A stretch of DNA of 64,000 bases, from positions 1 through 64,000 of the forward strand of contig NZ_FNIR01000018.1 of assembly GCF_900103975.1 (NCBI RefSeq). Direction: 5' to 3'. Shown here one piece after another: positions 1 through 64,000 of this stretch. The notes beneath the pieces were generated by a model. It ran no database searches. It saw only the letters and a list, made by a program, of their open reading frames with translations, and had not been told where the DNA came from. The translations under genes were made by a program, and so were the position numbers. This DNA is from Klenkia soli. GTDB lineage: Bacteria; Actinomycetota; Actinomycetes; Mycobacteriales; Geodermatophilaceae. How positions within the stretch are numbered: position 1 is the stretch's first letter; the number at the start of each line of letters is the position of its first letter.

Positions 1-843
1 GACGTCCCAGTGCCCGGCGGCCTCGTCGAAGGAGGCGGACTCGACGGTGGTGGAGCTCCAGTAGTTGAGCTCCATGACCTTGGTGTACATCTCCAGCCAG
101 TCGCCGATCTTGTCCTTGGGCGCGAACACCGGCCAGTTCTCCGGGAACGGCAGGTAGGGCAGGTGGTCGTACCAGACCGGGTCGTGCAGGCACAGGGACT
201 TGTAGCGGCTGCGCCACTGGTCCCCGGGCCGGGCGTGCCGGTCCACGACGATGGTGGGGACGTCGAGCTGCCGCAGCCGGGCGCCCAGCGCGATGCCACC
301 CTGCCCGCCGCCGATGACCAGCACGTGCGGCTGACGGGTGTAGCCGAGTTCGGTGGCCTCGGCCTCGCGGCGCTCCAGCCAGGTCTGCCGGTCCTTGTTC
401 GCCCCGTGCTCGGCCCCGCGCGGCCGACCGGGGCCGGCCGGCTCCTCGTGGCCGGTCAGCTCGTAGAGGGTGGTGAGCAGCGTCCAGGCCTGGCCGTCCT
501 GCAGGCGGAGGTGTCCCCGGCCGCGGCCGACGGAGGTGTCGAACTCGATCCACGCCTCGTCGACGCCGTCCGCGCCGGTGGGCTCGGTCCCCTCGGCCAC
601 CCGGAAACCGGTCGGGTCGACCCGGTCGGTCACCTCGGTCAGCCGGGCCCGCACGGCGTCGCGGCCCTCGGCGGTGGTGATGTTCCAGGTGAAGGCGATC
701 AGGTCGCGCCAGAAGCAGGTGGTGGCGAACAGCTCGACGGCGGCGTCGGCGTCGCGGGCGGTCAGCGCGGCCTGGAAGCTGTCCAACCAGGTCTCGACGC
801 GGCCGGCGGGGGTGTCGGTGGGCCGTTCCAGGGTCTGGGTCAT
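1..843 (-). CDS. Flavin-containing monooxygenase-like NAD(P)/FAD oxidoreductase (C-terminus cut by window edge)
   Basis: The 281 visible codons begin at ATG 843 (MTQTLERPTD). Residues about 15-130 look like an NTF2/SnoaL-type alpha+beta domain. A Rossmann FAD site with the glycine-rich motif VLVIGGGQGGIALGARL follows at residues 174-190, and then a stretch with RHARPGDQWRSRYKSLCLHD, typical of flavin monooxygenases of the YUCCA/FMO type. Such enzymes use NADPH and O2 to oxygenate small organic substrates; the substrate cannot be told here. The C-terminal NADPH-binding half lies beyond base 1. The gene is divergent from a GAF regulator 123 bp away, which suggests, but does not prove, that the regulator controls it. 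Confidence 0.85.
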   Translation of the reverse strand, partial: MTQTLERPTDTPAGRVETWLDSFQAALTARDADAAVELFATTCFWRDLIAFTWNITTAEGRDAVRARLTEVTDRVDPTGFRVAEGTEPTGADGVDEAWIEFDTSVGRGRGHLRLQDGQAWTLLTTLYELTGHEEPAGPGRPRGAEHGANKDRQTWLERREAEATELGYTRQPHVLVIGGGQGGIALGARLRQLDVPTIVVDRHARPGDQWRSRYKSLCLHDPVWYDHLPYLPFPENWPVFAPKDKIGDWLEMYTKVMELNYWSSTTVESASFDEAAGHWDV

Positions 844-966
844 GCGGGTGCCTCCTCGCTCGGGCGGCCTCGTCGCCGTCCCGGGCCCATGCCACACCTC
901 CGGCGGGCGCTGCGGCAGGGTTGCAGGGGGTTGCGCGATCGGTGGCCCAGGTCACACGCTGGTCCG

Positions 967-2133
967 GTGCCCAGGCCCCTCATCGACGCCTCGTGGCGAC
1001 GGGTGGCCGCGGCCGGGGTGGACCCGGGCGGCGGCGGAGGGCCGGCGGTGCTCTCGGACGCCGAGATCGCCCGCCGGGTGGTGACCGGCCCGCTCGCGCC
1101 GATGATCCCGGTGCTGCGCGAGCGGTTGGAGCCCGTGGCCCGGGCGTGCGGCCAGCTCGTGGTGGTCACCGGTACCGACGGCACGGTGCTCTGGCAGGGC
1201 GGCGCCCCGGAGGTGCGGCGGCGGGCCGACGGGCTGGGCTTCGTCCCGGGCGCGGCCTGGGACGAGCCCACCGTGGGCACCAACGCGATCGGCACCTGCC
1301 TGGTGCTGGGCACCCCGGTCGGCGTGCACGGCGGGGAGCACTTCGTCGACGGCCACCAGCAGTGGACCTGCGCGGCGGCCCCGCTGCGCGATCCGGTCGG
1401 GGGCGGGCTGCTCGGCGTCGTCGACCTCTCGGGCCCGGCCCGCACCGCGCACCCGGGCGCGCTGGCCCTGGTGTCCGCCGTCGCCGCGCTGGCCGAGCAC
1501 GAGGTGCGGGCGGTGCACGACCGGTCGCTGGACCAGCTGCGCCGGGTGGCCGGCCCACTGCTGGCCCGGGTCGACGGCCGGGCGCTGGTGCTCGCCCCCG
1601 ACGGGCTGACCGCCGCCGCGACCGGGTTCGCCGGACCGGCGCGGGTGGCGCTCCCCGCGGACCTGGACGGCGGCGGACGCCGGGTGCTGCCGGTGCTGGG
1701 GCCCTGCCGGGTGGAACCGCTGCCCGGTGGCTGGCTGGTCCGGCTGGACGACGACGACCCCGCCGTCGCCACCCACGCCGTCCTCGACCTGGCCGGCGAC
1801 CGGCCGCGGCTGCGGGTCGAGGCGGCCACCGGGTCGTGGACCGACGTCCTCGGCCTGCGGCACGCCGAGATCCTGCTGGCCGTCGCCCGGGCGCCGCGCG
1901 GTCTGACCGCCGCCGAGCTGGCCGGTGCCCTGTTCGACGACCCGGCGCGCACGGTCACGGTGCGGGCCGAGGTCTCGCGGCTGCGGCGCACGGTCGGGCC
2001 GCTGCTGGCGACCCGGCCCTACCGGCTCGCCGACGGCGTCACGCTGCAGGTCGTGCTGCCCCCGCCGGGCCGGGTGCTGCTCCCGGGGTCGGTGGCGCCG
2101 GTCGTGCTAGCCGCTCGTCCACGGCTTGGGTGA
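967..2133 (+). CDS. GAF-domain transcriptional regulator with C-terminal winged helix
   Basis: A 388-residue protein. The N-terminal block PLIDASWRR is typical of AcoR-like activators that lack the AAA+ domain. A GAF sensor domain follows (about residues 55-190, with GTNAIGTCL and the HWWC-like stretch HQQWTCAAAPLRDP). A C-terminal HTH/winged helix (GLTAAELAGALFDD...VRAEVSRLRR) is at about residues 315-365. I chose GTG 967 because codons upstream of it in the same frame (from ATG 889) have A/T third positions unlike the rest of the gene; ATG 889 is the alternative start. Its partner is probably the divergent monooxygenase. The 3' end overlaps the convergent YihY gene by 95 nt. Confidence 0.8.
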   Translation: MPRPLIDASWRRVAAAGVDPGGGGGPAVLSDAEIARRVVTGPLAPMIPVLRERLEPVARACGQLVVVTGTDGTVLWQGGAPEVRRRADGLGFVPGAAWDEPTVGTNAIGTCLVLGTPVGVHGGEHFVDGHQQWTCAAAPLRDPVGGGLLGVVDLSGPARTAHPGALALVSAVAALAEHEVRAVHDRSLDQLRRVAGPLLARVDGRALVLAPDGLTAAATGFAGPARVALPADLDGGGRRVLPVLGPCRVEPLPGGWLVRLDDDDPAVATHAVLDLAGDRPRLRVEAATGSWTDVLGLRHAEILLAVARAPRGLTAAELAGALFDDPARTVTVRAEVSRLRRTVGPLLATRPYRLADGVTLQVVLPPPGRVLLPGSVAPVVLAARPRLG

Positions 2134-2914
2134 GCAGCCACCCGGCGATGACCACCAGGTGCAGCAGGAACAGCCACAGGCCGAGGGCGACCACCCCGCC
2201 GACGACCTCCAGCCCGCCGAACGGCGCCCCGATCGACAGGGGGAGCCGGAGGAAGAGCACGAACCCCTGCAGGAACCCGGCCAGCGACGCCGCGGTGAAG
2301 AACGCCCCGATGCCGATCGCCCGCCAGCGCAGCATGCCGGCCGCGACCACCCGGAACCCCCACACCAACGGGCCGACCAGCGCGAACAGCACCGCGTAGA
2401 AGCCGACGGCGACCTCGGCCACCCGCGACCCGAACCCGCCGGTCTGCAGGTCGGCCAGCACCGGGACCACCAGCAGCACCGGGTGCAGCAGGAACGGCGA
2501 GACCAGCAGCAGCGGGACGACGGCCAGCCGGCCCCGCCAGCCGGTGTAGGTGTCCCGCTCGGCGGTGAACCGCAGCAGCGCCCGCCGCAGCCCTTCCCCG
2601 TAGAAGGTCATCGGCAGCAGCGCCAGCACCCCGCCCAGGAAGGTCAGCGTGGTGCCCGCCTCGGCGAGGGCGGCCAGCGCGTCGGGCGCCCCGAGCTCGT
2701 CGGGCAGCACCCCGCCCAGGGTGTCCAGGTACCCGCGCACCGTCTCCGGGCTGGTGAGCAGCGAGGTCAGCGCGATGGCCAGCAGCAGCAGCGGGACGAC
2801 GGAGATCCCCGCGTAGAAGGTCAGGCCGGCCGCGATCAGCGCCAGGTCCCGCCCGCGCAGCCCCCGACGCACGGAGCCCATGAGGAACCGGATCTCTGCA
2901 CGCCACCGGTTCAC
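2039..2914 (-). CDS. YihY/BrkB family integral membrane protein
   Basis: 291 residues from GTG 2914; ATG 2881 is an in-frame alternative. After a short basic N-terminus comes the family signature DLALIAAGLTFYAGISVVPL, then about six hydrophobic segments, including VVPLLLLAIALTSLL, LTFLGGVLALLPMTFYG and a C-terminal GVVALGLWLFLLHLVVIAGW. The tail is Pro/Ala/Gly-rich and disordered. YihY (once misnamed RNase BN) proteins are inner-membrane proteins of uncertain function. The tail is encoded inside the convergent GAF regulator gene. Confidence 0.85.
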   Translation of the reverse strand: MNRWRAEIRFLMGSVRRGLRGRDLALIAAGLTFYAGISVVPLLLLAIALTSLLTSPETVRGYLDTLGGVLPDELGAPDALAALAEAGTTLTFLGGVLALLPMTFYGEGLRRALLRFTAERDTYTGWRGRLAVVPLLLVSPFLLHPVLLVVPVLADLQTGGFGSRVAEVAVGFYAVLFALVGPLVWGFRVVAAGMLRWRAIGIGAFFTAASLAGFLQGFVLFLRLPLSIGAPFGGLEVVGGVVALGLWLFLLHLVVIAGWLLTQAVDERLARPAPPTPGAAPGPAGAARPAA

Positions 2915-2958
2915 CGCACCCACTCCACCACCTGCGCCGCCCCACCGCCGTCCCACCT

Positions 2959-2980
2959 CCCAGAAACCGTGGTTTCCGGG
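2959..2980. repeat. Inverted repeat, copy 1 of a GAAACC-N2-GGTTTC motif
   Basis: CCCaGAAACC, a GT spacer, then GGTTTCcGGG forms a 10-bp dyad with one mismatch. With only two unpaired bases it is more operator-like than hairpin-like. A close relative followed by the same GGGATC lies at 6031-6045. It sits between the Vgb-like gene and YihY, both on minus. Confidence 0.5.
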
Positions 2981-2994
2981 ATCCCCGCGGGGCG

Positions 2995-3879
2995 TCAGGC
3001 GGTGCCGGCCACCACGCGGACGAGGGTGCCGGACTCCAGGGCCACCCGGACCGAGCCGTCGGCGGCGACGGCGAGGCCGTGCGGCTCGCTGCCCGTGCCC
3101 AGGTCGAGCGAGGTCACGCCGCGCTCCGGGTAGACGTGCAGCAGGGCGCCCTGACCCCAGGCCGTCACCCAGCACCCGCCCGCGCCGTCGTCGGCCACGG
3201 CGTGCGGTCGGGGCGTGGTCCCGGGCAGGTCGACGGCGGACACCACGCCCTGCGAGGTCCGGTGACCGATGCGGCCCGCGCCGATCTCGGTCCACCAGAT
3301 GCCGCCGGAGTCGTCCGGGCAGATCCCCACGGGAGCCGCGGCCGGTCCGGTCGGGTGCAGCTCGACGGGGCTGCCCGGCACCCACCGCGCCAGGGCGTCG
3401 GCCTGGTTGAGGGTGCACCAGACCGCGCCGTCGGCGGCGACGGCCACCGCGCCCGGGAACGACCCGGGCGGCAGGTCCACGGCGGCCACGACCCCGCCGT
3501 CCCGGATCCGCAGCAGCGCGCCACCCAGCCCGGCGACCAGGAGGTCCCCGCCGGCGCCGGCGATGCCGTACGGGTCGGTGCCCGCGGGCAGGCCGACGTC
3601 CTGCAGCACCCCGCCGGGTCCGACCAGGCGCAGGCGCTGGTCGCCGGTGCAGGTGACCCACACGCCCTCGCCGGCGGCGTCGACCGCCAGCACCGACGGC
3701 CGGGCGGCGGGGCCGCCGGCGTCGAGGTGGTCGACCCGGGCCCCGGACCCGTCGAACCGCACCCGCGCCACCCGGCCGGAGAACGGCAGCGTCGTCCAGA
3801 GGGCGCCGTCCGGCGTCTCGACGACCGCGTACGGCCCGTCGCCGGCGGTCCCGACCGCGACCTCGTCCACGACCCGCAC
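2995..3879 (-). CDS. Virginiamycin B lyase-like (Vgb family) beta-propeller protein
   Basis: 294 residues, the usual Vgb length, made of repeated PxGIA/PHAV-type propeller blades (e.g. DPYGIAGAGGDLLVAGLGG, SFPGAVAVAADGAVWCTL). Known Vgb lyases linearise streptogramin B at an ester bond without water, using Mg2+ and residues equivalent to His228, Glu268, His270 and Glu284. The counterparts appear here as H226 (RPHAVAD), E265 and H267 (SEPHGLA) and E282 (ALESG), so the active site looks intact. Many actinobacteria carry such proteins with no proven resistance role, so the substrate is open. It is followed on the same strand by YihY, 80 nt away. Confidence 0.8.
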   Translation of the reverse strand: MRVVDEVAVGTAGDGPYAVVETPDGALWTTLPFSGRVARVRFDGSGARVDHLDAGGPAARPSVLAVDAAGEGVWVTCTGDQRLRLVGPGGVLQDVGLPAGTDPYGIAGAGGDLLVAGLGGALLRIRDGGVVAAVDLPPGSFPGAVAVAADGAVWCTLNQADALARWVPGSPVELHPTGPAAAPVGICPDDSGGIWWTEIGAGRIGHRTSQGVVSAVDLPGTTPRPHAVADDGAGGCWVTAWGQGALLHVYPERGVTSLDLGTGSEPHGLAVAADGSVRVALESGTLVRVVAGTA

Positions 3880-3963
3880 GTCGCCCCCTCCCCCGGGGGG
3901 TTGCCCGGCGTCGGCCGATCGTGCGCCGGGGGACCGCGCCGGGGCAACGGGATTCGGCGGGGA

Positions 3964-5994
3964 TCAGCCGACGACGACCTCGCCGGTGAAGCCGGTGACC
4001 TCCACCTCGCCCGTGGCGCTGACCGCCACCGTGACGTCGTCCGCACCGACCCGCAGGCCCTCGACGCGCACCGCGCCCAGCGGGGCCGGGCGCAGCGGCC
4101 GGACCTCCAGCCGGCCGGCGGGGACGTCGGGGCGCAGCCCGAGCACGGCGGTGAGGACGGCGACCGACGCGGCGGCCGACCACGCCTGCGGCCGGCACGA
4201 GGCGGGGTAGGCCAGCGCGCGGCGCACCTCGGTGGCGGCGTCGCCGGCGAACAGCTCGGGCACCCGCCGGTCGAACGACTCGCCCGCCGCCAGCACCCCG
4301 CGGGCCAGCGACCCGGCGACCGCGGCGTGCCCCTCGCGGGCCAGCCCGGTCAGCGCGATCGCGGTGTCGTGCGGCCACACCGAGCCGCAGTGGTAGGTCA
4401 GCGGCCCGTAGCCGCCCGCGGTGGTGGCCATGGTGCGCAGACCGAAACCGGAGTCCATCGCCGGTGAGCCGACCCGGGCGGCCACCGCGGCCGACTCGGC
4501 CGGGTCCAGCAGCCCGGTGCCCAGCAGGTGCGCGATGTTCGAGGTGGGTGCGTCGACGGCGGTCTTGGTGCCGTCGAGGGCGATGGCGGGGTAGCGGCCC
4601 TCGGCGTCGGCGACCCAGAACGCCTCCCGGAACCGACCAGCCAGGTCGGCGGCCCACCCGCGCCAGCGGTCGGCGCCGGGTCGGCCGAAGGCGTCCAGCA
4701 GGGCGGCCCCGGCCAGGGCGGCCTCGTGCGCGTAGCCCTGCGCCTCGCAGAGGGCGATCGGCCCCTCGGCGATCCGGCCGTCGGCGAACCGCACCGAGTC
4801 GTGGCTGTCCTTCCAGCCCTGGTTGGCCAGCCCGGTGCCGGTGCGGTCGAGGTACTCGAGGAACCCGTCGCCGTCCGGGTCGGCGTCGGTGGCCAGCCAC
4901 TCCAGCGCACGCTCCAGCGGGTCGAGCAGGGCCTCGACCTCGGCGGCGGGCAGACCCCAGCGCCAGGCGTCGTGCAGCAGGCAGACCCACAGCGGGGTGG
5001 CGTCGATCGTGCCGAAGTAGACCGGGGGCAGGAAGGGGGTCGTGCCCTCCTCCGCCACGGGGGGCCGGCGGATCTCGTGCAGGATCTTGCCCGGTTCCTC
5101 GCCGGTCGCGTCGTCCCGGCGGGTGCCCTGGCGGGCGGCCAGGGTGCGCAGCGTGCCGCCGGCCAGCTCGGTGCCCAGCGGCAGCAGCAGCCGCGCCGTC
5201 CAGAGGCTGTCCCGGCCGAAGAGGGTCAGGTACCAGGGCGCGCCGGCCGCGGTGAAGACGTCGTCGGGTTCGGTGGTGGTGGCCATCCGCAACCCGGCGA
5301 GGTCCTCCAGCGACTGCTCGACCAGCGGGGCGAGCCGGGAGTCGTCGCAGGTCACCAGCGGGGTCGACCAGCTCGCCGCGGTGCGGGGCGCGGCCGTGAC
5401 CCCACCGGGGTCGACCACGCGGACCGACCAGTCGACCTCCACCGATCCCCGGGGCGGGACGACGACCGACCAGGTCAGCCGGCCGTGCTGCCCGTCGGTC
5501 TCCAGCCCCGGGACGGCGACGACCACCCCGCGGCCGGCCCACCCCTCGCCGTCGGGGGCCACGAGCGGCCGGGTCTGCCCGCTCTTCACCTCCTCGACCG
5601 TGGCCAGGTCTGTGGCGAGGGTCAGCACCACCTCGGCCGCCAACGGCTCGGCCGCGGTCGACACCAGGCGCAGCGTCTCGACCAGCCCGTCGTCCCCGAG
5701 CGTGCGGTGCGTCTCCAGCCGGATGGTCGGGTCCGGGCCCGGGTCGCCCAGCCCGCGCAGGACGGCGACGTGCCGGCTGGTCCCCGTGCCCGTGCTGCCG
5801 CCGCCGATGCCGTCGGGCCGCCGCCCGGCCACGGTCACCTCGACCACCGACAGCGCCCGGACGTCGCCGCAGAACACCCCCTCGGCGCCCTGGCCGCGCA
5901 CCGCGCCGTCCCGGGCCGACAGCACCGTGACCGGCGCCCGGAGGCAGACGTCGAGCTCGTGGACGGTCGGCTGCAGGGCCGCGGTGCTCGTCAT
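3964..5994 (-). CDS. Amylo-alpha-1,6-glucosidase / glycogen-debranching-type glycoside hydrolase
   Basis: 676 residues from ATG 5994. The N-terminal domain (about 1-210, with EGVFCGDVRALS) matches the glycogen debranching N-terminal domain. The rest is an (alpha/alpha)6 barrel with WYLTLFGRDSLWTARLLLPL, GLANQGWKDSHDSVRFADG and HCGSVWPHDTAIAL, typical of GH63/MGH1-like alpha-glycosidases acting on short alpha-glucans or glucosides. No signal peptide is seen, so it is cytoplasmic. It is divergent from a LacI regulator followed by a sugar ABC importer, which suggests it cleaves the imported sugar. Confidence 0.85.
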   Translation of the reverse strand: MTSTAALQPTVHELDVCLRAPVTVLSARDGAVRGQGAEGVFCGDVRALSVVEVTVAGRRPDGIGGGSTGTGTSRHVAVLRGLGDPGPDPTIRLETHRTLGDDGLVETLRLVSTAAEPLAAEVVLTLATDLATVEEVKSGQTRPLVAPDGEGWAGRGVVVAVPGLETDGQHGRLTWSVVVPPRGSVEVDWSVRVVDPGGVTAAPRTAASWSTPLVTCDDSRLAPLVEQSLEDLAGLRMATTTEPDDVFTAAGAPWYLTLFGRDSLWTARLLLPLGTELAGGTLRTLAARQGTRRDDATGEEPGKILHEIRRPPVAEEGTTPFLPPVYFGTIDATPLWVCLLHDAWRWGLPAAEVEALLDPLERALEWLATDADPDGDGFLEYLDRTGTGLANQGWKDSHDSVRFADGRIAEGPIALCEAQGYAHEAALAGAALLDAFGRPGADRWRGWAADLAGRFREAFWVADAEGRYPAIALDGTKTAVDAPTSNIAHLLGTGLLDPAESAAVAARVGSPAMDSGFGLRTMATTAGGYGPLTYHCGSVWPHDTAIALTGLAREGHAAVAGSLARGVLAAGESFDRRVPELFAGDAATEVRRALAYPASCRPQAWSAAASVAVLTAVLGLRPDVPAGRLEVRPLRPAPLGAVRVEGLRVGADDVTVAVSATGEVEVTGFTGEVVVG

Positions 5995-6030
5995 TCGACC
6001 GATCCAACCGGAACCAGGTCCCAACTCGCA

Positions 6031-6045
6031 AGAACCGCGGTTTCT
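6031..6045. repeat. Inverted repeat, copy 2 of the AGAA(A)CC...GGTTTCT motif
   Basis: AGAACCGCGGTTTCT followed by GGGATC, lying between the divergent debranching enzyme and LacI regulator. It differs from the copy at 2959-2980 by a few bases. It could be an operator or a recurring intergenic palindrome of this genome. Confidence 0.45.
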
Positions 6046-6132
6046 GGGATCGGGTGGGCTTGACAGGCCAGCACCGGGAGGCGCACTGTGCCTGTCGTCA
6101 CTTGGAACGGTCAAATGGGCAGGGAGGTCTCG

Positions 6133-7209
6133 GTGGACCCGGACGACGGCGTCGAGCGCCCCACCCTGGCCAGCGTCGCAGCGCTCGCCCAGGTCTCCAA
6201 GCAGACCGTGAGCAACGTGCTCAACGCCCCGCACCTGGTCAGCGAGACCACCCTCGACCGGGTCCGCGCCGTCATCGACGAGGTCGGCTACCGCCCGCTG
6301 CGGGCCGCCCAGCAGATGCGCAGCCACCGCTCGCAGCTCATCGGCATCCGCATCGACCCGGTGCGCGAGGGCATCGGCGGCATCGTGCTCGACCAGTTCC
6401 TGCACGCCCTCACCCGCAGCGCCGAGGAGTCCGGGCACCGCATGGTGCTGTTCACCGCCGACGACGCCGAGGCCGAGGTCGGCGCCTACGACGAGCTGGT
6501 CGCCTCGTTCGCCGTCGACGCGTTCGTGCTCACCGGCACCTCGCACGGAGACCCCCGCACCGCCTGGCTGCGCCGCCGCCGGCTCCCGGTGGCCAGCTTC
6601 GGCCGACCCTGGGACGACCCGGCCGGCCGCAGCTGGGTGGACACCGACGGCGCCGCCGGAACCCGGGCGGCCGTCGAGCACCTGGTCGCCCAGGGCCACA
6701 CCCGGATCGCCTTCCTGGGCTGGCCGGCCGGTTCGGGCACCGGCGACGACCGCCGCGCGGGCTGGAGCTCCGCCATGGCCGACGCCGGCCTGCCAATCGC
6801 CGGGCTGGACGCCGGGCTGCCCGACGACCCCGCCGTCGCCCAGGCCACCGCGCTGGGGCTGGTCGCCGCCCGCGGCGTCACCGCCCTGGTCTGCGCCTCG
6901 GACTCCCTCGCCCTCGGCGCGCTCGGCGCGGTGCAGGAGCTCGGCCGCCGTCCGGGTGCCGACGTCGCCGTGGTCGGGTTCGACGACAGCCCGGTGGCCG
7001 CGGCGATCGGGCTCAGCTCCGTGGCCCAGCCGGTCGCCGCCGCCGCGGCCGCCTGCATCGGGCTGCTCCGCGGCCAGCTCGACCCCGGTCCCGGGCAGGT
7101 CGCCGACGAGCCCGTCCTGCTGACCCCCCGCCTGGTCGTGCGCGCGTCGTCCGACCGCGGCACGGCCGCCGTCCCCACCGCCACCCCGCCGGTCCTGCCC
7201 GCCCCCTGA
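6133..7209 (+). CDS. LacI family transcriptional regulator of the adjacent sugar operon
   Basis: 358 residues. The HTH is at the N-terminus (LASVAALAQVSKQTVSNVLN), followed by the LacI hinge (RPLRAAQQMRSHRSQLIGI) and a periplasmic-binding-like sugar domain ending in VVGFDDSPVAAAIGLSSVAQP. GTG 6133 is chosen because AGGGAGG lies 5 nt upstream; ATG 6115 and GTG 6088 are in-frame alternatives. The importer genes follow 55 nt downstream on the same strand. It probably represses itself, the importer and the divergent glycosidase, released by a sugar ligand. Confidence 0.88.
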   Translation: MDPDDGVERPTLASVAALAQVSKQTVSNVLNAPHLVSETTLDRVRAVIDEVGYRPLRAAQQMRSHRSQLIGIRIDPVREGIGGIVLDQFLHALTRSAEESGHRMVLFTADDAEAEVGAYDELVASFAVDAFVLTGTSHGDPRTAWLRRRRLPVASFGRPWDDPAGRSWVDTDGAAGTRAAVEHLVAQGHTRIAFLGWPAGSGTGDDRRAGWSSAMADAGLPIAGLDAGLPDDPAVAQATALGLVAARGVTALVCASDSLALGALGAVQELGRRPGADVAVVGFDDSPVAAAIGLSSVAQPVAAAAAACIGLLRGQLDPGPGQVADEPVLLTPRLVVRASSDRGTAAVPTATPPVLPAP

Positions 7210-7264
7210 CCAGCCCCGACCGGTGGCACCGAGGCCGCCGGTCCCTCGACGAGGAGGAACCCCC

Positions 7265-8503
7265 ATGAGATCGCCCATCCGCCGGTCCGCGCAGGCGGCC
7301 GTCGCCGTCGCCGCGCTCTCCCTGGCCGCCGCCTGCGGCGGCGGGTTCGACGACACCGCCGAGCAGCAGGAGTCCGGCAGCGCCTCGCTGACCATGCTCA
7401 TCGCCAGCTCCGGCGACGCCGAGACCCAGGCCGTGCAGGACCAGGTCGCCGCCTACGAGCAGGAGTCGGGCAACACCGTCGACGTCCAGGTCGCCGCGGA
7501 CCTCTCGCAGGAGCTCGCCCAGGGCTTCGCCGGCGGCAACCCGCCGGACGTGTTCTACCTGGACGCCAGCCGCCTGGCCGACCAGGCGGACGCCGGCAAC
7601 CTGTTCCCCTACGTGGACCAGGTCGACGACGTCGACGACTTCTACCCGAACCTGATCGACGCCTTCACCTACCAGGACACGCAGTACTGCCTGCCCAAGG
7701 ACTTCTCCACCCTCGCCCTGGAGATCAACGACGCCGCGTGGTCGGCCGCCGGGCTCACCGAGGCCGACTACCCGACCACCTGGGAGCAGCTGGCCACCGT
7801 CGCGCAGCGGCTGACCACCGGCACGCAGACCGGTCTGGTCATCGGCGACACCCGCGACCGGGTCGGCGCCTTCATGGTCGAGGCCGGTGGCTGGTTCCTC
7901 AACGGCGACGGCACCGAGGCCACCGTCGACAGCTCCGAGAACCTCGAGGCGCTGCAGTACCTGCAGACCAACCTCGCGGCGGGGAGCTTCAGGTACCCCA
8001 GCGGGGTGGACGCCGGTTGGGGCGGCGAGGCCTTCGGCACCGGCAAGGCCGCGATGACCATCGAGGGCAACTGGCTGGTCGGCGCCATGGAGGCCGACTA
8101 CCCGGACGTCGGCTACACCGTCGTCCCGCTGCCCGAGGGCCCCGGCGGCCCCGGCACCCTGTCGTTCACCAACTGCCTGGCCGTCGCCGCCGACAGCGAC
8201 GCGCAGGACGCCGCGGTCGACCTCGCCACCTACCTGACCGGGGCGGACGCGATGACCGCGCTCACCCAGGACACCGGCGTGCTGCCCTCGCGCCAGTCGC
8301 TGGCCGACGCCTACCTGCAGCAGTTCCCCGAGCGGCAGGCCTACATCGACGGCGCCGAGTACGCCCAGGGCCCGGTCAACGCACCGGGTGCCGAGCAGGT
8401 GCTGCTGGACTTCGACAGCCAGCTCGGCGGCCTGGCCACCGGTGACCCGCAGGCGATCCTCGACTCGACCCAGACCAACCTCGAGCAGGCGATCGGCGGA
8501 TGA
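7265..8503 (+). CDS. Sugar ABC transporter substrate-binding lipoprotein
   Basis: 412 residues. ATG 7265 is preceded by GAGGAGGAA. The signal peptide ends in a lipobox LAAAC at about residue 22, so the protein is membrane-anchored outside the cell. The fold is that of family 1 extracellular binding proteins (GGNPPDVFYLDASRLADQ, GKAAMTIEGNWLVGAM), which bind oligosaccharides. It is the first structural gene of the importer operon, overlapping the first permease by 4 nt (ATGA). Confidence 0.92.
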   Translation: MRSPIRRSAQAAVAVAALSLAAACGGGFDDTAEQQESGSASLTMLIASSGDAETQAVQDQVAAYEQESGNTVDVQVAADLSQELAQGFAGGNPPDVFYLDASRLADQADAGNLFPYVDQVDDVDDFYPNLIDAFTYQDTQYCLPKDFSTLALEINDAAWSAAGLTEADYPTTWEQLATVAQRLTTGTQTGLVIGDTRDRVGAFMVEAGGWFLNGDGTEATVDSSENLEALQYLQTNLAAGSFRYPSGVDAGWGGEAFGTGKAAMTIEGNWLVGAMEADYPDVGYTVVPLPEGPGGPGTLSFTNCLAVAADSDAQDAAVDLATYLTGADAMTALTQDTGVLPSRQSLADAYLQQFPERQAYIDGAEYAQGPVNAPGAEQVLLDFDSQLGGLATGDPQAILDSTQTNLEQAIGG

Positions 8504-9660
8504 CCGCCGTCCCGGCCCCCGCGGGGGGTCTGCGGACGCGCCCCCGGCGGGAGCCGGGGCGCAGCTCGGCACGCGCCGGCCAGGGGCGCGCCGGGTGGGC
8601 CTTCACCGCCCCGCAGGTCGTGCTGATCGGCCTGTTCGTGCTGGTGCCGATCCTCATGGCCTTCTGGGTCAGCCTCACCGACTGGCGCGGCCGCGGCTCG
8701 CCGTTCACCGGCCAGGTCGGCTTCGTCGGGTTCGACAACTACGCCACGATCCTCACCGAGCCCGGCCTGGCCCGGCAGGACTTCATGACCGCCCTGCGCA
8801 ACAACGCCTGGTACGTGCTGCTCGTCGTCCCGCTGCAGACGGCGATCGCGCTGGGCCTGGCCCTGGTGCTCAACTCCAGGATCCGGGCCAAGGGCTTCTT
8901 CCGGACGGCGTTCTACTTCCCGACCGTCACCAGCTCGGTGGCGATCAGCCTGGTGTTCATCTTCCTGTTCACCGGCGGCGGTGCGGTCAACGGCCTGCTC
9001 GGGCTGGTCGGCATCGACGGACCGAACTGGTTCAGCGACAGCCGCGGCCTGGTGCACCTGCTCGGCGACGGCCTCGGGTTGTGGGACGCCGCCAACCCGC
9101 CGGCCGCCCTCACCGACGGCGGCCCGCTCGGGCTCTCGTGGTGGGACTGGTTGAGCGGGCCCTCGATCGCGCTGGCCGCGCTGATCCTGCTGGTGGTCTG
9201 GACCTCGGCCGGCGGCTACATGCTGATGTTCCTGGCCGCGCTGCAGGACGTGCCGAACGACGTCCGCGAGGCCGCCGTGATGGACGGCGCCAACGCGTGG
9301 CAGCGGTTCCGCGCGGTGACCCTGCCGGCGCTGCGGCCCACCCTGTTCCTGGTGACCACGCTGGGCCTGATCGGCACCTGGCAGGTCTTCGACCAGGTGT
9401 ACCTGATCAGCCAGGGCAACCCGGCCAAGACCACGCTCACCCCGGCGTACCTGAGCTACACCTCGGCGTTCGAGACCGGGCAGTGGGGCCGGGCCGCGGC
9501 GATGTCGTTCGTGCTGTTCGCGATCATCATCGTGCTCACCTCGCTGCAGCGGTTCCTCATGCGCGACAAGGACGCCGCCGCCGAGAAGAAGGCCGTCCGG
9601 GCCGCTCAGCGGGCGCGCGCCGCGTCGTCCAAGACCACCTTCTTCCAGGCCGGACGGTGA
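8500..9660 (+). CDS. Sugar ABC transporter permease, MalF-type
   Basis: 386 residues from the ATGA overlap with the binding protein. The long basic N-terminal tail leads into six hydrophobic segments starting at APQVVLIGLFVLVPILMAFW. The cytoplasmic EAA loop reads EAAVMDGANAWQRFRAVTLP, which docks on an ATPase. It pairs with the MalG-type permease 8 nt downstream to form the inner-membrane channel. Confidence 0.92.
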   Translation: MTAVPAPAGGLRTRPRREPGRSSARAGQGRAGWAFTAPQVVLIGLFVLVPILMAFWVSLTDWRGRGSPFTGQVGFVGFDNYATILTEPGLARQDFMTALRNNAWYVLLVVPLQTAIALGLALVLNSRIRAKGFFRTAFYFPTVTSSVAISLVFIFLFTGGGAVNGLLGLVGIDGPNWFSDSRGLVHLLGDGLGLWDAANPPAALTDGGPLGLSWWDWLSGPSIALAALILLVVWTSAGGYMLMFLAALQDVPNDVREAAVMDGANAWQRFRAVTLPALRPTLFLVTTLGLIGTWQVFDQVYLISQGNPAKTTLTPAYLSYTSAFETGQWGRAAAMSFVLFAIIIVLTSLQRFLMRDKDAAAEKKAVRAAQRARAASSKTTFFQAGR

Positions 9661-9667
9661 GGCAGTC

Positions 9668-10561
9668 GTGACCACCACCCTCGAGACCCCCGTCGCCGAG
9701 ACCCCGGCGACGCCGCCCCCGCGCACGCGGCGCACCGGCCAGCAGGTGGGTCGCTTCCTGGCCTACGTCGTCCTGGTGTTCTTCGCGATCGTCTACCTGT
9801 ACCCGTTCCTGATCCAGATCGTGACGTCGTTCAAGACCGACACCGACGCCACCAACACCCCGCTCTCGCTGCTGCCCGACCCGGTGACGACGGCGGCGTT
9901 CAGCCGGCTGTTCGACACCGACTTCCTGCTCTGGGGGTTCAACTCGGTCTGGGTGTCGGTGCTGGTCACCGTCGGCCGGGTGTTCCTGTGCTCGCTGGCC
10001 GGCTACGCGCTGGCCCGGCTGCGGTTCCGCGGCCGGTCGGCGATCTTCACCGCGGTGCTGGCGGTCATGGCGGTGCCCGGCGTCGTCCTGCTCATCCCGA
10101 AGTTCCTGGTGCTCAACCAGCTCGGCATCTACGACACCCCGGTGGCGCTGTTCCTGCCGCTGGTCGCCGACGCCGCGGGCATCTTCATCATGAAGCAGTT
10201 CTTCGAGAGCGTGCCGGCCTCGATCGAGGAGGCCGCCCGCATCGACGGCGCGGGCACGTTCCGGGTGTTCTGGTCCGTCGTGCTGCCGATGGCGCGGCCG
10301 GCGCTGATCACGCTGACCATCCTGAGCTTCCAGGCGTCGTGGAACGAGCTGCCGCACTTCATCGTGGCCAGCCAGGACCGCGACCTCTACACGTTGACCA
10401 AGGGCGTGGCGACGCTGACCACCGGCCAGCTGGGCTCGGGCAACCAGTTCCCGCTGACCCTGGGCGCGGCGCTGCTGATGACCATCCCGGTGGCCGTCGT
10501 CTTCTTCGTCTTCCAGCGCTACTTCGTCGGCGGCGCGAACGAGGGCGCCGTGAAGGGTTAG
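9668..10561 (+). CDS. Sugar ABC transporter permease, MalG-type
   Basis: 297 residues from GTG 9668. There are six hydrophobic segments, and the EAA loop is EEAARIDGAGTFRVFWSVVLP. It is the second channel subunit. The operon ends here with no ATPase gene, as is common in actinobacteria where one shared MsiK/UgpC-type ATPase serves many sugar importers. Its stop overlaps the stop of the convergent alcohol dehydrogenase by 4 nt. Confidence 0.92.
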   Translation: MTTTLETPVAETPATPPPRTRRTGQQVGRFLAYVVLVFFAIVYLYPFLIQIVTSFKTDTDATNTPLSLLPDPVTTAAFSRLFDTDFLLWGFNSVWVSVLVTVGRVFLCSLAGYALARLRFRGRSAIFTAVLAVMAVPGVVLLIPKFLVLNQLGIYDTPVALFLPLVADAAGIFIMKQFFESVPASIEEAARIDGAGTFRVFWSVVLPMARPALITLTILSFQASWNELPHFIVASQDRDLYTLTKGVATLTTGQLGSGNQFPLTLGAALLMTIPVAVVFFVFQRYFVGGANEGAVKG

Positions 10562-11673
10562 TCCGCGTGCACCAGCAGGCCGCGGATGGTCTCGCCGGCG
10601 GCCTGGTCGGCGAAGCCCTGGTGCAGCTGGTCGAGGGAGTACCGGCGGGTCACCAGCCGGTCGAGCTCGAGCTTGCCCTCCTCGGCCAGCCGCAGCAGCA
10701 TCGGGACGTCGCGGTGGGCGTTGCAGCTGCCGAACAGCGCGCCCTGGATGCGGTGCTCGTAGGCGGTCACGCCGTTGCCCTGCAGCGACAGCGTGACGTC
10801 GGAGGCGACGTCGGCCAGCGCGGTCAGCACCAGGGTGCCGCCCTTGCCCAGGCAGCGGGCGGCCAACCGGGTGCTCTCGGCGTCGGTCGAGCCCAGCGTG
10901 AGGACGACGACGTCCGCGCCGTTGCCCCACGTCAGCTCGCGGGCCAGCGCCGCGGCCTCCTTCGAGGTCTCCACCGCGTGGGTGGCGCCCACGGTCAGCG
11001 CGAACTCGCGCCGGAAGGCCACCGGGTCCACCGCCACCACGTGCGAGGCGCCGGCGTGCACCGCGCCCTGCACCGCGTTGGCGCCGACCCCGCCGCAGCC
11101 GACGACCACGACGGTGTCGCCGGGCCGGGTGCCGCCCGCGTAGACCGCCGAGCCCCAGCCGGTGGGCACGCTGCAGGCCATGAGCGCGGCGGTGTCCAGC
11201 GGCAGCCACGGGTGGATGCGGATGACCGAGGACTCGTGCAGCAGCGAGTGCCGGGCGAAGGCGCCGACCATGCAGAACGCGCCCAGCTCCTCGCCGTCCA
11301 GCCGGAAGGGCCAGGTGCCCGTGGGCAGCTGCCCGGTGGCGATGGTGGCGCCCAGGTTGCACAGGTTCGACCGGCCCGAGGCGCACCACCGGCAGGTGCC
11401 GCAGGCGGGCAGGAAGCTCGCGACCACGTGGTCGCCGGGGGCCACCCGGCTCACCCCGGGGCCGACCGCCAGCACCCGGCCGGAGCCCTCGTGGCCGCCG
11501 ACGATCGGGTACCGGCCGCCGGCGTTGGAGTGCCGGAGGTGCTCGTCGGAGTGGCAGAGCCCGGCGTAGGCCATCTCCACCAGCACCTCGCCGGGGCCGG
11601 GGTCACCGACCTCCAGCGTCACGACCTCGTACTGGTCCCCCTGGTTGCGCAGCACCGCGCCCGTGGTCTCCAC
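10558..11673 (-). CDS. NDMA-dependent-type zinc alcohol dehydrogenase
   Basis: 371 residues from GTG 11673. Medium-chain dehydrogenase with catalytic zinc ligands in AYAGLCHSDEH and VGGHEGSGRV, the structural-zinc loop CGTCRWCASGRSNLC, and a NAD site VVVVGCGGVGANAVQ. It resembles the NDMA-dependent alcohol dehydrogenases, which hold NAD(H) tightly and in mycobacteria need mycofactocin as electron acceptor. No mycofactocin genes are in this window. It lies 1 nt downstream of a desaturase-like oxidoreductase on the same strand, so the two are an operon. Confidence 0.85.
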   Translation of the reverse strand: METTGAVLRNQGDQYEVVTLEVGDPGPGEVLVEMAYAGLCHSDEHLRHSNAGGRYPIVGGHEGSGRVLAVGPGVSRVAPGDHVVASFLPACGTCRWCASGRSNLCNLGATIATGQLPTGTWPFRLDGEELGAFCMVGAFARHSLLHESSVIRIHPWLPLDTAALMACSVPTGWGSAVYAGGTRPGDTVVVVGCGGVGANAVQGAVHAGASHVVAVDPVAFRREFALTVGATHAVETSKEAAALARELTWGNGADVVVLTLGSTDAESTRLAARCLGKGGTLVLTALADVASDVTLSLQGNGVTAYEHRIQGALFGSCNAHRDVPMLLRLAEEGKLELDRLVTRRYSLDQLHQGFADQAAGETIRGLLVHAD

Positions 11674-11674
11674 C

Positions 11675-13201
11675 TCAGGTGTCTAGCAGGTGGCGGGCCG
11701 CGGCGTAGCCGCCCAGGCCGCTGACCGCACCGCCGCGGACGGTCCCGCCGCTGGACGCCGCCACCACGCGCGGGTGGGTCGTGGCCGCGCCCCAGGTGCC
11801 GGCGGGCTGGGCGTCGGTGGCCACCGGCCAGCTCAGGTCGCCGTGGAAGATGTGCCCGCCCGGCATGGCCAGGGACGCCTCGACGTCCAGCGGGGACGCC
11901 GCCTGCAGGCACGGCCGCCCGTCGGCGTCGGTCGCCAGGCAGTCGGCCAGCGGCTCCTCGAGCTGGGCGTCCAGCTGGGCCACCACCCGGCGCACCGCCT
12001 CGTCGCGGGTGCCCGCGGGGTCGGCGGTGAACAGGTCGGCCGGGGTGTGCAGCCCGAACAGGGTCAGCGTGTGCAGCCCCGTCTCCCCGACGATCGAGGG
12101 GTCGGTCAGGGAGTGGCAGTACACCTCGAACGGGACGGTGGTCGGCAGGACGCCGCCCGCCGCCTCGGCGTACGCGGCGTCGAGCTGGGAGGCCGCCTCG
12201 TCGACGTGGCAGGTGCCCCCGAAGGCCACCGCGGGGTCCAGGCCCGACCGGGGCCGGGGCAGCCGGGTCAGCACCATGTTCACCTTGAGCTGGGCGCCCA
12301 CCGGCCGTGGTCCCGGCGGCGTCCCGATGAGCTCGTCGAGGACGGCCGGTGCGCAGCCGGCGACCACGTGCTCGGCGTCCACGGCGTGCGTCGTCCCGGC
12401 GTCGTCGGTCCAGTGCACGGTGACGCCGTCGTCGCGGGTCTCGACCGCGGTGACCGACGCCCGGGTGCGCAGGTCGGCGCCGGCGCGGCGGGCGGCGTCG
12501 GCCATCGCACCGCTGACCGCGCCCATGCCGCCGACCGGTACCCGCCACAGACCCGTGCCGTTGCCGACCAGGTGGTACAGGAAGCACCGGCCGGCCAGGC
12601 CGTCGGCGGCGTGGACGTCGGCGAAGGTGCCGATCAGCCCGTCGGTCAGCGCGATCCCGCGGGCGACGTCGGAGTCCAGGTGGTCGGCCACGACGTCGGC
12701 CAGCGGGCGCTCGACCAGGTCGCGGTACAGCTGCGGGTCCCGGAGCCGGCGCTCCAGCTCGGCGGTGGTGGGCAGCGGCTCGACCAGGGTGGGGGAGAGG
12801 TCCTCGGCGAGGGTGGCGAGCCGGCCGTAGAACCGCTGCCAGCCGGCCCACTCGGCGTCGGACCCGGTCAGCGCGCGGAACGAGTCGGCGGTGGCCGGGC
12901 CGGGGTCGCGCTCGACCACCAGCGCGTGGTCGCCGAGCAGCGTCGCCGAGCTCACCGCCCGGTCGGCCAGCACGACGCCCAGGTCGAGGTCCCGCACGAC
13001 GCGGTCGGGCAGCAGGCTGACCAAGTACGAGTAGGCCGACAGCCGGACGTCGACGCCGGGGAACACCTGCTCGCCCACTGCCGCCCCGCCGAGCCCGGCC
13101 CGGCGTTCGAGCACGAGCACCGACCGCCCGGCCCGGGCCAGGTACGCCGCGGCGACCAGACCGTTGTGCCCACCGCCGACCACCACCACGTCGAACCGCA
13201 T
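11675..13201 (-). CDS. Phytoene desaturase-like FAD-dependent oxidoreductase
   Basis: 508 residues from ATG 13201 (MRFDVVVVGGGHNGLVAAAY). The N-terminal dinucleotide motif GGGHNGLVAAAYLARAG...VLVLERR binds FAD. The central part carries VPVGGMGAVSGAMADAARRAGA, and the C-terminus GGAVSGLGGYAAARHLL is the second FAD contact, as in the CrtI/PYROXD2 family. No other carotenoid genes are close, so a generic oxidoreductase role is safer than carotenoid synthesis. It is the first gene of a two-gene operon with the alcohol dehydrogenase. Confidence 0.82.
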   Translation of the reverse strand: MRFDVVVVGGGHNGLVAAAYLARAGRSVLVLERRAGLGGAAVGEQVFPGVDVRLSAYSYLVSLLPDRVVRDLDLGVVLADRAVSSATLLGDHALVVERDPGPATADSFRALTGSDAEWAGWQRFYGRLATLAEDLSPTLVEPLPTTAELERRLRDPQLYRDLVERPLADVVADHLDSDVARGIALTDGLIGTFADVHAADGLAGRCFLYHLVGNGTGLWRVPVGGMGAVSGAMADAARRAGADLRTRASVTAVETRDDGVTVHWTDDAGTTHAVDAEHVVAGCAPAVLDELIGTPPGPRPVGAQLKVNMVLTRLPRPRSGLDPAVAFGGTCHVDEAASQLDAAYAEAAGGVLPTTVPFEVYCHSLTDPSIVGETGLHTLTLFGLHTPADLFTADPAGTRDEAVRRVVAQLDAQLEEPLADCLATDADGRPCLQAASPLDVEASLAMPGGHIFHGDLSWPVATDAQPAGTWGAATTHPRVVAASSGGTVRGGAVSGLGGYAAARHLLDT

Positions 13202-13315
13202 GACGGCATCGTCACCCACCCGAGCGGACGCAGTTGTCCGCTCACGCGTTGTGAGCGTGCTCATGGCGTGTCCCGCGCCGGAACGTGGAGAACTCCACAA
13301 TCGGAGGGGGCTCAC

Positions 13316-13344
13316 TTGTCACGAGTCGGTAACGCACCTACGGT
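13316..13344 (+). promoter_or_regulatory. Sigma-70-type promoter for the riboswitch-NlpC transcript
   Basis: A -35 box TTGTCA (13316-13321) and a -10 box TACGGT (13339-13344) are separated by exactly 17 nt. Transcription would begin near 13351, giving a leader of about 225 nt that contains the riboswitch. Confidence 0.55.
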
Positions 13345-13394
13345 CTCGGAGTCCGGACGGATCGTTCCGCCACCTCCCCTGGGTGGCAACGGCC

Positions 13395-13555
13395 GGACGC
13401 CGCCGAACCACAGCCGTCCCACCAGCACCACCGGGGCGCGTGGACCGGGGACCCACCGCAGCACTGGGGTGAAGCACCGCAGGCCCGAGAGGGCCGAGGT
13501 GCCGGGCGAACTTCCCGCCCGAATCCGTCAGCTAACTCGGTAGGCGGCTCGTTGG
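13395..13555 (+). promoter_or_regulatory. Cyclic di-AMP (ydaO-yuaA) riboswitch
   Basis: The leader carries the conserved ydaO blocks in order: CCGGGGACCCA (about 13445), CTGGGGTGAA (about 13464) and GAATCCGTCAGCTAACTCGG (13521-13540). An outer P1 helix is formed by GCCGCC (13399-13404) and GGCGGC (13543-13548). In actinobacteria this riboswitch class sits before peptidoglycan hydrolase genes and turns expression off when c-di-AMP is high. The coding start is 30 nt after P1. Exact boundaries are approximate. Confidence 0.88.
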
Positions 13556-13577
13556 AAGAAAGGACCACCCGCCGCAC

Positions 13578-14654
13578 ATGGCGAGTACCAGCTCGATCGC
13601 GCGCCGCCCTGCCCTCCGCGGGCGCCGCGCCGTCATCACCCTCTTCGCCGCGGCCGGGGTCCTGATGACCACCAGCCCGGCCATGGCCGCCCCCGGTGAC
13701 ACCGCCGCCGAGCCCACCACCGCTGCCGAGGCGGCCCAGCTCATCGTCGACCGCGGGCAGCAGCTCGAGGTCCTCACCGAGCAGTTCAACAGCGCCCGCG
13801 TCGCGCTGGAGGCCGACCAAGCCGCAGCCGACCAGGCCACCGCCACCGCGGCCGCCGCGTCGGCCGCGTTCGACACCGCCCGCGGCACCGTCACCGACGT
13901 GGCGCGCACCGCCTACCAGGGCGGCAACCAGCTGAGCTCCCTGCAGGCGCTGCTCACCTCGCAGTCCGCCGGTGACTTCGTCGAGCAGACGGCCACGCTG
14001 GACCTGCTCTCCGAGCACACCACCGAGGTGCTCACCCAGGCCCAGCAGGCCAACGACGCCGCGGCCGCAGCGCAGGCGCAGGCGCAGCAGGCCACCGCCG
14101 ACGCGCAGGCCCAGCTCGACGACGTCACCGCCCAGCAGGACGCGCTGAACGCCCAGATCGCCGACTACCAGGCGCAGTACAACGCGCTGAGCGCCGCCGA
14201 GCAGGCCGCGGTGGCCTCCACCGGCAGCGTCTCGAGCAGCAGCGGCGGAAGCAGCAGCGCCGCCGCCAGCTCCGTGGGCTCGGTCGTGGCGAACTCCGCC
14301 GCCGCCCAGACCGCCGTCGACACCGCACTGGCCCAGCAGGGCGACCCCTACGTGTGGGCCGCCTCCGGTCCCGACAGCTTCGACTGCTCGGGCCTGGTCC
14401 AGTACGCCTACGCCGCGGCCGGCATCTCGCTGCCGCACTCGAGCGCCTCGCAGGCCTCGATGGGTCAGTCGGTCTCCCGCGCCGACCTGCAGCCCGGCGA
14501 CCTGGTCGCGTTCTACTCGCCGGTCAGCCACATCGGCATCTACATCGGCAACGGCATGATGGTGCACGCCCCCACGTCCGGTGACGTGGTCAAGGTCGCC
14601 AGCATCGACGCGATGGGCTCCTCTCCCACGGCGTACCGCCGCCTCGCCGGCTGA
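13578..14654 (+). CDS. Secreted NlpC/P60 peptidoglycan endopeptidase (RipA-like)
   Basis: 358 residues. A signal peptide ends at about AMA-AP (residue 38). Residues 45-210 are an Ala/Gln-rich coiled coil, followed by a Ser/Gly linker, and the NlpC/P60 domain occupies about 245-358. The catalytic Cys270 is in FDCSGLVQYAY, with His318 (SHIGIYIG) and a third polar position near His330. Such enzymes cut stem-peptide bonds in the wall during growth and division. Expression is probably governed by the c-di-AMP riboswitch directly upstream, linking wall hydrolysis to second-messenger levels. Confidence 0.93.
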   Translation: MASTSSIARRPALRGRRAVITLFAAAGVLMTTSPAMAAPGDTAAEPTTAAEAAQLIVDRGQQLEVLTEQFNSARVALEADQAAADQATATAAAASAAFDTARGTVTDVARTAYQGGNQLSSLQALLTSQSAGDFVEQTATLDLLSEHTTEVLTQAQQANDAAAAAQAQAQQATADAQAQLDDVTAQQDALNAQIADYQAQYNALSAAEQAAVASTGSVSSSSGGSSSAAASSVGSVVANSAAAQTAVDTALAQQGDPYVWAASGPDSFDCSGLVQYAYAAAGISLPHSSASQASMGQSVSRADLQPGDLVAFYSPVSHIGIYIGNGMMVHAPTSGDVVKVASIDAMGSSPTAYRRLAG

Positions 14655-14669
14655 TCGCCGCAGGCGCCC

Positions 14670-14711
14670 CGACGGAGCCCCGCTCACCAGACGGTGAGCG
14701 GGGCTCCGTCG
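14670..14711 (+). terminator. Strong hairpin terminator after NlpC/P60
   Basis: A perfect 19-bp stem (CGACGGAGCCCCGCTCACC at 14670-14688, with its complement at 14693-14711) and the loop AGAC, starting 16 nt after the stop codon. Confidence 0.85.
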
Positions 14712-14769
14712 CGTGCGGGGTCCGTCACACCCGGGGACGACGTCGTCCGGCCGGTCGTTGGGACCGGTC

Positions 14770-15108
14770 GTGGCCGCACTCCTCGCTCCCCGCACCGTCG
14801 CCCGCGCGTTCCGCGTCGTCGCCCTCGCCGAGGCGGTGAGCTGGGCGCTGCTGCTGGCCGGCATGTTCGTCAAGTGGGTGCTGCGCACCTCCGAGGTCGG
14901 GGTGCAGGTCGCCGGCCCGATCCACGGGGCCGTCTTCGTGGCCTACGTCGTCGTCGCGCTCGTCGCCTGGCGGGTGCTGCGCTGGGACCTCCCCACCGTC
15001 GCCCTGGCCCTGGTCGCCTCGGTCCCGCCGTTCGCCACCGTCTGGTTCGAGCGCCGTGCGGCCCGCACCGGTCGCCTCCCGCTCGGTCAGCCGGTCACCA
15101 CCCCCTAG
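14770..15108 (+). CDS. Small integral membrane protein, DUF3817-type
   Basis: 112 residues from GTG 14770, chosen because the upstream in-frame sequence overlaps the terminator and reads as non-coding. AFRVVALAEAVSWALLLAGM followed by KW and GPIHGAVFVAYVVVALVAW matches the DUF3817 pattern, with about three membrane segments. Function unknown. It is followed 10 nt later by a serine hydrolase on the same strand. Confidence 0.72.
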   Translation: MAALLAPRTVARAFRVVALAEAVSWALLLAGMFVKWVLRTSEVGVQVAGPIHGAVFVAYVVVALVAWRVLRWDLPTVALALVASVPPFATVWFERRAARTGRLPLGQPVTTP

Positions 15109-15118
15109 CCTCCAGGGC

Positions 15119-16432
15119 ATGGTCGAGCCCACCACTGCCCGCACCCTGCTCGCCCGCACCGCTCGGGTGCAGCGCGACGGCCGGGCGCCCAGCCTGGTCG
15201 CCGGTGTCGTCCGGGACGGCGGGCTGGCCTGGTCCGCGGGTCGGGGCGAGGTCGCCGACCCGCACACCGACGTCCAGTACCGGCTGGGCTCCATCAGCAA
15301 GTCGATCACCGCGGTGGTGGTCATGCGGCTGCGCGACGAGGGCCGGCTGCGCCTCGACGACCCGCTGGAGCGGCACGTCCCCGGCACCCCGCTGGGCGAC
15401 CGCACGGTGGGGCAGCTGCTGTCGCACCTGGCCGGCGCCTCCAGCGAGAGCCCCGGCGGGTGGTGGGAGCGGGTGCCCGGCGGGTCGCTGGCCGACCTGC
15501 ACCTGGGCCCCGAGCACGTCGTGCTCGGTGCCGCCCGCCGGTTCCACTACTCCAACCTGGGCTTCGGCCTGCTCGGCGAGCTGGTCGCCCGGCACCGCGG
15601 CCGGTCCTGGGTCGACGTCGTCACCGCCGAGGTGCTCGGCCCCCTGGGCATGGCCCGGACGACGCCCCGGCCCACCGGCGCGGCGGCCCGGGGGACCGCC
15701 GTCCACCCGTGGGCCGACGTCGTCCTGCCCGAGCCCGAGCACGACGCCGGGGTGATGGACGCCGCCGGTCAGCTGTGGGCCACGCTGGCCGACCTGGGCC
15801 GGTTCGCCGCGTTCCTGCTCGGCGACACCGGCGACGTCCTGGCCGGGGCGACGCTGGCCGAGATGGCGGTGCCCGCCGGCGTCGACTCCTCCGCCGCCGG
15901 CTGGTCGGCCTACGGGCTCGGCCTGCAGGTGCTGCGGGTCGACGGCGCCACGCTGGTCGGGCACGGCGGCTCGATGCCCGGGTTCCTGGCCGGGGTGTTC
16001 GTCGACCGGTCCGAGCAGGCCGGTGCGGTGATGCTGGCCAACACCACCAGCGGCCTGGACCCGTTGGTGCCGGGGTTGCTCGCCGACCTGCGGGCGGCCG
16101 AGCCGTACGTGGGGGCGGCGTGGACGCCGTCGCCGCCCCCGGTGCCGCTGGACGTCCTCGGGGTGTGGTTCTGGGGGCCGGCGCCGTACGTGCTGCGCGC
16201 CCAGGGCGGCGGACTGCTGCACCTGGGGCCGCTGCCCGGGCGCGGTGGCCGGGCCAGCCGGTTCGCCCGGCGCGCCGACGGCGCCTGGATCGGCCTGGAC
16301 GGCTACTACGCCGGGGAGACCCTGCGCATCGCGCCCGACCACCTGGACCTGGCCACGTTCGTGTTCACCCGCACGCCCTACGACCCCGCCGCGCCCGTGC
16401 CCGGCGGGGTCGACCCGGCCGGCTGGCGCTGA
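15119..16432 (+). CDS. Serine hydrolase, class C beta-lactamase / penicillin-binding-like family
   Basis: 437 residues from ATG 15119. The active-site motif S58-I-S-K61 lies in RLGSISKSITAVV, the Tyr-x-Asn motif in FHYSNLGFGLLGEL, and the third motif as HGG in LVGHGGSMPGF. A C-terminal extension of about 100 residues forms a separate beta domain. There is no signal peptide, so a cytoplasmic esterase or D-aminopeptidase-like role is likelier than antibiotic hydrolysis. It ends directly against the convergent membrane-protein gene. Confidence 0.88.
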   Translation: MVEPTTARTLLARTARVQRDGRAPSLVAGVVRDGGLAWSAGRGEVADPHTDVQYRLGSISKSITAVVVMRLRDEGRLRLDDPLERHVPGTPLGDRTVGQLLSHLAGASSESPGGWWERVPGGSLADLHLGPEHVVLGAARRFHYSNLGFGLLGELVARHRGRSWVDVVTAEVLGPLGMARTTPRPTGAAARGTAVHPWADVVLPEPEHDAGVMDAAGQLWATLADLGRFAAFLLGDTGDVLAGATLAEMAVPAGVDSSAAGWSAYGLGLQVLRVDGATLVGHGGSMPGFLAGVFVDRSEQAGAVMLANTTSGLDPLVPGLLADLRAAEPYVGAAWTPSPPPVPLDVLGVWFWGPAPYVLRAQGGGLLHLGPLPGRGGRASRFARRADGAWIGLDGYYAGETLRIAPDHLDLATFVFTRTPYDPAAPVPGGVDPAGWR

Positions 16433-16951
16433 TCAGGCGCGGTCGAGGGCGGCCAGCGTGGAGTGGGTGGCGAAGCCGTAGGCCAGGTGCGGCACGACGT
16501 CGGCGGCCCAGTCGGTGGTCGACCAGGTGCGCGGGTCGCTGATGCCCAGCGCCGCCATCGGGCCGTTCGCGCCGACCAGCGCGCCGACCGTGGCCACCAG
16601 ACCGCCGACCACCGGGTTGGGACGGAAGCCGGCCGCCCGGGCCAGCCCGGCGAGCACACCGACACCCACCCCGGCGACGATCCCGGTGAGCGGGCCGAGA
16701 CCGGCCACCCGGTTGTCGCGGGTGTCGCCCTGGCCGGGGATGCCCACGTGCGCCTTGTCGGCCAGGGCCTCGACCGTCTGCTCCGGGGTGTCGCTGGTGC
16801 CGCGGCCGCGCACGGCCATGTCCAGGTAGGTCACCGTGTTCAGCACGGTCGTCCCGGCGGCGCCGGCGGCCGCACCGCGGACCAGCCACCCCCCGGTGGA
16901 GATGCCGCGTCTGCCCTTGCCGATCGCACCCAGGGGTGTCTTCTTCGCCAT
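16433..16951 (-). CDS. Hypothetical membrane protein
   Basis: 172 residues from ATG 16951. The N-terminus is basic and glycine-rich. Hydrophobic segments include TGIVAGVGVGVLAGLARAAG, VVGGLVATVGALVGANG and a weak N-terminal one (VRGAAAGAAGTTVLNTVTYL). I do not recognise the family. Coding is supported by codon bias and by its fit between neighbours (stop 1 nt from the convergent hydrolase stop). Confidence 0.7.
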   Translation of the reverse strand: MAKKTPLGAIGKGRRGISTGGWLVRGAAAGAAGTTVLNTVTYLDMAVRGRGTSDTPEQTVEALADKAHVGIPGQGDTRDNRVAGLGPLTGIVAGVGVGVLAGLARAAGFRPNPVVGGLVATVGALVGANGPMAALGISDPRTWSTTDWAADVVPHLAYGFATHSTLAALDRA

Positions 16952-16989
16952 GGCCTCGCGCTACCCGGGCCGGACCCAGGCGGAAACGG

Positions 16990-18498
16990 TCACCAGGTGC
17001 AGAGGGTGACCCGCTGGGCCGGGAGCTCGCCGGTCTCGACGAAGGAGTGCACCGGGTCGTCGACGCACGGGTCGCCGTAACCGTAGATGACGTGCGGGCC
17101 GTACCGCTGGATGATCGCCGCGTCGGCCGGCCCGGCGTCCGGCACCAGGCGGCCGAACACGGCCCGGGCGCCGACGAACGGCGTGTTGGCGTCGGTGTCG
17201 GAGTTCAGCACCAGGACCGGGTAGGGCGGGTCGGTGACCGGCTCCGGGCGGGCGAAGTCGGGGTCGGTCGTCGACCCCGGCCAGAACAGGCAGTCCTCGT
17301 CGCCGTAGTAGTAGGACAGCCGCAGGTCGTCGACACCCGCCGCGGCGGCGACGCCCAGCCAGTCGTCCAGGGCAGCGCGGGGGTCACCACCGGCCGGCAC
17401 GAAGTCGTAGTCCTGGCACTCCACCGCCAGGTAGAGGGCCTCGGAGAAGTCCGCCGTCGGGCCGGAGGAGCCGTTGCCGAGCTCGTCGAGGCCGGCGACG
17501 TCCCCGTTCAGCGCGTCGTTGAGCGCTTCGGTGAAGTCCTCCCGCGAGTACGGGTCGCTCATCGACGCAGAGGCCGCCGACCGCAGCGTGTAGTCGTCCA
17601 CCGGGTAGCCGCCGGGCGGCGTCACCGGGTCGTCGGCCAGCTGGTCGAGCAGCGCGTCGTAGTCGGCGAGGGAGTCACCGGGTGCGGCCGCAGCGCAGGT
17701 CGGGTCGGCATCGCACCGCGCGAGGGTGGCCTCCAGGACGGCCGAGATGCCCTCGGCCTGCTGGACGGCGAAGGCCGTCTGGTCGGTGGTCAGGTCCACC
17801 ACCCCGTCGAGGACGAGGCGCTCGACCCGGTCGGGGTGCGCCGCGGCGTAGGTCTGCACGTACTGCGTGCCGTAGCTCTCGCCGTAGAGGATCAGCTGCG
17901 GGGCGTCCAGCCACTGCCGGAAGTCCTCGAGGTCCTCGACCGCCTGCGCGGTGGCGTAGCGGGGCGCGGTGGCGGGGTCGACACCGGCCTCGGCGAAGCA
18001 GTCCTCGCCGAAGCGGGTGCTGTCCTGCGCGAAGGCGTCCCGGTCGGCGGCCGAGGACGAGCTGTCGACGAACGCGTAGTAGTCGAAGTAGGTGTCGTCG
18101 CAGCGGAACTCCTGGGACAGCCCGATGCCGCGCTGGTCGAAGAAGACCACGTCGAAGTCCCGCCAGAGCTCGTCGGGGAACTCGGTGGAGTAGGCCTCCG
18201 CGAGGTCGAGCCCGCTGGAACCCGGGCCGCCGGTCGACGTCACGAACACCCCCCGGCGCTCGCCCTCGGCGCGGTGCACGCCGAAGGTGACGTCCCAGTG
18301 CTCACCGGCCGGTCGTGCGTGGTCGACCGGGACGCTCAGGGTCACGCAGGAGAACTCGTCGGCGCCGCTGGCCGTGGTCTCGGCGCAGGGGCGCTCGGAG
18401 ACGAACTCCCAGCCGTCGGGGGCGGGGGACGCCGTCCCGTCGATCCGGCACCCGGCCAGCAGCAGGACGACGAGGACGAGGAGGGGCCGGATCCGCAC
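16990..18498 (-). CDS. Secreted alpha/beta hydrolase, S33 tripeptidyl aminopeptidase-like lipoprotein
   Basis: 502 residues from GTG 18498. Lipoprotein signal with lipobox LLAGC (Cys17). The alpha/beta hydrolase fold shows the oxyanion stretch TSTGGPGSSG, FFDQRGIGLSQ and the nucleophile Ser208 in LYGESYGTQYV, then Asp in VLNSDTDANTPF and His in RYGPHVIYG. Family members release N-terminal tripeptides or act on peptide-like substrates outside the cell. It shares no operon with the convergent-side genes. Confidence 0.88.
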   Translation of the reverse strand: MRIRPLLVLVVLLLAGCRIDGTASPAPDGWEFVSERPCAETTASGADEFSCVTLSVPVDHARPAGEHWDVTFGVHRAEGERRGVFVTSTGGPGSSGLDLAEAYSTEFPDELWRDFDVVFFDQRGIGLSQEFRCDDTYFDYYAFVDSSSSAADRDAFAQDSTRFGEDCFAEAGVDPATAPRYATAQAVEDLEDFRQWLDAPQLILYGESYGTQYVQTYAAAHPDRVERLVLDGVVDLTTDQTAFAVQQAEGISAVLEATLARCDADPTCAAAAPGDSLADYDALLDQLADDPVTPPGGYPVDDYTLRSAASASMSDPYSREDFTEALNDALNGDVAGLDELGNGSSGPTADFSEALYLAVECQDYDFVPAGGDPRAALDDWLGVAAAAGVDDLRLSYYYGDEDCLFWPGSTTDPDFARPEPVTDPPYPVLVLNSDTDANTPFVGARAVFGRLVPDAGPADAAIIQRYGPHVIYGYGDPCVDDPVHSFVETGELPAQRVTLCTW

Positions 18499-18517
18499 GG
18501 CGCACCCTAACCAGCCC

Positions 18518-18988
18518 TCAGCGGTCGGCGGCGCGCCTGAGCAGCGGTGTCATGCGGTGGTCGACGAACCGGCGCAGCGCCAGGTTGGTGTCGGTGCGCT
18601 GCACGCCGGGGATGGCCAGCACCTGCTCGCTGATCCGCCACAGGTCGTCGGCGTCGCGGGCGACCACCTGCACGAGCAGGTCCGCCGCACCGGACAGCCC
18701 GATCACCTCGAGCACCTCGGGGATGTCGGCCAGGCCCGCGCTCACCTCGGCCAGCGACGTCTGCACCACCGTCACCGTGACGTAGGCGCCCAGGGGGTAG
18801 CCGAGGGCCTCGGGGCGCACCCGGCGCTCGAAGGGGTCCAGCACCCCGCCGGACTCCAGCCGGGCCAGCCGGGCCTGCACGGTGTTGCGGGCCAGCCCGA
18901 GGGACTGCGACAGCGCCATCACGGTGGCCCGGGGGTCCTGCGACAGGGCGAGCAGCAGTCGGGCGTCGGTGGCATCGATCCCGCTCAC
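18518..18988 (-). CDS. Lrp/AsnC family regulator, likely of the 2-oxoacid dehydrogenase operon
   Basis: 156 residues from GTG 18988; in-frame starts up to 19090 exist but read poorly. The N-terminal HTH is LSQSLGLARNTVQARLARLE, followed by the RAM ligand domain (YVTVTVVQTSLAEVSAGLAD, GAADLLVQVVARDADDL). It is divergent from bkdABC with 130 bp between. In Streptomyces an Lrp-type regulator (BkdR) controls branched-chain oxoacid dehydrogenase genes, so control of the neighbour by an amino-acid ligand is a fair inference. Confidence 0.85.
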   Translation of the reverse strand: MSGIDATDARLLLALSQDPRATVMALSQSLGLARNTVQARLARLESGGVLDPFERRVRPEALGYPLGAYVTVTVVQTSLAEVSAGLADIPEVLEVIGLSGAADLLVQVVARDADDLWRISEQVLAIPGVQRTDTNLALRRFVDHRMTPLLRRAADR

Positions 18989-19118
18989 GGTGCTCAGTGT
19001 GCCACGCCACACCGGTCGTCCACTGAACATCCTGCTCAGATTCGTCGACCCGCCTTGCGCATCTCGGCGCGGGAGTGATGTGCTGCACACGGAGCTCTGC
19101 GACGTGAGGAGAACGACG

Positions 19119-20252
19119 GTGACCGCAGTACGCGAGATGGTCGACCCGGTACCGGGGGCGGGTGCACCGCACCTGCCGGCCCAGCCGGACCTGGTCCAGC
19201 TGCTGACGCCCGAGGGCGAACGGGTCGAGCACCCCGACTACGCGGTGGACGTCACCGACGACGAGCTGCGCTCCCTGTACCGCGACCTGGCCCTGGTCCG
19301 CCGGTGGGACGTCGAGGCCACCGCCCTGCAGCGGCAGGGCGAGCTGGGCATCTGGGCCTCGCTGCTGGGCCAGGAGGCCGCCCAGATCGGCGCCGGCCGG
19401 GCGCTGACCGACCAGGACATGGCCTTCCCGACCTACCGCGAGCACGGCGTCGCCTGGGCCCGCGGGGTCGACCCGCTGCACGTCATCAGCCTGTTCCGCG
19501 GCAACGACCTCGGCGGCTGGGACCCGGTGGCCACCAAGTTCAACCTGTACACCGTCGTCATCGGTGCGCAGTGCCTGCACGCGACCGGCTACGCGATGGG
19601 CATCCAGCGCGACTCGGGCACGGCCGGCGGCGACGGGGCCGCCATCGCCTTCCTGGGCGACGGCGCGACCAGCCAGGGCGAGGTCAACGAGGCGATGATC
19701 TGGGCCGCCACCTTCGACGCCCCGGTCGTCTTCTTCTGCCAGAACAACCAGTACGCCATCTCGGTGCCGATCGAGCGGCAGTCCAAGGTGCCGCTGTTCC
19801 GCCGCGCCGCGGGCTTCGGGTTCCCGGGCGTCCGGGTCGACGGCAACGACGTCCTCGCCGTCCTGGCCGTCACCCGGGCCGCGCTGGCCCGGGCACGCGA
19901 GGGCTCGGGCCCCACGTTCATCGAGGCGTTCACCTACCGCATGGGCGCGCACACCACCTCCGACGACCCCACCCGCTACCGGCTGGCCGACGAGCTCGAG
20001 GAGTGGAAGCTGCGCGACCCGGTCGCCCGGCTGAAGGCCTACCTGTCGCGGTCGGGCAAGGCCGACGCCGACTTCTTCGCCGGCGTCGAGGCGGAGGGCG
20101 ACGAGCTCGCCGTCCGGATCCGCAAGGGCACCCTGGAGATGCCCGACCCGGCCGGCACCGAGATGTTCGACCACGTCTACGCCGAGCAGACCGACGAGAT
20201 CGCCGCCCAGCGCGCGGAGTTCCTCGCCTACCAGGAGGGCTTCGCCTCGTGA
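19119..20252 (+). CDS. bkdA: 2-oxoacid dehydrogenase E1 component, alpha subunit
   Basis: 377 residues. GTG 19119 follows AGGAG by 8 nt; ATG 19137 is an alternative. The thiamine-diphosphate motif is seen as GDGATSQGEVNEAM...CQNNQYAIS, with substrate-channel stretches PTYREHGVAWARG and YRMGAHTTSDDPTRYR. E1 decarboxylates a 2-oxoacid and passes the acyl group to the E2 lipoyl arm. The Lrp neighbour and the resemblance to the actinobacterial Bkd complex favour branched-chain oxoacids over pyruvate, but I cannot exclude pyruvate. Confidence 0.88.
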   Translation: MTAVREMVDPVPGAGAPHLPAQPDLVQLLTPEGERVEHPDYAVDVTDDELRSLYRDLALVRRWDVEATALQRQGELGIWASLLGQEAAQIGAGRALTDQDMAFPTYREHGVAWARGVDPLHVISLFRGNDLGGWDPVATKFNLYTVVIGAQCLHATGYAMGIQRDSGTAGGDGAAIAFLGDGATSQGEVNEAMIWAATFDAPVVFFCQNNQYAISVPIERQSKVPLFRRAAGFGFPGVRVDGNDVLAVLAVTRAALARAREGSGPTFIEAFTYRMGAHTTSDDPTRYRLADELEEWKLRDPVARLKAYLSRSGKADADFFAGVEAEGDELAVRIRKGTLEMPDPAGTEMFDHVYAEQTDEIAAQRAEFLAYQEGFAS

Positions 20253-21223
20253 CCACGCTGACGCTGGGCAAGGCCCTCAACACCGGCCTGCGCAAGGCCA
20301 TGGAGGACGACCCGAAGGTCGTGCTCATGGGCGAGGACATCGGCAAGCTGGGCGGGGTCTTCCGCATCACCGACGGCCTGCAGAAGGACTTCGGCGAGGC
20401 GCGGGTGGTCGACACCCCGCTGGCCGAGGCCGGCATCCTGGGCACCGCGGTCGGGCTGGCCATGCGTGGCTACCGGCCGGTGGTGGAGATCCAGTTCGAC
20501 GGGTTCGTGTTCCCCGCCTACAACCAGATCGTCACCCAGGTGGCCAAGATCCACGCCCGCTCGCGCGGGAAGCTGCCCATGCCGATCACCATCCGCATCC
20601 CGTTCGGCGGCGGCATCGGGGCGGTCGAGCACCACAGCGAGAGCCCCGAGGCCTACTTCGCGCACACCACGGGGCTCAAGGTGGTCGCGGTCTCCAACCC
20701 GGCCGACGCCTACTGGATGCTGCAGCAGGCCATCGCCAGCCCCGACCCGGTGGTGTTCTTCGAGCCCAAGCGCCGGTACTGGGACAAGGCCGACGTCGAC
20801 CTCGAGGCCACCCCGCCGCCGCTGTTCAGCTCCCGGGTGGTGCGGGCCGGTGACGACGTCACGCTGCTGGCCTACGGCCCGATGGTGAAGACGGCGCTGC
20901 AGGCCGCCGAGGCCGCCGCCGACGAGGGCCGCTCGCTCGAGGTGATCGACCTGCGCACGCTCTCGCCGCTGGACCTCGGCCCGGTCGAGGAGTCGGTGCG
21001 CCGCACCGGCCGCTGCGTCGTCGTCCACGAGGCGCAGACCAACCTGGGCCTGGGCGCCGAGATCGCCGCCCGCGTCACCGAGAGCTGCTTCCACTCCCTG
21101 GAGGCCCCGGTGCTCCGGGTGGGTGGCTACGACGTCACCTACCCGCCGTCCAAGCTCGAGGAGGAGTACCTGCCCGACCTGGACCGGGTGCTCCACGTCG
21201 TCGACCGCGCGATGGAGTTCTGA
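20249..21223 (+). CDS. bkdB: 2-oxoacid dehydrogenase E1 component, beta subunit
   Basis: 324 residues from GTG 20249, overlapping bkdA by 4 nt (GTGA). The Pyr domain has MGEDIGKLGGVFRIT, DTPLAEAGILGTAVGLAMRG and EIQFDGFVFPAYNQI; the C-terminal transketolase domain has VIDLRTLSPLD and VHEAQTNLGLGAEIAA. It forms the alpha2beta2 E1 with BkdA. Confidence 0.92.
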   Translation: MTTLTLGKALNTGLRKAMEDDPKVVLMGEDIGKLGGVFRITDGLQKDFGEARVVDTPLAEAGILGTAVGLAMRGYRPVVEIQFDGFVFPAYNQIVTQVAKIHARSRGKLPMPITIRIPFGGGIGAVEHHSESPEAYFAHTTGLKVVAVSNPADAYWMLQQAIASPDPVVFFEPKRRYWDKADVDLEATPPPLFSSRVVRAGDDVTLLAYGPMVKTALQAAEAAADEGRSLEVIDLRTLSPLDLGPVEESVRRTGRCVVVHEAQTNLGLGAEIAARVTESCFHSLEAPVLRVGGYDVTYPPSKLEEEYLPDLDRVLHVVDRAMEF

Positions 21224-21224
21224 G

Positions 21225-22727
21225 ATGCCGGACCTGCGTCAGTTCAAGCTGCCCGACGTCGGCGAGGGCCTGACCGAGGGCGAGATCCTGCAGTGGCTCG
21301 TGGCGGTCGGCGACGTCGTCGTCACCAACCAGCCGCTGTGCGAGGTCGAGACGGCCAAGGCCGCCGTCGAGCTGCCCTCGCCGTACGCCGGCACGGTGGT
21401 CGAGCTGCTGCACGAGCCGGGGACGACGGTCGACGTCGGCGCCCCGATCATCACCATCGACCTCGGTGGTGACGACGCCCCTGCCGCGGACGACGACACC
21501 CCGGCCGCCGGGCTGATCGGCGGCCCCGCGCCGGGTGGCCGCACCTCGGTGCTGGTCGGCTACGGCCCGAAGAACACCGAGGCCAAGCGCCGGCCCCGGC
21601 ACTCCAGTGCCGCGGTCGCCGAGCGGGCGACCGCGCCGCAGGTGATCCCCGAGGCCGACTACGGCAGCGGCACCGACCGGCCGCCGCTGCTGGCCACCGC
21701 CCCGGACGCCACCAGCAAGCCCGTGCGGCACGGTGGCCTGGAGATCGGTCGGGCCGCCGAGCAGCACGCCACCGACGCCGAGGCGGCCTCCGCCCAGGCC
21801 GTGGCCCCGGGCCGGCGGGCACCCCGTCCGCTGGCGAAGCCGCCGGTGCGCAAGTACGCCAAGGACGCCGGGGTCGACCTGGCCACGGTGACCGGCACCG
21901 GCGCCGGCGGGGTCATCACCCGCGCCGACGTGGACGCCGCCCGGGGCTCCGGCGCGCGCACCCCTGCCGAGGTGGCCGCCGACGCCGGCACGGTCGTCCG
22001 GTTCCCCGCGGCCGAGGCCGGCACCGAGGGCCGCGAGCAGCGGATCCCGATCAAGGGCGTGCGCAAGCACACCGCCGCCGCGATGGTGTCCAGCGCCTTC
22101 ACCGCCCCGCACGTCACGGAGTTCCTCACCGTCGACGTCAGCCGGATGATGGCGCTGCGCACCCGGCTGGCCGCACGCCCCGAGCTGGCCGGCCTGCGGG
22201 TCAGCCCGCTGCTGTTCGTGGCCAAGGCGCTGCTGCTGGCCGCGCACCGGCACCCGATGGTCAACAGCTCGTGGGACGACGCGGCGCAGGAGATCGTGGT
22301 CAAGGACTACGTGAACCTGGGCATCGCGGCGGCCACCCCGCGCGGGCTGATCGTGCCCAACATCAAGGACGCCGGGCGGCTGTCGCTGGCCGAGCTGGCC
22401 GGCGCGCTGGCCGATCTCACCGCGACCGCGCGGGAGGGCAAGACGTCGCCGACCGCGATGTCGGGCGGCACGATCACGATCACCAACGTGGGCGTGTTCG
22501 GCGTCGACACCGGGACCCCGATCCTCAACCCCGGCGAGTCGGCGATCCTGGCCTTCGGCGCGATCCGCGAGATGCCCTGGGTGCACAAGGGCAAGATCAA
22601 GGTCCGCCAGGTCACCCAGCTGGCCCTCTCGTTCGACCACCGCATCATCGACGGCGAACTGGGCAGCCGCTTCCTCGCCGACATCGGCGCGGTCCTGCAC
22701 GACCCAGGCGTGGCCCTGACCCTGTAG
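21225..22727 (+). CDS. bkdC: Dihydrolipoamide acyltransferase E2
   Basis: 500 residues from ATG 21225, 1 nt after the bkdB stop. There is one lipoyl domain (1-80) with the lipoylated Lys45 in EVETAKAAVEL, then a long flexible linker. The peripheral-subunit-binding domain (about 203-240) has VRKYAKDAGVDLATVTGTGA. The C-terminal catalytic domain (270-500) carries LSFDHRIIDG, the HxxxDG active site. No E3 gene follows, so lipoamide dehydrogenase must come from elsewhere. A terminator follows. Confidence 0.93.
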   Translation: MPDLRQFKLPDVGEGLTEGEILQWLVAVGDVVVTNQPLCEVETAKAAVELPSPYAGTVVELLHEPGTTVDVGAPIITIDLGGDDAPAADDDTPAAGLIGGPAPGGRTSVLVGYGPKNTEAKRRPRHSSAAVAERATAPQVIPEADYGSGTDRPPLLATAPDATSKPVRHGGLEIGRAAEQHATDAEAASAQAVAPGRRAPRPLAKPPVRKYAKDAGVDLATVTGTGAGGVITRADVDAARGSGARTPAEVAADAGTVVRFPAAEAGTEGREQRIPIKGVRKHTAAAMVSSAFTAPHVTEFLTVDVSRMMALRTRLAARPELAGLRVSPLLFVAKALLLAAHRHPMVNSSWDDAAQEIVVKDYVNLGIAAATPRGLIVPNIKDAGRLSLAELAGALADLTATAREGKTSPTAMSGGTITITNVGVFGVDTGTPILNPGESAILAFGAIREMPWVHKGKIKVRQVTQLALSFDHRIIDGELGSRFLADIGAVLHDPGVALTL

Positions 22728-22738
22728 CCGCCCACCAC

Positions 22739-22786
22739 ATGACGCCGGGGACCCACTTCCCGCAGGAAGTGGGTCCCCAGCGTCAT
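22739..22786. terminator. Bidirectional hairpin between bkdC and ptsH
   Basis: A 22-position stem with a single C-A mismatch (ATGACGC-C-GGGGACCC... paired with ...GGGTCCCC-A-GCGTCAT) and loop CGCA, centred between two convergent genes. Confidence 0.85.
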
Positions 22787-22816
22787 CCGACGGCCACCCG
22801 TGGGCGGCCGATCGCG

Positions 22817-23077
22817 TTACTCCGCGTCGAGGTCGCGCTCGACCATCGCGGCGATCTCGGCCAGGGCGGCCTCGTCGTCGCTGGACACCTCGACCTCGGC
22901 GCCCTTCTTGGCGCCCAGGGTCATGATCATCAGCGGGGAGCCGGCGTCGACCGGGTTGCCCCCGGGGGTGGCCAGGGTGACGGGCACCCCGGCCTTGCCG
23001 ACGGCCTCGGCGATCAGGGCGGCGGGGCGGGCGTGCAGGCCGACGGCGGAACCGACGGTCACGGTCTTGCTGGGCAT
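22817..23077 (-). CDS. ptsH: PTS phosphocarrier protein HPr
   Basis: 86 residues from ATG 23077, the standard HPr length. The phosphorylated histidine is exactly His15 (VGLHARPAA), and the second region reads GSPLMIMTLGAKKG, with Ser at 47. HPr takes phosphate from EI and passes it to the FruA EIIA domain. It is the last gene of the minus-strand fru operon, behind an intercistronic hairpin and with its own AGGAG site. Confidence 0.95.
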   Translation of the reverse strand: MPSKTVTVGSAVGLHARPAALIAEAVGKAGVPVTLATPGGNPVDAGSPLMIMTLGAKKGAEVEVSSDDEAALAEIAAMVERDLDAE

Positions 23078-23108
23078 CGAGGTGCGCTCCTCTTCGGTGA
23101 GTGAGGTG

Positions 23109-23142
23109 CCGGGGCGCGGACGGCGGACCGCCCGCGCCCCGG
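23109..23142 (-). other. Intercistronic hairpin between fruA and ptsH
   Basis: An 11-bp perfect stem (CCGGGGCGCGG / CCGCGCCCCGG) within the 82-nt gap, with a competing inner GGCGG/CCGCC helix. No U tract follows. It could stabilise or attenuate the mRNA so that HPr and EII levels differ. Confidence 0.5.
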
Positions 23143-23159
23143 GTTCGGGGTCGATCCTG

Positions 23160-25268
23160 TCAGCTCGCGGCGACGGCGGCACCCGTGGTGGGGACGGCGT
23201 GGCCCACCATGGCCGCCTCGGTGGCGTCGGCGGGGGCGACCGGCTTGCTGCCCACGCTCTTGGCCACGGTCACGGCGACCGCGCCGACGATGGTCCCGAT
23301 GATCACCGCGAGGAAGAACAGCAGGGCGTTGCTCATCGCGAAGAACACGAAGATGCCGCCGTGCGGGGCGCGGAGCTGGACGCCGAAGCCGGCGACGAGG
23401 GCACCGGTGGTGGCACCGCCGAGCATCATCGAGGGGATGACCCGCAGCGGGTCGGCCGCGGCGAACGGGATGGCGCCCTCGGAGATGAAGGAGGCACCCA
23501 GCAGCCAGGCGGCCTTGCCGTTGTCCCGCTCGGCGGCGGTGTACAGCTTGGGCCGGATCGCGGTGGACAGCGCCATCGCCAGCGGCGGGACCATGCCCGC
23601 GGCCATGACCGTGGCCATGATGACCAGCTGCTGCCGGCCGCCGTCGCCGGCGATCGCGGCGGTGAGGCCGGTGGTGGCGAAGACGTAGGCGGCCTTGTTG
23701 ACCGGGCCACCGAGGTCGAAGCACATCATCAGGCCGAGGATGATCCCGAGCAGGATCGCCGAGGTGCCGGTCAGCCCGTTGAGGAAGTTGCCGAGACCGG
23801 TGAGGGCGGCGGCCAGCGGGCGGCCGAGGAACAGCACCATGATGCCGCTGGAGATGATCGTGGCCAGCAGCGGGATGATCACGACCGGCTGCAGCCCGCG
23901 GACGCCCGAGGGCAGCTTCCACGAGGAGATCCACTTGGCCGCGAAGCCGGCGATGATGCCGCCGACGACGCCGCCGAGGAAGCCGGCGCCCACGGTGCCG
24001 GAGACCGCGCCGACGACGAAGCCGGGCACGATGCCGGGGCGGTCGGCGATCGCGTAGGCGATGTAGCCGGCCAGGGCCGGGACGAGGAACCCGAACGCCG
24101 CTCCGCCGAGGACGAAGCACAGCGCGCCCAGGTAGCCGAGCAGGCCGTCGTTGAGGCCGGTGCCGGCGTCGGCGACGGGCAGGTTGAAGAAGCTGTTGTT
24201 CAGCGCCCAGTTCAGCGCGTAGCTCTGACCCGAGGCGGACGCCGGGTCGGTGAGCACGATCTGGTACCCGCCGAGCAGGAAGCTCAGGGCGATCAGCAGA
24301 CCGCCGGCGGCGACGAACGGGATCATGTAGCTGACACCGGTGAGCAGCCAGCGGCGGATCTCCGAGCCGACGCCCTGGCCGCCGGAGCTGGCGGTGGAGG
24401 CCTCGGCGCCGGTGCCACCGGGCACGCGGCGGGCGTTCGGGTCGGTCGCGGCGGCGAGCGCCTCGCGGATCATGACCTCGGGCTCCTGGATGGCCCGCTT
24501 GGTGCCGGACTGGATCACCGGCTTGCCGGCGAACCGCTCGCGGTCCTTCACCCCGACGTCGACGGCGAAGATGACCGCGGCGGCCTTGCTGACCACCGAG
24601 GGGTCGATCGGGGTGGACCCCGAGGAACCCTGGGTCTCGACGTGCAGGTCGACGCCCATCTCGCGGGCGGCGGCGGCCAGCTTGTCGGCGGCCATGTAGG
24701 TGTGCGCGATGCCGGTCGGGCAGGCGCTGATCGCGATCAGCGTCGGACCGCCGGCGGGGGTCTTGGCCAGGCTGGGGGCCGGCGCGGCGGCCGGGGCGGC
24801 GGCGGTGGCGGCCGGGGCGGGGGAGACGACGTCCTGCACCAGGGCGACGACCTCGTCGGCCGAGCGGGCGCTGCGCAGCGAGGCCACGAACTCCGGGCGG
24901 ACCAGGGCGCGGGCCAGCGAGGAGAGCAGGGTCAGGTGGTCGGCGTCGCCGGCGGCCGGCGCGGCGATCAGGAAGACCAGGTCGGCCGGGCCGTCGGAGG
25001 CGCCGAAGTCGACACCCGGGGTGAGCCGGGCGAACGCCAGGGAGGCCTCGGTGACCGCGGCGGAGCGGCAGTGCGGGATCGCGATGCCGCCGGGCAGGCC
25101 GGTGGCGACCTTGGCCTCGCGGTCCATCGCGTCGGAGTACAGCCCCTCGGCGGAGGTGGCCCGGCCGCTGCGCGCGACCAGATCCGACAGCTGCCGGATG
25201 ACGGCCGTCTTGTCGGCGCCCGGGCTGACGTCGAGCGCCACCAGGTCGGGGGTGATGAGTGCGGACAC
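23160..25268 (-). CDS. fruA: Fructose PTS transporter EIIABC
   Basis: 702 residues from GTG 25268, preceded by AGGAG at 7 nt. The domain order is EIIA (1-145, phospho-His66 in GIAIPHCRS), an Ala/Pro linker, EIIB (172-270, phospho-Cys183 in ISACPTGIAHTYMAADKL) and the EIIC membrane channel (about 285-680, with DLGGPVNKAAY and SEGAIPFAAADPLR). It imports fructose as fructose-1-phosphate. It lies 26 nt after fruK in the operon. Confidence 0.95.
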   Translation of the reverse strand: MSALITPDLVALDVSPGADKTAVIRQLSDLVARSGRATSAEGLYSDAMDREAKVATGLPGGIAIPHCRSAAVTEASLAFARLTPGVDFGASDGPADLVFLIAAPAAGDADHLTLLSSLARALVRPEFVASLRSARSADEVVALVQDVVSPAPAATAAAPAAAPAPSLAKTPAGGPTLIAISACPTGIAHTYMAADKLAAAAREMGVDLHVETQGSSGSTPIDPSVVSKAAAVIFAVDVGVKDRERFAGKPVIQSGTKRAIQEPEVMIREALAAATDPNARRVPGGTGAEASTASSGGQGVGSEIRRWLLTGVSYMIPFVAAGGLLIALSFLLGGYQIVLTDPASASGQSYALNWALNNSFFNLPVADAGTGLNDGLLGYLGALCFVLGGAAFGFLVPALAGYIAYAIADRPGIVPGFVVGAVSGTVGAGFLGGVVGGIIAGFAAKWISSWKLPSGVRGLQPVVIIPLLATIISSGIMVLFLGRPLAAALTGLGNFLNGLTGTSAILLGIILGLMMCFDLGGPVNKAAYVFATTGLTAAIAGDGGRQQLVIMATVMAAGMVPPLAMALSTAIRPKLYTAAERDNGKAAWLLGASFISEGAIPFAAADPLRVIPSMMLGGATTGALVAGFGVQLRAPHGGIFVFFAMSNALLFFLAVIIGTIVGAVAVTVAKSVGSKPVAPADATEAAMVGHAVPTTGAAVAAS

Positions 25269-25294
25269 GGAGGTGCTCCTGTTGGGGTCGGGTG

Positions 25295-26278
25295 TCAGTG
25301 GGACAGGGACGGTGCGGAACCGGCGAAGCCGGGGGTGACCCGTACTGCTGGACCGTCCACCTGGGTCGGGGTGGGGACGGCGGATCCGGGGAGCGACGCC
25401 GAGGCCGCTCCGTAGGCGACCGCGTTGCGCAGCCGGTCGGCGGCGGGGGCGCCCGCGAGGTCGGCCAGCAGGTAGCCGGCCAGGCTGCAGTCGCCGGCGC
25501 CGACCGTGCTGCGCACGGTGATCGCGGGCGGGCGGGCGGAGAAGAGCTCGCCGTCCGCGGTCGAGAGCAGCGCTCCGTCGGCGCCGAGGGTCAGCAGCAC
25601 CTCGCGGACGCCGCGCTCGTGCAGCGTGGCGACGGCGGCCAGGGCGGCCTGCGGGTCGGCGACGACCTCGGCCTCGGTGACGCCGGCCAGCTGGGCCAGC
25701 TCCTCGGTGTTGGGCTTGAGGAGGTCGGGGGCCGCGTCGGGGCCGGCGGCGAGCAGGGCCAGCAGCGGCGCCTCGGAGGTGTCGACGGCGATCCGGGCCC
25801 CGGTGGGGCGGACGGCGCGGACCAGCTCGGCGTACCAGTCCAGCGGCGCGCCGGGCGGGAGGGATCCGCACAGCGCCACCCAGCGCGCACCGGCGGCGTG
25901 CTCGGCGACCGCGGCGGCCAGCGCGGCCCGGGTGGCGTCGTCCAGGGTGGCGCCGGGCTCGTTGAGCTTGGTGGTGGTGCCGTCGGGCTCGGTCAGCGTG
26001 TAGTTCGTGCGCACCGGGGTCGAGATCGGCACGGTGGCCAGGCGCAGGCCCAGCGAGCGCAGGGCGCGGACGATCGGGTCGTCGTCGGCGGCCGGCAGGA
26101 CCGAGACGACGTCGGCGCCGGCGGCGGCGACCGCGCGGGAGACGTTGACGCCCTTGCCGCCGGGCTCGGTGCTGCTGGGGGCCAGCCGGGCCACGCTGCC
26201 GCGCTCGAGCGCGCCGGGCAGCGCCAGCGTGCGGTCCAGGCTGGGGTTGGCCGTCAGGGTCACTATCGAGCCGGTCAT
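25295..26278 (-). CDS. fruK: 1-phosphofructokinase
   Basis: 327 residues from ATG 26278, overlapping the regulator stop by 4 nt. PfkB-family motifs: EPGGKGVNVSRA near residue 42 and the catalytic STVGAGDCSLAGYL near residue 252. It phosphorylates fructose-1-phosphate to fructose-1,6-bisphosphate using ATP, in step with FruA import. Confidence 0.93.
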   Translation of the reverse strand: MTGSIVTLTANPSLDRTLALPGALERGSVARLAPSSTEPGGKGVNVSRAVAAAGADVVSVLPAADDDPIVRALRSLGLRLATVPISTPVRTNYTLTEPDGTTTKLNEPGATLDDATRAALAAAVAEHAAGARWVALCGSLPPGAPLDWYAELVRAVRPTGARIAVDTSEAPLLALLAAGPDAAPDLLKPNTEELAQLAGVTEAEVVADPQAALAAVATLHERGVREVLLTLGADGALLSTADGELFSARPPAITVRSTVGAGDCSLAGYLLADLAGAPAADRLRNAVAYGAASASLPGSAVPTPTQVDGPAVRVTPGFAGSAPSLSH

Positions 26279-27042
26279 GCGGTGAGGACCTCGATCCCGT
26301 GCGATTCGATCTCGGTGACGACGTCCGGGTCGGCCTCGTCGTCGGTGATCAGGACATCGACGTCGTCGATGCCGGCGAAGCGGACCAGGTGCTCGCGGCC
26401 GAGCTTGGAGCTGTCGGCCAGCACGACCACCCGCTGGGCGGCGCGGACCATGGCGCGCTTGGAGGCGGCCTCGGTCTCGTCGGGGGTGCTGAAGCCGAAG
26501 GTGCCGGTGACCCCGTTGGCGCCGAGGAACACGACGTCGGCGCGCAGGTCGGCGAGGGCGGCGACGGTGGACTCGCCGACCGCGGTCTGCGTGATGCCGC
26601 GGACCCGGCCGCCCAGCACGTGCAGGTCGATGCCGGGGGCGACGGACAGCCGGTGCGAGATCGGCACGGAGTTGGTGACCGCCAGCAGGCGACGGCCGGC
26701 GGGCAGCACCTCGGCCAGGGCCGCGGTGGTGCTGCCGCCGTCCAGGATCAGGCTGCCGTCGTTCTGGGGCACGAAGTCGACCGCCGCTGCGGCGATCCGC
26801 CGCTTCTGCTCGGTGCGGGTGCTCCGCCGCTCGCCCAGGTTGGGCTCGAGCACGGTGAGCGCACCGCTGGGGACGGCGCCGCCGTGCACCCGGCGCAGCA
26901 TCCCCGAGCGCTCCAGCAGGGCCAGGTCGCGCCGGACGGTCTCGGTCGTGACCCCGAAGCGCTCGGCGACGGCGGTGACCGCGACCCGGCCGCGCTGGGC
27001 GACGAGACCGGCGATGGCCTGCTGACGTTCCTCGGCGTACAT
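26275..27042 (-). CDS. fruR: DeoR family regulator of the fructose operon
   Basis: 255 residues. The N-terminal HTH is VAVTAVAERFGVTTETVRRDLALLE, followed by the DeoR hinge RRVHGGAVP and a sugar-phosphate sensor domain (DGGSTTAALAEVL, FLGANGVTG). It is the first gene of fruR-fruK-fruA-ptsH and divergent from ptsI. It is probably a repressor released by fructose-1-phosphate, as known for relatives. Confidence 0.9.
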   Translation of the reverse strand: MYAEERQQAIAGLVAQRGRVAVTAVAERFGVTTETVRRDLALLERSGMLRRVHGGAVPSGALTVLEPNLGERRSTRTEQKRRIAAAAVDFVPQNDGSLILDGGSTTAALAEVLPAGRRLLAVTNSVPISHRLSVAPGIDLHVLGGRVRGITQTAVGESTVAALADLRADVVFLGANGVTGTFGFSTPDETEAASKRAMVRAAQRVVVLADSSKLGREHLVRFAGIDDVDVLITDDEADPDVVTEIESHGIEVLTA

Positions 27043-27068
27043 CGACCCTCCCCGTTGCGCAGCTCACG

Positions 27069-27094
27069 CTTTCGTGCCCGTTCATGTGGTTTCG
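27069..27094. promoter_or_regulatory. Candidate FruR operator, direct repeats
   Basis: CTTTCG (27069-27074) and GTTTCG (27089-27094) recur with a 20-nt period, two helical turns, just upstream of fruR. DeoR-type regulators often bind such direct repeats. The assignment is inference. Confidence 0.35.
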
Positions 27095-27127
27095 GGCTTG
27101 CGTTGGTGTTGTTCTACGTGGGATTTG

Positions 27128-27162
27128 TTGACAAGTCAAGGCATTGTCGTGACCCTGGTCAC
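27128..27162 (+). promoter_or_regulatory. Two palindromes in the ptsI promoter region
   Basis: TTGAC-AA-GTCAA (27128-27139) includes a consensus -35 hexamer TTGACA. GTGACC-CT-GGTCAC (27149-27162) is a perfect 14-bp palindrome about 10 nt further on. Their place before ptsI suggests operator sites overlapping a promoter. Confidence 0.45.
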
Positions 27163-27279
27163 CGGCGAGTCGTGCCCAGGGTCCACCCTGGTGTCGACGG
27201 CGCGCCAGCACGTCGTCACGATTCAGTCCACCCCGCGCCACCGACGCCGCGTCCACCGTTCCTGCAGAGAGGTCCCTCG

Positions 27280-28989
27280 ATGTCGACCACCCACCCCGAG
27301 GCCAGCAGCACCGACGTCGGTGGGCCCACGGTGCTCACCGGTACGCCGGTGGTGCCCGGTGTCGCCCTCGGCCCGGTCATCCGGCCGCACGGCGCGGTGC
27401 AGCTGCCCGCCGAGGACGCCGCGCCGGTCGCCGAGGGGGACCGGGCGGCCGAGCGGGAGCGCTTCAGCGCCGCCGCCGAGCTGGTGGCCGGGCGGCTGAC
27501 CGAGCGGGCCGCGGCGGCCAGCGGGGTCAGCGCCGCCGTGCTGACCACGACGGCCGGGCTGGCGAAGGACCGCGGCCTGCTCTCGACCGTCGAGCAGCGC
27601 ATCGACGGCGGCGCCTCGGCCGCGGTGGCCACGGTGGGTGCCGCCCAGCAGTTCGCCGAGCTGTTCGCCAGCCTCGGCGGGCTGATGGCCGAGCGGGTCA
27701 CCGACGTCAACGACGTCCGCGACCGGATCGTGGCCGAGCTGACCGGGCAGAGCGAGCCGGGCGTGACCATGCCCGACACGCCCTCGGTGCTGCTGGCCGA
27801 CGACCTCGCCCCGGCCGACACCGCGGGCCTGGACCCGGCGCGCGTGGTCGCGCTGGCCACCCGGCTCGGCGGCTCGACCAGCCACACCGCGATCATCGCC
27901 CGCCAGCTCGGGCTGCCCTGCGTGGTGGCCGTGGGTGGCCTGGACGACGTCCCCGAGGGGGCGGTCGTGCTGGTCGACGGCGAGCAGGGCACCGTCACGG
28001 TCGACCCCGACCCGACCGACGCGCAGACCCGGGTGCAGGCGGCGAAGGAGGCCGCGGCGGCCCTGGCCGGCTACGAGGGCCCGGCCACCACCGCCGACGG
28101 CCACGCCGTCCAGGTGCTGGCCAACGTGCAGGACGGCGCCGGCGCCCGCGCCGCGGCGGCCGCGCACGCCGAGGGGGTCGGGCTGCTGCGCACCGAGCTG
28201 GCCTTCCTCGGCCACAGCGAGGAGCCCTCGGTCGACGAGCAGGCCAAGGGCTACGCCGCGGTGTTCGAGGCCTTCGCCGGGCGCAAGGTCGTGCTGCGCA
28301 CCCTGGACGCCGGGTCGGACAAGCCGCTGGCCTTCGCCACCCCGGCCGACGAGGCCAACCCGGCCCTGGGCGTGCGGGGGCTGCGCACCACCCGGCTCAA
28401 CCCGGGCATCCTGACCCGCCAGCTCGACGCCGTGAAGCAGGCCGCCGACGCCACCGGGGCGGCGCCGTGGGTCATGGCCCCGATGGTGTCCACCGTGGTC
28501 GAGGCCGCCGAGTTCGCCGCGCTGGTGCGCGAGCGGGGCATGGTGCCCGGCGTCATGGTCGAGGTGCCCTCGGTGGCGCTGCTGGCCGACCGGTTCCTCG
28601 AGCACCTGGACTTCCTGTCCATCGGGACCAACGACCTGTCGCAGTACACGCTGGCCGCCGACCGCCTCTCCGGCGACCTGGCCGACCTGACCGACCCGTG
28701 GCAGCCCGCGCTGCTGCGCATGGTCCAGCTGACCGCCGAGGCCGGGCAGCGCACCGGCAAGCCGGTCGGCGTCTGCGGCGAGGCCGCGGCCGACCCGCTG
28801 CTGGCCTGCGTGCTGGTCGGGCTGGGCATCACGTCGCTGTCCTGCGCGGCTTCGTCGGTCGCGGGCGTGGGTGCCAAGCTCGGCACGGTCACCCTGGCGA
28901 CCTGCCAGCGGGCCGCCGAGGTGGCCCTGGCCGCCGACGACCCGCAGGCCGCCCGGGCCGCCGTGCGGGAGGTCCTCGACGCGGCCTGA
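27280..28989 (+). CDS. ptsI: PTS enzyme I (phosphoenolpyruvate-protein phosphotransferase)
   Basis: 569 residues from ATG 27280 (AGAGG upstream). The N-terminal HPr-binding and phosphohistidine domain carries His202 in GGSTSHTAIIARQLG. The C-terminal PEP-binding barrel has LRTLDAGSDKPLAF, SIGTNDLSQYTLAADR and the acid-base Cys in GVCGEAAADP. It starts the phosphorelay PEP-EI-HPr-FruA. A terminator follows 24 nt after the stop. Confidence 0.95.
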   Translation: MSTTHPEASSTDVGGPTVLTGTPVVPGVALGPVIRPHGAVQLPAEDAAPVAEGDRAAERERFSAAAELVAGRLTERAAAASGVSAAVLTTTAGLAKDRGLLSTVEQRIDGGASAAVATVGAAQQFAELFASLGGLMAERVTDVNDVRDRIVAELTGQSEPGVTMPDTPSVLLADDLAPADTAGLDPARVVALATRLGGSTSHTAIIARQLGLPCVVAVGGLDDVPEGAVVLVDGEQGTVTVDPDPTDAQTRVQAAKEAAAALAGYEGPATTADGHAVQVLANVQDGAGARAAAAAHAEGVGLLRTELAFLGHSEEPSVDEQAKGYAAVFEAFAGRKVVLRTLDAGSDKPLAFATPADEANPALGVRGLRTTRLNPGILTRQLDAVKQAADATGAAPWVMAPMVSTVVEAAEFAALVRERGMVPGVMVEVPSVALLADRFLEHLDFLSIGTNDLSQYTLAADRLSGDLADLTDPWQPALLRMVQLTAEAGQRTGKPVGVCGEAAADPLLACVLVGLGITSLSCAASSVAGVGAKLGTVTLATCQRAAEVALAADDPQAARAAVREVLDAA

Positions 28990-29012
28990 CCGCAGCGGTC
29001 CAGCTCCACCGG

Positions 29013-29051
29013 GACCCCCGTACCCCTCGCTCGACGAGGAGTACGGGGGTC
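29013..29051 (+). terminator. Hairpin terminator after ptsI
   Basis: Outer 11-bp stem GACCCCCGTAC / GTACGGGGGTC plus inner CCTCG / CGAGG stem around a 5-nt loop. Confidence 0.82.
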
Positions 29052-29219
29052 TCGTGCGTCGCAGGGGTGGCCTGCACCACGTTTCTCAGGCTTCTGCTGC
29101 TTTCGGGTGAACATTCGTAGATCAAGGACCGACATCACCTTCGTTCCGCTGGAACAAACGGCGATCTGCCTGGTTTGATGTAGATGCAACCCCGCGCACG
29201 AAGGAAAGAAGGAACCACC

Positions 29220-29378
29220 ATGAGCAGCGTGACCAGCACCTGGCGTCAGCGTCGTCAGGCCGCCCGCAACCGTCGGGCCCTCGACCGCGCGCTGGCCGGC
29301 TCCAACACCCCGGCCATGCACCACGAGCTGTCGACCCTGGCCCTCACCAGCGGCCAGTTCTCCAGCGTCACCCGCTGA
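29220..29378 (+). CDS. Small basic conserved-looking protein of 52 residues
   Basis: MSSVTSTWRQRRQAARNRRA... ending FSSVTR. Codon third positions are almost all G/C. A good ribosome site (AAGGAAAGAAGGAA) precedes ATG 29220. The first half is Arg-rich and probably helical (WRQRRQAARNRRALDRALAG); the second half is polar with MHHELSTLALTSGQ. No known domain. It stands alone between two hairpins, with a GTTCCgctGGAAC dyad at 29143-29155 in its leader. Function unknown. Confidence 0.75.
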   Translation: MSSVTSTWRQRRQAARNRRALDRALAGSNTPAMHHELSTLALTSGQFSSVTR

Positions 29379-29385
29379 CCGAGGA

Positions 29386-29436
29386 CCCCCTCGCCCCCAC
29401 GACGCGCTCCGCACGCCGCGGGCCCCGGCGAGGGGG
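29386..29436. terminator. Hairpin between the 52-residue gene and the phosphatase gene
   Basis: Stem CCCCCTCGCC (29386-29395) with GGCGAGGGGG (29427-29436) and a 31-nt GC-rich loop, between convergent genes. Confidence 0.65.
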
Positions 29437-29459
29437 CCGTCCCAGCACGTCGCGAGGCG

Positions 29460-30284
29460 TCAGGCCCCGGTGAGCTTGGTGCGCAGGACGGCCTGCTCGT
29501 CGGCGCCGAAGCCGTGGGCGTCCAGCCAGCCCAGCGGGCCGCCGTGCCGTTCGTCGAGCAGGTCCAGCACCCGCCGCATGGTCTCCGCCTGCGGGGTGTG
29601 GCTGGCGACGTCCCGCCGGGTCATGTCCTCGGCGTAGGTCGGACGGGCGGCCAGCTTGGCCACCACGCCCTCGATCCGCTGGGCGGTGAGCGCGTAGTCG
29701 GCCACGACCGCCTCGCGCTGCACCCCCGCCACGCTGAGCGCCAGCGCGCACACCACCCCGGTGCGGTCCTTGCCGGCGGCGCAGTGCACGACCGCCGAGC
29801 CCGGTGCCGCGGTGACCGCCCGCAGGGCGCCGACCACGTTGTCCGCGCCGTCGGTGAGGTAGCCGAGGTAGGCCTTCACCCCGGGCGGCTCCTCCTCGTC
29901 GCCGGGCGCGGCCGTGCGGGGGAGCAGGGTCTCCACCCAGTCGCCGGGCAGGTCGACGTCGGCGGCGGCGTCGTCGTCGGCGAACACGTCGGTGTACTCG
30001 CCGACCTCGGGGATCAGCGTGAAGTGCCGGTGGGCGACGGCGGCCTCGTCGCGCAGCGGACCCCGGCCCTCCATGCGCACCTCGGCGCTGGTGCGCAGGT
30101 CGACCACGTCGGTGAGGCCGAGCTGCTCGGTGAGCAGGGCGACGTCGCCGGGGGTCAGCTCCTGCAGGTCGTCGCTGCGCAGCACCCGGCCGGGCACCGT
30201 CGTCCCGCCGTCGGCCAGCGGCAACCCGCCCAGGTCGCGGGTGTTGGCGGTACCGGCGAGGGGGATCCAGCGGTCGTCGGCCAT
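29460..30284 (-). CDS. Tyrosine phosphatase, MptpB/LipA-like dual-specificity type
   Basis: 274 residues. The N-terminus (TANTRDLGGLPLADGGTTVPGR, quoted here only as the TANTRDLGG motif) is diagnostic of bacterial atypical tyrosine/lipid phosphatases. The P-loop is HCAAGKDRTG with catalytic Cys168 and Arg174; Asp173 next to Arg is typical of the MptpB branch, which also acts on phosphoinositides. No signal peptide. It is divergent from an MFS transporter 91 bp away. Confidence 0.88.
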   Translation of the reverse strand: MADDRWIPLAGTANTRDLGGLPLADGGTTVPGRVLRSDDLQELTPGDVALLTEQLGLTDVVDLRTSAEVRMEGRGPLRDEAAVAHRHFTLIPEVGEYTDVFADDDAAADVDLPGDWVETLLPRTAAPGDEEEPPGVKAYLGYLTDGADNVVGALRAVTAAPGSAVVHCAAGKDRTGVVCALALSVAGVQREAVVADYALTAQRIEGVVAKLAARPTYAEDMTRRDVASHTPQAETMRRVLDLLDERHGGPLGWLDAHGFGADEQAVLRTKLTGA

Positions 30285-30375
30285 GCCCCGAACGTAGTCA
30301 GCCGGCTCGGGTCGCGGCTCCTAGGGTGGGCTCCGGCCACGACGCGGTGGCTCCGGACCTCGGGGAGGTGCGTCG

Positions 30376-31707
30376 ATGACGACGCAGCAGACGGACACCG
30401 GCATGCAGGCCAGGGTGGTGCGCAAGGTCGCCCTCCGGCTGATCCCGTTCCTCGGGCTGGCCTACTTCCTCAACTACGTCGACCGCACCAACATCGGCTT
30501 CGCCAAGCTGACGATGAGCGCCGACCTCGGGCTGACCGAGACGATGTTCGGCCTGGCCAGCGGCCTGTTCTTCATCGGCTACCTGCTCTTCGAGGTGCCC
30601 AGCAACATCGCGCTGCACCGGTTCGGCGCCCGCCGCTGGATCGCCCGCATCCTGGTCACCTGGGGCATCGTCGCCGCGGCGATGGCCTTCGTGCCGAACG
30701 CGACCACGCTGTACGTGCTGCGGATCCTGCTGGGCATCGCCGAGGCCGGGTTCTTCCCCGGGATCATGCTGTACCTGACGTTCTGGTTCCCGCGGTCGGT
30801 CCGGGTCCGGCTGACCGGGTTGTTCATGATCGCGCTGCCGGCCTCGAGCGCCTTCGGGGCGCCGGTCGCCGGGGCGATCCTGCAGTACGCCGACGGGTTC
30901 CTCGGCCTGGCCGGCTGGCGGGTCATGTTCCTGGTCCTCGGCGTGCCCGCCGTCCTGCTGGGCGTCGCGGCCTGGTTCTACCTGACCGACCGCCCGAAGG
31001 ACGCCGACTGGCTGGCCCCGGACGAGCGGCGGTGGCTCGACGACACCATGGCCGCCGAGCAGCAGGCCACCGAGGCGACCGGCAAGCACCGGGTGCGGGA
31101 CTCCCTGCGCGACCCCCGGGTGTGGGCGCTGGGCCTGGTCTACTTCGGCGTCACCTACGGCCTCTACGCGCTCAGCTTCTTCCTGCCGACCATCGTGGCC
31201 GGGTTCGCGGAGTCCTTCGACACCAGCTTCTCGATCCTGGAGAACGGGCTGATCGTCGCCGTCCCCTTCGCCGTCGGGGCCGTGGCGATGGTGTTCTGGT
31301 CGCGGCACTCCGACCGCACCGGCGAGCGGGTGTGGCACGTGGCCCTGCCGGCCCTGCTGGGCGCGGTGAGCATCCCGGTGGCGCTGTACATGGAGTCCCC
31401 GCTGGCCACGATGGCCGTCATCACCGTCACCGCGATCGGCGTCTTCTGCGCGCTGCCGGTGTTCTGGTACCTGCCCTCCACCTTCCTGGCCGGCGCGGGC
31501 GCCGCGGCCGGCATCGCGCTGGTCAACACCCTGGGCAACAGCTCCGGCTTCGGGGCGCCCTACATCACCGGCTTCCTGCTCGACGCGACCGGCAACTCCC
31601 GGGCGGGGCTGTGGGTGGTCGGGGTGATGATGCTGGTCGCCGGCCTGACCGTGCTGGCCCTGCGCGGCCGGCTGCGCGCCGCCGACACCGACCGCGTGCG
31701 GGCATGA
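30376..31707 (+). CDS. MFS transporter, anion:cation symporter (ACS) type
   Basis: 443 residues from ATG 30376, with GGGGAGG upstream. Twelve hydrophobic segments. The signature LAYFLNYVDRTNIGFAKL and FPGIMLYLTFWFP place it among proton symporters for organic anions (phthalate, hydroxyphenylacetate, galactonate relatives). The substrate is not deducible. It appears monocistronic, with the next gene 120 nt downstream. Confidence 0.88.
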   Translation: MTTQQTDTGMQARVVRKVALRLIPFLGLAYFLNYVDRTNIGFAKLTMSADLGLTETMFGLASGLFFIGYLLFEVPSNIALHRFGARRWIARILVTWGIVAAAMAFVPNATTLYVLRILLGIAEAGFFPGIMLYLTFWFPRSVRVRLTGLFMIALPASSAFGAPVAGAILQYADGFLGLAGWRVMFLVLGVPAVLLGVAAWFYLTDRPKDADWLAPDERRWLDDTMAAEQQATEATGKHRVRDSLRDPRVWALGLVYFGVTYGLYALSFFLPTIVAGFAESFDTSFSILENGLIVAVPFAVGAVAMVFWSRHSDRTGERVWHVALPALLGAVSIPVALYMESPLATMAVITVTAIGVFCALPVFWYLPSTFLAGAGAAAGIALVNTLGNSSGFGAPYITGFLLDATGNSRAGLWVVGVMMLVAGLTVLALRGRLRAADTDRVRA

Positions 31708-31827
31708 GGTTCGTCATGGGTGGACCGTGCAGGAGACGCCGCAGGTCGTGAGACCTGGCACCTGCCCGGGGGCGGGACGGCGGGCAACGTCAGGGGTGAC
31801 CGCAGAGGACACCCCAGGAGGACGACG

Positions 31828-32775
31828 ATGCAGCCCGCCACCGCAGCACCCCCGACCCGCTCCGGCGAGCCCCTGGCCGTCGAGGTCACCGACCTGCGCC
31901 GCAGCTACGGCGACTTCGAGGCCGTCCGCGGCATCTCCTTCGAGGTCCGCCCCGGCGAGGTGTTCGCCCTGCTCGGCGTCAACGGCGCCGGCAAGACCTC
32001 CGCACTGGAGGTGCTGGAGGGCCTCGCCACCCCGGGCGGGGGCACCGTGCGGGTGTTCGGCGCCGACCCGGTGCGCGACCGCGCCGCCGTCCGCGCCCGC
32101 ATGGGCATGCTGCTGCAGAGCTCGGGGCTGCCCGGCGACCTGACCGTGGCCGAGACCGTGCGCACCTGGGCCGGCACCCTCAGCGCACCGCGGGACGTCG
32201 ACGAGGCGATCGCGCAGGTCGGGCTGACCGGCCGGGCCGACGTCCGCGTGCGCAGCCTGTCCGGGGGCGAGCGGCGTCGGCTGGACCTCGCGCTGGCCGT
32301 GCTGGGCCGGCCCGAGGTCGTCGTGCTCGACGAGCCCACCACCGGGCTGGACCCCGAGAGCCGCCGGCAGGTCTGGCGGCTGGTGCAGGACATGGTGGAC
32401 GGCGGCACCGCCGTCGTGCTGACCACCCACCACCTGGAGGAGGCCGAGGAGCTGGCCGACCGGGTGGCCATCCTCAAGGCCGGCCGCATCGTGCTGTCGG
32501 GCACCCAGGAGGAGATCGCCGAGACCCAGCCGGCCGTCGTCCGCTTCACCCTCGACGCCGGCACACCCGAGCCGCCGGTGCCGGCCGCCGTCCAGGTGGT
32601 GTCGGCCGGGCCGCGGCACGAGTGGCACACCCGGGCGCTGCAGCCGGTGCTCGCCGAGCTGCTGGCCTGGGCCGCCGAGCACGGCGTGGTGCTGCGGTAC
32701 CTGCAGGCCACCGCCGCCTCGCTCGAGCAGGCATTCCTGGCCGTCGCCGAGGGCCGGGTCGGGGACGCCGCATGA
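31828..32775 (+). CDS. ABC exporter ATP-binding protein (DrrA-like)
   Basis: 315 residues from ATG 31828, preceded by CAGGAGG. Walker A is GVNGAGKTSALE, signature LSGGERRRLDLALAV, Walker B VVVLDEPTTGLDP, H-loop THHLEEAEELA. The C-terminal 90 residues form the extension usual for ABC-2 exporters of drugs or lipids. First gene of a four-gene, overlap-coupled operon with permease, sensor kinase and response regulator. Confidence 0.92.
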   Translation: MQPATAAPPTRSGEPLAVEVTDLRRSYGDFEAVRGISFEVRPGEVFALLGVNGAGKTSALEVLEGLATPGGGTVRVFGADPVRDRAAVRARMGMLLQSSGLPGDLTVAETVRTWAGTLSAPRDVDEAIAQVGLTGRADVRVRSLSGGERRRLDLALAVLGRPEVVVLDEPTTGLDPESRRQVWRLVQDMVDGGTAVVLTTHHLEEAEELADRVAILKAGRIVLSGTQEEIAETQPAVVRFTLDAGTPEPPVPAAVQVVSAGPRHEWHTRALQPVLAELLAWAAEHGVVLRYLQATAASLEQAFLAVAEGRVGDAA

Positions 32776-33626
32776 GCGCCGCACCCACCACCCGCCCCGC
32801 CACCCCCGAGAGGACCGCCATGACCACCGCCACCCGCTCCGCCGCCCCCTCCCGCCGGGCCCGGCTGCGCTCGGCCGCCGGCGCCGAGGCCCGCCTGCTG
32901 GTGCGCAACCGCACCGCCGTCTTCAACTCCGTGCTGATGCCGCTGCTGCTGGTCGCGGCGGTGCCCGCGCTGGGCATCGGCGGCGGCGAGGTCGGGCTCG
33001 GCCCCACGCTGCTCACCGCGGCCGTGGTGATCAGCCTGGTCTACCTGACCTACTACAACCTGGTCACCACCTACGTGGCCCGCCGCGAGGACCTGGTGCT
33101 GCAGCGCATGCGCACCGGCGAGCTCTCCGACGGCGAGGTGCTCACCGCCACCGCCGTGCCGACCCTGCTGGTCACCGTGGGCCAGCTGGTCGTGGTGACC
33201 GCCGGCGTTGTGGCGCTGGGCGAGTGGTCGGCGCCGGTGCAGCCGCTGCTGGTGGCCTTCGGCGTGCTGGCCGGGCTGGTGCTCATGGTCCTGCTGGCCA
33301 TCGCCAGCACCGGCTTCACCCGCACCGCGGAGTCCGCGCAGATCACCACCCTGCCGATCGTGCTGGTCTCGACCGCCCTGTCGGGCATGTTCTTCCCGCT
33401 GAGCGCGCTGCCCGAGTGGCTGTCGGGGATCGCCCGGTTCCTGCCCGTCACCCCGGTCGTCGACCTGCTGCACCTGGGCTTCTCCGGCACCACCTGGGAG
33501 GGCGACCCGGTCGGCGACGTCTCCGTCTGGACCTGGGCGGTCTTCCCCGCCGGCGTCCTGGTCGCCTGGATCGTGGTCGGCACGGTGCTGGCCCGCCGCG
33601 GCTTCCGCTGGGCGCCGCGCCGGTGA
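32772..33626 (+). CDS. ABC-2 type exporter permease
   Basis: 284 residues from the ATGA overlap. After a basic N-terminus come six hydrophobic segments, including AVFNSVLMPLLLVAAVPALG and LPIVLVSTALSGMFFPLSAL, the typical ABC-2 membrane motif before PEWLSGIARFLPVTPVVD. It pairs with the preceding ATPase. Confidence 0.9.
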   Translation: MSAAPTTRPATPERTAMTTATRSAAPSRRARLRSAAGAEARLLVRNRTAVFNSVLMPLLLVAAVPALGIGGGEVGLGPTLLTAAVVISLVYLTYYNLVTTYVARREDLVLQRMRTGELSDGEVLTATAVPTLLVTVGQLVVVTAGVVALGEWSAPVQPLLVAFGVLAGLVLMVLLAIASTGFTRTAESAQITTLPIVLVSTALSGMFFPLSALPEWLSGIARFLPVTPVVDLLHLGFSGTTWEGDPVGDVSVWTWAVFPAGVLVAWIVVGTVLARRGFRWAPRR

Positions 33627-34849
33627 GCGACCTGCCCGGTCGGGCCCGGCACGGCAGCATGGCTGCCGTGCCGGGCCTGACGCGTTGGTGGAGCAGCCGC
33701 TCCGACACCGACCGGATCGAGATCTACACCCGCTGGTCCTTCCACGTCGCACTGCTGGGCCTGCCGTTCGTGCTGCTGCTGGCCACCGTGTCCACCTACC
33801 GGGGGCGCGGCGTGGCCTGGGACCTGGTGCTGGCCGTGGGCGCCCTGGTCACCACCGCCGCCTGCATGGTGGTGGCCGAGACCGGCTTCCGCCGCGGCGT
33901 CGTGCCCCGGGTCCCGCTGGGCACCGCGCTGGTGGCTGGGGCCGTCACCGTCGGCACCGGGCTGCTGGTCACCGCGCCCCGCACCGCCGAGGGCGTGCCC
34001 ACCCCGACCGGGCCCTGGTACCTGGCCCTGGTGGGCGCGGCGGTGGTCGTCGCCCTGTCGGTCACGGTCCCGTACCGGCGCCTGCTCGGCTGGACGGCGC
34101 TGGTCGCTGCGCTCACCACCGTCCTGGCGGCCGTCCGCGGCACCCCGCTGGTGGGGGCGGTGGTCGTGGGGCTGTCGATCGCGGTGGCGATCGGCGGGTT
34201 CGTCGGTGCGTTCCGGTTCAGCGTCTGGCTGCTGGACGTCGTCCGCGAGCAGGAGCGCGCCCGCGGCGTGCAGGCGCAGCTCGCCGTGGCCGAGGAACGG
34301 CTGCGCTTCGCCCGCGACCTGCACGACGTGATGGGCCGCAACCTGTCGGCGATCGCGGTGAAGTCCCAGCTCGCCGAGCAGCTCGTGCGCCGCGGCCGGC
34401 CCGGGGCCGCCGACGAGGTCGCCGCCATCGGCGCGCTTGCCGGGTCGTCGCTGGCCGAGGTGCGCGAGGTGGTCCGCGGCTACCGGGCGGTCGACCTGCG
34501 CTCCGAGCTCGCCGGGGCGCGCTCGGTGCTGCGCGCGGCCGGGATCGACTGCGTGGTGCAGGGCGAGGAGGCGGCGCTGTCCGAGCAGGCCCAGGTGGTG
34601 CTCGGCTGGGTGGTGCGCGAGGCGGTGACCAACGTGCTGCGGCACGGGACCGGTGGGTCGTGCACCATCGCGGTCGTGGAGTCGGGCCCGGACGTGTCGC
34701 TGACCGTGACCAACTCCGCCGCCGGGGACGTAGGCGCCTGGGGATCGGGGCTGACCGGCCTGTCCGAGCGGTTGGCCGCCGCCGGTGGCCGGTTGTCCGC
34801 GCAGCAGCACGGACCGGAGTTCGTGCTGGCCGCCGAGGTGCCCGCATGA
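33623..34849 (+). CDS. Sensor histidine kinase, NarL/DesK type
   Basis: 408 residues from GTG 33623, which overlaps the permease stop (GTGA); ATG 33659 is an alternative. Residues 30-200 hold about five to six membrane segments. The HisKA_3 dimerisation motif is RFARDLHDVMGRNLSAIAVK with the phospho-His in LHD, and the ATPase domain has REAVTNVLRHG and GSGLTGLSERLAAAGG. It likely senses envelope or membrane stress and phosphorylates the next gene's product. Confidence 0.9.
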   Translation: MSDLPGRARHGSMAAVPGLTRWWSSRSDTDRIEIYTRWSFHVALLGLPFVLLLATVSTYRGRGVAWDLVLAVGALVTTAACMVVAETGFRRGVVPRVPLGTALVAGAVTVGTGLLVTAPRTAEGVPTPTGPWYLALVGAAVVVALSVTVPYRRLLGWTALVAALTTVLAAVRGTPLVGAVVVGLSIAVAIGGFVGAFRFSVWLLDVVREQERARGVQAQLAVAEERLRFARDLHDVMGRNLSAIAVKSQLAEQLVRRGRPGAADEVAAIGALAGSSLAEVREVVRGYRAVDLRSELAGARSVLRAAGIDCVVQGEEAALSEQAQVVLGWVVREAVTNVLRHGTGGSCTIAVVESGPDVSLTVTNSAAGDVGAWGSGLTGLSERLAAAGGRLSAQQHGPEFVLAAEVPA

Positions 34850-35451
34850 TCCGGCTGCTGCTGGCCGACGACGAGAACCTGATCCGCACCGCGCTGGCCA
34901 CCCTGCTCGGCCTGGAGGACGACCTCGAGGTGGTCGCCCAGGCCGCGTCGGGCTCCGAGGCGCTGGCCATGGCTAGGGCGCACCGGCCCGACATCGCCGT
35001 CCTGGACCTGCAGATGCCCGACCGGGACGGCATCTCGGTGGCCGGCGAGCTGGCCGAGGCCCTGCCCGCGTGCGGTGTGGTCATCGTGACCGGCCACGGG
35101 CGGGCGGGGCACCTCAAGCGGGCGCTGTCGGCCGGCGTGCGCGGGTTCCTGCCGAAGACGGTGAACGCCGCGGTGCTGGCCCAGGTGGTGCGCACCGTGC
35201 ACGCCGGTGGCCGCTACGTCGACCCGGAGCTGGCCGCGGAGGCGATCAGCGCCGGTGACTCACCGCTCACGCCGCGGGAGGCCGACGTCCTGGAGCTGGC
35301 CGCCGGGGGCGCGCCGGTCGAGGAGATCGCGGCCAAGGTCCACCTGTCGGTGGGCACCGTGCGCAACCACCTGTCCTCGGCCGCCGGCAAGCTGGGCGCG
35401 GCCAACCGGCACGCCGCCGTCGACGCCGCCCGCCGGCACGGCTGGATCTGA
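34846..35451 (+). CDS. LuxR/NarL-family response regulator
   Basis: 201 residues, ATGA overlap with the kinase. Receiver domain with acidic pocket LLADDEN, phospho-Asp in IAVLDLQMPDRDG, and Lys in GFLPKTV. The C-terminal HTH is LTPREADVLELAAGGAPVEE...VRNHLSSAAGKL. It most likely activates its own exporter operon, as in DesK/DesR-linked ABC systems. Confidence 0.92.
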   Translation: MIRLLLADDENLIRTALATLLGLEDDLEVVAQAASGSEALAMARAHRPDIAVLDLQMPDRDGISVAGELAEALPACGVVIVTGHGRAGHLKRALSAGVRGFLPKTVNAAVLAQVVRTVHAGGRYVDPELAAEAISAGDSPLTPREADVLELAAGGAPVEEIAAKVHLSVGTVRNHLSSAAGKLGAANRHAAVDAARRHGWI

Positions 35452-35471
35452 CGCGGGACGCCTCGTGATCA

Positions 35472-35528
35472 TGCAGAACCGCAACGGGCACACGCTGGGG
35501 TGCGGCGTGCCGCCGTTGCGGTTCTGCA
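35472..35528. terminator. Long inverted repeat between convergent genes
   Basis: A perfect 16-bp stem TGCAGAACCGCAACGG (35472-35487) with its complement at 35513-35528 and a 25-nt loop, flanked by GATCA/GATCG. It serves the response-regulator and FadE5 genes in both directions. Confidence 0.8.
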
Positions 35529-35549
35529 CGATCGACGGGGGAGCGGCCC

Positions 35550-37394
35550 CTAGAAGGCGGCTTCCGCGACGTCCATCAGGCTGTTGTCCGTGGCGTCCAC
35601 GACGGCGCGCTCGGCCGTGAGCTTCGGCAGCACCTGGGTGCAGAAGAAGCGGGTGGCGGCGAGCTTGCCCTCGTAGAAGTGCCGGTCGCGCTCGCTGACC
35701 TCGCCGGACAGCGCGGCCAACGCCACCTCGGCCTGCCGGACGAGCAGCCAGCCGGTGACCAGGTCTCCGGCGGCGAGCAGGAACCGCGAGGTGTTCTGGC
35801 CGACCAGGTAGGCGTTGCGCATGTCCTGCGCGGCCTCGCCGAGGTGGCCGAACATCGTGGTCAGCATGCCCTGGACGTCGTCCAGCGCGGTGGCCAGCAG
35901 GGCCCGCTCCTCCTTGAGCCGGCCGTTGCCGGCCTGCGCGTCGAGGGTCTGCTGGATCTGCGACGACAGCCAGCCGATGGCGACCCCGCCGTCCTTGACG
36001 ATCTTGCGGAAGAAGAAGTCCTGGCCCTGGATCGCGGTGGTGCCCTCGTAGAGCGTGTCGATCTTGGCGTCGCGCACGTACTGCTCGACGGGGTAGTCCT
36101 GCAGGAAGCCCGACCCGCCCAGCGTCTGCAGCGACTCGGCGGCCAGCAGCTGCGAGGCCCGCTCGGAGCCGTAGCCCTTCACGATCGGCAGCAGCAGGTC
36201 GTTGACCTTGGCGGCCAGCTTCGCCTCGTCGGAGTCGGCGGTGCCGGCTGCCTCGGCCTCCATGACCAGGTCGCGGAAGGTCGCGGTGTACAGGTACAGC
36301 GCCCGCAGACCCTCGACGTGCGCCTTCTGCAGCATCAGCGACCGGCGGACGTCGGGGTGGTGGGTGATCGTGACCCGCGGGGCGTCCTTCGACGTCGCGG
36401 TCATGTCCGCGCCCTGCACCCGGGTCTTGGCGTAGTCCAGCGCCACCCGGTAGCCCGCCGACAGCGTGGCGATGGCCTTGGTGCCGACGAACATGCGGGC
36501 GTACTCGATGATCCGGAACATCTGCGCGATGCCGTCGTGCACCTCGCCGACCAGCGTGCCGACCGCGGGCACCGGGCCGTCGCCGAAGGTCAGCTCGCAG
36601 GTCGTGGAGACCTTGAGGCCCATCTTCTTCTCGACGCCGGTGACGTGGGCGCCGTTGCGCTCGCCCAGCTCACCGGTCTCGAGGTCGACGTGGAACTTGG
36701 GGACGACGAACAGCGACAGCCCCTTGGTGCCCGGGCCGTGGCCCTCGGGGCGGGCCAGCACCAGGTGCACGATGTTGTCGCTCATGTCGTGCTCGGCGGA
36801 GGTGATGAACCGCTTCACGCCGTGGATGTGCCAGGTGCCGTCGGGCTGCTGCACCGCGCGGGTTCGGCCGGCGCCGACGTCGGAGCCCGCGTCGGGCTCG
36901 GTGAGCACCATGGTGGCGCCCCAGCCGCGCTCGATCATCAGCTCGGCCAGCTTCTGCTGCTCGGGGGTGCCGACCTCGTGCAGCACGGTGGCGAACGACG
37001 GCCCGGAGCCGTACATGAAGATGGCCGGGTTGGCGCCCAGGATCATCTCGTAGGCGGCCCAGCGCATGCTCGGGGGAGCGCCGAACCCGCCGAGCTCCTC
37101 GGGCAGGTCGAGGCGGAACCACTCGCCGTCGTTGATCGCCCTGATGCTCTTCTTGAACGACTCGGGCATGGTCACCGAGTGGGTGGCCGGGTCGAACACC
37201 GGCGGGTTGCGGTCGGCGTCGACGAAGCTCTCGGCCAGCGGACCCTCGGCCAGCCGGCGGACCTCCTCCAGCACGCCGCGGGCGGTCTCGGCGTCCATCT
37301 GCGCGAACGGGCCGGCACCGAACCGGTCCTTGGTCGACTGGAACTCGAAGAGGTTGAACTCGAGGTCCCGCAGGTCGGCGGTGTAGTGCCCCAT
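35550..37394 (-). CDS. fadE5: FadE5-type acyl-CoA dehydrogenase
   Basis: 614 residues from ATG 37394, matching the large FadE5 class (about 610). The acyl-CoA dehydrogenase core includes [37 protein letters not shown] and [21 protein letters not shown]. The catalytic base is probably the Glu in [18 protein letters not shown]-terminal acyl-CoA dehydrogenase-like helical domain (about 480-614) is specific to this branch. It oxidises fatty acyl-CoAs of broad length. Two palindromic sites lie directly upstream of its start. Confidence 0.92.
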
Positions 37395-37435
37395 GTGCTT
37401 GCTCCCGGCGCGTCTGGCTGTCGGCGGGCCGGTTC

Positions 37436-37473
37436 GTACCCGCCGGTAACAAAGCCTATTACTCGTCGGTAAC
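37436..37473 (-). promoter_or_regulatory. Two tandem 15-bp operator-like palindromes upstream of fadE5
   Basis: GTACCCGCCGGTAAC (37436-37450) and TTACTCGTCGGTAAC (37459-37473) share TAC-C/T-CG-C/T-CGGTAAC and are 23 nt apart. Each is an imperfect dyad of TTAC-N7-GTAA type. A TetR-type lipid regulator is the natural candidate; one lies 350 bp away at 37821-38471. Confidence 0.6.
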
Positions 37474-37501
37474 AAGTGTCGAGGCGGCTCGCCCCGAGGG
37501 G

Positions 37502-37783
37502 TCAGCGTTCGCGGCGCCGGGCGCGGATGCTCAGCAGGGCCACGATCAGCGCACCGAGGACGGCGGCGGCCAGCAGGGCGACGACCAGCGGCAGGTCGAC
37601 GACGCCGAAGACCAGCGAGACGCGCACGGTCTGGGTGTTGAACACGACGAACAGCACCAGGACCACCGTCAGGGTCACCAGTGCGACCAGGGACAGGGTG
37701 CGGCCGAGGTTGCTGCCGCGGCGCTTCGCGGTGGGCGCCGGGGCGGGGGTGGTCGGGTCGCCGGCGGGGAACGAGGAGGTCAC
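37502..37783 (-). CDS. LapA-domain (DUF1049) small membrane protein
   Basis: 93 residues from GTG 37783; an in-frame start at 37804 is possible. A Pro/Ala-rich cytoplasmic N-terminus leads to two membrane helices, [20 protein letters not shown] and [20 protein letters not shown], with [17 protein letters not shown] between them (the LapA pattern), and a basic tail RARRRER. Role likely in envelope assembly, unproven here. Confidence 0.8.
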
Positions 37784-37820
37784 GCGGAGGACGGTAGGGC
37801 GCAACCGGCCTCCCCGCGCG

Positions 37821-38471
37821 TCAGGCGAGGGCGACCGCCGCGTCGACCAGGCGCTCGGCCAGCTTGCGGCCGTGGCTGGCCGGGCCGTCGGGGCCGAGCA
37901 GGCCGCCGGAGAGCTGCATGCCGTCGATGATCAGGTGCAGCTGCGCGGCCAGGTCGTCGCCGTGCCCGGGGACGAGCTCCTCGGCCAGGTGCACCAGCCG
38001 CATGTGCAGCTCGTACTTGTAGTCCGCCGCGGCCGAGCGGGCCGGGTGCTGCGGGTCGTCGTACTCGCTGCTGACGTTGGTGAACGGGCAACCGCGGAAG
38101 CCGGTGCGGGTGACGTCGCGCTCGACCACGTCGACGACGGCCAGCAGGGCGCCGCGGGGGTCGTCGGCGAACTCGCCGAGCTGGGTGTCGATGTAGGCCA
38201 GCAGCGTGGCGGCCTTGCGGGAGAGGTAGGCCCCGACCAGGTCGTCCTTGCTCTTGAAGAGCCGGTAGACCGTCATCTTGCCCAGCCCGGTCTCGCGCAC
38301 CAGCTCGTCCATGCCGACGCTGCGGGAGCTGCGGCCGGCGAACAACCGCTCGGCGGTGTCCAGCACGATGGCCTGGCGCTCCTCGCGGCTGCGGCGCACC
38401 GGGATCGGTGCGGACAGCGACTCCGAGGGGTCGGCGTCGGCGCTGTAGGTGAGGGAGAGGGCGGCGGTCAC
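37821..38471 (-). CDS. TetR/AcrR family regulator
   Basis: 216 residues from GTG 38471; ATG 38531 is in frame upstream. The HTH occupies about residues 25-70 (VGMDELVRETGLGKMTVYRLFKSKDDLV quoted in part as ETGLGKMTVYRLFKSKDDLV). The C-terminal domain has GFRGCPFTNVSSEYDDPQHP, common in TetR proteins near oxidoreductases. It could control the fadE5 sites or its own promoter; the ligand is unknown. Confidence 0.87.
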   Translation of the reverse strand: MTAALSLTYSADADPSESLSAPIPVRRSREERQAIVLDTAERLFAGRSSRSVGMDELVRETGLGKMTVYRLFKSKDDLVGAYLSRKAATLLAYIDTQLGEFADDPRGALLAVVDVVERDVTRTGFRGCPFTNVSSEYDDPQHPARSAAADYKYELHMRLVHLAEELVPGHGDDLAAQLHLIIDGMQLSGGLLGPDGPASHGRKLAERLVDAAVALA

Positions 38472-38584
38472 GTCAGCGATGGTGCACGCCGACGTGACGG
38501 AGCAGTTCGCGGCACGCCGGTGTGTCGGCATGACAACGCAGCGTCATACGTACTGGTGAGCCGCCCGAGCATCGGGAGACGACT

Positions 38585-38615
38585 GGGACCGTTGTGACTG
38601 GCCGGTCACGGTCCC
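38585..38615 (-). terminator. Hairpin downstream of the minus-strand zinc operon and small ORF
   Basis: GGGACC-Gtt-GTGAC, loop TGGCCG, GTCAC-GGTCCC: an 11-bp stem with a small bulge, placed just beyond the stop at 38635. Confidence 0.6.
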
Positions 38616-38634
38616 GCGAACTCTGCCGAGGGGG

Positions 38635-38760
38635 TCAGGCCCGCCGTACCCGGCGGGGGTTCGCCAGCATCCGGGAGAGCGGGACGGCGGGGGCCTCGGC
38701 GCCCTCGGCGGGGTCGGCCGACGTGGTGCCGCTGCGCTGCGGCTGGTCCTGGTGGGTCAT
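38635..38760 (-). CDS. Possible 41-residue small protein
   Basis: ATG 38760 opens MTHQDQPQRSGTTSADPAEG... ending RMLANPRRVRRA. It has an acidic, disordered first half and a basic C-terminus. Third positions are mostly G/C and a hairpin follows, but no clear ribosome site is seen. Its DPAEGA motif recurs in the small protein at 45353-45541. Unknown function; it may be spurious. Confidence 0.4.
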   Translation of the reverse strand: MTHQDQPQRSGTTSADPAEGAEAPAVPLSRMLANPRRVRRA

Positions 38761-38825
38761 CCCCAGAGGATGCACCCGGTGACCGGGCGCTGACCAGGGG
38801 TTGCCTGCGATCTCCCTGGAAGGGG

Positions 38826-39713
38826 TCAGTGCGTGTGCTCCGGCACGGCGGGCAGCGTGTCGTGCCCACCCGTGACCGGCTCGCCCGGACGGGCGCCGTG
38901 CCGCTCCCGGGTGACGACCAGCACGACGCCCCAGATCAGGACGGCGACGCTGACCACGAAGAAGCTCGGCGGCAGGTCCACCATCGCCGACAGCACCAGG
39001 CCCACCCACACCGAGGCCAGCGCGAACCCGACCGACAGCGCCGCCACCAGCCCCGGTCGGGCGGTGAGCCGCAGCGCCGCCGCGGCCGGGGTGACCACCA
39101 GGGCGAACAGCAGCAGGGTGCCCACGACCTGCACGGCCATGGTCACCGTCAGCGCCAGCAGGACGACGAAGGCCACCCCCAGCGCGCGCACGGGCACCCC
39201 GCGGGCCTCGGCCACGGCCGGGTCGACCGAGGCGAACACCAGCGGGCGGGCGATCACCGCCAGCGCGAGCACGACGAACAGGGTGAACCCGCCGAACAGC
39301 CACAGCTGGTCGACGCTGATCGCCAGCAGGTTCCCGAACAGCACGTTCGTGGTCGTGGACGCGTTGGCCGTCGCGAGGGAGGCGAACAGCACGCCCAGAC
39401 CGGTGGCGAACGCGAGGATCGTGCCGGTGGCGATCTCGCGCTCGGCCACCCGCTTGCCGAACAGGCCGATCAGCAGCCCGCCGCCGACGCAGAACACGGC
39501 CAGGCCCAGCGTGACCGGTGCGCCGACCAGGATCGCGCCGGTGGCCCCGGGGAACCCGATGTGGGCCAGGGCGTGGGCGGCGAAGGCGTTCTGCCGGGTG
39601 ATGACGAAGTAGCCCATCAGGCCTGCGGTCAGGGCCACCAGGCTGCCGCCCACCAGGGCGTGCTGCATGAAGGTGGTCTGCAGGATCTGGAGCCAGTTCT
39701 CCTGGAAGCGCAC
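38826..39713 (-). CDS. znuB: Zinc/manganese ABC transporter permease
   Basis: 295 residues from GTG 39713. ABC-3 family with about eight membrane segments (e.g. ALVGGSLVALTAGLMGYFVI, GTLLLFALVVTPAAAALRL). The early HALAHIGFPGATGAILVG is the family's metal-path region. The C-terminus is His-bearing (GGHDTLPAVPEHTH). Last gene of the znuA-znuC-znuB order on minus. Confidence 0.9.
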   Translation of the reverse strand: MRFQENWLQILQTTFMQHALVGGSLVALTAGLMGYFVITRQNAFAAHALAHIGFPGATGAILVGAPVTLGLAVFCVGGGLLIGLFGKRVAEREIATGTILAFATGLGVLFASLATANASTTTNVLFGNLLAISVDQLWLFGGFTLFVVLALAVIARPLVFASVDPAVAEARGVPVRALGVAFVVLLALTVTMAVQVVGTLLLFALVVTPAAAALRLTARPGLVAALSVGFALASVWVGLVLSAMVDLPPSFFVVSVAVLIWGVVLVVTRERHGARPGEPVTGGHDTLPAVPEHTH

Positions 39714-39725
39714 GGGAGGGCTCCT

Positions 39726-40507
<782 letters not shown>

Positions 40508-40511
<4 letters not shown>

Positions 40512-41479
40512 TGACCCCCACCGAGTGCGTCCGCGAGCTGCTGCAGCTGGCCCAGCTGCCACTGCACGAACGAATCATCCCCGTCGGGCACCGATTCCGT
40601 GACCTCGACCACCGGGACGCCCGCGGACTCGGCCGCGGAGCGCAGCTGCTCGGGCACGCTGCCCTCGGTCTGGGTGTTGTAGACCAGCACGTCGATGCTG
40701 CCGTCGGCCAGCGCGGCCTCGAAGGCGGCGACGTCGCCCGACGACGGGTCGCTCTCGTTGCTCGCGGCGTCCCGGTAGCCCTCGGGGGTGGCGTCGGTGA
40801 GCCCGACCGCGGCGGCGGTGTAGTCGAAGACCGTCTCGGTGGCGGCGTAGGTCTTGCCGGCGGTCAGGCCCTGCAGGGTGGTCAGCTCGTCGGTGTAGGG
40901 CTGCAGGTCGGTCTGCCAGGCCGCGGCCCGGTCGGCGAAGTAGTCGGCGGCGCCGGGGGAGAGGTCGCTGAGCGCGTCGGTGATCGCCGTGGCGGTCTGC
41001 GCCACGTACTCGGGGGAGTACCAGAGGTGCGGGTTGACCGAGCCGTGGTCGGCGTCGTCCGCGTGGTCGGCGTCGTCCGAGTGGCCGTCCTCGACGCCCA
41101 CGACGTCGGCGGCGTCCACGACCGTGGGCTCGGGGTCCAGGTTGTCGACGGCGTCCGACGCCCAGTGGTCGTAGTCGGCGCCGTTGACCACGACCAGGTC
41201 GGCGTCCTCGAAGGAGGCGATGTCGCCGGTGGTGGGCTCGTAGTCGTGCGGGTCCAGGGCCGTGGAGTTGATGACGGTGGTGACGTTCGCGCAGTCGCCG
41301 CCCAGGGCCCGCACGATGTCCCCCCACTGGTTCACCGAGACGACCACGTCGAGCACGTCGCCCGGGCAGTTGGCGGCGTCGGCCTCGGTGGTGGCGGTCG
41401 AGTTGCCGCCACCCCCGCACGCGGCCAGGCCGAGGGTCGAGGCGGCCAGCAGGGCCAGGACGGTGGGACGGCGGGACAC
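40508..41479 (-). CDS. znuA: Zinc ABC transporter substrate-binding lipoprotein
   Basis: 323 residues from GTG 41479, with AGGAG 7 nt upstream. Lipobox LGLAAC (Cys21). The cluster A-1 metal-binding fold has ligand regions LDPHDYEPTTGD, VNPHLWYSPEY and ATETVFDYTAAAVGL. A His/Asp-rich loop (GHSDDADHADDADHG) near residue 150 is typical of zinc rather than manganese binders. A Zur-box-like site lies 34 nt upstream. Confidence 0.92.
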
Positions 41480-41512
41480 GATGGCGCTCCTGTGCAGCTT
41501 CTTGACAATGAT

Positions 41513-41527
41513 TCTCGGAACCAATGT
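41513..41527. promoter_or_regulatory. Zur box-like operator upstream of znuA
   Basis: TGACAATGATTCTCG resembles the bacterial Zur consensus TGAAAATGATTTTCA (11 of 15 positions). It lies in the only gap before the zinc operon, where zinc-loaded Zur would repress it. Confidence 0.65.
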
Positions 41528-41560
41528 CACCACACCGGTGCGGGCCGCGTCCAGCCGGGG

Positions 41561-42571
41561 TCACGCCAGGGCGCGCACCACCGGGTCCCAGGCGTCCAGC
41601 GGCACCCCGGTGCCCGGGTAGATGCTGAACCGGTCGACCAGGCCGTCGAACCGGGCGAGCAGGGCGGCGCCGGCCTCGGCGGGGTCGGCCACCACGGCGA
41701 AGGTGCCCAGCACCTCGTCGTCGACCAGGTCGGCCATCGCCTGCCACTTGTCCTCGCGGCGGGAGGTGGACAGCGCGTGCAGCTCGTCGCCCAGGTCGCC
41801 CCAGCCGTGCAGCTCGAGCACCGGGCGGTAGGCCGGCGTCGACCCGTAGAACGCGATCTGCCCGCGGACGGCCGCCGCCGCCCGGGCCCGCTCGGCGTCG
41901 TCCCGACCGCCGACCACGAAGCCCGGCAGGCTGACCTGCACGTCGGCCCGCGACCGCCCCGCGGTGTCCAGGCCCTCCTGCAGCGCCGGCAGGGTGCGCT
42001 CGCGCAGGTACCGCTCGGTGGTGAACGAGTGCGCCAGCAGCCCGTCGGCGGCCTCGCCCGCGAGCCGGGTCATCAGCGGGCCGACCGCGGCCAGGTGCAC
42101 CGGCGGCGGAACCCACGCGTGCCGGGCCGGGGTGAACATCGGCGTCATCAGCGTGTGCCGGTAGTGCTCGCCGCGGAACCGCAGCGGGACGTCGTCGGTC
42201 CAGGTCGCCCAGATCGCCCGCAGCGCCCCGATGTACTCCCGCATGCGGGCGGCGGGGGCCGACCACGGCATGGAGAACCGGCGCTCGACGTGCGCCTGGA
42301 TCTGGGTGCCCAGGCCCAGCACGAACCGGCCGTGGCTGTACCGCTGCAGGTCCCAGGCGGTGTAGGCCAGGGTCATCGGCGAGCGGGCGAAGGCCACCGC
42401 GATGCCCGACCCCACCGACACCCGCGTGGTGGCCAGGGCCGCGGCGTGCAGCACCAGGAACGGGTCCTGGGCCACCTCCGAGGCCCACACGCCGGCGTAG
42501 CCGCGCCCCTCGAGCTCGCTGGCCGCGGCCGCCGGGTCGTCGGCGCTGGTCAGCGAGGCGTCCAGCAGCAT
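41561..42571 (-). CDS. F420-dependent LLM class oxidoreductase (TIGR03617-like)
   Basis: 336 residues from ATG 42571, whose first base overlaps the preceding stop. Luciferase-like TIM barrel with VSVGSGIAVAFARSPM, YSHGRFVLGLGTQIQAHVER and RFSMPWSAPAARMREY, the last being characteristic of the TIGR03617 F420 branch. It probably reduces or oxidises a small lipid-like substrate using F420. Coupled to an acyl-CoA ligase. Confidence 0.87.
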   Translation of the reverse strand: MLLDASLTSADDPAAAASELEGRGYAGVWASEVAQDPFLVLHAAALATTRVSVGSGIAVAFARSPMTLAYTAWDLQRYSHGRFVLGLGTQIQAHVERRFSMPWSAPAARMREYIGALRAIWATWTDDVPLRFRGEHYRHTLMTPMFTPARHAWVPPPVHLAAVGPLMTRLAGEAADGLLAHSFTTERYLRERTLPALQEGLDTAGRSRADVQVSLPGFVVGGRDDAERARAAAAVRGQIAFYGSTPAYRPVLELHGWGDLGDELHALSTSRREDKWQAMADLVDDEVLGTFAVVADPAEAGAALLARFDGLVDRFSIYPGTGVPLDAWDPVVRALA

Positions 42572-44100
42572 CAGCGGTAGACCTCCGTCAGCCGGCGCTT
42601 GACCAGCTTGCCGGTGGCGCTGCGCGGCAGCTCGGCCTGGAACTCGATGCGCCGCGGCACCTTGTAGCCGGCCAGCCGCTCGCGGGCGAAGCCGATCAGG
42701 TCGGCGGCCAGGTCGGCCGAGGGCTCCACCCCCTCGACCGGCTGGACGACGCCCAGCACCGCCTCGCCGAGGTCGTCGTCCGGGATGCCGATGACGGCGA
42801 CGTCGGCGACCGCCGGGTGCATGACCAGGACGTCCTCGGCCTCCTGCGGGTACACGTTGACGCCGCCCGAGATGATCATGAACGCCTTGCGGTCGGTGAG
42901 GTAGAGGTAGCCCTCGTCGTCCACCCGGCCGACGTCGCCGACGGTCGACCAGGTCGGGTGGTCGGGGTGCTGCGCCTCGGCGGTCTTCCCGGGGTCGCCG
43001 TGGTAGCTGAAGGGCATCGCGTCGCGCTCGACCCAGACGGTGCCGATCTCGCCCACCGGCAGCTCGGCGCCCTCGTCGTCGCAGACGTGCAGCACGCCCA
43101 GGGCGGCCCGGCCGACGCTGCCGGGGTGAGCCAGCCAGTCCTGCGCGCCGATGATCGTGACGCCGTTGCCCTCGGTCGAGGAGTAGTACTCCTGCAGGAT
43201 CGGCCCCCACCACTCGATCATCTGCTGCTTGACCTCGACCGGGCACGGCGCGGCGGCGTGGATGGCCACCTCCTGGCTCGAGACGTCGAAGCGCTCGCGG
43301 ACCTCGGCGGGCAGCTTGAGCATGCGCACGAACATCGTCGGCACCCACTGGCTGTGCGTGATGCCGTACCGCTCGATGTGCCCGAGCGCGGTCTCGGCGT
43401 CGAACTTCGCGGCCATGACGACGGTGCCGCCCGAGCGGTGCTGCATGCCGCCGAACCGCAGCGGTGCCGCGTGGTAGAGCGGCGCGGCGGAGTAGTAGAC
43501 GGTGTCGGGGTCGAAGCCGTACAGCGGGCCGAAGACGGCCGTGAACACGTCGCCGGGCTCGTCGATGCGGTGGGTGGGCAGGTTCGGCAGCACGCCCTTC
43601 GGCCGGCCCGTGGTGCCCGAGCTGTAGAGCATGTCCGCACCCGAGGGCTGCACCGCCGGCCGCTCGGGCGAGCCGGTGGCCAGGGCGGCCTCGTAGTCGT
43701 CGAACCCCTCGACCGGTCCGCCCCAGGCCAGCCGCAGGCCCAGGTCGGGGCACAGCCGGGCGGTGTCGCGGGCCAGGGCGGCGACCCCGGCGGAGGCGAG
43801 GAGGACGGTCGCCCCGCAGTCGTCGACGATGTAGGCCGCCTCGGCCGGGGTGAGGTGGTGGTTGACCCCGGTGACGTACAGCCCCGAGCGCAGCGCGGCC
43901 CAGTAGACCTCGAAGACCTCGGGGGTGTTGTCGGCGACGAAGGCGACGTGGTCGCCGGCGCCCAGACCCTGCTGCCGGAACACGTCGGCCAGCCGGGTGG
44001 ACCGCTCGTCGAGCTCGGCGTAGGTCAGCACGGCGCCGGTCTCGGCGACGACCACGGCGGCCTTGTCGGGGGTGCGGTCGGCGTAGGTGCCGGGGTACAT
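42571..44100 (-). CDS. Acyl-CoA synthetase (AMP-forming ligase)
   Basis: 509 residues from ATG 44100. The ANL-superfamily A3 motif is MLYSSGTTGRPKGVL, A5 is YYSSTEGNG, A7 is VGDVGRVDDEGYLYLTDR and the C-terminal Lys is in RSATGKLVKRRL. It activates a carboxylic acid to its CoA ester via an acyl-AMP. Divergent from an acyl-CoA dehydrogenase 91 bp away; together with the F420 enzyme this is a catabolic or lipid-modifying set. Confidence 0.9.
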   Translation of the reverse strand: MYPGTYADRTPDKAAVVVAETGAVLTYAELDERSTRLADVFRQQGLGAGDHVAFVADNTPEVFEVYWAALRSGLYVTGVNHHLTPAEAAYIVDDCGATVLLASAGVAALARDTARLCPDLGLRLAWGGPVEGFDDYEAALATGSPERPAVQPSGADMLYSSGTTGRPKGVLPNLPTHRIDEPGDVFTAVFGPLYGFDPDTVYYSAAPLYHAAPLRFGGMQHRSGGTVVMAAKFDAETALGHIERYGITHSQWVPTMFVRMLKLPAEVRERFDVSSQEVAIHAAAPCPVEVKQQMIEWWGPILQEYYSSTEGNGVTIIGAQDWLAHPGSVGRAALGVLHVCDDEGAELPVGEIGTVWVERDAMPFSYHGDPGKTAEAQHPDHPTWSTVGDVGRVDDEGYLYLTDRKAFMIISGGVNVYPQEAEDVLVMHPAVADVAVIGIPDDDLGEAVLGVVQPVEGVEPSADLAADLIGFARERLAGYKVPRRIEFQAELPRSATGKLVKRRLTEVYR

Positions 44101-44191
44101 GGGTGTGCTCCGTCGTCGTCGGCGGGAGGGGATGCCCGGATCCTGGACGTGACTACGCTCACGGTCAACCCTGACTGTCCCGGAGGCATCG

Positions 44192-45349
44192 ATGGCGCTG
44201 GACTTCGACGAGGGCGACGAGCTGCGCGACCTGCGTGCGGCGGTCGCCGACCTGGCCGGCCGGTACGGGCACGCCTGGTTCCTGGAGCAGGCCCGCACCG
44301 GCGGCACGGTGCAGGCGCTGTGGGACGAGGCGGGCAAGGCCGGGTTCCTGGGCGTCAACCTGCCCGAGGAGCACGGCGGCGGTGGCGGCGGCATGGTCGA
44401 GCTGGCCGTGGTGCTCGAGGAGCTCGGCGCGGCCGGCTGCCCGCTGCTGATGATGGTGGTCAGCCCCGCGATCTGCGGCACGATCATCACCCGCTACGGC
44501 ACCCCCGAGCAGCGCGACCGCTGGCTGCCCGGCATCGCCGACGGCTCGCTGACCATGGCCTTCGCCATCACCGAGCCCGACGCCGGGTCCAACAGCCACG
44601 AGATCACCACCACCGCCCGGCGCGAGGGCGACGGGTGGGTGCTGAGCGGCCAGAAGATCTGGATCAGCGGGGTCGACGTCGCCGACGCCGTCCTCGTGGT
44701 CGCCAAGCTCGCCGGCTCGGCCAAGGGCACGCTGCGGCCGGCGCTGTTCGTCGTCCCCACCGATGCCCCCGGCCTGTCGCGCACGCCGATCCCGATGGAG
44801 CTGGTCAGCCCGGACAACCAGTTCCAGCTCTTCCTGGACGACGTCCGGTTGCCCGCCGACGCCCTGGTCGGCTCACCCGACGCCGGCATCGCGCAGCTGT
44901 TCGCCGGCCTCAACCCGGAGCGGGTCATGGGGGCCGCGTACTCGCTGGGCACCGCCCGGCTGGCGCTGGACCGGGCCGCCGCCTACGCCCGCGACCGCCG
45001 GGTGTGGGGCACGCCGATCGGCGCCCACCAGGGCGTCTCGCACCCGCTGGCCGCCGCCCAGGTCGAGGTGGAGCTGGCCCGGCTGATGATGCTGAAGGCG
45101 GCGTGGCTCATCGACCACGGCGAGGACGCCGGCACCGCGGCCAACAGCGCCAAGTACGCCGCCGCCGAGGCCGTGGTGCACGCCGTGGACGCCGCCGTGC
45201 AGACCCACGGCGGGTCGGGGCTGTCGCAGGAGAACGGCATCGGCGCGCTGGTCACGGCGTCGCGGTTCTCCCGCATCGCGCCGGTCAGCCGCGAGATGGT
45301 GCTGAACTTCGTCGCCCAGCACGACCTCCGGCTGCCGCGCTCGTACTGA
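44192..45349 (+). CDS. Acyl-CoA dehydrogenase
   Basis: 385 residues from ATG 44192, with GGAGG 8 nt upstream. FAD-dependent acyl-CoA dehydrogenase fold: AFAITEPDAGSNSHEITTTA, WVLSGQKIWISGVD, DRRVWGTPIGAHQGVSHPLA and VQTHGGSGLSQENG. Divergent from the ligase, consistent with oxidising the acyl-CoA it makes. Confidence 0.9.
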   Translation: MALDFDEGDELRDLRAAVADLAGRYGHAWFLEQARTGGTVQALWDEAGKAGFLGVNLPEEHGGGGGGMVELAVVLEELGAAGCPLLMMVVSPAICGTIITRYGTPEQRDRWLPGIADGSLTMAFAITEPDAGSNSHEITTTARREGDGWVLSGQKIWISGVDVADAVLVVAKLAGSAKGTLRPALFVVPTDAPGLSRTPIPMELVSPDNQFQLFLDDVRLPADALVGSPDAGIAQLFAGLNPERVMGAAYSLGTARLALDRAAAYARDRRVWGTPIGAHQGVSHPLAAAQVEVELARLMMLKAAWLIDHGEDAGTAANSAKYAAAEAVVHAVDAAVQTHGGSGLSQENGIGALVTASRFSRIAPVSREMVLNFVAQHDLRLPRSY

Positions 45350-45352
45350 GGG

Positions 45353-45541
45353 TCAGGCCTCGCTGATCCGGTTGGCGGGGTCGACGCCCGAGGCGGCGTC
45401 GGCCTCGTCGTCGGTCGTGCCGGCGGTCGGGTCGGCGCCCTCGGCGGGCTGCTCGGCGTGCGGGGTGCGCCCGGCGTCGGCAGTGGTGTCGGTGTCGGCG
45501 CCCTCGGCGGGGTCCTCGGCGTGCGGTGTGCTCTCGGTCAT
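45353..45541 (-). CDS. Small acidic, internally repeated protein (62 residues)
   Basis: ATG 45541 opens MTESTPHAEDPAEGADTD. The unit TPHAE-D/Q-PAEGAD occurs twice (about residues 5-15 and 26-36). It is rich in Asp, Glu, Ala and Thr, so it is probably disordered. Codon bias is right for the host, and a hairpin lies behind its 5' side. It is convergent with the acyl-CoA dehydrogenase, 3 nt from its stop. Unknown function. Confidence 0.5.
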   Translation of the reverse strand: MTESTPHAEDPAEGADTDTTADAGRTPHAEQPAEGADPTAGTTDDEADAASGVDPANRISEA

Positions 45542-45653
45542 GCCCCTGGTCCTGCCCGCCGGGTGCGCGGGCCAACCTTCCCGGGCGCCGACGGGCGCGT
45601 CTCCCTGCGCCGACGTCCGTCCCCCGCCACCAGATCTGGGCGAGGGGGAGGGA

Positions 45654-45678
45654 CGATGATCAGGGCCCCTGATCATCG
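45654..45678. terminator. Short hairpin downstream of ribokinase
   Basis: CGATGATCAGG / CCTGATCATCG, an 11-bp perfect stem with a 3-nt loop, 9 nt beyond the rbsK stop. Confidence 0.7.
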
Positions 45679-45687
45679 CTGCGCGGG

Positions 45688-46602
45688 TCAGACCTCGCGG
45701 GCCCCGGGCAGCCGGGGGAGGGCGGCGCGCACCGCGGCGTCGTCGGGCAACCCGCCCCGCGCGCCGGGGCCGGTGGTGGACAGGGCCGCGGCGACGGCGG
45801 CGTAGCGCACCGCCTCGGCCAGGGCGGCCCCCCGGGAGAGAGCGGTGGACAGGGCGCCAGTGAAGCAGTCCCCGGCGCCCGTCGTGTCGACCGGGGAGAC
45901 CTCGAGCGGCGGCTGGTGGAGCGCGGGGCCGTCGGCCGGCACCACGAGCACGCCGTTGCCGCCGAGGGTCACCACGACCTCGCGGGCAGCCAGCCCCCGG
46001 GCCACCTCGACCAGCCCGGGCAGGTCGTCGGCGGGGGTGCCGGCGAGGTCGACCAGCTCGTGCTCGTTGGGCACCAGGACGTCGACCTCGGCCAGCAGCT
46101 CGGCCGGCAGCGGCTGGGCCGGTGCCGGGTTGAGCACGACCGTGCCGGTGCAGGCCCGGGCGGCGGCCAGCACGGTGGGCAGCGGTGTCTCCAGCTGCAG
46201 CAGCAGGACGCCGGCGCCGCGCACTGCGGGTACCTCGACGTCGGCGGGCTCCAGCGCACCGTTGGCCCCGGGCACGACGACGATGAGGTTCTCGCCGCCC
46301 TCGGCCTCGACCGGGATGGTGGCGCTGCCGGTGGGCACACCGGGCGTGCGGTGCACCAGGTCGGTGTCCACCCCGGCGTCGCGCAGGGCGGCCAGCTGGC
46401 GGGTGCCGGCGTCGTCGTCCCCGACCCGGCCGACCATCGCCACGCCGTCCCCGAGCCGGCCCGCCGCGGCCGCCTGGTTGGCGCCCTTGCCGCCGGGCAG
46501 CACCTCGACCGCCGACCCGATCACCGTCTCGCCGCGTCCGGGCAACCGGCGCACGGTCACCACCACGTCCTCGTTGAGGCTGCCGACCACCGTCACGCTC
46601 AC
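45688..46602 (-). CDS. rbsK: Ribokinase
   Basis: 304 residues from GTG 46602. PfkB-family: LPGGKGANQAAAAGRLG near residue 37 and the catalytic VDTTGAGDCFTGALSTAL near residue 240, plus N-terminal VTVVGSLNEDVV as in RbsK. It phosphorylates a pentose with ATP. Divergent from a LacI regulator across a shared perfect operator. Confidence 0.88.
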   Translation of the reverse strand: MSVTVVGSLNEDVVVTVRRLPGRGETVIGSAVEVLPGGKGANQAAAAGRLGDGVAMVGRVGDDDAGTRQLAALRDAGVDTDLVHRTPGVPTGSATIPVEAEGGENLIVVVPGANGALEPADVEVPAVRGAGVLLLQLETPLPTVLAAARACTGTVVLNPAPAQPLPAELLAEVDVLVPNEHELVDLAGTPADDLPGLVEVARGLAAREVVVTLGGNGVLVVPADGPALHQPPLEVSPVDTTGAGDCFTGALSTALSRGAALAEAVRYAAVAAALSTTGPGARGGLPDDAAVRAALPRLPGAREV

Positions 46603-46637
46603 CCGCCGGAGCCTAGGGCTCGACCGCCGCTAGCATG

Positions 46638-46655
46638 CGTCGAACCGGTTCGACG
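46638..46655. promoter_or_regulatory. Perfect 18-bp LacI-type operator
   Basis: CGTCGAACCGGTTCGACG is a flawless palindrome with the central CG step used by LacI-family regulators. It starts 2 nt after a -10-like TAGCAT (46631-46636) and lies between rbsK and the LacI gene, so it can repress both. Confidence 0.8.
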
Positions 46656-46671
46656 AGTGGAGGGGTGCGCG

Positions 46672-47655
46672 GTGGACATCGGCGAGATCGCCCGGCGGGC
46701 CGGCGTCGCCCGCAGCACCGTCTCGTACGCGCTGAGCGGCAAGCGGCCCATCTCCGCGGCCACCCGGGCCCGCATCGAGGCGGTCATGGCCGAGGCCGAC
46801 TTCGTGCCCAACGCCGCGGCCCGCACCCTGGCCCGCGGCCGCTCGCAGATGATCGGGCTGGCGGTGCCGCCGGTCGACGGCCACCTCACGGCCGGGCAGC
46901 TCACCCTGGTCGGCGCGGTCGCCGAGGTGGCCGCCGACGCCGACCACGACGTCGTCCTGGCCCCCGCGGGCGTGCGGCACGCCTCGTTCGAGCGGCTGGT
47001 GCAGACCCGCCGCGTCGACGGCGTGCTGGTGGTCGAGGCCCAGGTCGACGACCCCCGCGTCGAGCGGCTGCAGCGCTCGGGGATGCCGTTCGTCGTGCTC
47101 GGCCGCACCGGGGTGACCGAGGGCTACGACTGGGTGGACGTCGACTTCGCCGCCATGGTCCGCCGCTGCGTGCAGCACCTGGTCGGCCTGGGCCGGCGCG
47201 AGCTGGTGCTGGTGAACCGCTCCCCGGCCCTGGTCGACGCCGGCTACGGGCCCGCGGTCCGCTCGGCCCGCGCCTTCGTCGACGAGTGCGCGCGCCACGG
47301 CGTCCCCGGTGCGGTGCTGCCCTGCGCCGACGACCCGGCCGCCGGGGCGGCGCTGGCCGCCGAGCTGGCCGACCGCCACCCCGGCTGCGACGGGCTGGTC
47401 ACCGTCAACGACGAGGCGCTGCCCGGGCTGCTCGCCGCCCTGCCGGCCCGGGGTCGGGACGTCCCGGGTCGGGTGTCGGTCTGCGGCGTGGTCCCGGGCC
47501 CCCGCGTGACCGGCTGCGACGTCCCGCTGCGCCAGCTGGCCGAGGTCGGCGTCGCCGCCCTGCTGGCCCGGCTGGACGGCGGCACCGCCCCGGTGGCCGC
47601 CCTGCTCGAGCTCCCCCTGGTCGAGCGCGGCACCACCGCGCCGGCTCGGCCCTGA
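46672..47655 (+). CDS. LacI family regulator of the rbsK/GH31 locus
   Basis: 327 residues. GTG 46672 is preceded by GTGGAGG. HTH IGEIARRAGVARSTVSYALS, hinge PNAAARTLARGRSQMIGLAV, then the sugar-sensing domain. The C-terminal part is shorter and more Ala-rich than usual but has the DEALPGLLAAL substitute for the usual ND-x-A motif. It is followed 23 nt later by a GH31 gene, and its likely operator is at 46638-46655. Confidence 0.87.
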   Translation: MDIGEIARRAGVARSTVSYALSGKRPISAATRARIEAVMAEADFVPNAAARTLARGRSQMIGLAVPPVDGHLTAGQLTLVGAVAEVAADADHDVVLAPAGVRHASFERLVQTRRVDGVLVVEAQVDDPRVERLQRSGMPFVVLGRTGVTEGYDWVDVDFAAMVRRCVQHLVGLGRRELVLVNRSPALVDAGYGPAVRSARAFVDECARHGVPGAVLPCADDPAAGAALAAELADRHPGCDGLVTVNDEALPGLLAALPARGRDVPGRVSVCGVVPGPRVTGCDVPLRQLAEVGVAALLARLDGGTAPVAALLELPLVERGTTAPARP

Positions 47656-47678
47656 CCACCCCCGACGAGAGGCGCCCC

Positions 47679-49685
47679 GTGTCCGACCAGCTCACCGTCC
47701 TCCCCGACCGCCTGGCCTGGGTCGAGGAGACCCACCGCCTCGAGGTCGTGCCCTGGGGGCCCGACGCCGTGCGGGTGCGCGCCGCGGTCGGCCCGCTGCG
47801 CGACGGGCTGCTGGGCGCGCTGGAGCTGCCGGTCATCCCCGGCGAGGTGCGCACGCAGCGGCACGAGGACGGGACGGCGACCCTCACCCACGGCCGGCTG
47901 CAGGTGCGGGTGGACGCCGTCGGGGAGCTGACCTTCACCGACGTGGTGACCGGCGTCGAGCTGCTCCGCGAGGAGCGCACCCACTTCTCCTGGCCGCGGG
48001 CCCGCAACTTCACCGACGCCGGCGGCGGGCTGTTCACCCTCTCCCAGAACTTCGCCGCGCACGAGGACGAGAAGCTGTTCGGCCTGGGCCAGCACCAGCA
48101 CGGGTTGTTCGACCAGAAGGGCGCCGTCGTCGAGCTGGTGCAGCGCAACGCCGAGGTGTCGATCCCGTTCCTGGTCTCCAGCCGCGGCTACGGGTTCCTG
48201 TGGAACAACCCGGCGCTGGGCCGGGTGGAGCTGGGGCGCACCGGCACGCGGTGGATCGCCGACGCCGCGCAGCAGATCGACTACTGGGTGACCGCCGGCC
48301 CGACCCCGGCCGACGTCCTGCAGCACTACGGGGCGGTCACGGGCACCCCGCCGGAGTTCCCCGACTGGGCCTCGGGGTTCTGGCAGTCCAAGCTGCGCTA
48401 CCGCAGCCAGGACGAGCTGCTGGCCGTGGCCCGCCGGCACCACGAGCTGGGCCTGCCGATGTCGGTGATCGTCAACGACTTCTTCCACTGGCGGCAGGTC
48501 GGCGACTGGGACTTCGACGCCGAGGCCTGGCCCGACCCCGAGGGCATGGTCGCCGAGCTCGCGGAGATGGGTGTGCGGCTGCTGACCTCGGTGTGGCCGC
48601 TGGTCTCGCCGCTGAGCCGCAACTTCGAGCCGATGCGCCGGCAGGGCTTCCTCACCCGCACGCGCAACGGCATGCGGTACTCGATGGACTGGGTCGACCG
48701 CGGCGTCGACCGGCCGATCGGGGCCAGCTACTACGACGCGTTCGACCCCGGGGCGCGGGCCTACGTGTGGGGCCAGGTCAAGCAGCACTACTACGACCGC
48801 GGCCTGCGCACCTGGTGGCTGGACGCCTGCGAGCCCGAGGTCTTCCCCGGGCACCACCACAACTTCGTCTACGCCGCCGGCACCGGCTCCGAGGTGGCCA
48901 ACGCCTACCCGCGCGAGCACGTGCGCGGCTTCGACGAGGCCATGCGGGCCGAGGGCGAGACCGCCCCGGTGATGCTCATCCGCTCGGCGTGGGCGGGCAG
49001 CCAGCGGTTCGGTGCGCTGCTGTGGTCCGGCGACGTCCCGACCACGTGGGCCAGCCTGCGCAACCAGGTGGTCAGCGCCCTCAACGTGGGCCTGTCGGGC
49101 ATCTCGTGGTGGAACAGCGACATCGGCGGGTTCCACGGCGGCCACGTCGAGGACCCCGACTACCGCGAGCTGCTGGTGCGCTGGTTCCAGTTCTCGGTGT
49201 TCTGCCCGGTGCTGCGGCTGCACGGCGACCGCGAGCCGCGCATCGAGCGCGACGCCGAGGTGAACGTGGGCCCGGACATGACCGGCGGGCCCAACGAGGT
49301 CTGGTCCTACGGCCCGGAGGTCCAGGAGGTGCTGACCGACCAGCTGCAGCTGCGCGAGCGGGTGCGGCCCTACCTGCACGAGCAGATGGCGCACGCCTCG
49401 GCCACCGGCGTCCCGCCGATGCGGGCGCTGTTCCTGCAGTTCCCCGACGACCCGCGGTGCTGGGAGGTCGAGGACCAGTTCCTGCTCGGCCCCGACGTCC
49501 TGGTCGCGCCGGTGCTGGCGGCCGGCGTGCGTGAGCGGTCGGTGTACCTGCCGGCCGGCGCCGACTGGGTCGACGCGTGGGACGGCACCGAGCACGCCGG
49601 CGGGACGACGGTCACGGTGGCCGCCCCGCTGGACCGCATCCCGGTGCTGCTACGCGCGGGCAGCGGCGTCGACCTGCGGGGCTGA
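47679..49685 (+). CDS. GH31 family glycosidase (alpha-xylosidase/alpha-glucosidase)
   Basis: 668 residues from GTG 47679, with GAGAGG upstream. The N-terminal beta domain has GLGQHQHGLFDQKG and YGFLWNNPALG. The barrel carries the nucleophile region TWWLDACEPE and the acid/base region LWSGDVPTTWASLRNQV, then SGISWWNSDIGGFHG. The WLDAxEPE pattern is more like XylS-type alpha-xylosidases than maltases. No signal peptide, so it acts inside the cell. LacI and ribokinase neighbours suggest release and use of a pentose. Confidence 0.88.
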   Translation: MSDQLTVLPDRLAWVEETHRLEVVPWGPDAVRVRAAVGPLRDGLLGALELPVIPGEVRTQRHEDGTATLTHGRLQVRVDAVGELTFTDVVTGVELLREERTHFSWPRARNFTDAGGGLFTLSQNFAAHEDEKLFGLGQHQHGLFDQKGAVVELVQRNAEVSIPFLVSSRGYGFLWNNPALGRVELGRTGTRWIADAAQQIDYWVTAGPTPADVLQHYGAVTGTPPEFPDWASGFWQSKLRYRSQDELLAVARRHHELGLPMSVIVNDFFHWRQVGDWDFDAEAWPDPEGMVAELAEMGVRLLTSVWPLVSPLSRNFEPMRRQGFLTRTRNGMRYSMDWVDRGVDRPIGASYYDAFDPGARAYVWGQVKQHYYDRGLRTWWLDACEPEVFPGHHHNFVYAAGTGSEVANAYPREHVRGFDEAMRAEGETAPVMLIRSAWAGSQRFGALLWSGDVPTTWASLRNQVVSALNVGLSGISWWNSDIGGFHGGHVEDPDYRELLVRWFQFSVFCPVLRLHGDREPRIERDAEVNVGPDMTGGPNEVWSYGPEVQEVLTDQLQLRERVRPYLHEQMAHASATGVPPMRALFLQFPDDPRCWEVEDQFLLGPDVLVAPVLAAGVRERSVYLPAGADWVDAWDGTEHAGGTTVTVAAPLDRIPVLLRAGSGVDLRG

Positions 49686-49705
49686 GGGCCGTAGCGTCGG
49701 CTCCC

Positions 49706-50428
49706 GTGGCGCTGCCCCGCAACGACCCCGCCCAGTACGACCAGCTCGCCGACCAGTGGTGGGTGCCGGCCGGCGGGTTCGCGATGCTGCACTGGCTGGC
49801 CGCCTCCCGCGCCGAGCACCTGCCGCCCGCGCCCTCACCCGACGCCGTCCTGGTCGACCTGGCCTGCGGCGGCGGGCTCATGGCCCCGCACGTGCAGCGC
49901 CTGGGCTACCGGCACGTCGGCGTCGACCTCGGTGCCGCCGGGCTGGGGCTGGCCCGCGAGCACGGGGTGGGCGCCGTCCGCGGGTCGGTGCTGGCCGTGC
50001 CGTTGGCCGACGGGTGCGCCGACGTCGTCGTCTGCGGCGAGATCCTCGAGCACGTCGAGGACGACGTCGCGGTGCTCGCCGAGTGCGCCCGGCTGCTGAA
50101 GCCCGGCGGGGCGCTGGTGATCGACGCGATCGCGGACTCCTGGCTGGCCGGGCCGGTCGCCGTGGGCATCGCCGAGCGGATCCCGGGCGGCCCGCCGCCG
50201 GGCATCCACGACCGCGCCCTGTTCGTCGACCGCGCCCGGCTGCTGGCCGCGGCCGACCGCCTGGGCCTGGACCTGCGGCTGGTCGGGCTGCGGCCCTCGG
50301 TGCGCGACCTGGTCGCCTGGAAGCGGGGACGACGCCCGGGCGTGCGCATGGTGCCCATGCGCTGGAGCGGCATCCTCTTCGCCGGGTACGGCCGGAAACG
50401 CCCGGGCCCCGTACCGTCGGAGAAGTGA
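49706..50428 (+). CDS. Class I SAM-dependent methyltransferase (UbiG-like)
   Basis: 240 residues from GTG 49706. Motif I is VLVDLACGGGLMAPHV, with post-I HVGVDLGAAGLG, motif II ADVVVCGEILEHVEDD and motif III LLKPGGALVID. The fold matches O-methyltransferases of the UbiG/Coq3 kind. It ends 22 nt before a type III polyketide synthase on the same strand, so it probably methylates the synthase product. Confidence 0.85.
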   Translation: MALPRNDPAQYDQLADQWWVPAGGFAMLHWLAASRAEHLPPAPSPDAVLVDLACGGGLMAPHVQRLGYRHVGVDLGAAGLGLAREHGVGAVRGSVLAVPLADGCADVVVCGEILEHVEDDVAVLAECARLLKPGGALVIDAIADSWLAGPVAVGIAERIPGGPPPGIHDRALFVDRARLLAAADRLGLDLRLVGLRPSVRDLVAWKRGRRPGVRMVPMRWSGILFAGYGRKRPGPVPSEK

Positions 50429-50450
50429 CGCTTCCCCAGGACCCGGCCCG

Positions 50451-51479
50451 ATGAGCGGCGCCGTCATCACCGGCGCGGGCCGAGCCCTGCCGGCGTCCTA
50501 CACCCAGGACGAGGTGTGGGAGGGCTTCTTCGCCCAGCACTACACCGGTCTGCGGTCGGCCCGCCGGGTGTTCTCCGCGGCCGGGGTGCGCACCCGGCAC
50601 GCCGTGGTCAACCCGGTGCACGAGGACATCTCCGGGTGGGGCACCGGCGCCCGCATGGAGCGCTACGTCGACGAGGCGCTGCCGCTGGGCAAGCAGGCCG
50701 TGGCCGCAGCGCTGGACTCCGCGGGCCTGGCCCCCGGCGACGTCGGCCTGTTCGCCGTCGTCACCTGCACCGGGTACGCCACCCCGGGGCTGGACATCCG
50801 GCTGGCCAGCGACCTGGGCATGCCGGCCGGCGTGCAGCGGCTGCTGGTCGGCCACATGGGCTGCTACGCCGCGCTGCCCGGGCTCGGCGCGGTCGGCGAC
50901 TACGTGACCGCGCGGTCCCGGCCGGCGGTGCTGCTGTGCTGCGAGCTGACCAGCCTGCACGTGCAGCCGGCCCGCGACGACCTGTCCCAGGTGGTCGCGC
51001 ACGCGCTGTTCAGCGACGCCGCCAGCGCCGTGGTCCTCCAGCCCGACGCCCGGCGCGGCATGCGGGTCGCGGCCACCGTGGCCCGCACCGACCACTCGAC
51101 CGCCGACCACATGACCTGGGACGTCACCGACCTCGGCTTCAAGATGGGGCTCTCGCCGCGGGTGCCCGACGTCCTGGCCCGGCACGTGGGCGACGTCGTG
51201 CAGGAGCTGCTGGACACCGCCGGGCTGCGGGTCGAGGACGTCGCCGGGTGGGCGGTGCACCCCGGGGGGCCGCGCATCCTGGACGTCGCCCGCGACCAGC
51301 TCGGGCTCACCGAGGAGCAGATCGCGCCCTCGCGGCGGGTGCTGGCCGAGCACGGCAACTGCTCGTCGGCGACCGTGCTGCTGGTGCTCGAGGAGCTCGG
51401 CGAGGTGGACGGACCGGTGGTGGCCATGGCCTTCGGGCCGGGGCTGACGCTCTACGCGACCCTGCTGCTGCCGGCCTGA
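50451..51479 (+). CDS. Type III polyketide synthase (chalcone synthase superfamily)
   Basis: 342 residues from ATG 50451. The Cys-His-Asn triad fits exactly: Cys138 in VGHMGCYAALPGLG, His270 in GWAVHPGGPRILD and Asn303 in EHGNCSSATVLLVLEEL. The His-Asn spacing of 33 equals that of plant chalcone synthase, and the C-terminal GFGPG loop appears as AFGPG. Such enzymes extend an acyl-CoA with malonyl-CoA and cyclise it to resorcinols, pyrones or naphthalenes. It could be misread as KAS III, but the HPGGP and GFGPG-like motifs argue for type III. The product is unknown. Confidence 0.85.
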   Translation: MSGAVITGAGRALPASYTQDEVWEGFFAQHYTGLRSARRVFSAAGVRTRHAVVNPVHEDISGWGTGARMERYVDEALPLGKQAVAAALDSAGLAPGDVGLFAVVTCTGYATPGLDIRLASDLGMPAGVQRLLVGHMGCYAALPGLGAVGDYVTARSRPAVLLCCELTSLHVQPARDDLSQVVAHALFSDAASAVVLQPDARRGMRVAATVARTDHSTADHMTWDVTDLGFKMGLSPRVPDVLARHVGDVVQELLDTAGLRVEDVAGWAVHPGGPRILDVARDQLGLTEEQIAPSRRVLAEHGNCSSATVLLVLEELGEVDGPVVAMAFGPGLTLYATLLLPA

Positions 51480-51515
51480 CCGCTGGGTCGACCGGGCGGG
51501 GGCAGGGCCCGGTCT

Positions 51516-51551
51516 GGCGGTGGGACGGAACGAGTCCGTCTCCCATCCGCC
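51516..51551. terminator. Hairpin between the polyketide synthase and AAC genes
   Basis: Interrupted stem GGCGG-TGGGA-CGGA / TCCG-TCTCCCA-TCCGCC with loop ACGAG, in the 203-nt gap between convergent genes. Confidence 0.65.
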
Positions 51552-51682
51552 GGGAGGATCGTGGCCCCTGCGCGGTGCGGCCGCCACTCCCGTCGACGCC
51601 AGGTGGGACGGGGTGCATCGCGGGTCCCACGTGCCCTGCGGGTCGGCACGCTCCGCAATCGGTCGCGCACAACCGGCATGGC

Positions 51683-52219
51683 TCACCAGAGGCTGCCGCG
51701 CCGCCAGTCGCAGATCAGCGGGAGGTCTCCGGTGCCCGCGTCGATGCCGGGGACCGGGAGGACGTAGACCCAGCTGCCGTCGCCGTCCACGACGCCGTCG
51801 GGGGTGAGGCAGCGCAGCGGACCGGTCCACCGGGTCCACCCCCGCGCGTCGTAGAGCGCGGCGCCGTCGGCGCTGGCCGCGAGGGCGCCGAGCTCGAACC
51901 CGCCGCGGATCAGCCGCTCGACCTCGGCCATGAGGGCGCCGGCGATGCCCTGCCGACGGGCCGCGGCGGCGACGGCCACCGCCTCGACGTACCCGGTGCG
52001 CAGCGTGCGGCCGCCGGCGATCAGCTGGCGCCCCACCACGGCGGCGTGGCCGAGCAGCTCGCCGTCGCGCGAGGCGAGCACGTGCACCCCGCCGAGGGCA
52101 TGACCCCAGTCCTCGTCGTCGAAGGGGTCGTCGCCGGCGAAGGCGCCGTCGAGGAGGTCGCGCAGCGCGGTGCGCTCCGCCGCGGTCAGGTTGGCGGTCG
52201 GCAGGGTGCGCAGCTCCAC
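51683..52219 (-). CDS. aac(2'): Aminoglycoside 2'-N-acetyltransferase, AAC(2') family
   Basis: 178 residues from GTG 52219. The GNAT fold matches mycobacterial AAC(2')-I from end to end as I recall it: LLDGAFAGDDPFDDEDWGH, LGGVHVLA, TLRTGYVEAVAVAAAARRQG, ELGALAASADGAALYDARGW and the diagnostic C-terminus LICDWRRGSLW. These enzymes acetylate the 2'-amine of gentamicin-, tobramycin- or kanamycin-type drugs, and in mycobacteria are intrinsic chromosomal genes. Resistance here is untested. It lies 4 nt downstream of an FMN reductase on the same strand. Confidence 0.85.
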   Translation of the reverse strand: MELRTLPTANLTAAERTALRDLLDGAFAGDDPFDDEDWGHALGGVHVLASRDGELLGHAAVVGRQLIAGGRTLRTGYVEAVAVAAAARRQGIAGALMAEVERLIRGGFELGALAASADGAALYDARGWTRWTGPLRCLTPDGVVDGDGSWVYVLPVPGIDAGTGDLPLICDWRRGSLW

Positions 52220-52223
52220 CCGG

Positions 52224-52793
52224 TCAGTCTCGCGGGCCCCGGAGCTTGCCGGTCAGGCGGGCGATCTCGTCGAGCATCGCGGTGGCGCCGGCCTGCAGCT
52301 CGGCGTTGCCGGTGAACACGCCGTCGTCGTCGATGAACTGGGTGAAGAACGGGATCGTGGCGGCCTCGACCACGGGGACGACGCGCAGCGCCCCGAGCAC
52401 CGGCTTCAGCGCGGCGGCCGAGCGCGTGCCGGCGGAGACGCCGCCGTAGGAGACCAGGCCGGCGGCCTTGTCGGCCCACTCGTGGAAGAGGAAGTCGATG
52501 GCGTTCTTGAGCCCGCCGGGGATCGAGTGGTTGTACTCGGGGAAGACGAACACGAAGGCGTCGGCCCGGGAGACGGTGGCCGACCAGTCCTTGGTGTGCT
52601 GCTGCGTGTACTGGCCCAGGCGCGGGTGGTTGGGCTCGTCGAGCACCGGCAGGCCGGCGTCGGCGAGGTCGACCAGCTCGACGTCGAACCCGCCGTGGGC
52701 CTCCGCCTGCTGCGCGACCCAGCGGGCCACGGCGATGCCCTTGCGGCCGGGGCGGGTGCTGCCGGCGATCACCTGCAGGACGGGACGGGACAC
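52224..52793 (-). CDS. NADPH-dependent FMN reductase
   Basis: 189 residues from GTG 52793, preceded by AGGAG. Flavodoxin-like fold with the phosphate loop IAGSTRPGRKG and FPEYNHSIPGGLKNAIDFL. It reduces FMN or quinone-like substrates. Forms a pair with the downstream aac(2') gene. Confidence 0.88.
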   Translation of the reverse strand: MSRPVLQVIAGSTRPGRKGIAVARWVAQQAEAHGGFDVELVDLADAGLPVLDEPNHPRLGQYTQQHTKDWSATVSRADAFVFVFPEYNHSIPGGLKNAIDFLFHEWADKAAGLVSYGGVSAGTRSAAALKPVLGALRVVPVVEAATIPFFTQFIDDDGVFTGNAELQAGATAMLDEIARLTGKLRGPRD

Positions 52794-52856
52794 GGGGGAG
52801 CTCCTGGGGACGACGCTTGGTTGAGCCCTCAAGCTACTCCGTGGACCGGTCCGCCC

Positions 52857-54635
52857 TCACACGGCCGCCGGGGTGCGTCGGAGCGCACGGGGCGGTGCCG
52901 GGCGGGGGAAGAGGTCGTCGACCGGCTGGGGGCGGCCGAGGAGGTACCCCTGGCCCAGCGGCGCCCCGAGGGCGAGCAGCTGGTCGCGCTCGGCCGGGGT
53001 CTCGATGCCCTCGGCGACGAGGGTGGCGCCGGTCTCGCCGGCGTAGGCGATGAGCGCACGGGCGATGGCCCGACGGTTGCGGTCGGTGTCGACGTGCCGC
53101 ACGAAGGCGATGTCGAGCTTGATCACGTCGGGGCTCAGCTCCGTGACGTGCTGCAGGCTGGCGTACCCCGAGCCCGCGTCGTCGACGGCGATGCGGATGC
53201 CGCGGTGGCGCAGGTGCCCGGTCAGCCGGGCCAGGGACCGGTAGTCCGGCACCGCCTCGTGCTCGGTGATCTCCAGCAGCAACCGGTCCCCGGGGACCGA
53301 GGTGAGGAGGTCGTGGGTGGCCGGGTCGGCCAGTGCCCGCGGGGAGACGTTGACCGACAGGTAGCAGGTGTCGGGGATGCGCGGCAGCAGCTGCAGTGCT
53401 GAGGCGAGCGCGGCCTGCTCGAGCTGCGGGCCCAGCTGCAGCCGGGTGGCCTCGGCGAAGACGAGGTCCGGGCGCAGGGCTCCGCCGTGCACGTCGGTGA
53501 ACCGGGACAGGGCTTCGTAACCCACCGGGTGGCCGGTGGCCAGGGCGACGATCGGTTGCAGCACCGTGGTCCGGCGCGAGCCGTCGAGCAGCGGGGCGAG
53601 GACCGCCCGGTCCCCGTCGCTGCGGCGACGTTCGGCGCGGTGGTGGTCGATCCGGCCGGCGACCAGCCGGGCCAGCACCTGCAGCGTCTCGGTGCGCGAC
53701 GCGCTGTCGGCCACCGTGGTGCCGGCCCCGTCCAGCGCGCAGAGGGTGCCGTGCACGCTGCCGTCCTCGAGCGTGACGGGGACCCCGTTGTAGGAACCCG
53801 CGCGCAGGGTCGGGGAGACCGGGATGGCCGAGGCGACGGGGTGCGCGGCGACGTCGGGGATCGAGGAGGGCAGGTCGCCGCGCAGCACCGCCGCGCAGTA
53901 GCTGGCCGCGGTCGGGACGAGCATCCCCGGGCTGAGGCCTGTCGTGCCGGGGCGGGCGCTGACGTGGCTGACCGTCTGCCGTGCGTCGTCCAGGTGGGAC
54001 AGGAAGGCGACGTCGACCCCCAGCGCGGCACGGGCGGCGTCCACGAGCTGGTCGATGGAGGCGGCCGTCCCCAGCGGTCCACGCTCTGCGGTCTCGGTGA
54101 GCCCCAGGCCCATGGTGACCAGGCCGTCCAGGGCGTCGCGTCGGCCGATCATCCGGCGGCGGACGGCGACGACCAGCCCCGCCATCCGGGCCAGCGCCAG
54201 CACCTCGGCCTCCTCCTCGGCGCTGAACGCCCGCTCGTCGGGGCTGCGGGTCAGGTACAGCGCGCCGAGGACGGTGTCGTCGACGGTGATGGGCGCCGCC
54301 AGCAGCGCTCCCATCGCGACGTGCCCGACGGGGAACCCGACCGAGGCCGGGTGGTCGGCCATCCGGGTCAGGCGCAGCACGGTCCCCGCCAGGACGACCC
54401 CGACCAGCCCGACGGGTCGGGGCAGGTGCGGCATGGCGCCGACCTGCTCCTCGGTCATGCCCTGGTGGGACAGGGCGGTGGGCGTGCCGTCGGCGGAGAC
54501 GAGCAACGCGATGCCGAACGGCGCCGACAGCAGCCGGCGGGCCGTGCTCACCAGCTCGTCGAGGATGCCGGGCTCGCCCGGGACCTCGGCGATCGCGACC
54601 ATCGAGCGCAACGCGTCCAGCCGCCCGGTAGTCAT
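52857..54635 (-). CDS. GAF-GAF-EAL cyclic-di-GMP phosphodiesterase
   Basis: 592 residues. Two GAF-like sensor domains occupy about 20-165 and 185-335. The C-terminal EAL domain (about 350-580) keeps the catalytic set: GYEALSRF, YLSVNVSP, LLEITEHE, VDDAGSGYASL, IKLDIAF and AEGIET, with a final GQGYLLGRP. It should hydrolyse c-di-GMP to pGpG. No membrane segments. Its ATG overlaps the upstream chemoreceptor stop by 4 nt, so the two are co-translated. Confidence 0.9.
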   Translation of the reverse strand: MTTGRLDALRSMVAIAEVPGEPGILDELVSTARRLLSAPFGIALLVSADGTPTALSHQGMTEEQVGAMPHLPRPVGLVGVVLAGTVLRLTRMADHPASVGFPVGHVAMGALLAAPITVDDTVLGALYLTRSPDERAFSAEEEAEVLALARMAGLVVAVRRRMIGRRDALDGLVTMGLGLTETAERGPLGTAASIDQLVDAARAALGVDVAFLSHLDDARQTVSHVSARPGTTGLSPGMLVPTAASYCAAVLRGDLPSSIPDVAAHPVASAIPVSPTLRAGSYNGVPVTLEDGSVHGTLCALDGAGTTVADSASRTETLQVLARLVAGRIDHHRAERRRSDGDRAVLAPLLDGSRRTTVLQPIVALATGHPVGYEALSRFTDVHGGALRPDLVFAEATRLQLGPQLEQAALASALQLLPRIPDTCYLSVNVSPRALADPATHDLLTSVPGDRLLLEITEHEAVPDYRSLARLTGHLRHRGIRIAVDDAGSGYASLQHVTELSPDVIKLDIAFVRHVDTDRNRRAIARALIAYAGETGATLVAEGIETPAERDQLLALGAPLGQGYLLGRPQPVDDLFPRPAPPRALRRTPAAV

Positions 54636-56179
54636 CCGAGGATCGCCCGGGTGACCGCGACCTGCTCGGTCAGCACCCCGCCGATGACGGCCTGGGTCTC
54701 GTTGATCGTCTCGATCACGGTGCCGATGGACGCCAGGGCGGCCACCACGGCGTCCACCTGCTCCTGGATCGCGGTGATCTTGTCCGTCACGTCGGTGGTG
54801 GCCACCGCGGTCTCGCGGGCGAGCTCCTTGACCTCGTTGGCCACGACGGCGAAGCCCTTGCCCGCCTCGCCGGCGCGGGCGGCCTCGATGGTGGCGTTGA
54901 GGGCCAGCAGGTTGGTCTGGGCGGCGATGCTGCTGATGGTGTGGGCGACCTGGCCGACCTGCTGGCTGGACTCGCCGAGCTGGGCGACGACCCGGTTGGC
55001 CTCGTCGGCCAGGGTGCGGCCCTGCCCGGCCACGTCGGTCGCGGACAGCACGTTGCGCTCGACCTCCTCGATGGAGATCACCAGCTCCCGGCCCGCGGTG
55101 CTCAGCTGCTCGGTCGCGGCGATCCGGTCGAGGGCCTGCCCGAGCAGGAACGCGGTGTTGCGCAGCGCGGCCTCGCGACCCGGGGACAGCACCATCGTCC
55201 AGGTGGCGAAGAAGTCCATCGTGCCGATGATCTCGCCGCCGCAGACGATGGGCAGGCAGACGCCGGACTTCACGCCGGCCTTCTGGGCGACGGGGGCCCG
55301 CACGCAGTCGGTCATCTGCCCCAGGTCGGGGACGAAGAAGAGGTCCTTGTTGCGCCAGGTCCGCCCGGACAGGCCCACCCCCGGGGCGAAGGTGGCCGAC
55401 AGGGTGACGGCGCGGAACTCCGGCCCCACGTCGCCGGACTCCCGCTCGAAGCGCAGCACTCCGGCCGAGGGGTCGACCCGCCAGAAGGAGCCGTAGGCCC
55501 AGCCGAAGCCGCTGCGGATGCTGTCGAGGGCCATCCGCAGGGCGGTCTCGGCGTCGCCGGCGGTGGTCAGCTGCTGGAGGACCTGGGTGACGGTGGCGAC
55601 GTCCTGGGCGGTCTTCTGGTCGGCGGCGACCGCCTGGAAGCGGGCGATGGCCTGGGAGACCAGGGTGCCCACGCAGCGCAGGGTGGCCAGCCGCCGGGGT
55701 GAGGGGGTGAGCTCCTTCATGCAGAAGAAGTCCATCGTGCCGGTGACCTGGCCGTCGGCGAACAGCGGGAAGCAGATGCCCGAGCGCACGCCCACCCGCA
55801 GGGCGACCGGGGCGCGCACGCAGTCCTTCATCTCGCCGAGGTTGGCGGTGACGACGAGGTCCTTCGCCGCCCAGGCGCGGCCGGACAACCCGACGCCGCG
55901 GGCGAAGGTCGCCGTCGCGGTGACCCGGGCGAACTCGTCGCTGACCGAGCCGCTCTCGGAGGAGAACCGCAGGGTGTCCGTGGCGGGGTCGATCACCCAG
56001 TGGGAGCCGTAGGCGTAGCCGAACGCCTGGCGCACCGCCGTGAGGGCGGCGACCACGGCGCCCCGGGTGTCGGTGGCCGCGGCCAGGGCGGTGATCACCG
56101 CGGTCACCGCGTCGACGTCCTCGGTGTGGTCCTCGACGAGAGTGCCCACGGCCGACCGCGAACCACGACTGCTGAACAT
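54632..56179 (-). CDS. Soluble methyl-accepting chemotaxis-type protein with two GAF domains
   Basis: 515 residues from ATG 56179. Two tandem, similar GAF domains (about 25-165 and 190-330) share GYAYGSHW / GWAYGSFW, GVGLSGR and KDCVRAPVALRVGVRSG / TDCVRAPVAQKAGVKSG. Next comes the signalling coiled coil with tip NATIEAARAGEAGKGFAVVA followed by NEVKELA. There is no membrane segment or HAMP, so it is cytoplasmic. No che genes are nearby; it may signal instead to the coupled EAL protein. The conserved Cys in both DCVRAP stretches could bind a ligand or cofactor. Confidence 0.88.
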   Translation of the reverse strand: MFSSRGSRSAVGTLVEDHTEDVDAVTAVITALAAATDTRGAVVAALTAVRQAFGYAYGSHWVIDPATDTLRFSSESGSVSDEFARVTATATFARGVGLSGRAWAAKDLVVTANLGEMKDCVRAPVALRVGVRSGICFPLFADGQVTGTMDFFCMKELTPSPRRLATLRCVGTLVSQAIARFQAVAADQKTAQDVATVTQVLQQLTTAGDAETALRMALDSIRSGFGWAYGSFWRVDPSAGVLRFERESGDVGPEFRAVTLSATFAPGVGLSGRTWRNKDLFFVPDLGQMTDCVRAPVAQKAGVKSGVCLPIVCGGEIIGTMDFFATWTMVLSPGREAALRNTAFLLGQALDRIAATEQLSTAGRELVISIEEVERNVLSATDVAGQGRTLADEANRVVAQLGESSQQVGQVAHTISSIAAQTNLLALNATIEAARAGEAGKGFAVVANEVKELARETAVATTDVTDKITAIQEQVDAVVAALASIGTVIETINETQAVIGGVLTEQVAVTRAILG

Positions 56180-56681
56180 GGAGAACCCCGCTCTGCCCCG
56201 CCCGGTGGACCTGCTCCTCCGGTCAGGGTCTCTACGGCCGTCACCGCCGGGCGTTGAGCCGAAAGCGAAGATAACGACCCAGAATCGGCCGCAATGGGTG
56301 ATGCCGCGTTCCGGAACCGCCGTTGCACAGGCCCACGCCCATCGATGCACCGGCTGGACGCTCGGCTCGTCGTCCGGAGCGGGGAGGTCGCTCAGCCGCC
56401 GCACCGGGCTGGTGAGGCAGAACGACGCCCGGGATCACGTCGATCGTGTCCACCCGGCCAGGCCGGCCCCGGGGGTAGAGGTCGACCCGCTGCCGACCGC
56501 CACCCCGGCGGCGACCGTGCTGCCGAGGAACACCGGACGACGGGGCAACCGGTCCGCGTCTGCAGGGCGACGAGCGGGAACGCGACGACGGTGACCGCGC
56601 CGCCGACCGCGCTGACGGTGTCCTCCGCCCGCAGCGGTCGACCGTCCTCTGCATGGGCGCTGGCCGACCTGGGCTGCTGGG
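56180..56681. other. 502-nt gap with possible decayed MFS remnant, ending at the tRNA scar
   Basis: No convincing intact gene. On minus, 56557-56616 reads VSAVGGAVTVVAFPLVALQT, which looks like the first membrane helix of an MFS exporter, but the frame is lost on both sides. The rest shows host-like base composition and no recognised motif. Confidence 0.35.
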
Positions 56682-56726
56682 TGGAGCGGGTGACGAGAGT
56701 CGAACTCGCACTGTCAGCTTGGGAAG
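56682..56726 (-). tRNA. Truncated tRNA-Gly(CCC), 3' half only: attachment-site scar
   Basis: Read on minus, it runs CTTCCCAAGCTGACAG (anticodon loop TTCCCAA, anticodon CCC), then T-arm GCGAG-TTCGACT-CTCGT, then CACCCGC-T-CCA. The T stem pairs and the CCA end is encoded. The 5' anticodon strand should be near TCAGC but is GGTCC, and no D-arm or acceptor 5' strand follows, so this is not a functional tRNA. Tyrosine integrases commonly use exactly this segment as att core. Confidence 0.88.
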
Positions 56727-56802
56727 GACCAGTGCGGCGCGCGAAAGCCCAGGTCAGAGTGCCTGTTTCGGCTTGTCACCCCAGCTGTGACCTCGGAATG
56801 AC

Positions 56803-57810
56803 CTAACTCTTCGGGCCGGGGCGCTCGGCGTGCGGGGTTGTCGCGGCGTCCGGCGCGGTGCCTGCGGTGGCCTTGCCTGGGCGCGGGTGTCCCGCCCCCA
56901 TCAGTTCGGCGATGCCGGACCGGTAGGAGGTGACCGTGAACTCGGGGAACCGGGTGGCGAACTTGGTGGCCTCGAAGATGTTGTCCTGCCGGTACCGGGG
57001 GAGCAGTTCGCCGGCTTCCCGGATGGCGGGGTTGAACAGTGCACCGAGCGTGAAGAGCGCAGCCGGGACGGTGCGGTAGCCGAGGTCGGTTCCGACGCTG
57101 GCGGAGGCGACCTCGACGATCTGGGCGTAGGTCAGCCGGTCGGTGTCGATGGGCAGGTGCCAGGTCTGTCCGTAGGCGTCCGCGGTGTTGCCGATGAGTC
57201 CCATGGCGCGGCTCGCGTCGGGTGTCCAGATCAGGGACCGCTGGGTGTGCGCGTCCAGCGGGATCATGGCGCGCCGCCCCTGCGCGAGACGGTCGAGGAT
57301 CGCGGTGTTGGTCAGGCTCTGTGTCCTGCCGGGTCCGTAGAACTCCGGCGCCCGGCAGATGACCGCGTCGACGTCGCCGGCGTCCATGGCGTTCTGCAGC
57401 ATGGTGGTGATCCGTGCGCGGACGACGGCCTTGCGTCCCGTCGGCTGGAACGGGGTGTCCTCAGTCTGGGGTGCCGCGGTCTTGGGGTACATGTAGGTGT
57501 TGTCGAAGAACACCAGCTTGGTGCCATGCGCGCTGCAGGCGGCAATGGTGTTGGCCATCATCGCAGGGAACTGCCGCTCCCACAGCGCCGAGTTCATGGG
57601 CAGGCCGACGGTGAGGTAGGCGATCTCGCTGTCCGCGACGGCGGCGCGGGTCGCGTCGGCGTCGGTGAGGTCGGCAGCGGCGAGCTGGTCGGTGTCGTGG
57701 ACCTTCTGAGGCCGGCGGCTGACCAGGCGGAGGTCGGGGGTGACGTGGTCATGGAGATAGCGGGCGAGCTCGGTGGCGATCTGGCCGTTGGCCCCGAGGA
57801 TGGTCTGCAT
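56803..57810 (-). CDS. NAD(P)-binding epimerase/reductase-like protein
   Basis: 335 residues from ATG 57810. Rossmann start MQTILGANGQIATELARYL, then VSRRPQKVHDTD and a short-chain-like core NTYMYPKTAAPQTEDTPFQP (Tyr present; the usual YxxxK is not clear). C-terminal tail Ala/Pro-rich. It resembles atypical SDR reductases of the NAD-dependent epimerase family. It is divergent from a TetR regulator with two operator copies between, the pattern of a repressor's target gene. First gene inside the island. Confidence 0.8.
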   Translation of the reverse strand: MQTILGANGQIATELARYLHDHVTPDLRLVSRRPQKVHDTDQLAAADLTDADATRAAVADSEIAYLTVGLPMNSALWERQFPAMMANTIAACSAHGTKLVFFDNTYMYPKTAAPQTEDTPFQPTGRKAVVRARITTMLQNAMDAGDVDAVICRAPEFYGPGRTQSLTNTAILDRLAQGRRAMIPLDAHTQRSLIWTPDASRAMGLIGNTADAYGQTWHLPIDTDRLTYAQIVEVASASVGTDLGYRTVPAALFTLGALFNPAIREAGELLPRYRQDNIFEATKFATRFPEFTVTSYRSGIAELMGAGHPRPGKATAGTAPDAATTPHAERPGPKS

Positions 57811-57826
57811 GCTGTTCCTCCGACTT

Positions 57827-57847
57827 GATGTATGCGGTGCTCACTTC
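57827..57847. promoter_or_regulatory. TetR operator copy 1 (21 bp)
   Basis: GATGTATGCG...CTCACTTC, a dyad of GATGT-N11-ACATC type with one mismatch in the right arm (ACTTC). It lies 17 nt upstream of the epimerase-like start. Confidence 0.55.
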
Positions 57848-57861
57848 GCACGGTAGGCCGC

Positions 57862-57882
57862 GATGTAAGCAGAGTCAACATC
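57862..57882. promoter_or_regulatory. TetR operator copy 2 (21 bp)
   Basis: GATGTAAGCA...TCAACATC, with exact GATGT / ACATC arms, 35 nt (start to start) from copy 1, in the divergent promoter region before the TetR gene. Confidence 0.65.
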
Positions 57883-57950
57883 TGCCGTAGGGTGGGCGCG
57901 GGCATGACCGGCAACCATCGCCGCGTCGCATCTGGTGTCGGGAGGGCGAG

Positions 57951-58541
57951 ATGGCGTCGACGGTGAAGACGACCTACCACCACGGAGACCTGCGGGCTGC
58001 TCTCATCGCTGCGGCCATGGAGATGCTCGAGCGGGGGCAGGAGTTCTCCATCCGGGCCATCGCGCGGGAGACCGGCGTATCGCCGACGGCTCCCTACCGT
58101 CACTTCCCCGACCGCGATGCTCTGGTGTCGGCGTTGGCCGCGCAGGGCCTGCGCGACCTCGAGGCGAACCTGACGGCCGACCGCCCTCTGCCGGACTCGG
58201 TGGAGGGACTGGCCGATCTGGGGGCTGCCTACGTCGGGTTCGCGCTGCGTCGGCCGGCGCTGTTCCGGCTGATGTTCGGCGACGAGTGCGACCGCGAGAG
58301 CGAGGAGCGGGTCCGAGCGGCAGCCGCGGTCCATGAGCTGCTCGCCACTGCCATCACCCGGGTCTTCCCCGACTCCGACCCTGTCGACGTCGCCCTCGGT
58401 GGGTGGGGCCTGGTGCACGGCATGGCGTGCCTCTACCTGGATCGCAAGCTGACCGGTCCGTCGGTGGATGTCGTGTTGGCCCAGGTTCGCGCGTCCTTCC
58501 TCGCTGTCGTCGACGCACGGTCGTCGACCCAACGAGGATGA
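57951..58541 (+). CDS. TetR/AcrR family regulator with WHG-type C-terminal domain
   Basis: 196 residues from ATG 57951, preceded by GGGAGG. HTH IRAIARETGVSPTAPYRHFP at residues 35-54. The C-terminal GGWGLVHGMACLYLDRKL is the TetR_C_WHG signature. It probably represses the divergent epimerase-like gene, itself and the DJ-1 gene through the three 21-bp sites. Inducer unknown; the enzymes suggest a reactive carbonyl or electrophile. Confidence 0.88.
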   Translation: MASTVKTTYHHGDLRAALIAAAMEMLERGQEFSIRAIARETGVSPTAPYRHFPDRDALVSALAAQGLRDLEANLTADRPLPDSVEGLADLGAAYVGFALRRPALFRLMFGDECDRESEERVRAAAAVHELLATAITRVFPDSDPVDVALGGWGLVHGMACLYLDRKLTGPSVDVVLAQVRASFLAVVDARSSTQRG

Positions 58542-58590
58542 CCGTCTCCCGGGTGACCCTTTGACCGGCGAGGCGCGGGGCGCTACCGTC

Positions 58591-58611
58591 GATGTGAGCA
58601 ATGCAAACATC
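58591..58611 (+). promoter_or_regulatory. TetR operator copy 3 (21 bp)
   Basis: GATGTGAGCA-A-TGCAAACATC, the most symmetric copy (left arm GATGTGAGCA, right arm GATGTTTGCA when reversed). It lies 24 nt upstream of the DJ-1/PfpI start. Confidence 0.7.
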
Positions 58612-58634
58612 GAGGCGGGGAGCGAGACCGAACC

Positions 58635-59321
58635 ATGACCCGGCGCATCCTGGACGTCGTCACCAACGTCGGGCACTACGACGACCCCAGCCATCCCACC
58701 GGGCTGTGGTTGTCGGAGCTCACCCATGCCTGGCACGTCTTCGAGGACGCCGGCTTCCAGCAGACGCTTGTCAGCCCCGCCGGCGGCGCCGTCCCCCTCG
58801 AGCCCCGGTCGCTCAAGTTCCCCAACTACGACAAGACCGCCAAGGCGTGGCGAGCCGACCCGGCCAGGATGGCCCTGCTCGAGAACACGCTGAGCCCCGA
58901 CCAGGTAGACCCCGCCGACTACGAGGCCATCTTCTTCACCGGCGGCCACGCCGTGATGTACGACTTCCCCGGCAGCGAAGGCCTCCAGCGCATCACCCGC
59001 GAGATCTATGAACGCGGCGGTGTCGTTGCGTCGGTCTGCCACGGGTATTGCGGACTGCTCGACACCACCCTCAGCGATGGGACCTACCTGATCGCCGGCA
59101 AAACCATGACCGGTTTCGCCTGGCAGGAGGAAGTCCTGGCTCGCGTGGACAAGCTGGTGCCCTACAACGCCGAGCAGCGCGCCAAGGACAGGGGTGCCCG
59201 CTACACCAAGGCCAAGCTCCCGTTCGTCTCCTACGCGGTGGTCGACGGCAACCTGGTCACCGGTCAGAACCCCGGATCGGCGAAGGAGGCCGCCGAGAAG
59301 GTCGTCGCGGCGCTCCGCTGA
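58635..59321 (+). CDS. DJ-1/PfpI family protein (Hsp31-like)
   Basis: 228 residues from ATG 58635. Nucleophile elbow with Cys135-His136 in VVASVCHGYCGLL, the paired acid Glu28 in TGLWLSELTHAWHVFEDAG, and FFTGGHAVMYDFP. This Glu/Cys/His set is that of Hsp31-type glyoxalase III and deglycase-like proteins, which remove methylglyoxal-like electrophiles. Its promoter carries the third TetR operator. Confidence 0.88.
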   Translation: MTRRILDVVTNVGHYDDPSHPTGLWLSELTHAWHVFEDAGFQQTLVSPAGGAVPLEPRSLKFPNYDKTAKAWRADPARMALLENTLSPDQVDPADYEAIFFTGGHAVMYDFPGSEGLQRITREIYERGGVVASVCHGYCGLLDTTLSDGTYLIAGKTMTGFAWQEEVLARVDKLVPYNAEQRAKDRGARYTKAKLPFVSYAVVDGNLVTGQNPGSAKEAAEKVVAALR

Positions 59322-59329
59322 GGATTGTT

Positions 59330-60490
59330 CTAGCGCCTCGGCCCAGGACGGTTGTTGATGCGGGGACGTCGCGACGTCGGGGTCGGCGGCTGCGGTGGTC
59401 GGATGCGGGCCTCGAGGGCGCGGGCGATCTCGGCGTCGCGGTCGTCGTTGGCGTGCTGGTAGATCAGCGCGGCGTCCGGGCTGGCGTGGCCGAGCCGGCG
59501 CATGAGCTCCTTCGTGCTCGCCCCGGCCGCCGCGGCGAGGGTGGCCCCGGTGTGCCGCAGCTCGTGCAGCCGGACCGGGCCGAGCCCGACGGCGTCGGCG
59601 GCGCGGCGGAAGGTCTTGCCGAAGTTCGCGACGCTGAGGAACCCGCCGCTGCGGGTGCCGAACACGAGCGCGTCCGGGGTGTCCGGCACGTACCGGTCTA
59701 TGTGCTTGAGCAGCGCGAGGCGGACGCTGGTGGGCAGGGCGACCGTGCGGTGCCCGGCCTCGGTCTTGGGCTCACCGACCACCCAGCGGCCGTCGTAGTA
59801 GCGCACGGCCCGCTCGATCCGCAGCCGTTCCCCGCCGTCCAGGACATCGGACCGGCGCAGCGCGGCCGCCTCCCCGAACCGGAGTCCAGCGAACGTGAGG
59901 ACGAGGACCAGCGCGCTGTACCGCTCGGTGCGGGTCGACCGGCCGAGGTGGTCGGCGATGGCGGTTGCCTCGGCGGCGGTCAGCGCACGGGACGGCCGGG
60001 CCGCCTTCGGGGTGGACGCCCCGCGCAGCTTGCACGGGTTGGCCGGGATCGCGTCGTCGGCAACGGCGACGCCCAGGACGGCGCGCAGCAGGCGGTAGCT
60101 CTGGGCGAGAACGGCCGGCCCCGTCGTCGCGGCCGCGGTGGTGTGCCAGCTGCGCACCATCGCAGGGGTGACGTCGCCGACCTCGACGCCGGTCCAGCGG
60201 TCGGCGAGGTGCAGCCGCCAGAGGTTGGCGTAGAGGACCCGCGTTGAGTCGCGAAGGTCCTGGCGCTTCAGGTAGTCGGCGGCGAACTTGTCGACCGTGC
60301 GACGAGCGCCCTCGGGTGCCCGCCACATGCGGCGGACGGCGTCGGTCTGCTGGGTGGCGGGCCAGACCCGGGCGTCGGCCTTGGTGGGGAAGGTGGCCGA
60401 CCGGCGCTTGCCATCAGGGCCGGTGCACCGGGCACGCCACTTGCCCGACGCCATCTTGTCGATGGCCCCGAAGGAGGCGCGGGACGCCAT
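59330..60490 (-). CDS. int: Tyrosine recombinase / site-specific integrase
   Basis: 386 residues from ATG 60490. AP2-like arm-binding N-terminus (SGKWRARCTGPDGKRRSATF), SAM-like core-binding domain (70-165), then the catalytic domain with Arg204 (AGLRFGEAA), His309-x-x-Arg312 (LHELRHTGATL), His335 (LGHAS) and nucleophile Tyr344 (ALIYQHAN). All key residues are present, so it is probably active. It presumably recombines at the tRNA-Gly core 2.6 kb away. Codons are less GC-biased than in host genes. Confidence 0.93.
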   Translation of the reverse strand: MASRASFGAIDKMASGKWRARCTGPDGKRRSATFPTKADARVWPATQQTDAVRRMWRAPEGARRTVDKFAADYLKRQDLRDSTRVLYANLWRLHLADRWTGVEVGDVTPAMVRSWHTTAAATTGPAVLAQSYRLLRAVLGVAVADDAIPANPCKLRGASTPKAARPSRALTAAEATAIADHLGRSTRTERYSALVLVLTFAGLRFGEAAALRRSDVLDGGERLRIERAVRYYDGRWVVGEPKTEAGHRTVALPTSVRLALLKHIDRYVPDTPDALVFGTRSGGFLSVANFGKTFRRAADAVGLGPVRLHELRHTGATLAAAAGASTKELMRRLGHASPDAALIYQHANDDRDAEIARALEARIRPPQPPTPTSRRPRINNRPGPRR

Positions 60491-60502
60491 CGCGGCCGGC
60501 CG

Positions 60503-60724
60503 TCAGACCGCGGTGGGGGACGAGCCCGTCGAGCGCACGGTCCCGGCGTCGAGGTAGGCGTCGAGGTCCGACTGCCAGAACCGCAGGGAACGGCCGGCCT
60601 TGGTGTGTGTGAGCCGGCGCTCGGCGACGAGCCGGTAGACCAGGCGCCGCCCGCACCGGAGGTAGGCGGCCGCGCTGTCGATGTCGTGCAGGCGGTCGGC
60701 GGCGCGGTTGCTGGCGGTGGTCAA
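60503..60724 (-). CDS. xis: Excisionase-like MerR/HTH_17 DNA-binding protein
   Basis: 73 residues. TTG 60724 is preferred as start because AGGAGG lies exactly 6 nt upstream; GTG 60751 is in frame but has no such site. The protein has the helix-turn-helix/wing IDSAAAYLRCGRRLVYRLV and WQSDLDAYL, typical of small excisionases that direct integrase. It lies 12 nt upstream of int in the same direction. Confidence 0.8.
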   Translation of the reverse strand: MTTASNRAADRLHDIDSAAAYLRCGRRLVYRLVAERRLTHTKAGRSLRFWQSDLDAYLDAGTVRSTGSSPTAV

Positions 60725-60806
60725 GGGCTGCCTCCTGGCGCTGGTGCTCACCCGTGCGGTGTCGCGGGTGCGGTGGCCTGTCGCGCTCAGCAGGTGGCGT
60801 GGCGGT

Positions 60807-61397
60807 TCACCAGATGTCATCCCGGCCGGGGTGACGTAGGTGGTCGGGGTCGTGTGGGTCGGCGCGGGTGAACCTGGGTCGCTGTTGGTCGCGCCAGCGG
60901 ATCGTGCTCCACGCATCCCTGTCCTCGAGTGCCTCGATGAGGGACCGGAGCTCGTAGGCGATGCCGATCAGGTACTGGGCGTCGACGTGGTATCCGGAGA
61001 CCTGACGGGTGAGCTCGTGGATCAGCCCTCTCCACTCGCGGTTCCTCGGCTCTCGGCGTGGCTGCGGCCGGGGTGAGATGGCGGGGACGCGGACGATGCG
61101 TTCGACGACCTCGACCGCGCTCAGACCGGACGAGGCCGCGCGGCGTTGCTCCCAGGCCCGTTGCCGGCAGGAGGCTGAGCACCACTTCGGCACCGGCCCC
61201 CGAGGCTTCGGGGTGATGAGGCCACGGCACCATCCGCAGCTCACGGCGGCCCGACGGCGGTTCTCTGCGGGCGCGGCTCCAGCTGGCGTCACTGAGGCGT
61301 CGGCTGCGCTTGCCTGGTGGTGATCGACGGTTGCTTGACGTCGGCGCTCGCGCTCACGTCGGCGTTCCTGCTCGCGACGAGATTGTTGGCTTGGCAT
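60807..61397 (-). CDS. Hypothetical protein with CxxC...CxxxC zinc-finger, mobile-element associated
   Basis: 196 residues from ATG 61397; TTG 61475 extends it by 26. The N-terminus is Arg/Glu-rich (RREQERRRERERRRQ). A treble-clef-like zinc site follows (CGWCRGLITPKPRG...KWCSASCRQRAWEQ), then an alpha-helical C-terminus. I do not recognise a named family, but similar zinc fingers occur in actinobacterial integrative elements. The IS110 copy just upstream may have displaced its promoter or start. Confidence 0.65.
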   Translation of the reverse strand: MPSQQSRREQERRRERERRRQATVDHHQASAADASVTPAGAAPAENRRRAAVSCGWCRGLITPKPRGPVPKWCSASCRQRAWEQRRAASSGLSAVEVVERIVRVPAISPRPQPRREPRNREWRGLIHELTRQVSGYHVDAQYLIGIAYELRSLIEALEDRDAWSTIRWRDQQRPRFTRADPHDPDHLRHPGRDDIW

Positions 61398-61505
61398 GTG
61401 GTGCAGAGGCGTCACGCATCCCGAGCAGGTGTCACGACGAGTCGCCGGCACCCGAGATGAGCTCCTATGTGTCAACTGCCGCGAGGTGCGGCGCTGCCGG
61501 GTATC

Positions 61506-62549
61506 TCAGGCCTTGGTTGTGACGGGCGTTGATTGCTTCGCGAGGTCGGCGTGCATGGTGGTGTAGATCAGGTCGGAGAGTCGTCGCTTGAGGCAGCGGA
61601 GGGCTTCGCGGCCGGTCTTTCCCTCGGCGCGTTTGCGCTGGTAGTAGGCCCGTCCTTCGGTGTCTGCGCGGATCTGGGTGATGGCCATCGTGTAGAGCAC
61701 CCGGTTCAGCGTGCGGTTGCCGGCTCGGTTGAGTCGGTGGCGGCTGGTGCGGCCGGATGAGGCGGGGATGGGGGCGGTGCCGTTGGCGGCGGCGAAGGCG
61801 TGCCGGGATCGGTAACGGCGGATGTCGGCGAGCTCGCCGAGGATCGTGGCCGCGCCGACCGGGCCCACTCCGTAGAGGTCGGAGAGTCCGGTGTCGATGG
61901 TGTCCATCGTGGTGGTGATCAGGGCGGTGATTTCCTTGATCTGGGCGGTCAGCTCGGTGAGGCGGGTCAGTCGTCGTAGGGTGAGCTGAGCGCGGGTCCG
62001 GGTGTCACCCCGCAAGACATCGGTGGCGGCGGTGATGAACGTCGGTGCGGTCAGTCGCGGCACGGTCACCTGGTAGCCGGGGAGCAGGCCATGCAGCTCG
62101 GCGTGGGTGCGGTTGGCCAGGGCGGTGCGTTCGGCGACGAGCTGATTGCGGTAGTCGGCCAGTGCACGCAGGTCGGCGGCTTGTCCGACGGCCAGGCGCA
62201 CCGGTGGTAGGTCGGTCTCCCGGGCGGTGATCCGGGCTATGGCCAGGCAGTCCACGGGGTCGGTCTTGCCCTGCCCGGGCCGGCTGGACCGCTCCCTGGA
62301 GGTCAGCGAGGGCGGCACCTCCACGACCTGCATGCCGCCGGCCATCGCGAGTCGGATGGCAGCGCCGCGGCCGTAGTTGCCCGAGCCCTCGATCCCGACC
62401 CGGTCGACTGCGTGTTCGGCGAGTAGGGCCTGGAGTTCGTCGAACCCGGCCTCGGTGTTGGCCAGGTCGGTCACGACCAGCGGTCGCCCGACCGGGTCGA
62501 TGACGGCGACGGCCAAGGTGTCCTTGTGGGTGTCGATGCCGGCCAGCAC
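61506..62549 (-). CDS. IS110 family transposase (bridge-RNA-guided recombinase)
   Basis: 347 residues from ATG 62549. The N-terminal RuvC-like DEDD site is complete: Asp6 (GIDTHKD), Glu54 (GIEGSGN), Asp97 and Asp100 (KTDPVDCLAIAR). The C-terminal Tnp domain has YGVGPVGAATILGEL, GTAPIPASSGRTSRHRLNRA with the candidate catalytic serine, and NRTLNRVLYTMA. Length and residues fit an active enzyme. Members of this family recombine DNA using a bridge RNA encoded in the element's own non-coding end. Confidence 0.93.
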   Translation of the reverse strand: MLAGIDTHKDTLAVAVIDPVGRPLVVTDLANTEAGFDELQALLAEHAVDRVGIEGSGNYGRGAAIRLAMAGGMQVVEVPPSLTSRERSSRPGQGKTDPVDCLAIARITARETDLPPVRLAVGQAADLRALADYRNQLVAERTALANRTHAELHGLLPGYQVTVPRLTAPTFITAATDVLRGDTRTRAQLTLRRLTRLTELTAQIKEITALITTTMDTIDTGLSDLYGVGPVGAATILGELADIRRYRSRHAFAAANGTAPIPASSGRTSRHRLNRAGNRTLNRVLYTMAITQIRADTEGRAYYQRKRAEGKTGREALRCLKRRLSDLIYTTMHADLAKQSTPVTTKA

Positions 62550-62795
62550 GGTGACTCCTTCGCGGGGAGGTGGCTCGCGAAGACGGTGTCGGGGCGCAGC
62601 GCATGCATCTGCGGGCCGCGGGTGCCCATGCTCCTATCAGGCGTCGACCGCCCCGAACACCGAAGACGTCACCGGCGGGCAGTCATTGCGGAAGCCATGC
62701 CCAACCGCAGCAGGCAGCAAGAGGTAGAGCCTCACCGGTGACGCCCGCGAGCGCCCCGCCGGGGTGACGAGGCACCTCATTACCGCAGATGCATG
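62550..62795 (-). ncRNA. Candidate bridge-RNA region of the IS110 element
   Basis: In IS110-group elements the non-coding end upstream of the transposase encodes the bridge RNA. This 246-nt stretch has no gene. It contains a perfect 13-bp inverted repeat, CATGCATCTGCGG (62602-62614) and CCGCAGATGCATG (62783-62795). Exact element ends cannot be set without an empty site. Confidence 0.45.
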
Positions 62796-63136
62796 AGGTG
62801 TGTCGGGCTTGGGTGTGTTGCGTTTAGATGTGTGTCGTCTGACGTGTATTGCCTGGTTCCGCGATAACCGGTGGGTTTGCTGAAGCCCAGTCGAACGATC
62901 TGCACGGGTGTGCCGCATCTCCTCCCAACGTCGGCCGGGGCTGTCCGGCCGCGAAAGCTGGATCTCTGCGGGGGTTTCGGCTGACCGAGTTGCATGTCGC
63001 TGAATCGTTGCCGCCCGGCCGCCTGCGTTTGGCTCGCCCCGCCCGGGCCAGATGGATGGAGCGGCAACGCTCATCGGGTTAGCCGCCGGTCGCCAAGAGG
63101 GCGTCACGATGTGCGGCGCGACATAGTCCCGCAGTG
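62796..63136. other. 341-nt region with no recognisable gene
   Basis: Short ORFs on both strands lack coding bias and ribosome sites. I see no tRNA, repeat or domain. It probably contains the left end of the IS element and the upstream part of the XRE-ImmA promoter. Confidence 0.5.
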
Positions 63137-63172
63137 TTGCGATTATCGCAAGAGTGACGTAGTTTACGTCAC
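63137..63172. promoter_or_regulatory. Two perfect palindromes at the XRE-ImmA start
   Basis: TTGCGA-TTA-TCGCAA (63137-63151) and GTGACGTA-GTT-TACGTCAC (63154-63172) are adjacent, each with a 3-nt centre. The second ends on the base before ATG 63173. They look like operators for the HTH protein they precede, i.e. autorepression. Confidence 0.65.
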
Positions 63173-64000
63173 ATGCAGGCATCTGTGGTGACGGAGCGTG
63201 TTCGTCATGTCATTGAAGAGTCAGGGTTGGCGCACGGCGAGTTTGCGGCCAGGGCAGGTCTTGACTCCTCCAAAATGAGCAAGTCCCTGAGCGGAACGCG
63301 CCGATTTACATCGCTCGACCTTGCGAATATTGCAGAGGTTGGTGGGGTTTCGGTTGACTACCTTCTCGGTGTTCAATCACCCGAGCCTGCGCTGGCAGCA
63401 CGAGCCGCCTCAAAAGCAGAGGCTGTCCAAAGTGGGGCGATCGAAGAAGCGAGGCGTATTGCAAAATTTCGCCATGATCTTGACTTCGTATTTCAGCGTC
63501 AGCGCCCTGTCGCTGAGATTCGCCCAACTCGAGGTGGGGGCTACATCAAGCAGGGTGAGGCCCTCGCTGAGCAAGCCGCGAACTTGATGTCGAGGGCTGA
63601 CGGTCAAACTGTCATGGACCTAGAGAGCGACATCGAGCGGGTTTTTGGTTTCGACGTGGCTCGCGTTCCTGCGGGCAGGGACTGCGACGGGGTGGCGTGG
63701 AGAGACGAACATTGCGCGGTTATTGTCGTCAGTACCACTGATTCAGCCACGCGCCAGCGCTTTACAATGGCGCATGAATTGGGGCACCTGCTTGCCGAGG
63801 ATGATCAGGCGCTCCACATTGACCAGGACGTTATGCATGCCGCCGACAAGACGGAGAAGCGCGCGAATGTCTTTGCCGCTAATTTCCTAATGCCAGCCTC
63901 AAGGCTGCGCCGAGAATCGAAAGGCTGGAACTCGGGCGAGGCGAGCGATCTTGACTTTGCTCATTTGGTCATGGACCTAGGTGTGTCACCTAGCGCCCTT
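63173..64000 (+). CDS. XRE HTH-ImmA/IrrE metallopeptidase regulator (3' end beyond window)
   Basis: 276 codons stay open from ATG 63173 to the window end. The N-terminal XRE HTH (residues about 10-60) is GLAHGEFAARAGLDSSKMSK...DYLLGV. After a linker comes the ImmA/IrrE (DUF955) domain with zinc motif His201-Glu-x-x-His205 in MAHELGHLLAEDD and a third-ligand region EKRANVFAANFLMPASRL. Such fused proteins control phage or ICE genes by proteolysis of a repressor, or serve in toxin-antitoxin-like pairs. Codons are far more A/T-ending than in host genes, showing foreign origin. No ribosome site precedes the ATG, so it may be leaderless or start at GTG 63185. Confidence 0.88.
   Translation, partial: MQASVVTERVRHVIEESGLAHGEFAARAGLDSSKMSKSLSGTRRFTSLDLANIAEVGGVSVDYLLGVQSPEPALAARAASKAEAVQSGAIEEARRIAKFRHDLDFVFQRQRPVAEIRPTRGGGYIKQGEALAEQAANLMSRADGQTVMDLESDIERVFGFDVARVPAGRDCDGVAWRDEHCAVIVVSTTDSATRQRFTMAHELGHLLAEDDQALHIDQDVMHAADKTEKRANVFAANFLMPASRLRRESKGWNSGEASDLDFAHLVMDLGVSPSAL

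What the first reader, a model, noticed from the sequence alone, without database searches (positions are those of the whole stretch)
56682..64000. Genomic island inserted in a tRNA-Gly(CCC) gene; one junction is in the window
A 45-nt 3' half of tRNA-Gly from anticodon loop to CCA stands alone, with unrelated sequence in place of its 5' half. Immediately beyond it the base composition shifts and element genes begin (int, xis, IS110, XRE-ImmA). The half-gene's orientation predicts an intact tRNA-Gly with the identical core at the other end.
Basis: partly seen in the sequence, partly recalled or inferred. Interest (0 to 1): 0.75.

Follow-up and report, generated by a model that had tools for sequence, protein, structure and literature searches.

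The report
Mobile defence island in glycine tRNA gene
A 10.5-kb mobile DNA island carrying a probable virus-defence gene sits in a glycine tRNA gene of a Klenkia bacterium; its predicted far end was found just past the window, and related bacteria carry the same insertion machinery at the same spot with different cargo.

Summary
The finding is right. A 45-nt 3' half of tRNA-Gly(CCC) stands at 56682-56726. Its predicted partner, an intact minus-strand tRNA-Gly(CCC), lies at contig C5:67186-67259, 3.2 kb past the window end; 44 of the 45 shared bases match. The island is about 10.5 kb.

All 9 genomes of the genus (Klenkia) have this tRNA core. Three show a clean empty site, one has no such integrase, and five carry an island with a closely related integrase. 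Int, xis and TGACCT boxes at both ends are conserved; the interiors differ. Here it is XRE-ImmA/PIN-like plus a Swarozyc-type DUF4062 gene; elsewhere an ABC-3C pair, a type II restriction-like pair, a STAND-like NTPase or a relaxase.

Across Geodermatophilaceae, 29 of 38 integrase places have a tRNA-Gly 3' half beyond int, mostly CCC- or UCC-type by integrase clade.

Corrections: three cargo genes separate the half from int, and the DNA left of the half is not the ancestral neighbour. Excision and defence are inferred. This is a new member of a well-known kind.

The parts
56682..56726 (-). orphan 3' half of tRNA-Gly(CCC): left junction of the island. The right junction, the intact tRNA-Gly(CCC), lies beyond the window at contig C5:67186-67259 minus (L003:3186-3259)
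56751..56805 (.). left inner end with three TGACCT boxes (at 56751, 56788, 56799): probable arm-type integrase sites. The right inner end, C5:67063-67174 beyond the window, has five
   Evidence: function inferred
56803..57810 (-). NAD-dependent epimerase-family gene, cargo
   Evidence: Pfam Epimerase 5e-17
57951..58541 (+). TetR-family regulator gene, cargo
   Evidence: Pfam TetR_C_33 7e-14 and TetR_N 8e-9
58635..59321 (+). DJ-1/PfpI-family gene, cargo
   Evidence: Pfam DJ-1_PfpI 9e-16
59330..60490 (-). int, tyrosine integrase, 386 aa
   Evidence: Pfam Phage_integrase 1.5e-16; PHROG integrase 2e-63; R204, H309, R312, H335, Y344 present in 33 of 33 aligned sequences, own included
60503..60724 (-). 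xis, excisionase-type HTH protein, 73 aa (start uncertain)
   Evidence: Pfam HTH_17; NCBIfam TIGR01764 1e-11
60807..61400 (-). 197-aa Cys-containing protein (P197), Zn-ribbon-like by eye; found in four of the five islands
   Evidence: no Pfam match, weak PHROG of unknown function; tblastn
61506..62549 (-). IS110-family transposase gene
   Evidence: NCBIfam NF033542 2e-60
63173..64000 (+). XRE-ImmA (HTH plus M78 peptidase) gene; continues past the window to C5:64315. Beyond it, still in the island: 177-aa PIN-like gene C5:64312-64845 (+) and Swarozyc-type DUF4062 gene C5:64948-66129 (+)
   Evidence: Pfam Peptidase_M78 3.5e-17 and DUF4062 2e-27; PADLOC RmrA 3e-21, capP 5e-21; PIN-like: no Pfam match, conserved FPDNTVL, LGEAE and DD stretches, PIN likeness recalled; DUF4062 against KpSwz in the PDB E 1.2e-56

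Best explanation
This is a 10.5-kb integrative genomic island of a Klenkia species, put into the tRNA-Gly(CCC) gene by its own tyrosine integrase. The integrase recombines an attP that carries the tRNA's 3' half with the anticodon-loop region of the gene. The right end thereby regains a whole tRNA, and the old 3' half is left as an orphan at the left end. Repeated TGACCT boxes at both inner ends are most likely the integrase's arm-type sites, and the small Xis protein most likely steers excision. Int, xis and the two ends are a conserved vehicle; the interior differs from strain to strain and is often antiviral. Here it holds a Swarozyc-type DUF4062 gene, expected to deplete NAD+ in infected cells, and an XRE-ImmA/PIN-like pair, expected to act as a toxin-antitoxin or phage-sensing pair. 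Shown: both junctions, empty sites, sister islands, cargo families. Inferred: excision, arm-site binding, defence function, mode of transfer.
For: Half and intact tRNA in the predicted place and orientation. Empty sites in 3 of 9 genomes of the genus, and sister islands with 90.7-96.4% identical Int at the same tRNA in 4 others. Conserved inner ends. Catalytic residues present. Int relatives next to tRNA-Gly halves in 29 of 38 places. Swarozyc relation; XRE-ImmA before the PIN-like gene in 9 of 9 relatives.
Against: No read or PCR evidence for excision. Fourfold-site identity of int to relatives (64-75%) is in the range of flanking chromosomal genes (65-82%), so recent movement is not shown. 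Orphan halves of two sister islands are decayed, which suggests long residence. The 2.5-kb block between half and int could hamper excision. Defence activity is untested, and the PIN assignment has no profile match.
Confidence: 0.9

Rival explanations
1. An old, now immobile island: inserted in a Klenkia ancestor, inherited vertically and lost in some species, its cargo turning over by ordinary recombination; int and xis no longer move it.
For: Int divergence matches that of flanking chromosomal genes; decayed orphan halves in G001 and G007; one derived base in the own orphan half.
Against: The five Klenkia Int reading frames are open and the catalytic residues intact. The int tree is star-like where the host tree groups G001, G005 and G007. 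Interiors differ among these close hosts.
Confidence: 0.3
2. The 45-nt half is a chance likeness or a simple tRNA duplication, unrelated to the element genes.
For: None found.
Against: 0 matches in 100 shuffles; partner in the predicted place and orientation; same layout in sister islands, and empty sites.
Confidence: 0.01
3. A decayed actinomycete ICE (AICE), prophage or satellite that has lost its replication, transfer or virion genes.
For: The int-xis arrangement also occurs in such elements: best plasmid hits include an 11-kb Micromonospora rosaria record with integrase and excisionase, and phage integrases reach 41% identity among the rows listed. The G005 island has a TrwC relaxase.
Against: No replication, transfer or virion family among the 11 own-island proteins scanned with Pfam. 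In G001, G004 and G007 none of the 8 cargo proteins scanned is one either.
Confidence: 0.25

Closest known systems
tRNA-gene genomic islands as catalogued by Islander (PMC4383910, passages read)
   Same: Tyrosine integrase, intact tRNA gene at one end, 3' fragment at the other, same orientation, anticodon-centred site (2083 of its 3919 islands).
   Different: Nothing in mechanism; this host, site and integrase lineage I did not find in the papers searched.
Actinophages that integrate in tRNA-Gly-CCC or -TCC (PMC10865867 Table 2, passages read: B22, E1, BritBrat, Spooky; Whitney, Kuwabara)
   Same: Same target genes, common cores of 42-51 bp, tRNA rebuilt.
   Different: Those are phages; this island shows no virion genes among the proteins scanned. 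Int identity to the 15 best phage records listed is 33-41%.
Swarozyc antiphage system (PMC13174449, abstract and passages read)
   Same: DUF4062 with E 1.2e-56 to KpSwz; the Glu aligned in KpSwz (E84 here) is kept in 8 of 8 sequences, own included.
   Different: Actinobacterial, with an acidic insert towards the C-terminus that the 7 relatives aligned lack; activity untested.
Defence islands of E. coli (PMC10121019, search listing and start of abstract only)
   Same: Defence systems clustered in islands.
   Different: Different phylum; here one integrase lineage and one site over a genus.

Membership tests
tRNA-gene integrative genomic island (Islander criteria) | tyrosine integrase gene between the two tRNA copies | tested here: met
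tRNA-gene integrative genomic island (Islander criteria) | intact tRNA at one end, 3' fragment downstream, same orientation, length 2-200 kb | tested here: met
   10.5 kb
tRNA-gene integrative genomic island (Islander criteria) | uninterrupted site in relatives | tested here: met
   G003, G006, G008
tRNA-gene integrative genomic island (Islander criteria) | excision as a circle | not testable with these tools
   no reads or DNA at hand
AICE or other conjugative element | replication or transfer genes, relaxase | tested here: not met
   none among 11 own-island proteins scanned with Pfam; a relaxase was found only in G005
prophage or phage satellite | virion, packaging or helper-hijacking genes | tested here: not met
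   five of six own-island proteins scanned with PHROGs matched integration, regulation, metallo-protease, DNA metabolism or unknown-function families, the PIN-like one none; the 210-aa frame, IS110 and the three att-proximal genes were not scanned there
Swarozyc | DUF4062 domain with the conserved Glu | tested here: met
   matching E84 to the paper's E97 is by alignment, its numbering was not checked
Swarozyc | C-terminal auxiliary domain as in KpSwz | tested here: inconclusive
   the alignment runs over residues 3-270; the last stretch, 327-374, is weak
Swarozyc | NADase and antiphage activity | not testable with these tools
   bench test needed
XRE-ImmA / PIN toxin-antitoxin pair | two-gene unit conserved as a pair | tested here: met
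   9 of 9 relatives, three of them with weak XRE-ImmA matches of 2e-8 to 4e-7
XRE-ImmA / PIN toxin-antitoxin pair | second protein is a PIN nuclease | tested here: inconclusive
   no Pfam match; conserved acidic motifs

The most novel reading that the evidence does not exclude
A dedicated shuttle lineage, mostly for defence genes: one integrase module specialised on tRNA-Gly genes across Geodermatophilaceae. Its arm sites change with the integrase (TGACCT, TGACCA or TGACCC by clade) and its target moves between the CCC and UCC isoacceptors, while the interior is swapped as a unit between fixed ends.
Probability: 0.4. Interest if true: 0.5.

Novelty: new member of a known kind. Interest (0 to 1): 0.35.

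Why it matters
It gives a precisely bounded island with five natural cargo variants at one site in one genus. That helps find defence genes by position: four of the five interiors hold recognisable or likely defence genes (one of them only by a weak match), so the unnamed 828-aa and pentapeptide genes of the Leaf380 island become candidates. The clade-wise change of the arm repeats with the integrase offers natural pairs for testing how integrases read arm sites. The island itself is ordinary.

Tried and rejected
Chance likeness and simple duplication were rejected. Rfam gave one hit over 50000-64000, mir-976 at 60367 (28.5 bits against a gathering score of 100), taken as chance. I considered that the odd base at 56699 is the old chromosomal allele, which a crossover in the anticodon loop would leave at the orphan. 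But the other 11 of 12 copies matched in the genus carry A (the decayed halves of G001 and G007 were not matched), so change after insertion is the better reading. Recent horizontal transfer of int was tested by fourfold-site identity and not supported; the tree comparison is suggestive only. Searches for tRNA-Gly + integrase + genomic island + anticodon loop, Klenkia + genomic island and a five-term cargo query returned no paper; Geodermatophilaceae + integrase listed six papers, none on such islands by title. That covers only the held open-licence library. The 2002 paper on sublocations of tRNA sites is not held.

Rows left out: L053 was replaced by the longer L073 of the same place. L068 and L069 (partial Int) were left out of the tree and L070-L072 used as outgroup. 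L056 and L063, whose halves are atypical or decayed, got no target label. In the repeat-pair script the own region was left blank because its half lies elsewhere, and the own ends were read separately in the same call. The reductase comparison lacks G001, where that gene was not found near the tRNA.

Full report
The observation. The 45 nt at 56682-56726, read on the minus strand, are the 3' half of a tRNA-Gly with anticodon CCC, from the anticodon loop to CCA. ARAGORN does not call a gene there. With 3 mismatches allowed, the 46-nt string occurs once in the window and in none of 100 shuffles.

The prediction. A search of the window's own genome (25 contigs, 4.76 Mb) found exactly one further copy, at C5:67186-67231, same strand, 10,504 bp to the right. 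ARAGORN finds there an intact tRNA-Gly(CCC), C5:67186-67259 minus. The shared 45 nt differ at one base, 56699.

Relatives. The genus has 9 genomes in the collection, own included; all 9 have this tRNA core, 12 copies in all, and the same methyltransferase gene lies beside the intact tRNA in the 8 others. One search names four: Klenkia sp. PcliD-1-E (G005), K. taihuensis DSM 45962 (G007), K. brasiliensis DSM 44526 (G001) and Modestobacter sp. Leaf380 (G004, placed in this genus by the collection). Matching names to handles rests on equal contig lengths and positions. In G003, G006 and G008 a reductase gene lies about 70-120 nt from the tRNA core on the other side: an empty site. G002 has no Int match but a 1.2-kb spacer. 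G006 is only 73% complete, but its site itself was read.

The islands. Four relatives carry an integrase with 90.7-96.4% amino-acid identity to this one at this tRNA; with the own genome, five of nine. In the four, int's stop lies 77-78 nt from the tRNA half, and the last TGACCTA box contains int's stop codon. In the own genome a 2.5-kb block with epimerase, TetR and DJ-1 genes stands between, with CTA at both of its ends; it is not matched in the fetched stretches of the other four. The orphan halves of G007 and G001 have 5 and 13 mismatches in 40. If those islands excise, the restored tRNA gene should be damaged; that is inference. The 197-aa gene next to xis is found in G001, G004 and G007 but not in the G005 stretches. 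Own and G007 share int to that gene at 92.6% over 2139 nt.

Ends. TGACCT or its complement occurs 3 times in 134 nt at the left end, 5 times in 146 nt at the right end, 7 times in the 10,179 nt between, and 29 times in 52,000 nt of chromosome. The box pairs align in all five islands. Binding by Int is inferred; an N-terminal arm-binding part of such integrases is recalled.

Cargo. The own island has an IS110 transposase, XRE-ImmA, a 177-aa PIN-like protein and a DUF4062 protein. XRE-ImmA also matches the PADLOC families RmrA and capP at about 3e-21 and 5e-21. The PIN-like protein has relatives at E up to 1e-20 in 9 of 295 other class genomes, each directly after an XRE-ImmA gene, three of these with weak matches. 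A DUF4062 relative at E up to 1e-60 was found in 1 of 295 other class genomes. The own DUF4062 protein matches KpSwz of the PDB at E 1.2e-56; a 2026 preprint reports this family as antiphage NADases named Swarozyc (PMC13174449, abstract and passages read). G001 has the PADLOC candidate pair PDC-M68A/B (3e-94, 4e-219) with ABC-3C and DUF2326 domains. G007 has a C5 methylase and a type II restriction-like ATPase (4e-137). G004 has a 2135-aa AAA/NACHT protein with a weak Avs1b match (2e-6) and two large proteins without a PADLOC match. G005 has a TrwC relaxase (4e-84) and a larger interior, apparently on two contigs, that was only partly fetched. A 671-aa frame of G001 and a 210-aa frame at C5:66428-67060 had no match.

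Integrase family. Among 112 Geodermatophilaceae genomes 35 have 38 places at E up to 1e-60. I read the DNA beyond int at all 38. In 27 a tRNA-Gly 3' half with at most 9 of 40 mismatches lies within about 3 kb of int's stop, 16 of them within 130 nt. G001 (13 mismatches, same position) and the own island (half outside the fetched piece) make 29. The nine misses are L057-L060, L064, L068 and L070-L072, best scores 15-20 mismatches; L070-L072 are only 36-41% identical. L058's genome has an exact core copy about 3.6 kb from int, just outside the piece read. An Abi_2/AbiD gene (Pfam 2e-55) lies between half and int in L044, with alike frames in L043 and L046. On the Int tree the target label (14 CCC, 12 UCC rows) needs 2 changes against 8.8-9.0 in shuffles, 0 of 500 as low; near copies inflate that. 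A repeat pair TGACCN-N5-TGACCN lies within 200 nt of int's stop in 17 of 37 regions (own region left blank; own ends carry such pairs at 56788 and 67063). Its sixth base follows Int clades with 2 changes, 0 of 200 shuffles as low, over 17 rows. The mononucleotide-shuffle expectation of 0.01 regions is a weak control, and 20 of 37 regions lack a strict pair.

Vertical or horizontal. Fourfold-site identity of int to the four relatives is 64-75%; for two flanking chromosomal genes it is 65-82%, so recent spread is not shown. Occupied genomes do not form a clade on a rpoB-gyrB-methyltransferase tree of 8 genomes (3 changes; all 500 shuffles do as well), and the int tree is star-like where the host tree is not. 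Both readings stay open.

Known kind. Islander lists 3919 such islands in a search of 2168 genomes, 2083 with anticodon-centred sites (PMC4383910, passages read). Actinophages with tRNA-Gly-CCC and -TCC cores of 42-51 bp are in print (PMC10865867, passages read). This is a new member of a known kind.

Noticed in passing
window 52857-56179: EAL-type and GAF/MCP genes stand between the reductase gene (the empty-site neighbour) and the orphan half; the MCP protein has an 88% identical paralog elsewhere in the own genome (C18), so this block looks like a second, separate insertion or duplication.
   Followed up: partly
window 61506-62549: IS110-family transposase gene inside the island, next to the 197-aa gene; the ends of the insertion sequence were not mapped.
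   Followed up: no
window 47344-47440: tRNA-Val(GAC) call of 97 nt, long for a tRNA-Val; not examined.
   Followed up: no
G004 (L017/L018), between reductase gene and orphan half: A remnant of another integrase (pieces 42-43% identical) lies left of the island in Modestobacter sp. Leaf380, as if an older island had used the same tRNA.
   Followed up: no
G060 contig C12:467876-508542: Four exact tRNA-Gly(UCC) 3' cores in one direction with two integrases of this family: looks like a tandem array of islands.
   Followed up: no
L047 (G084): Inside the CCC clade this integrase sits beside a UCC-type half, and the place of its repeat pair reads TGTCCG/TGTCCC: a possible single target switch with changed arm boxes.
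   Followed up: partly
L019-L021 (G005, Klenkia sp. PcliD-1-E): The sister island there carries a TrwC relaxase and a weak ParB-like match and may span two contigs (over 45 kb to the end of the first), so the same integrase may move much larger DNA.
   Followed up: partly
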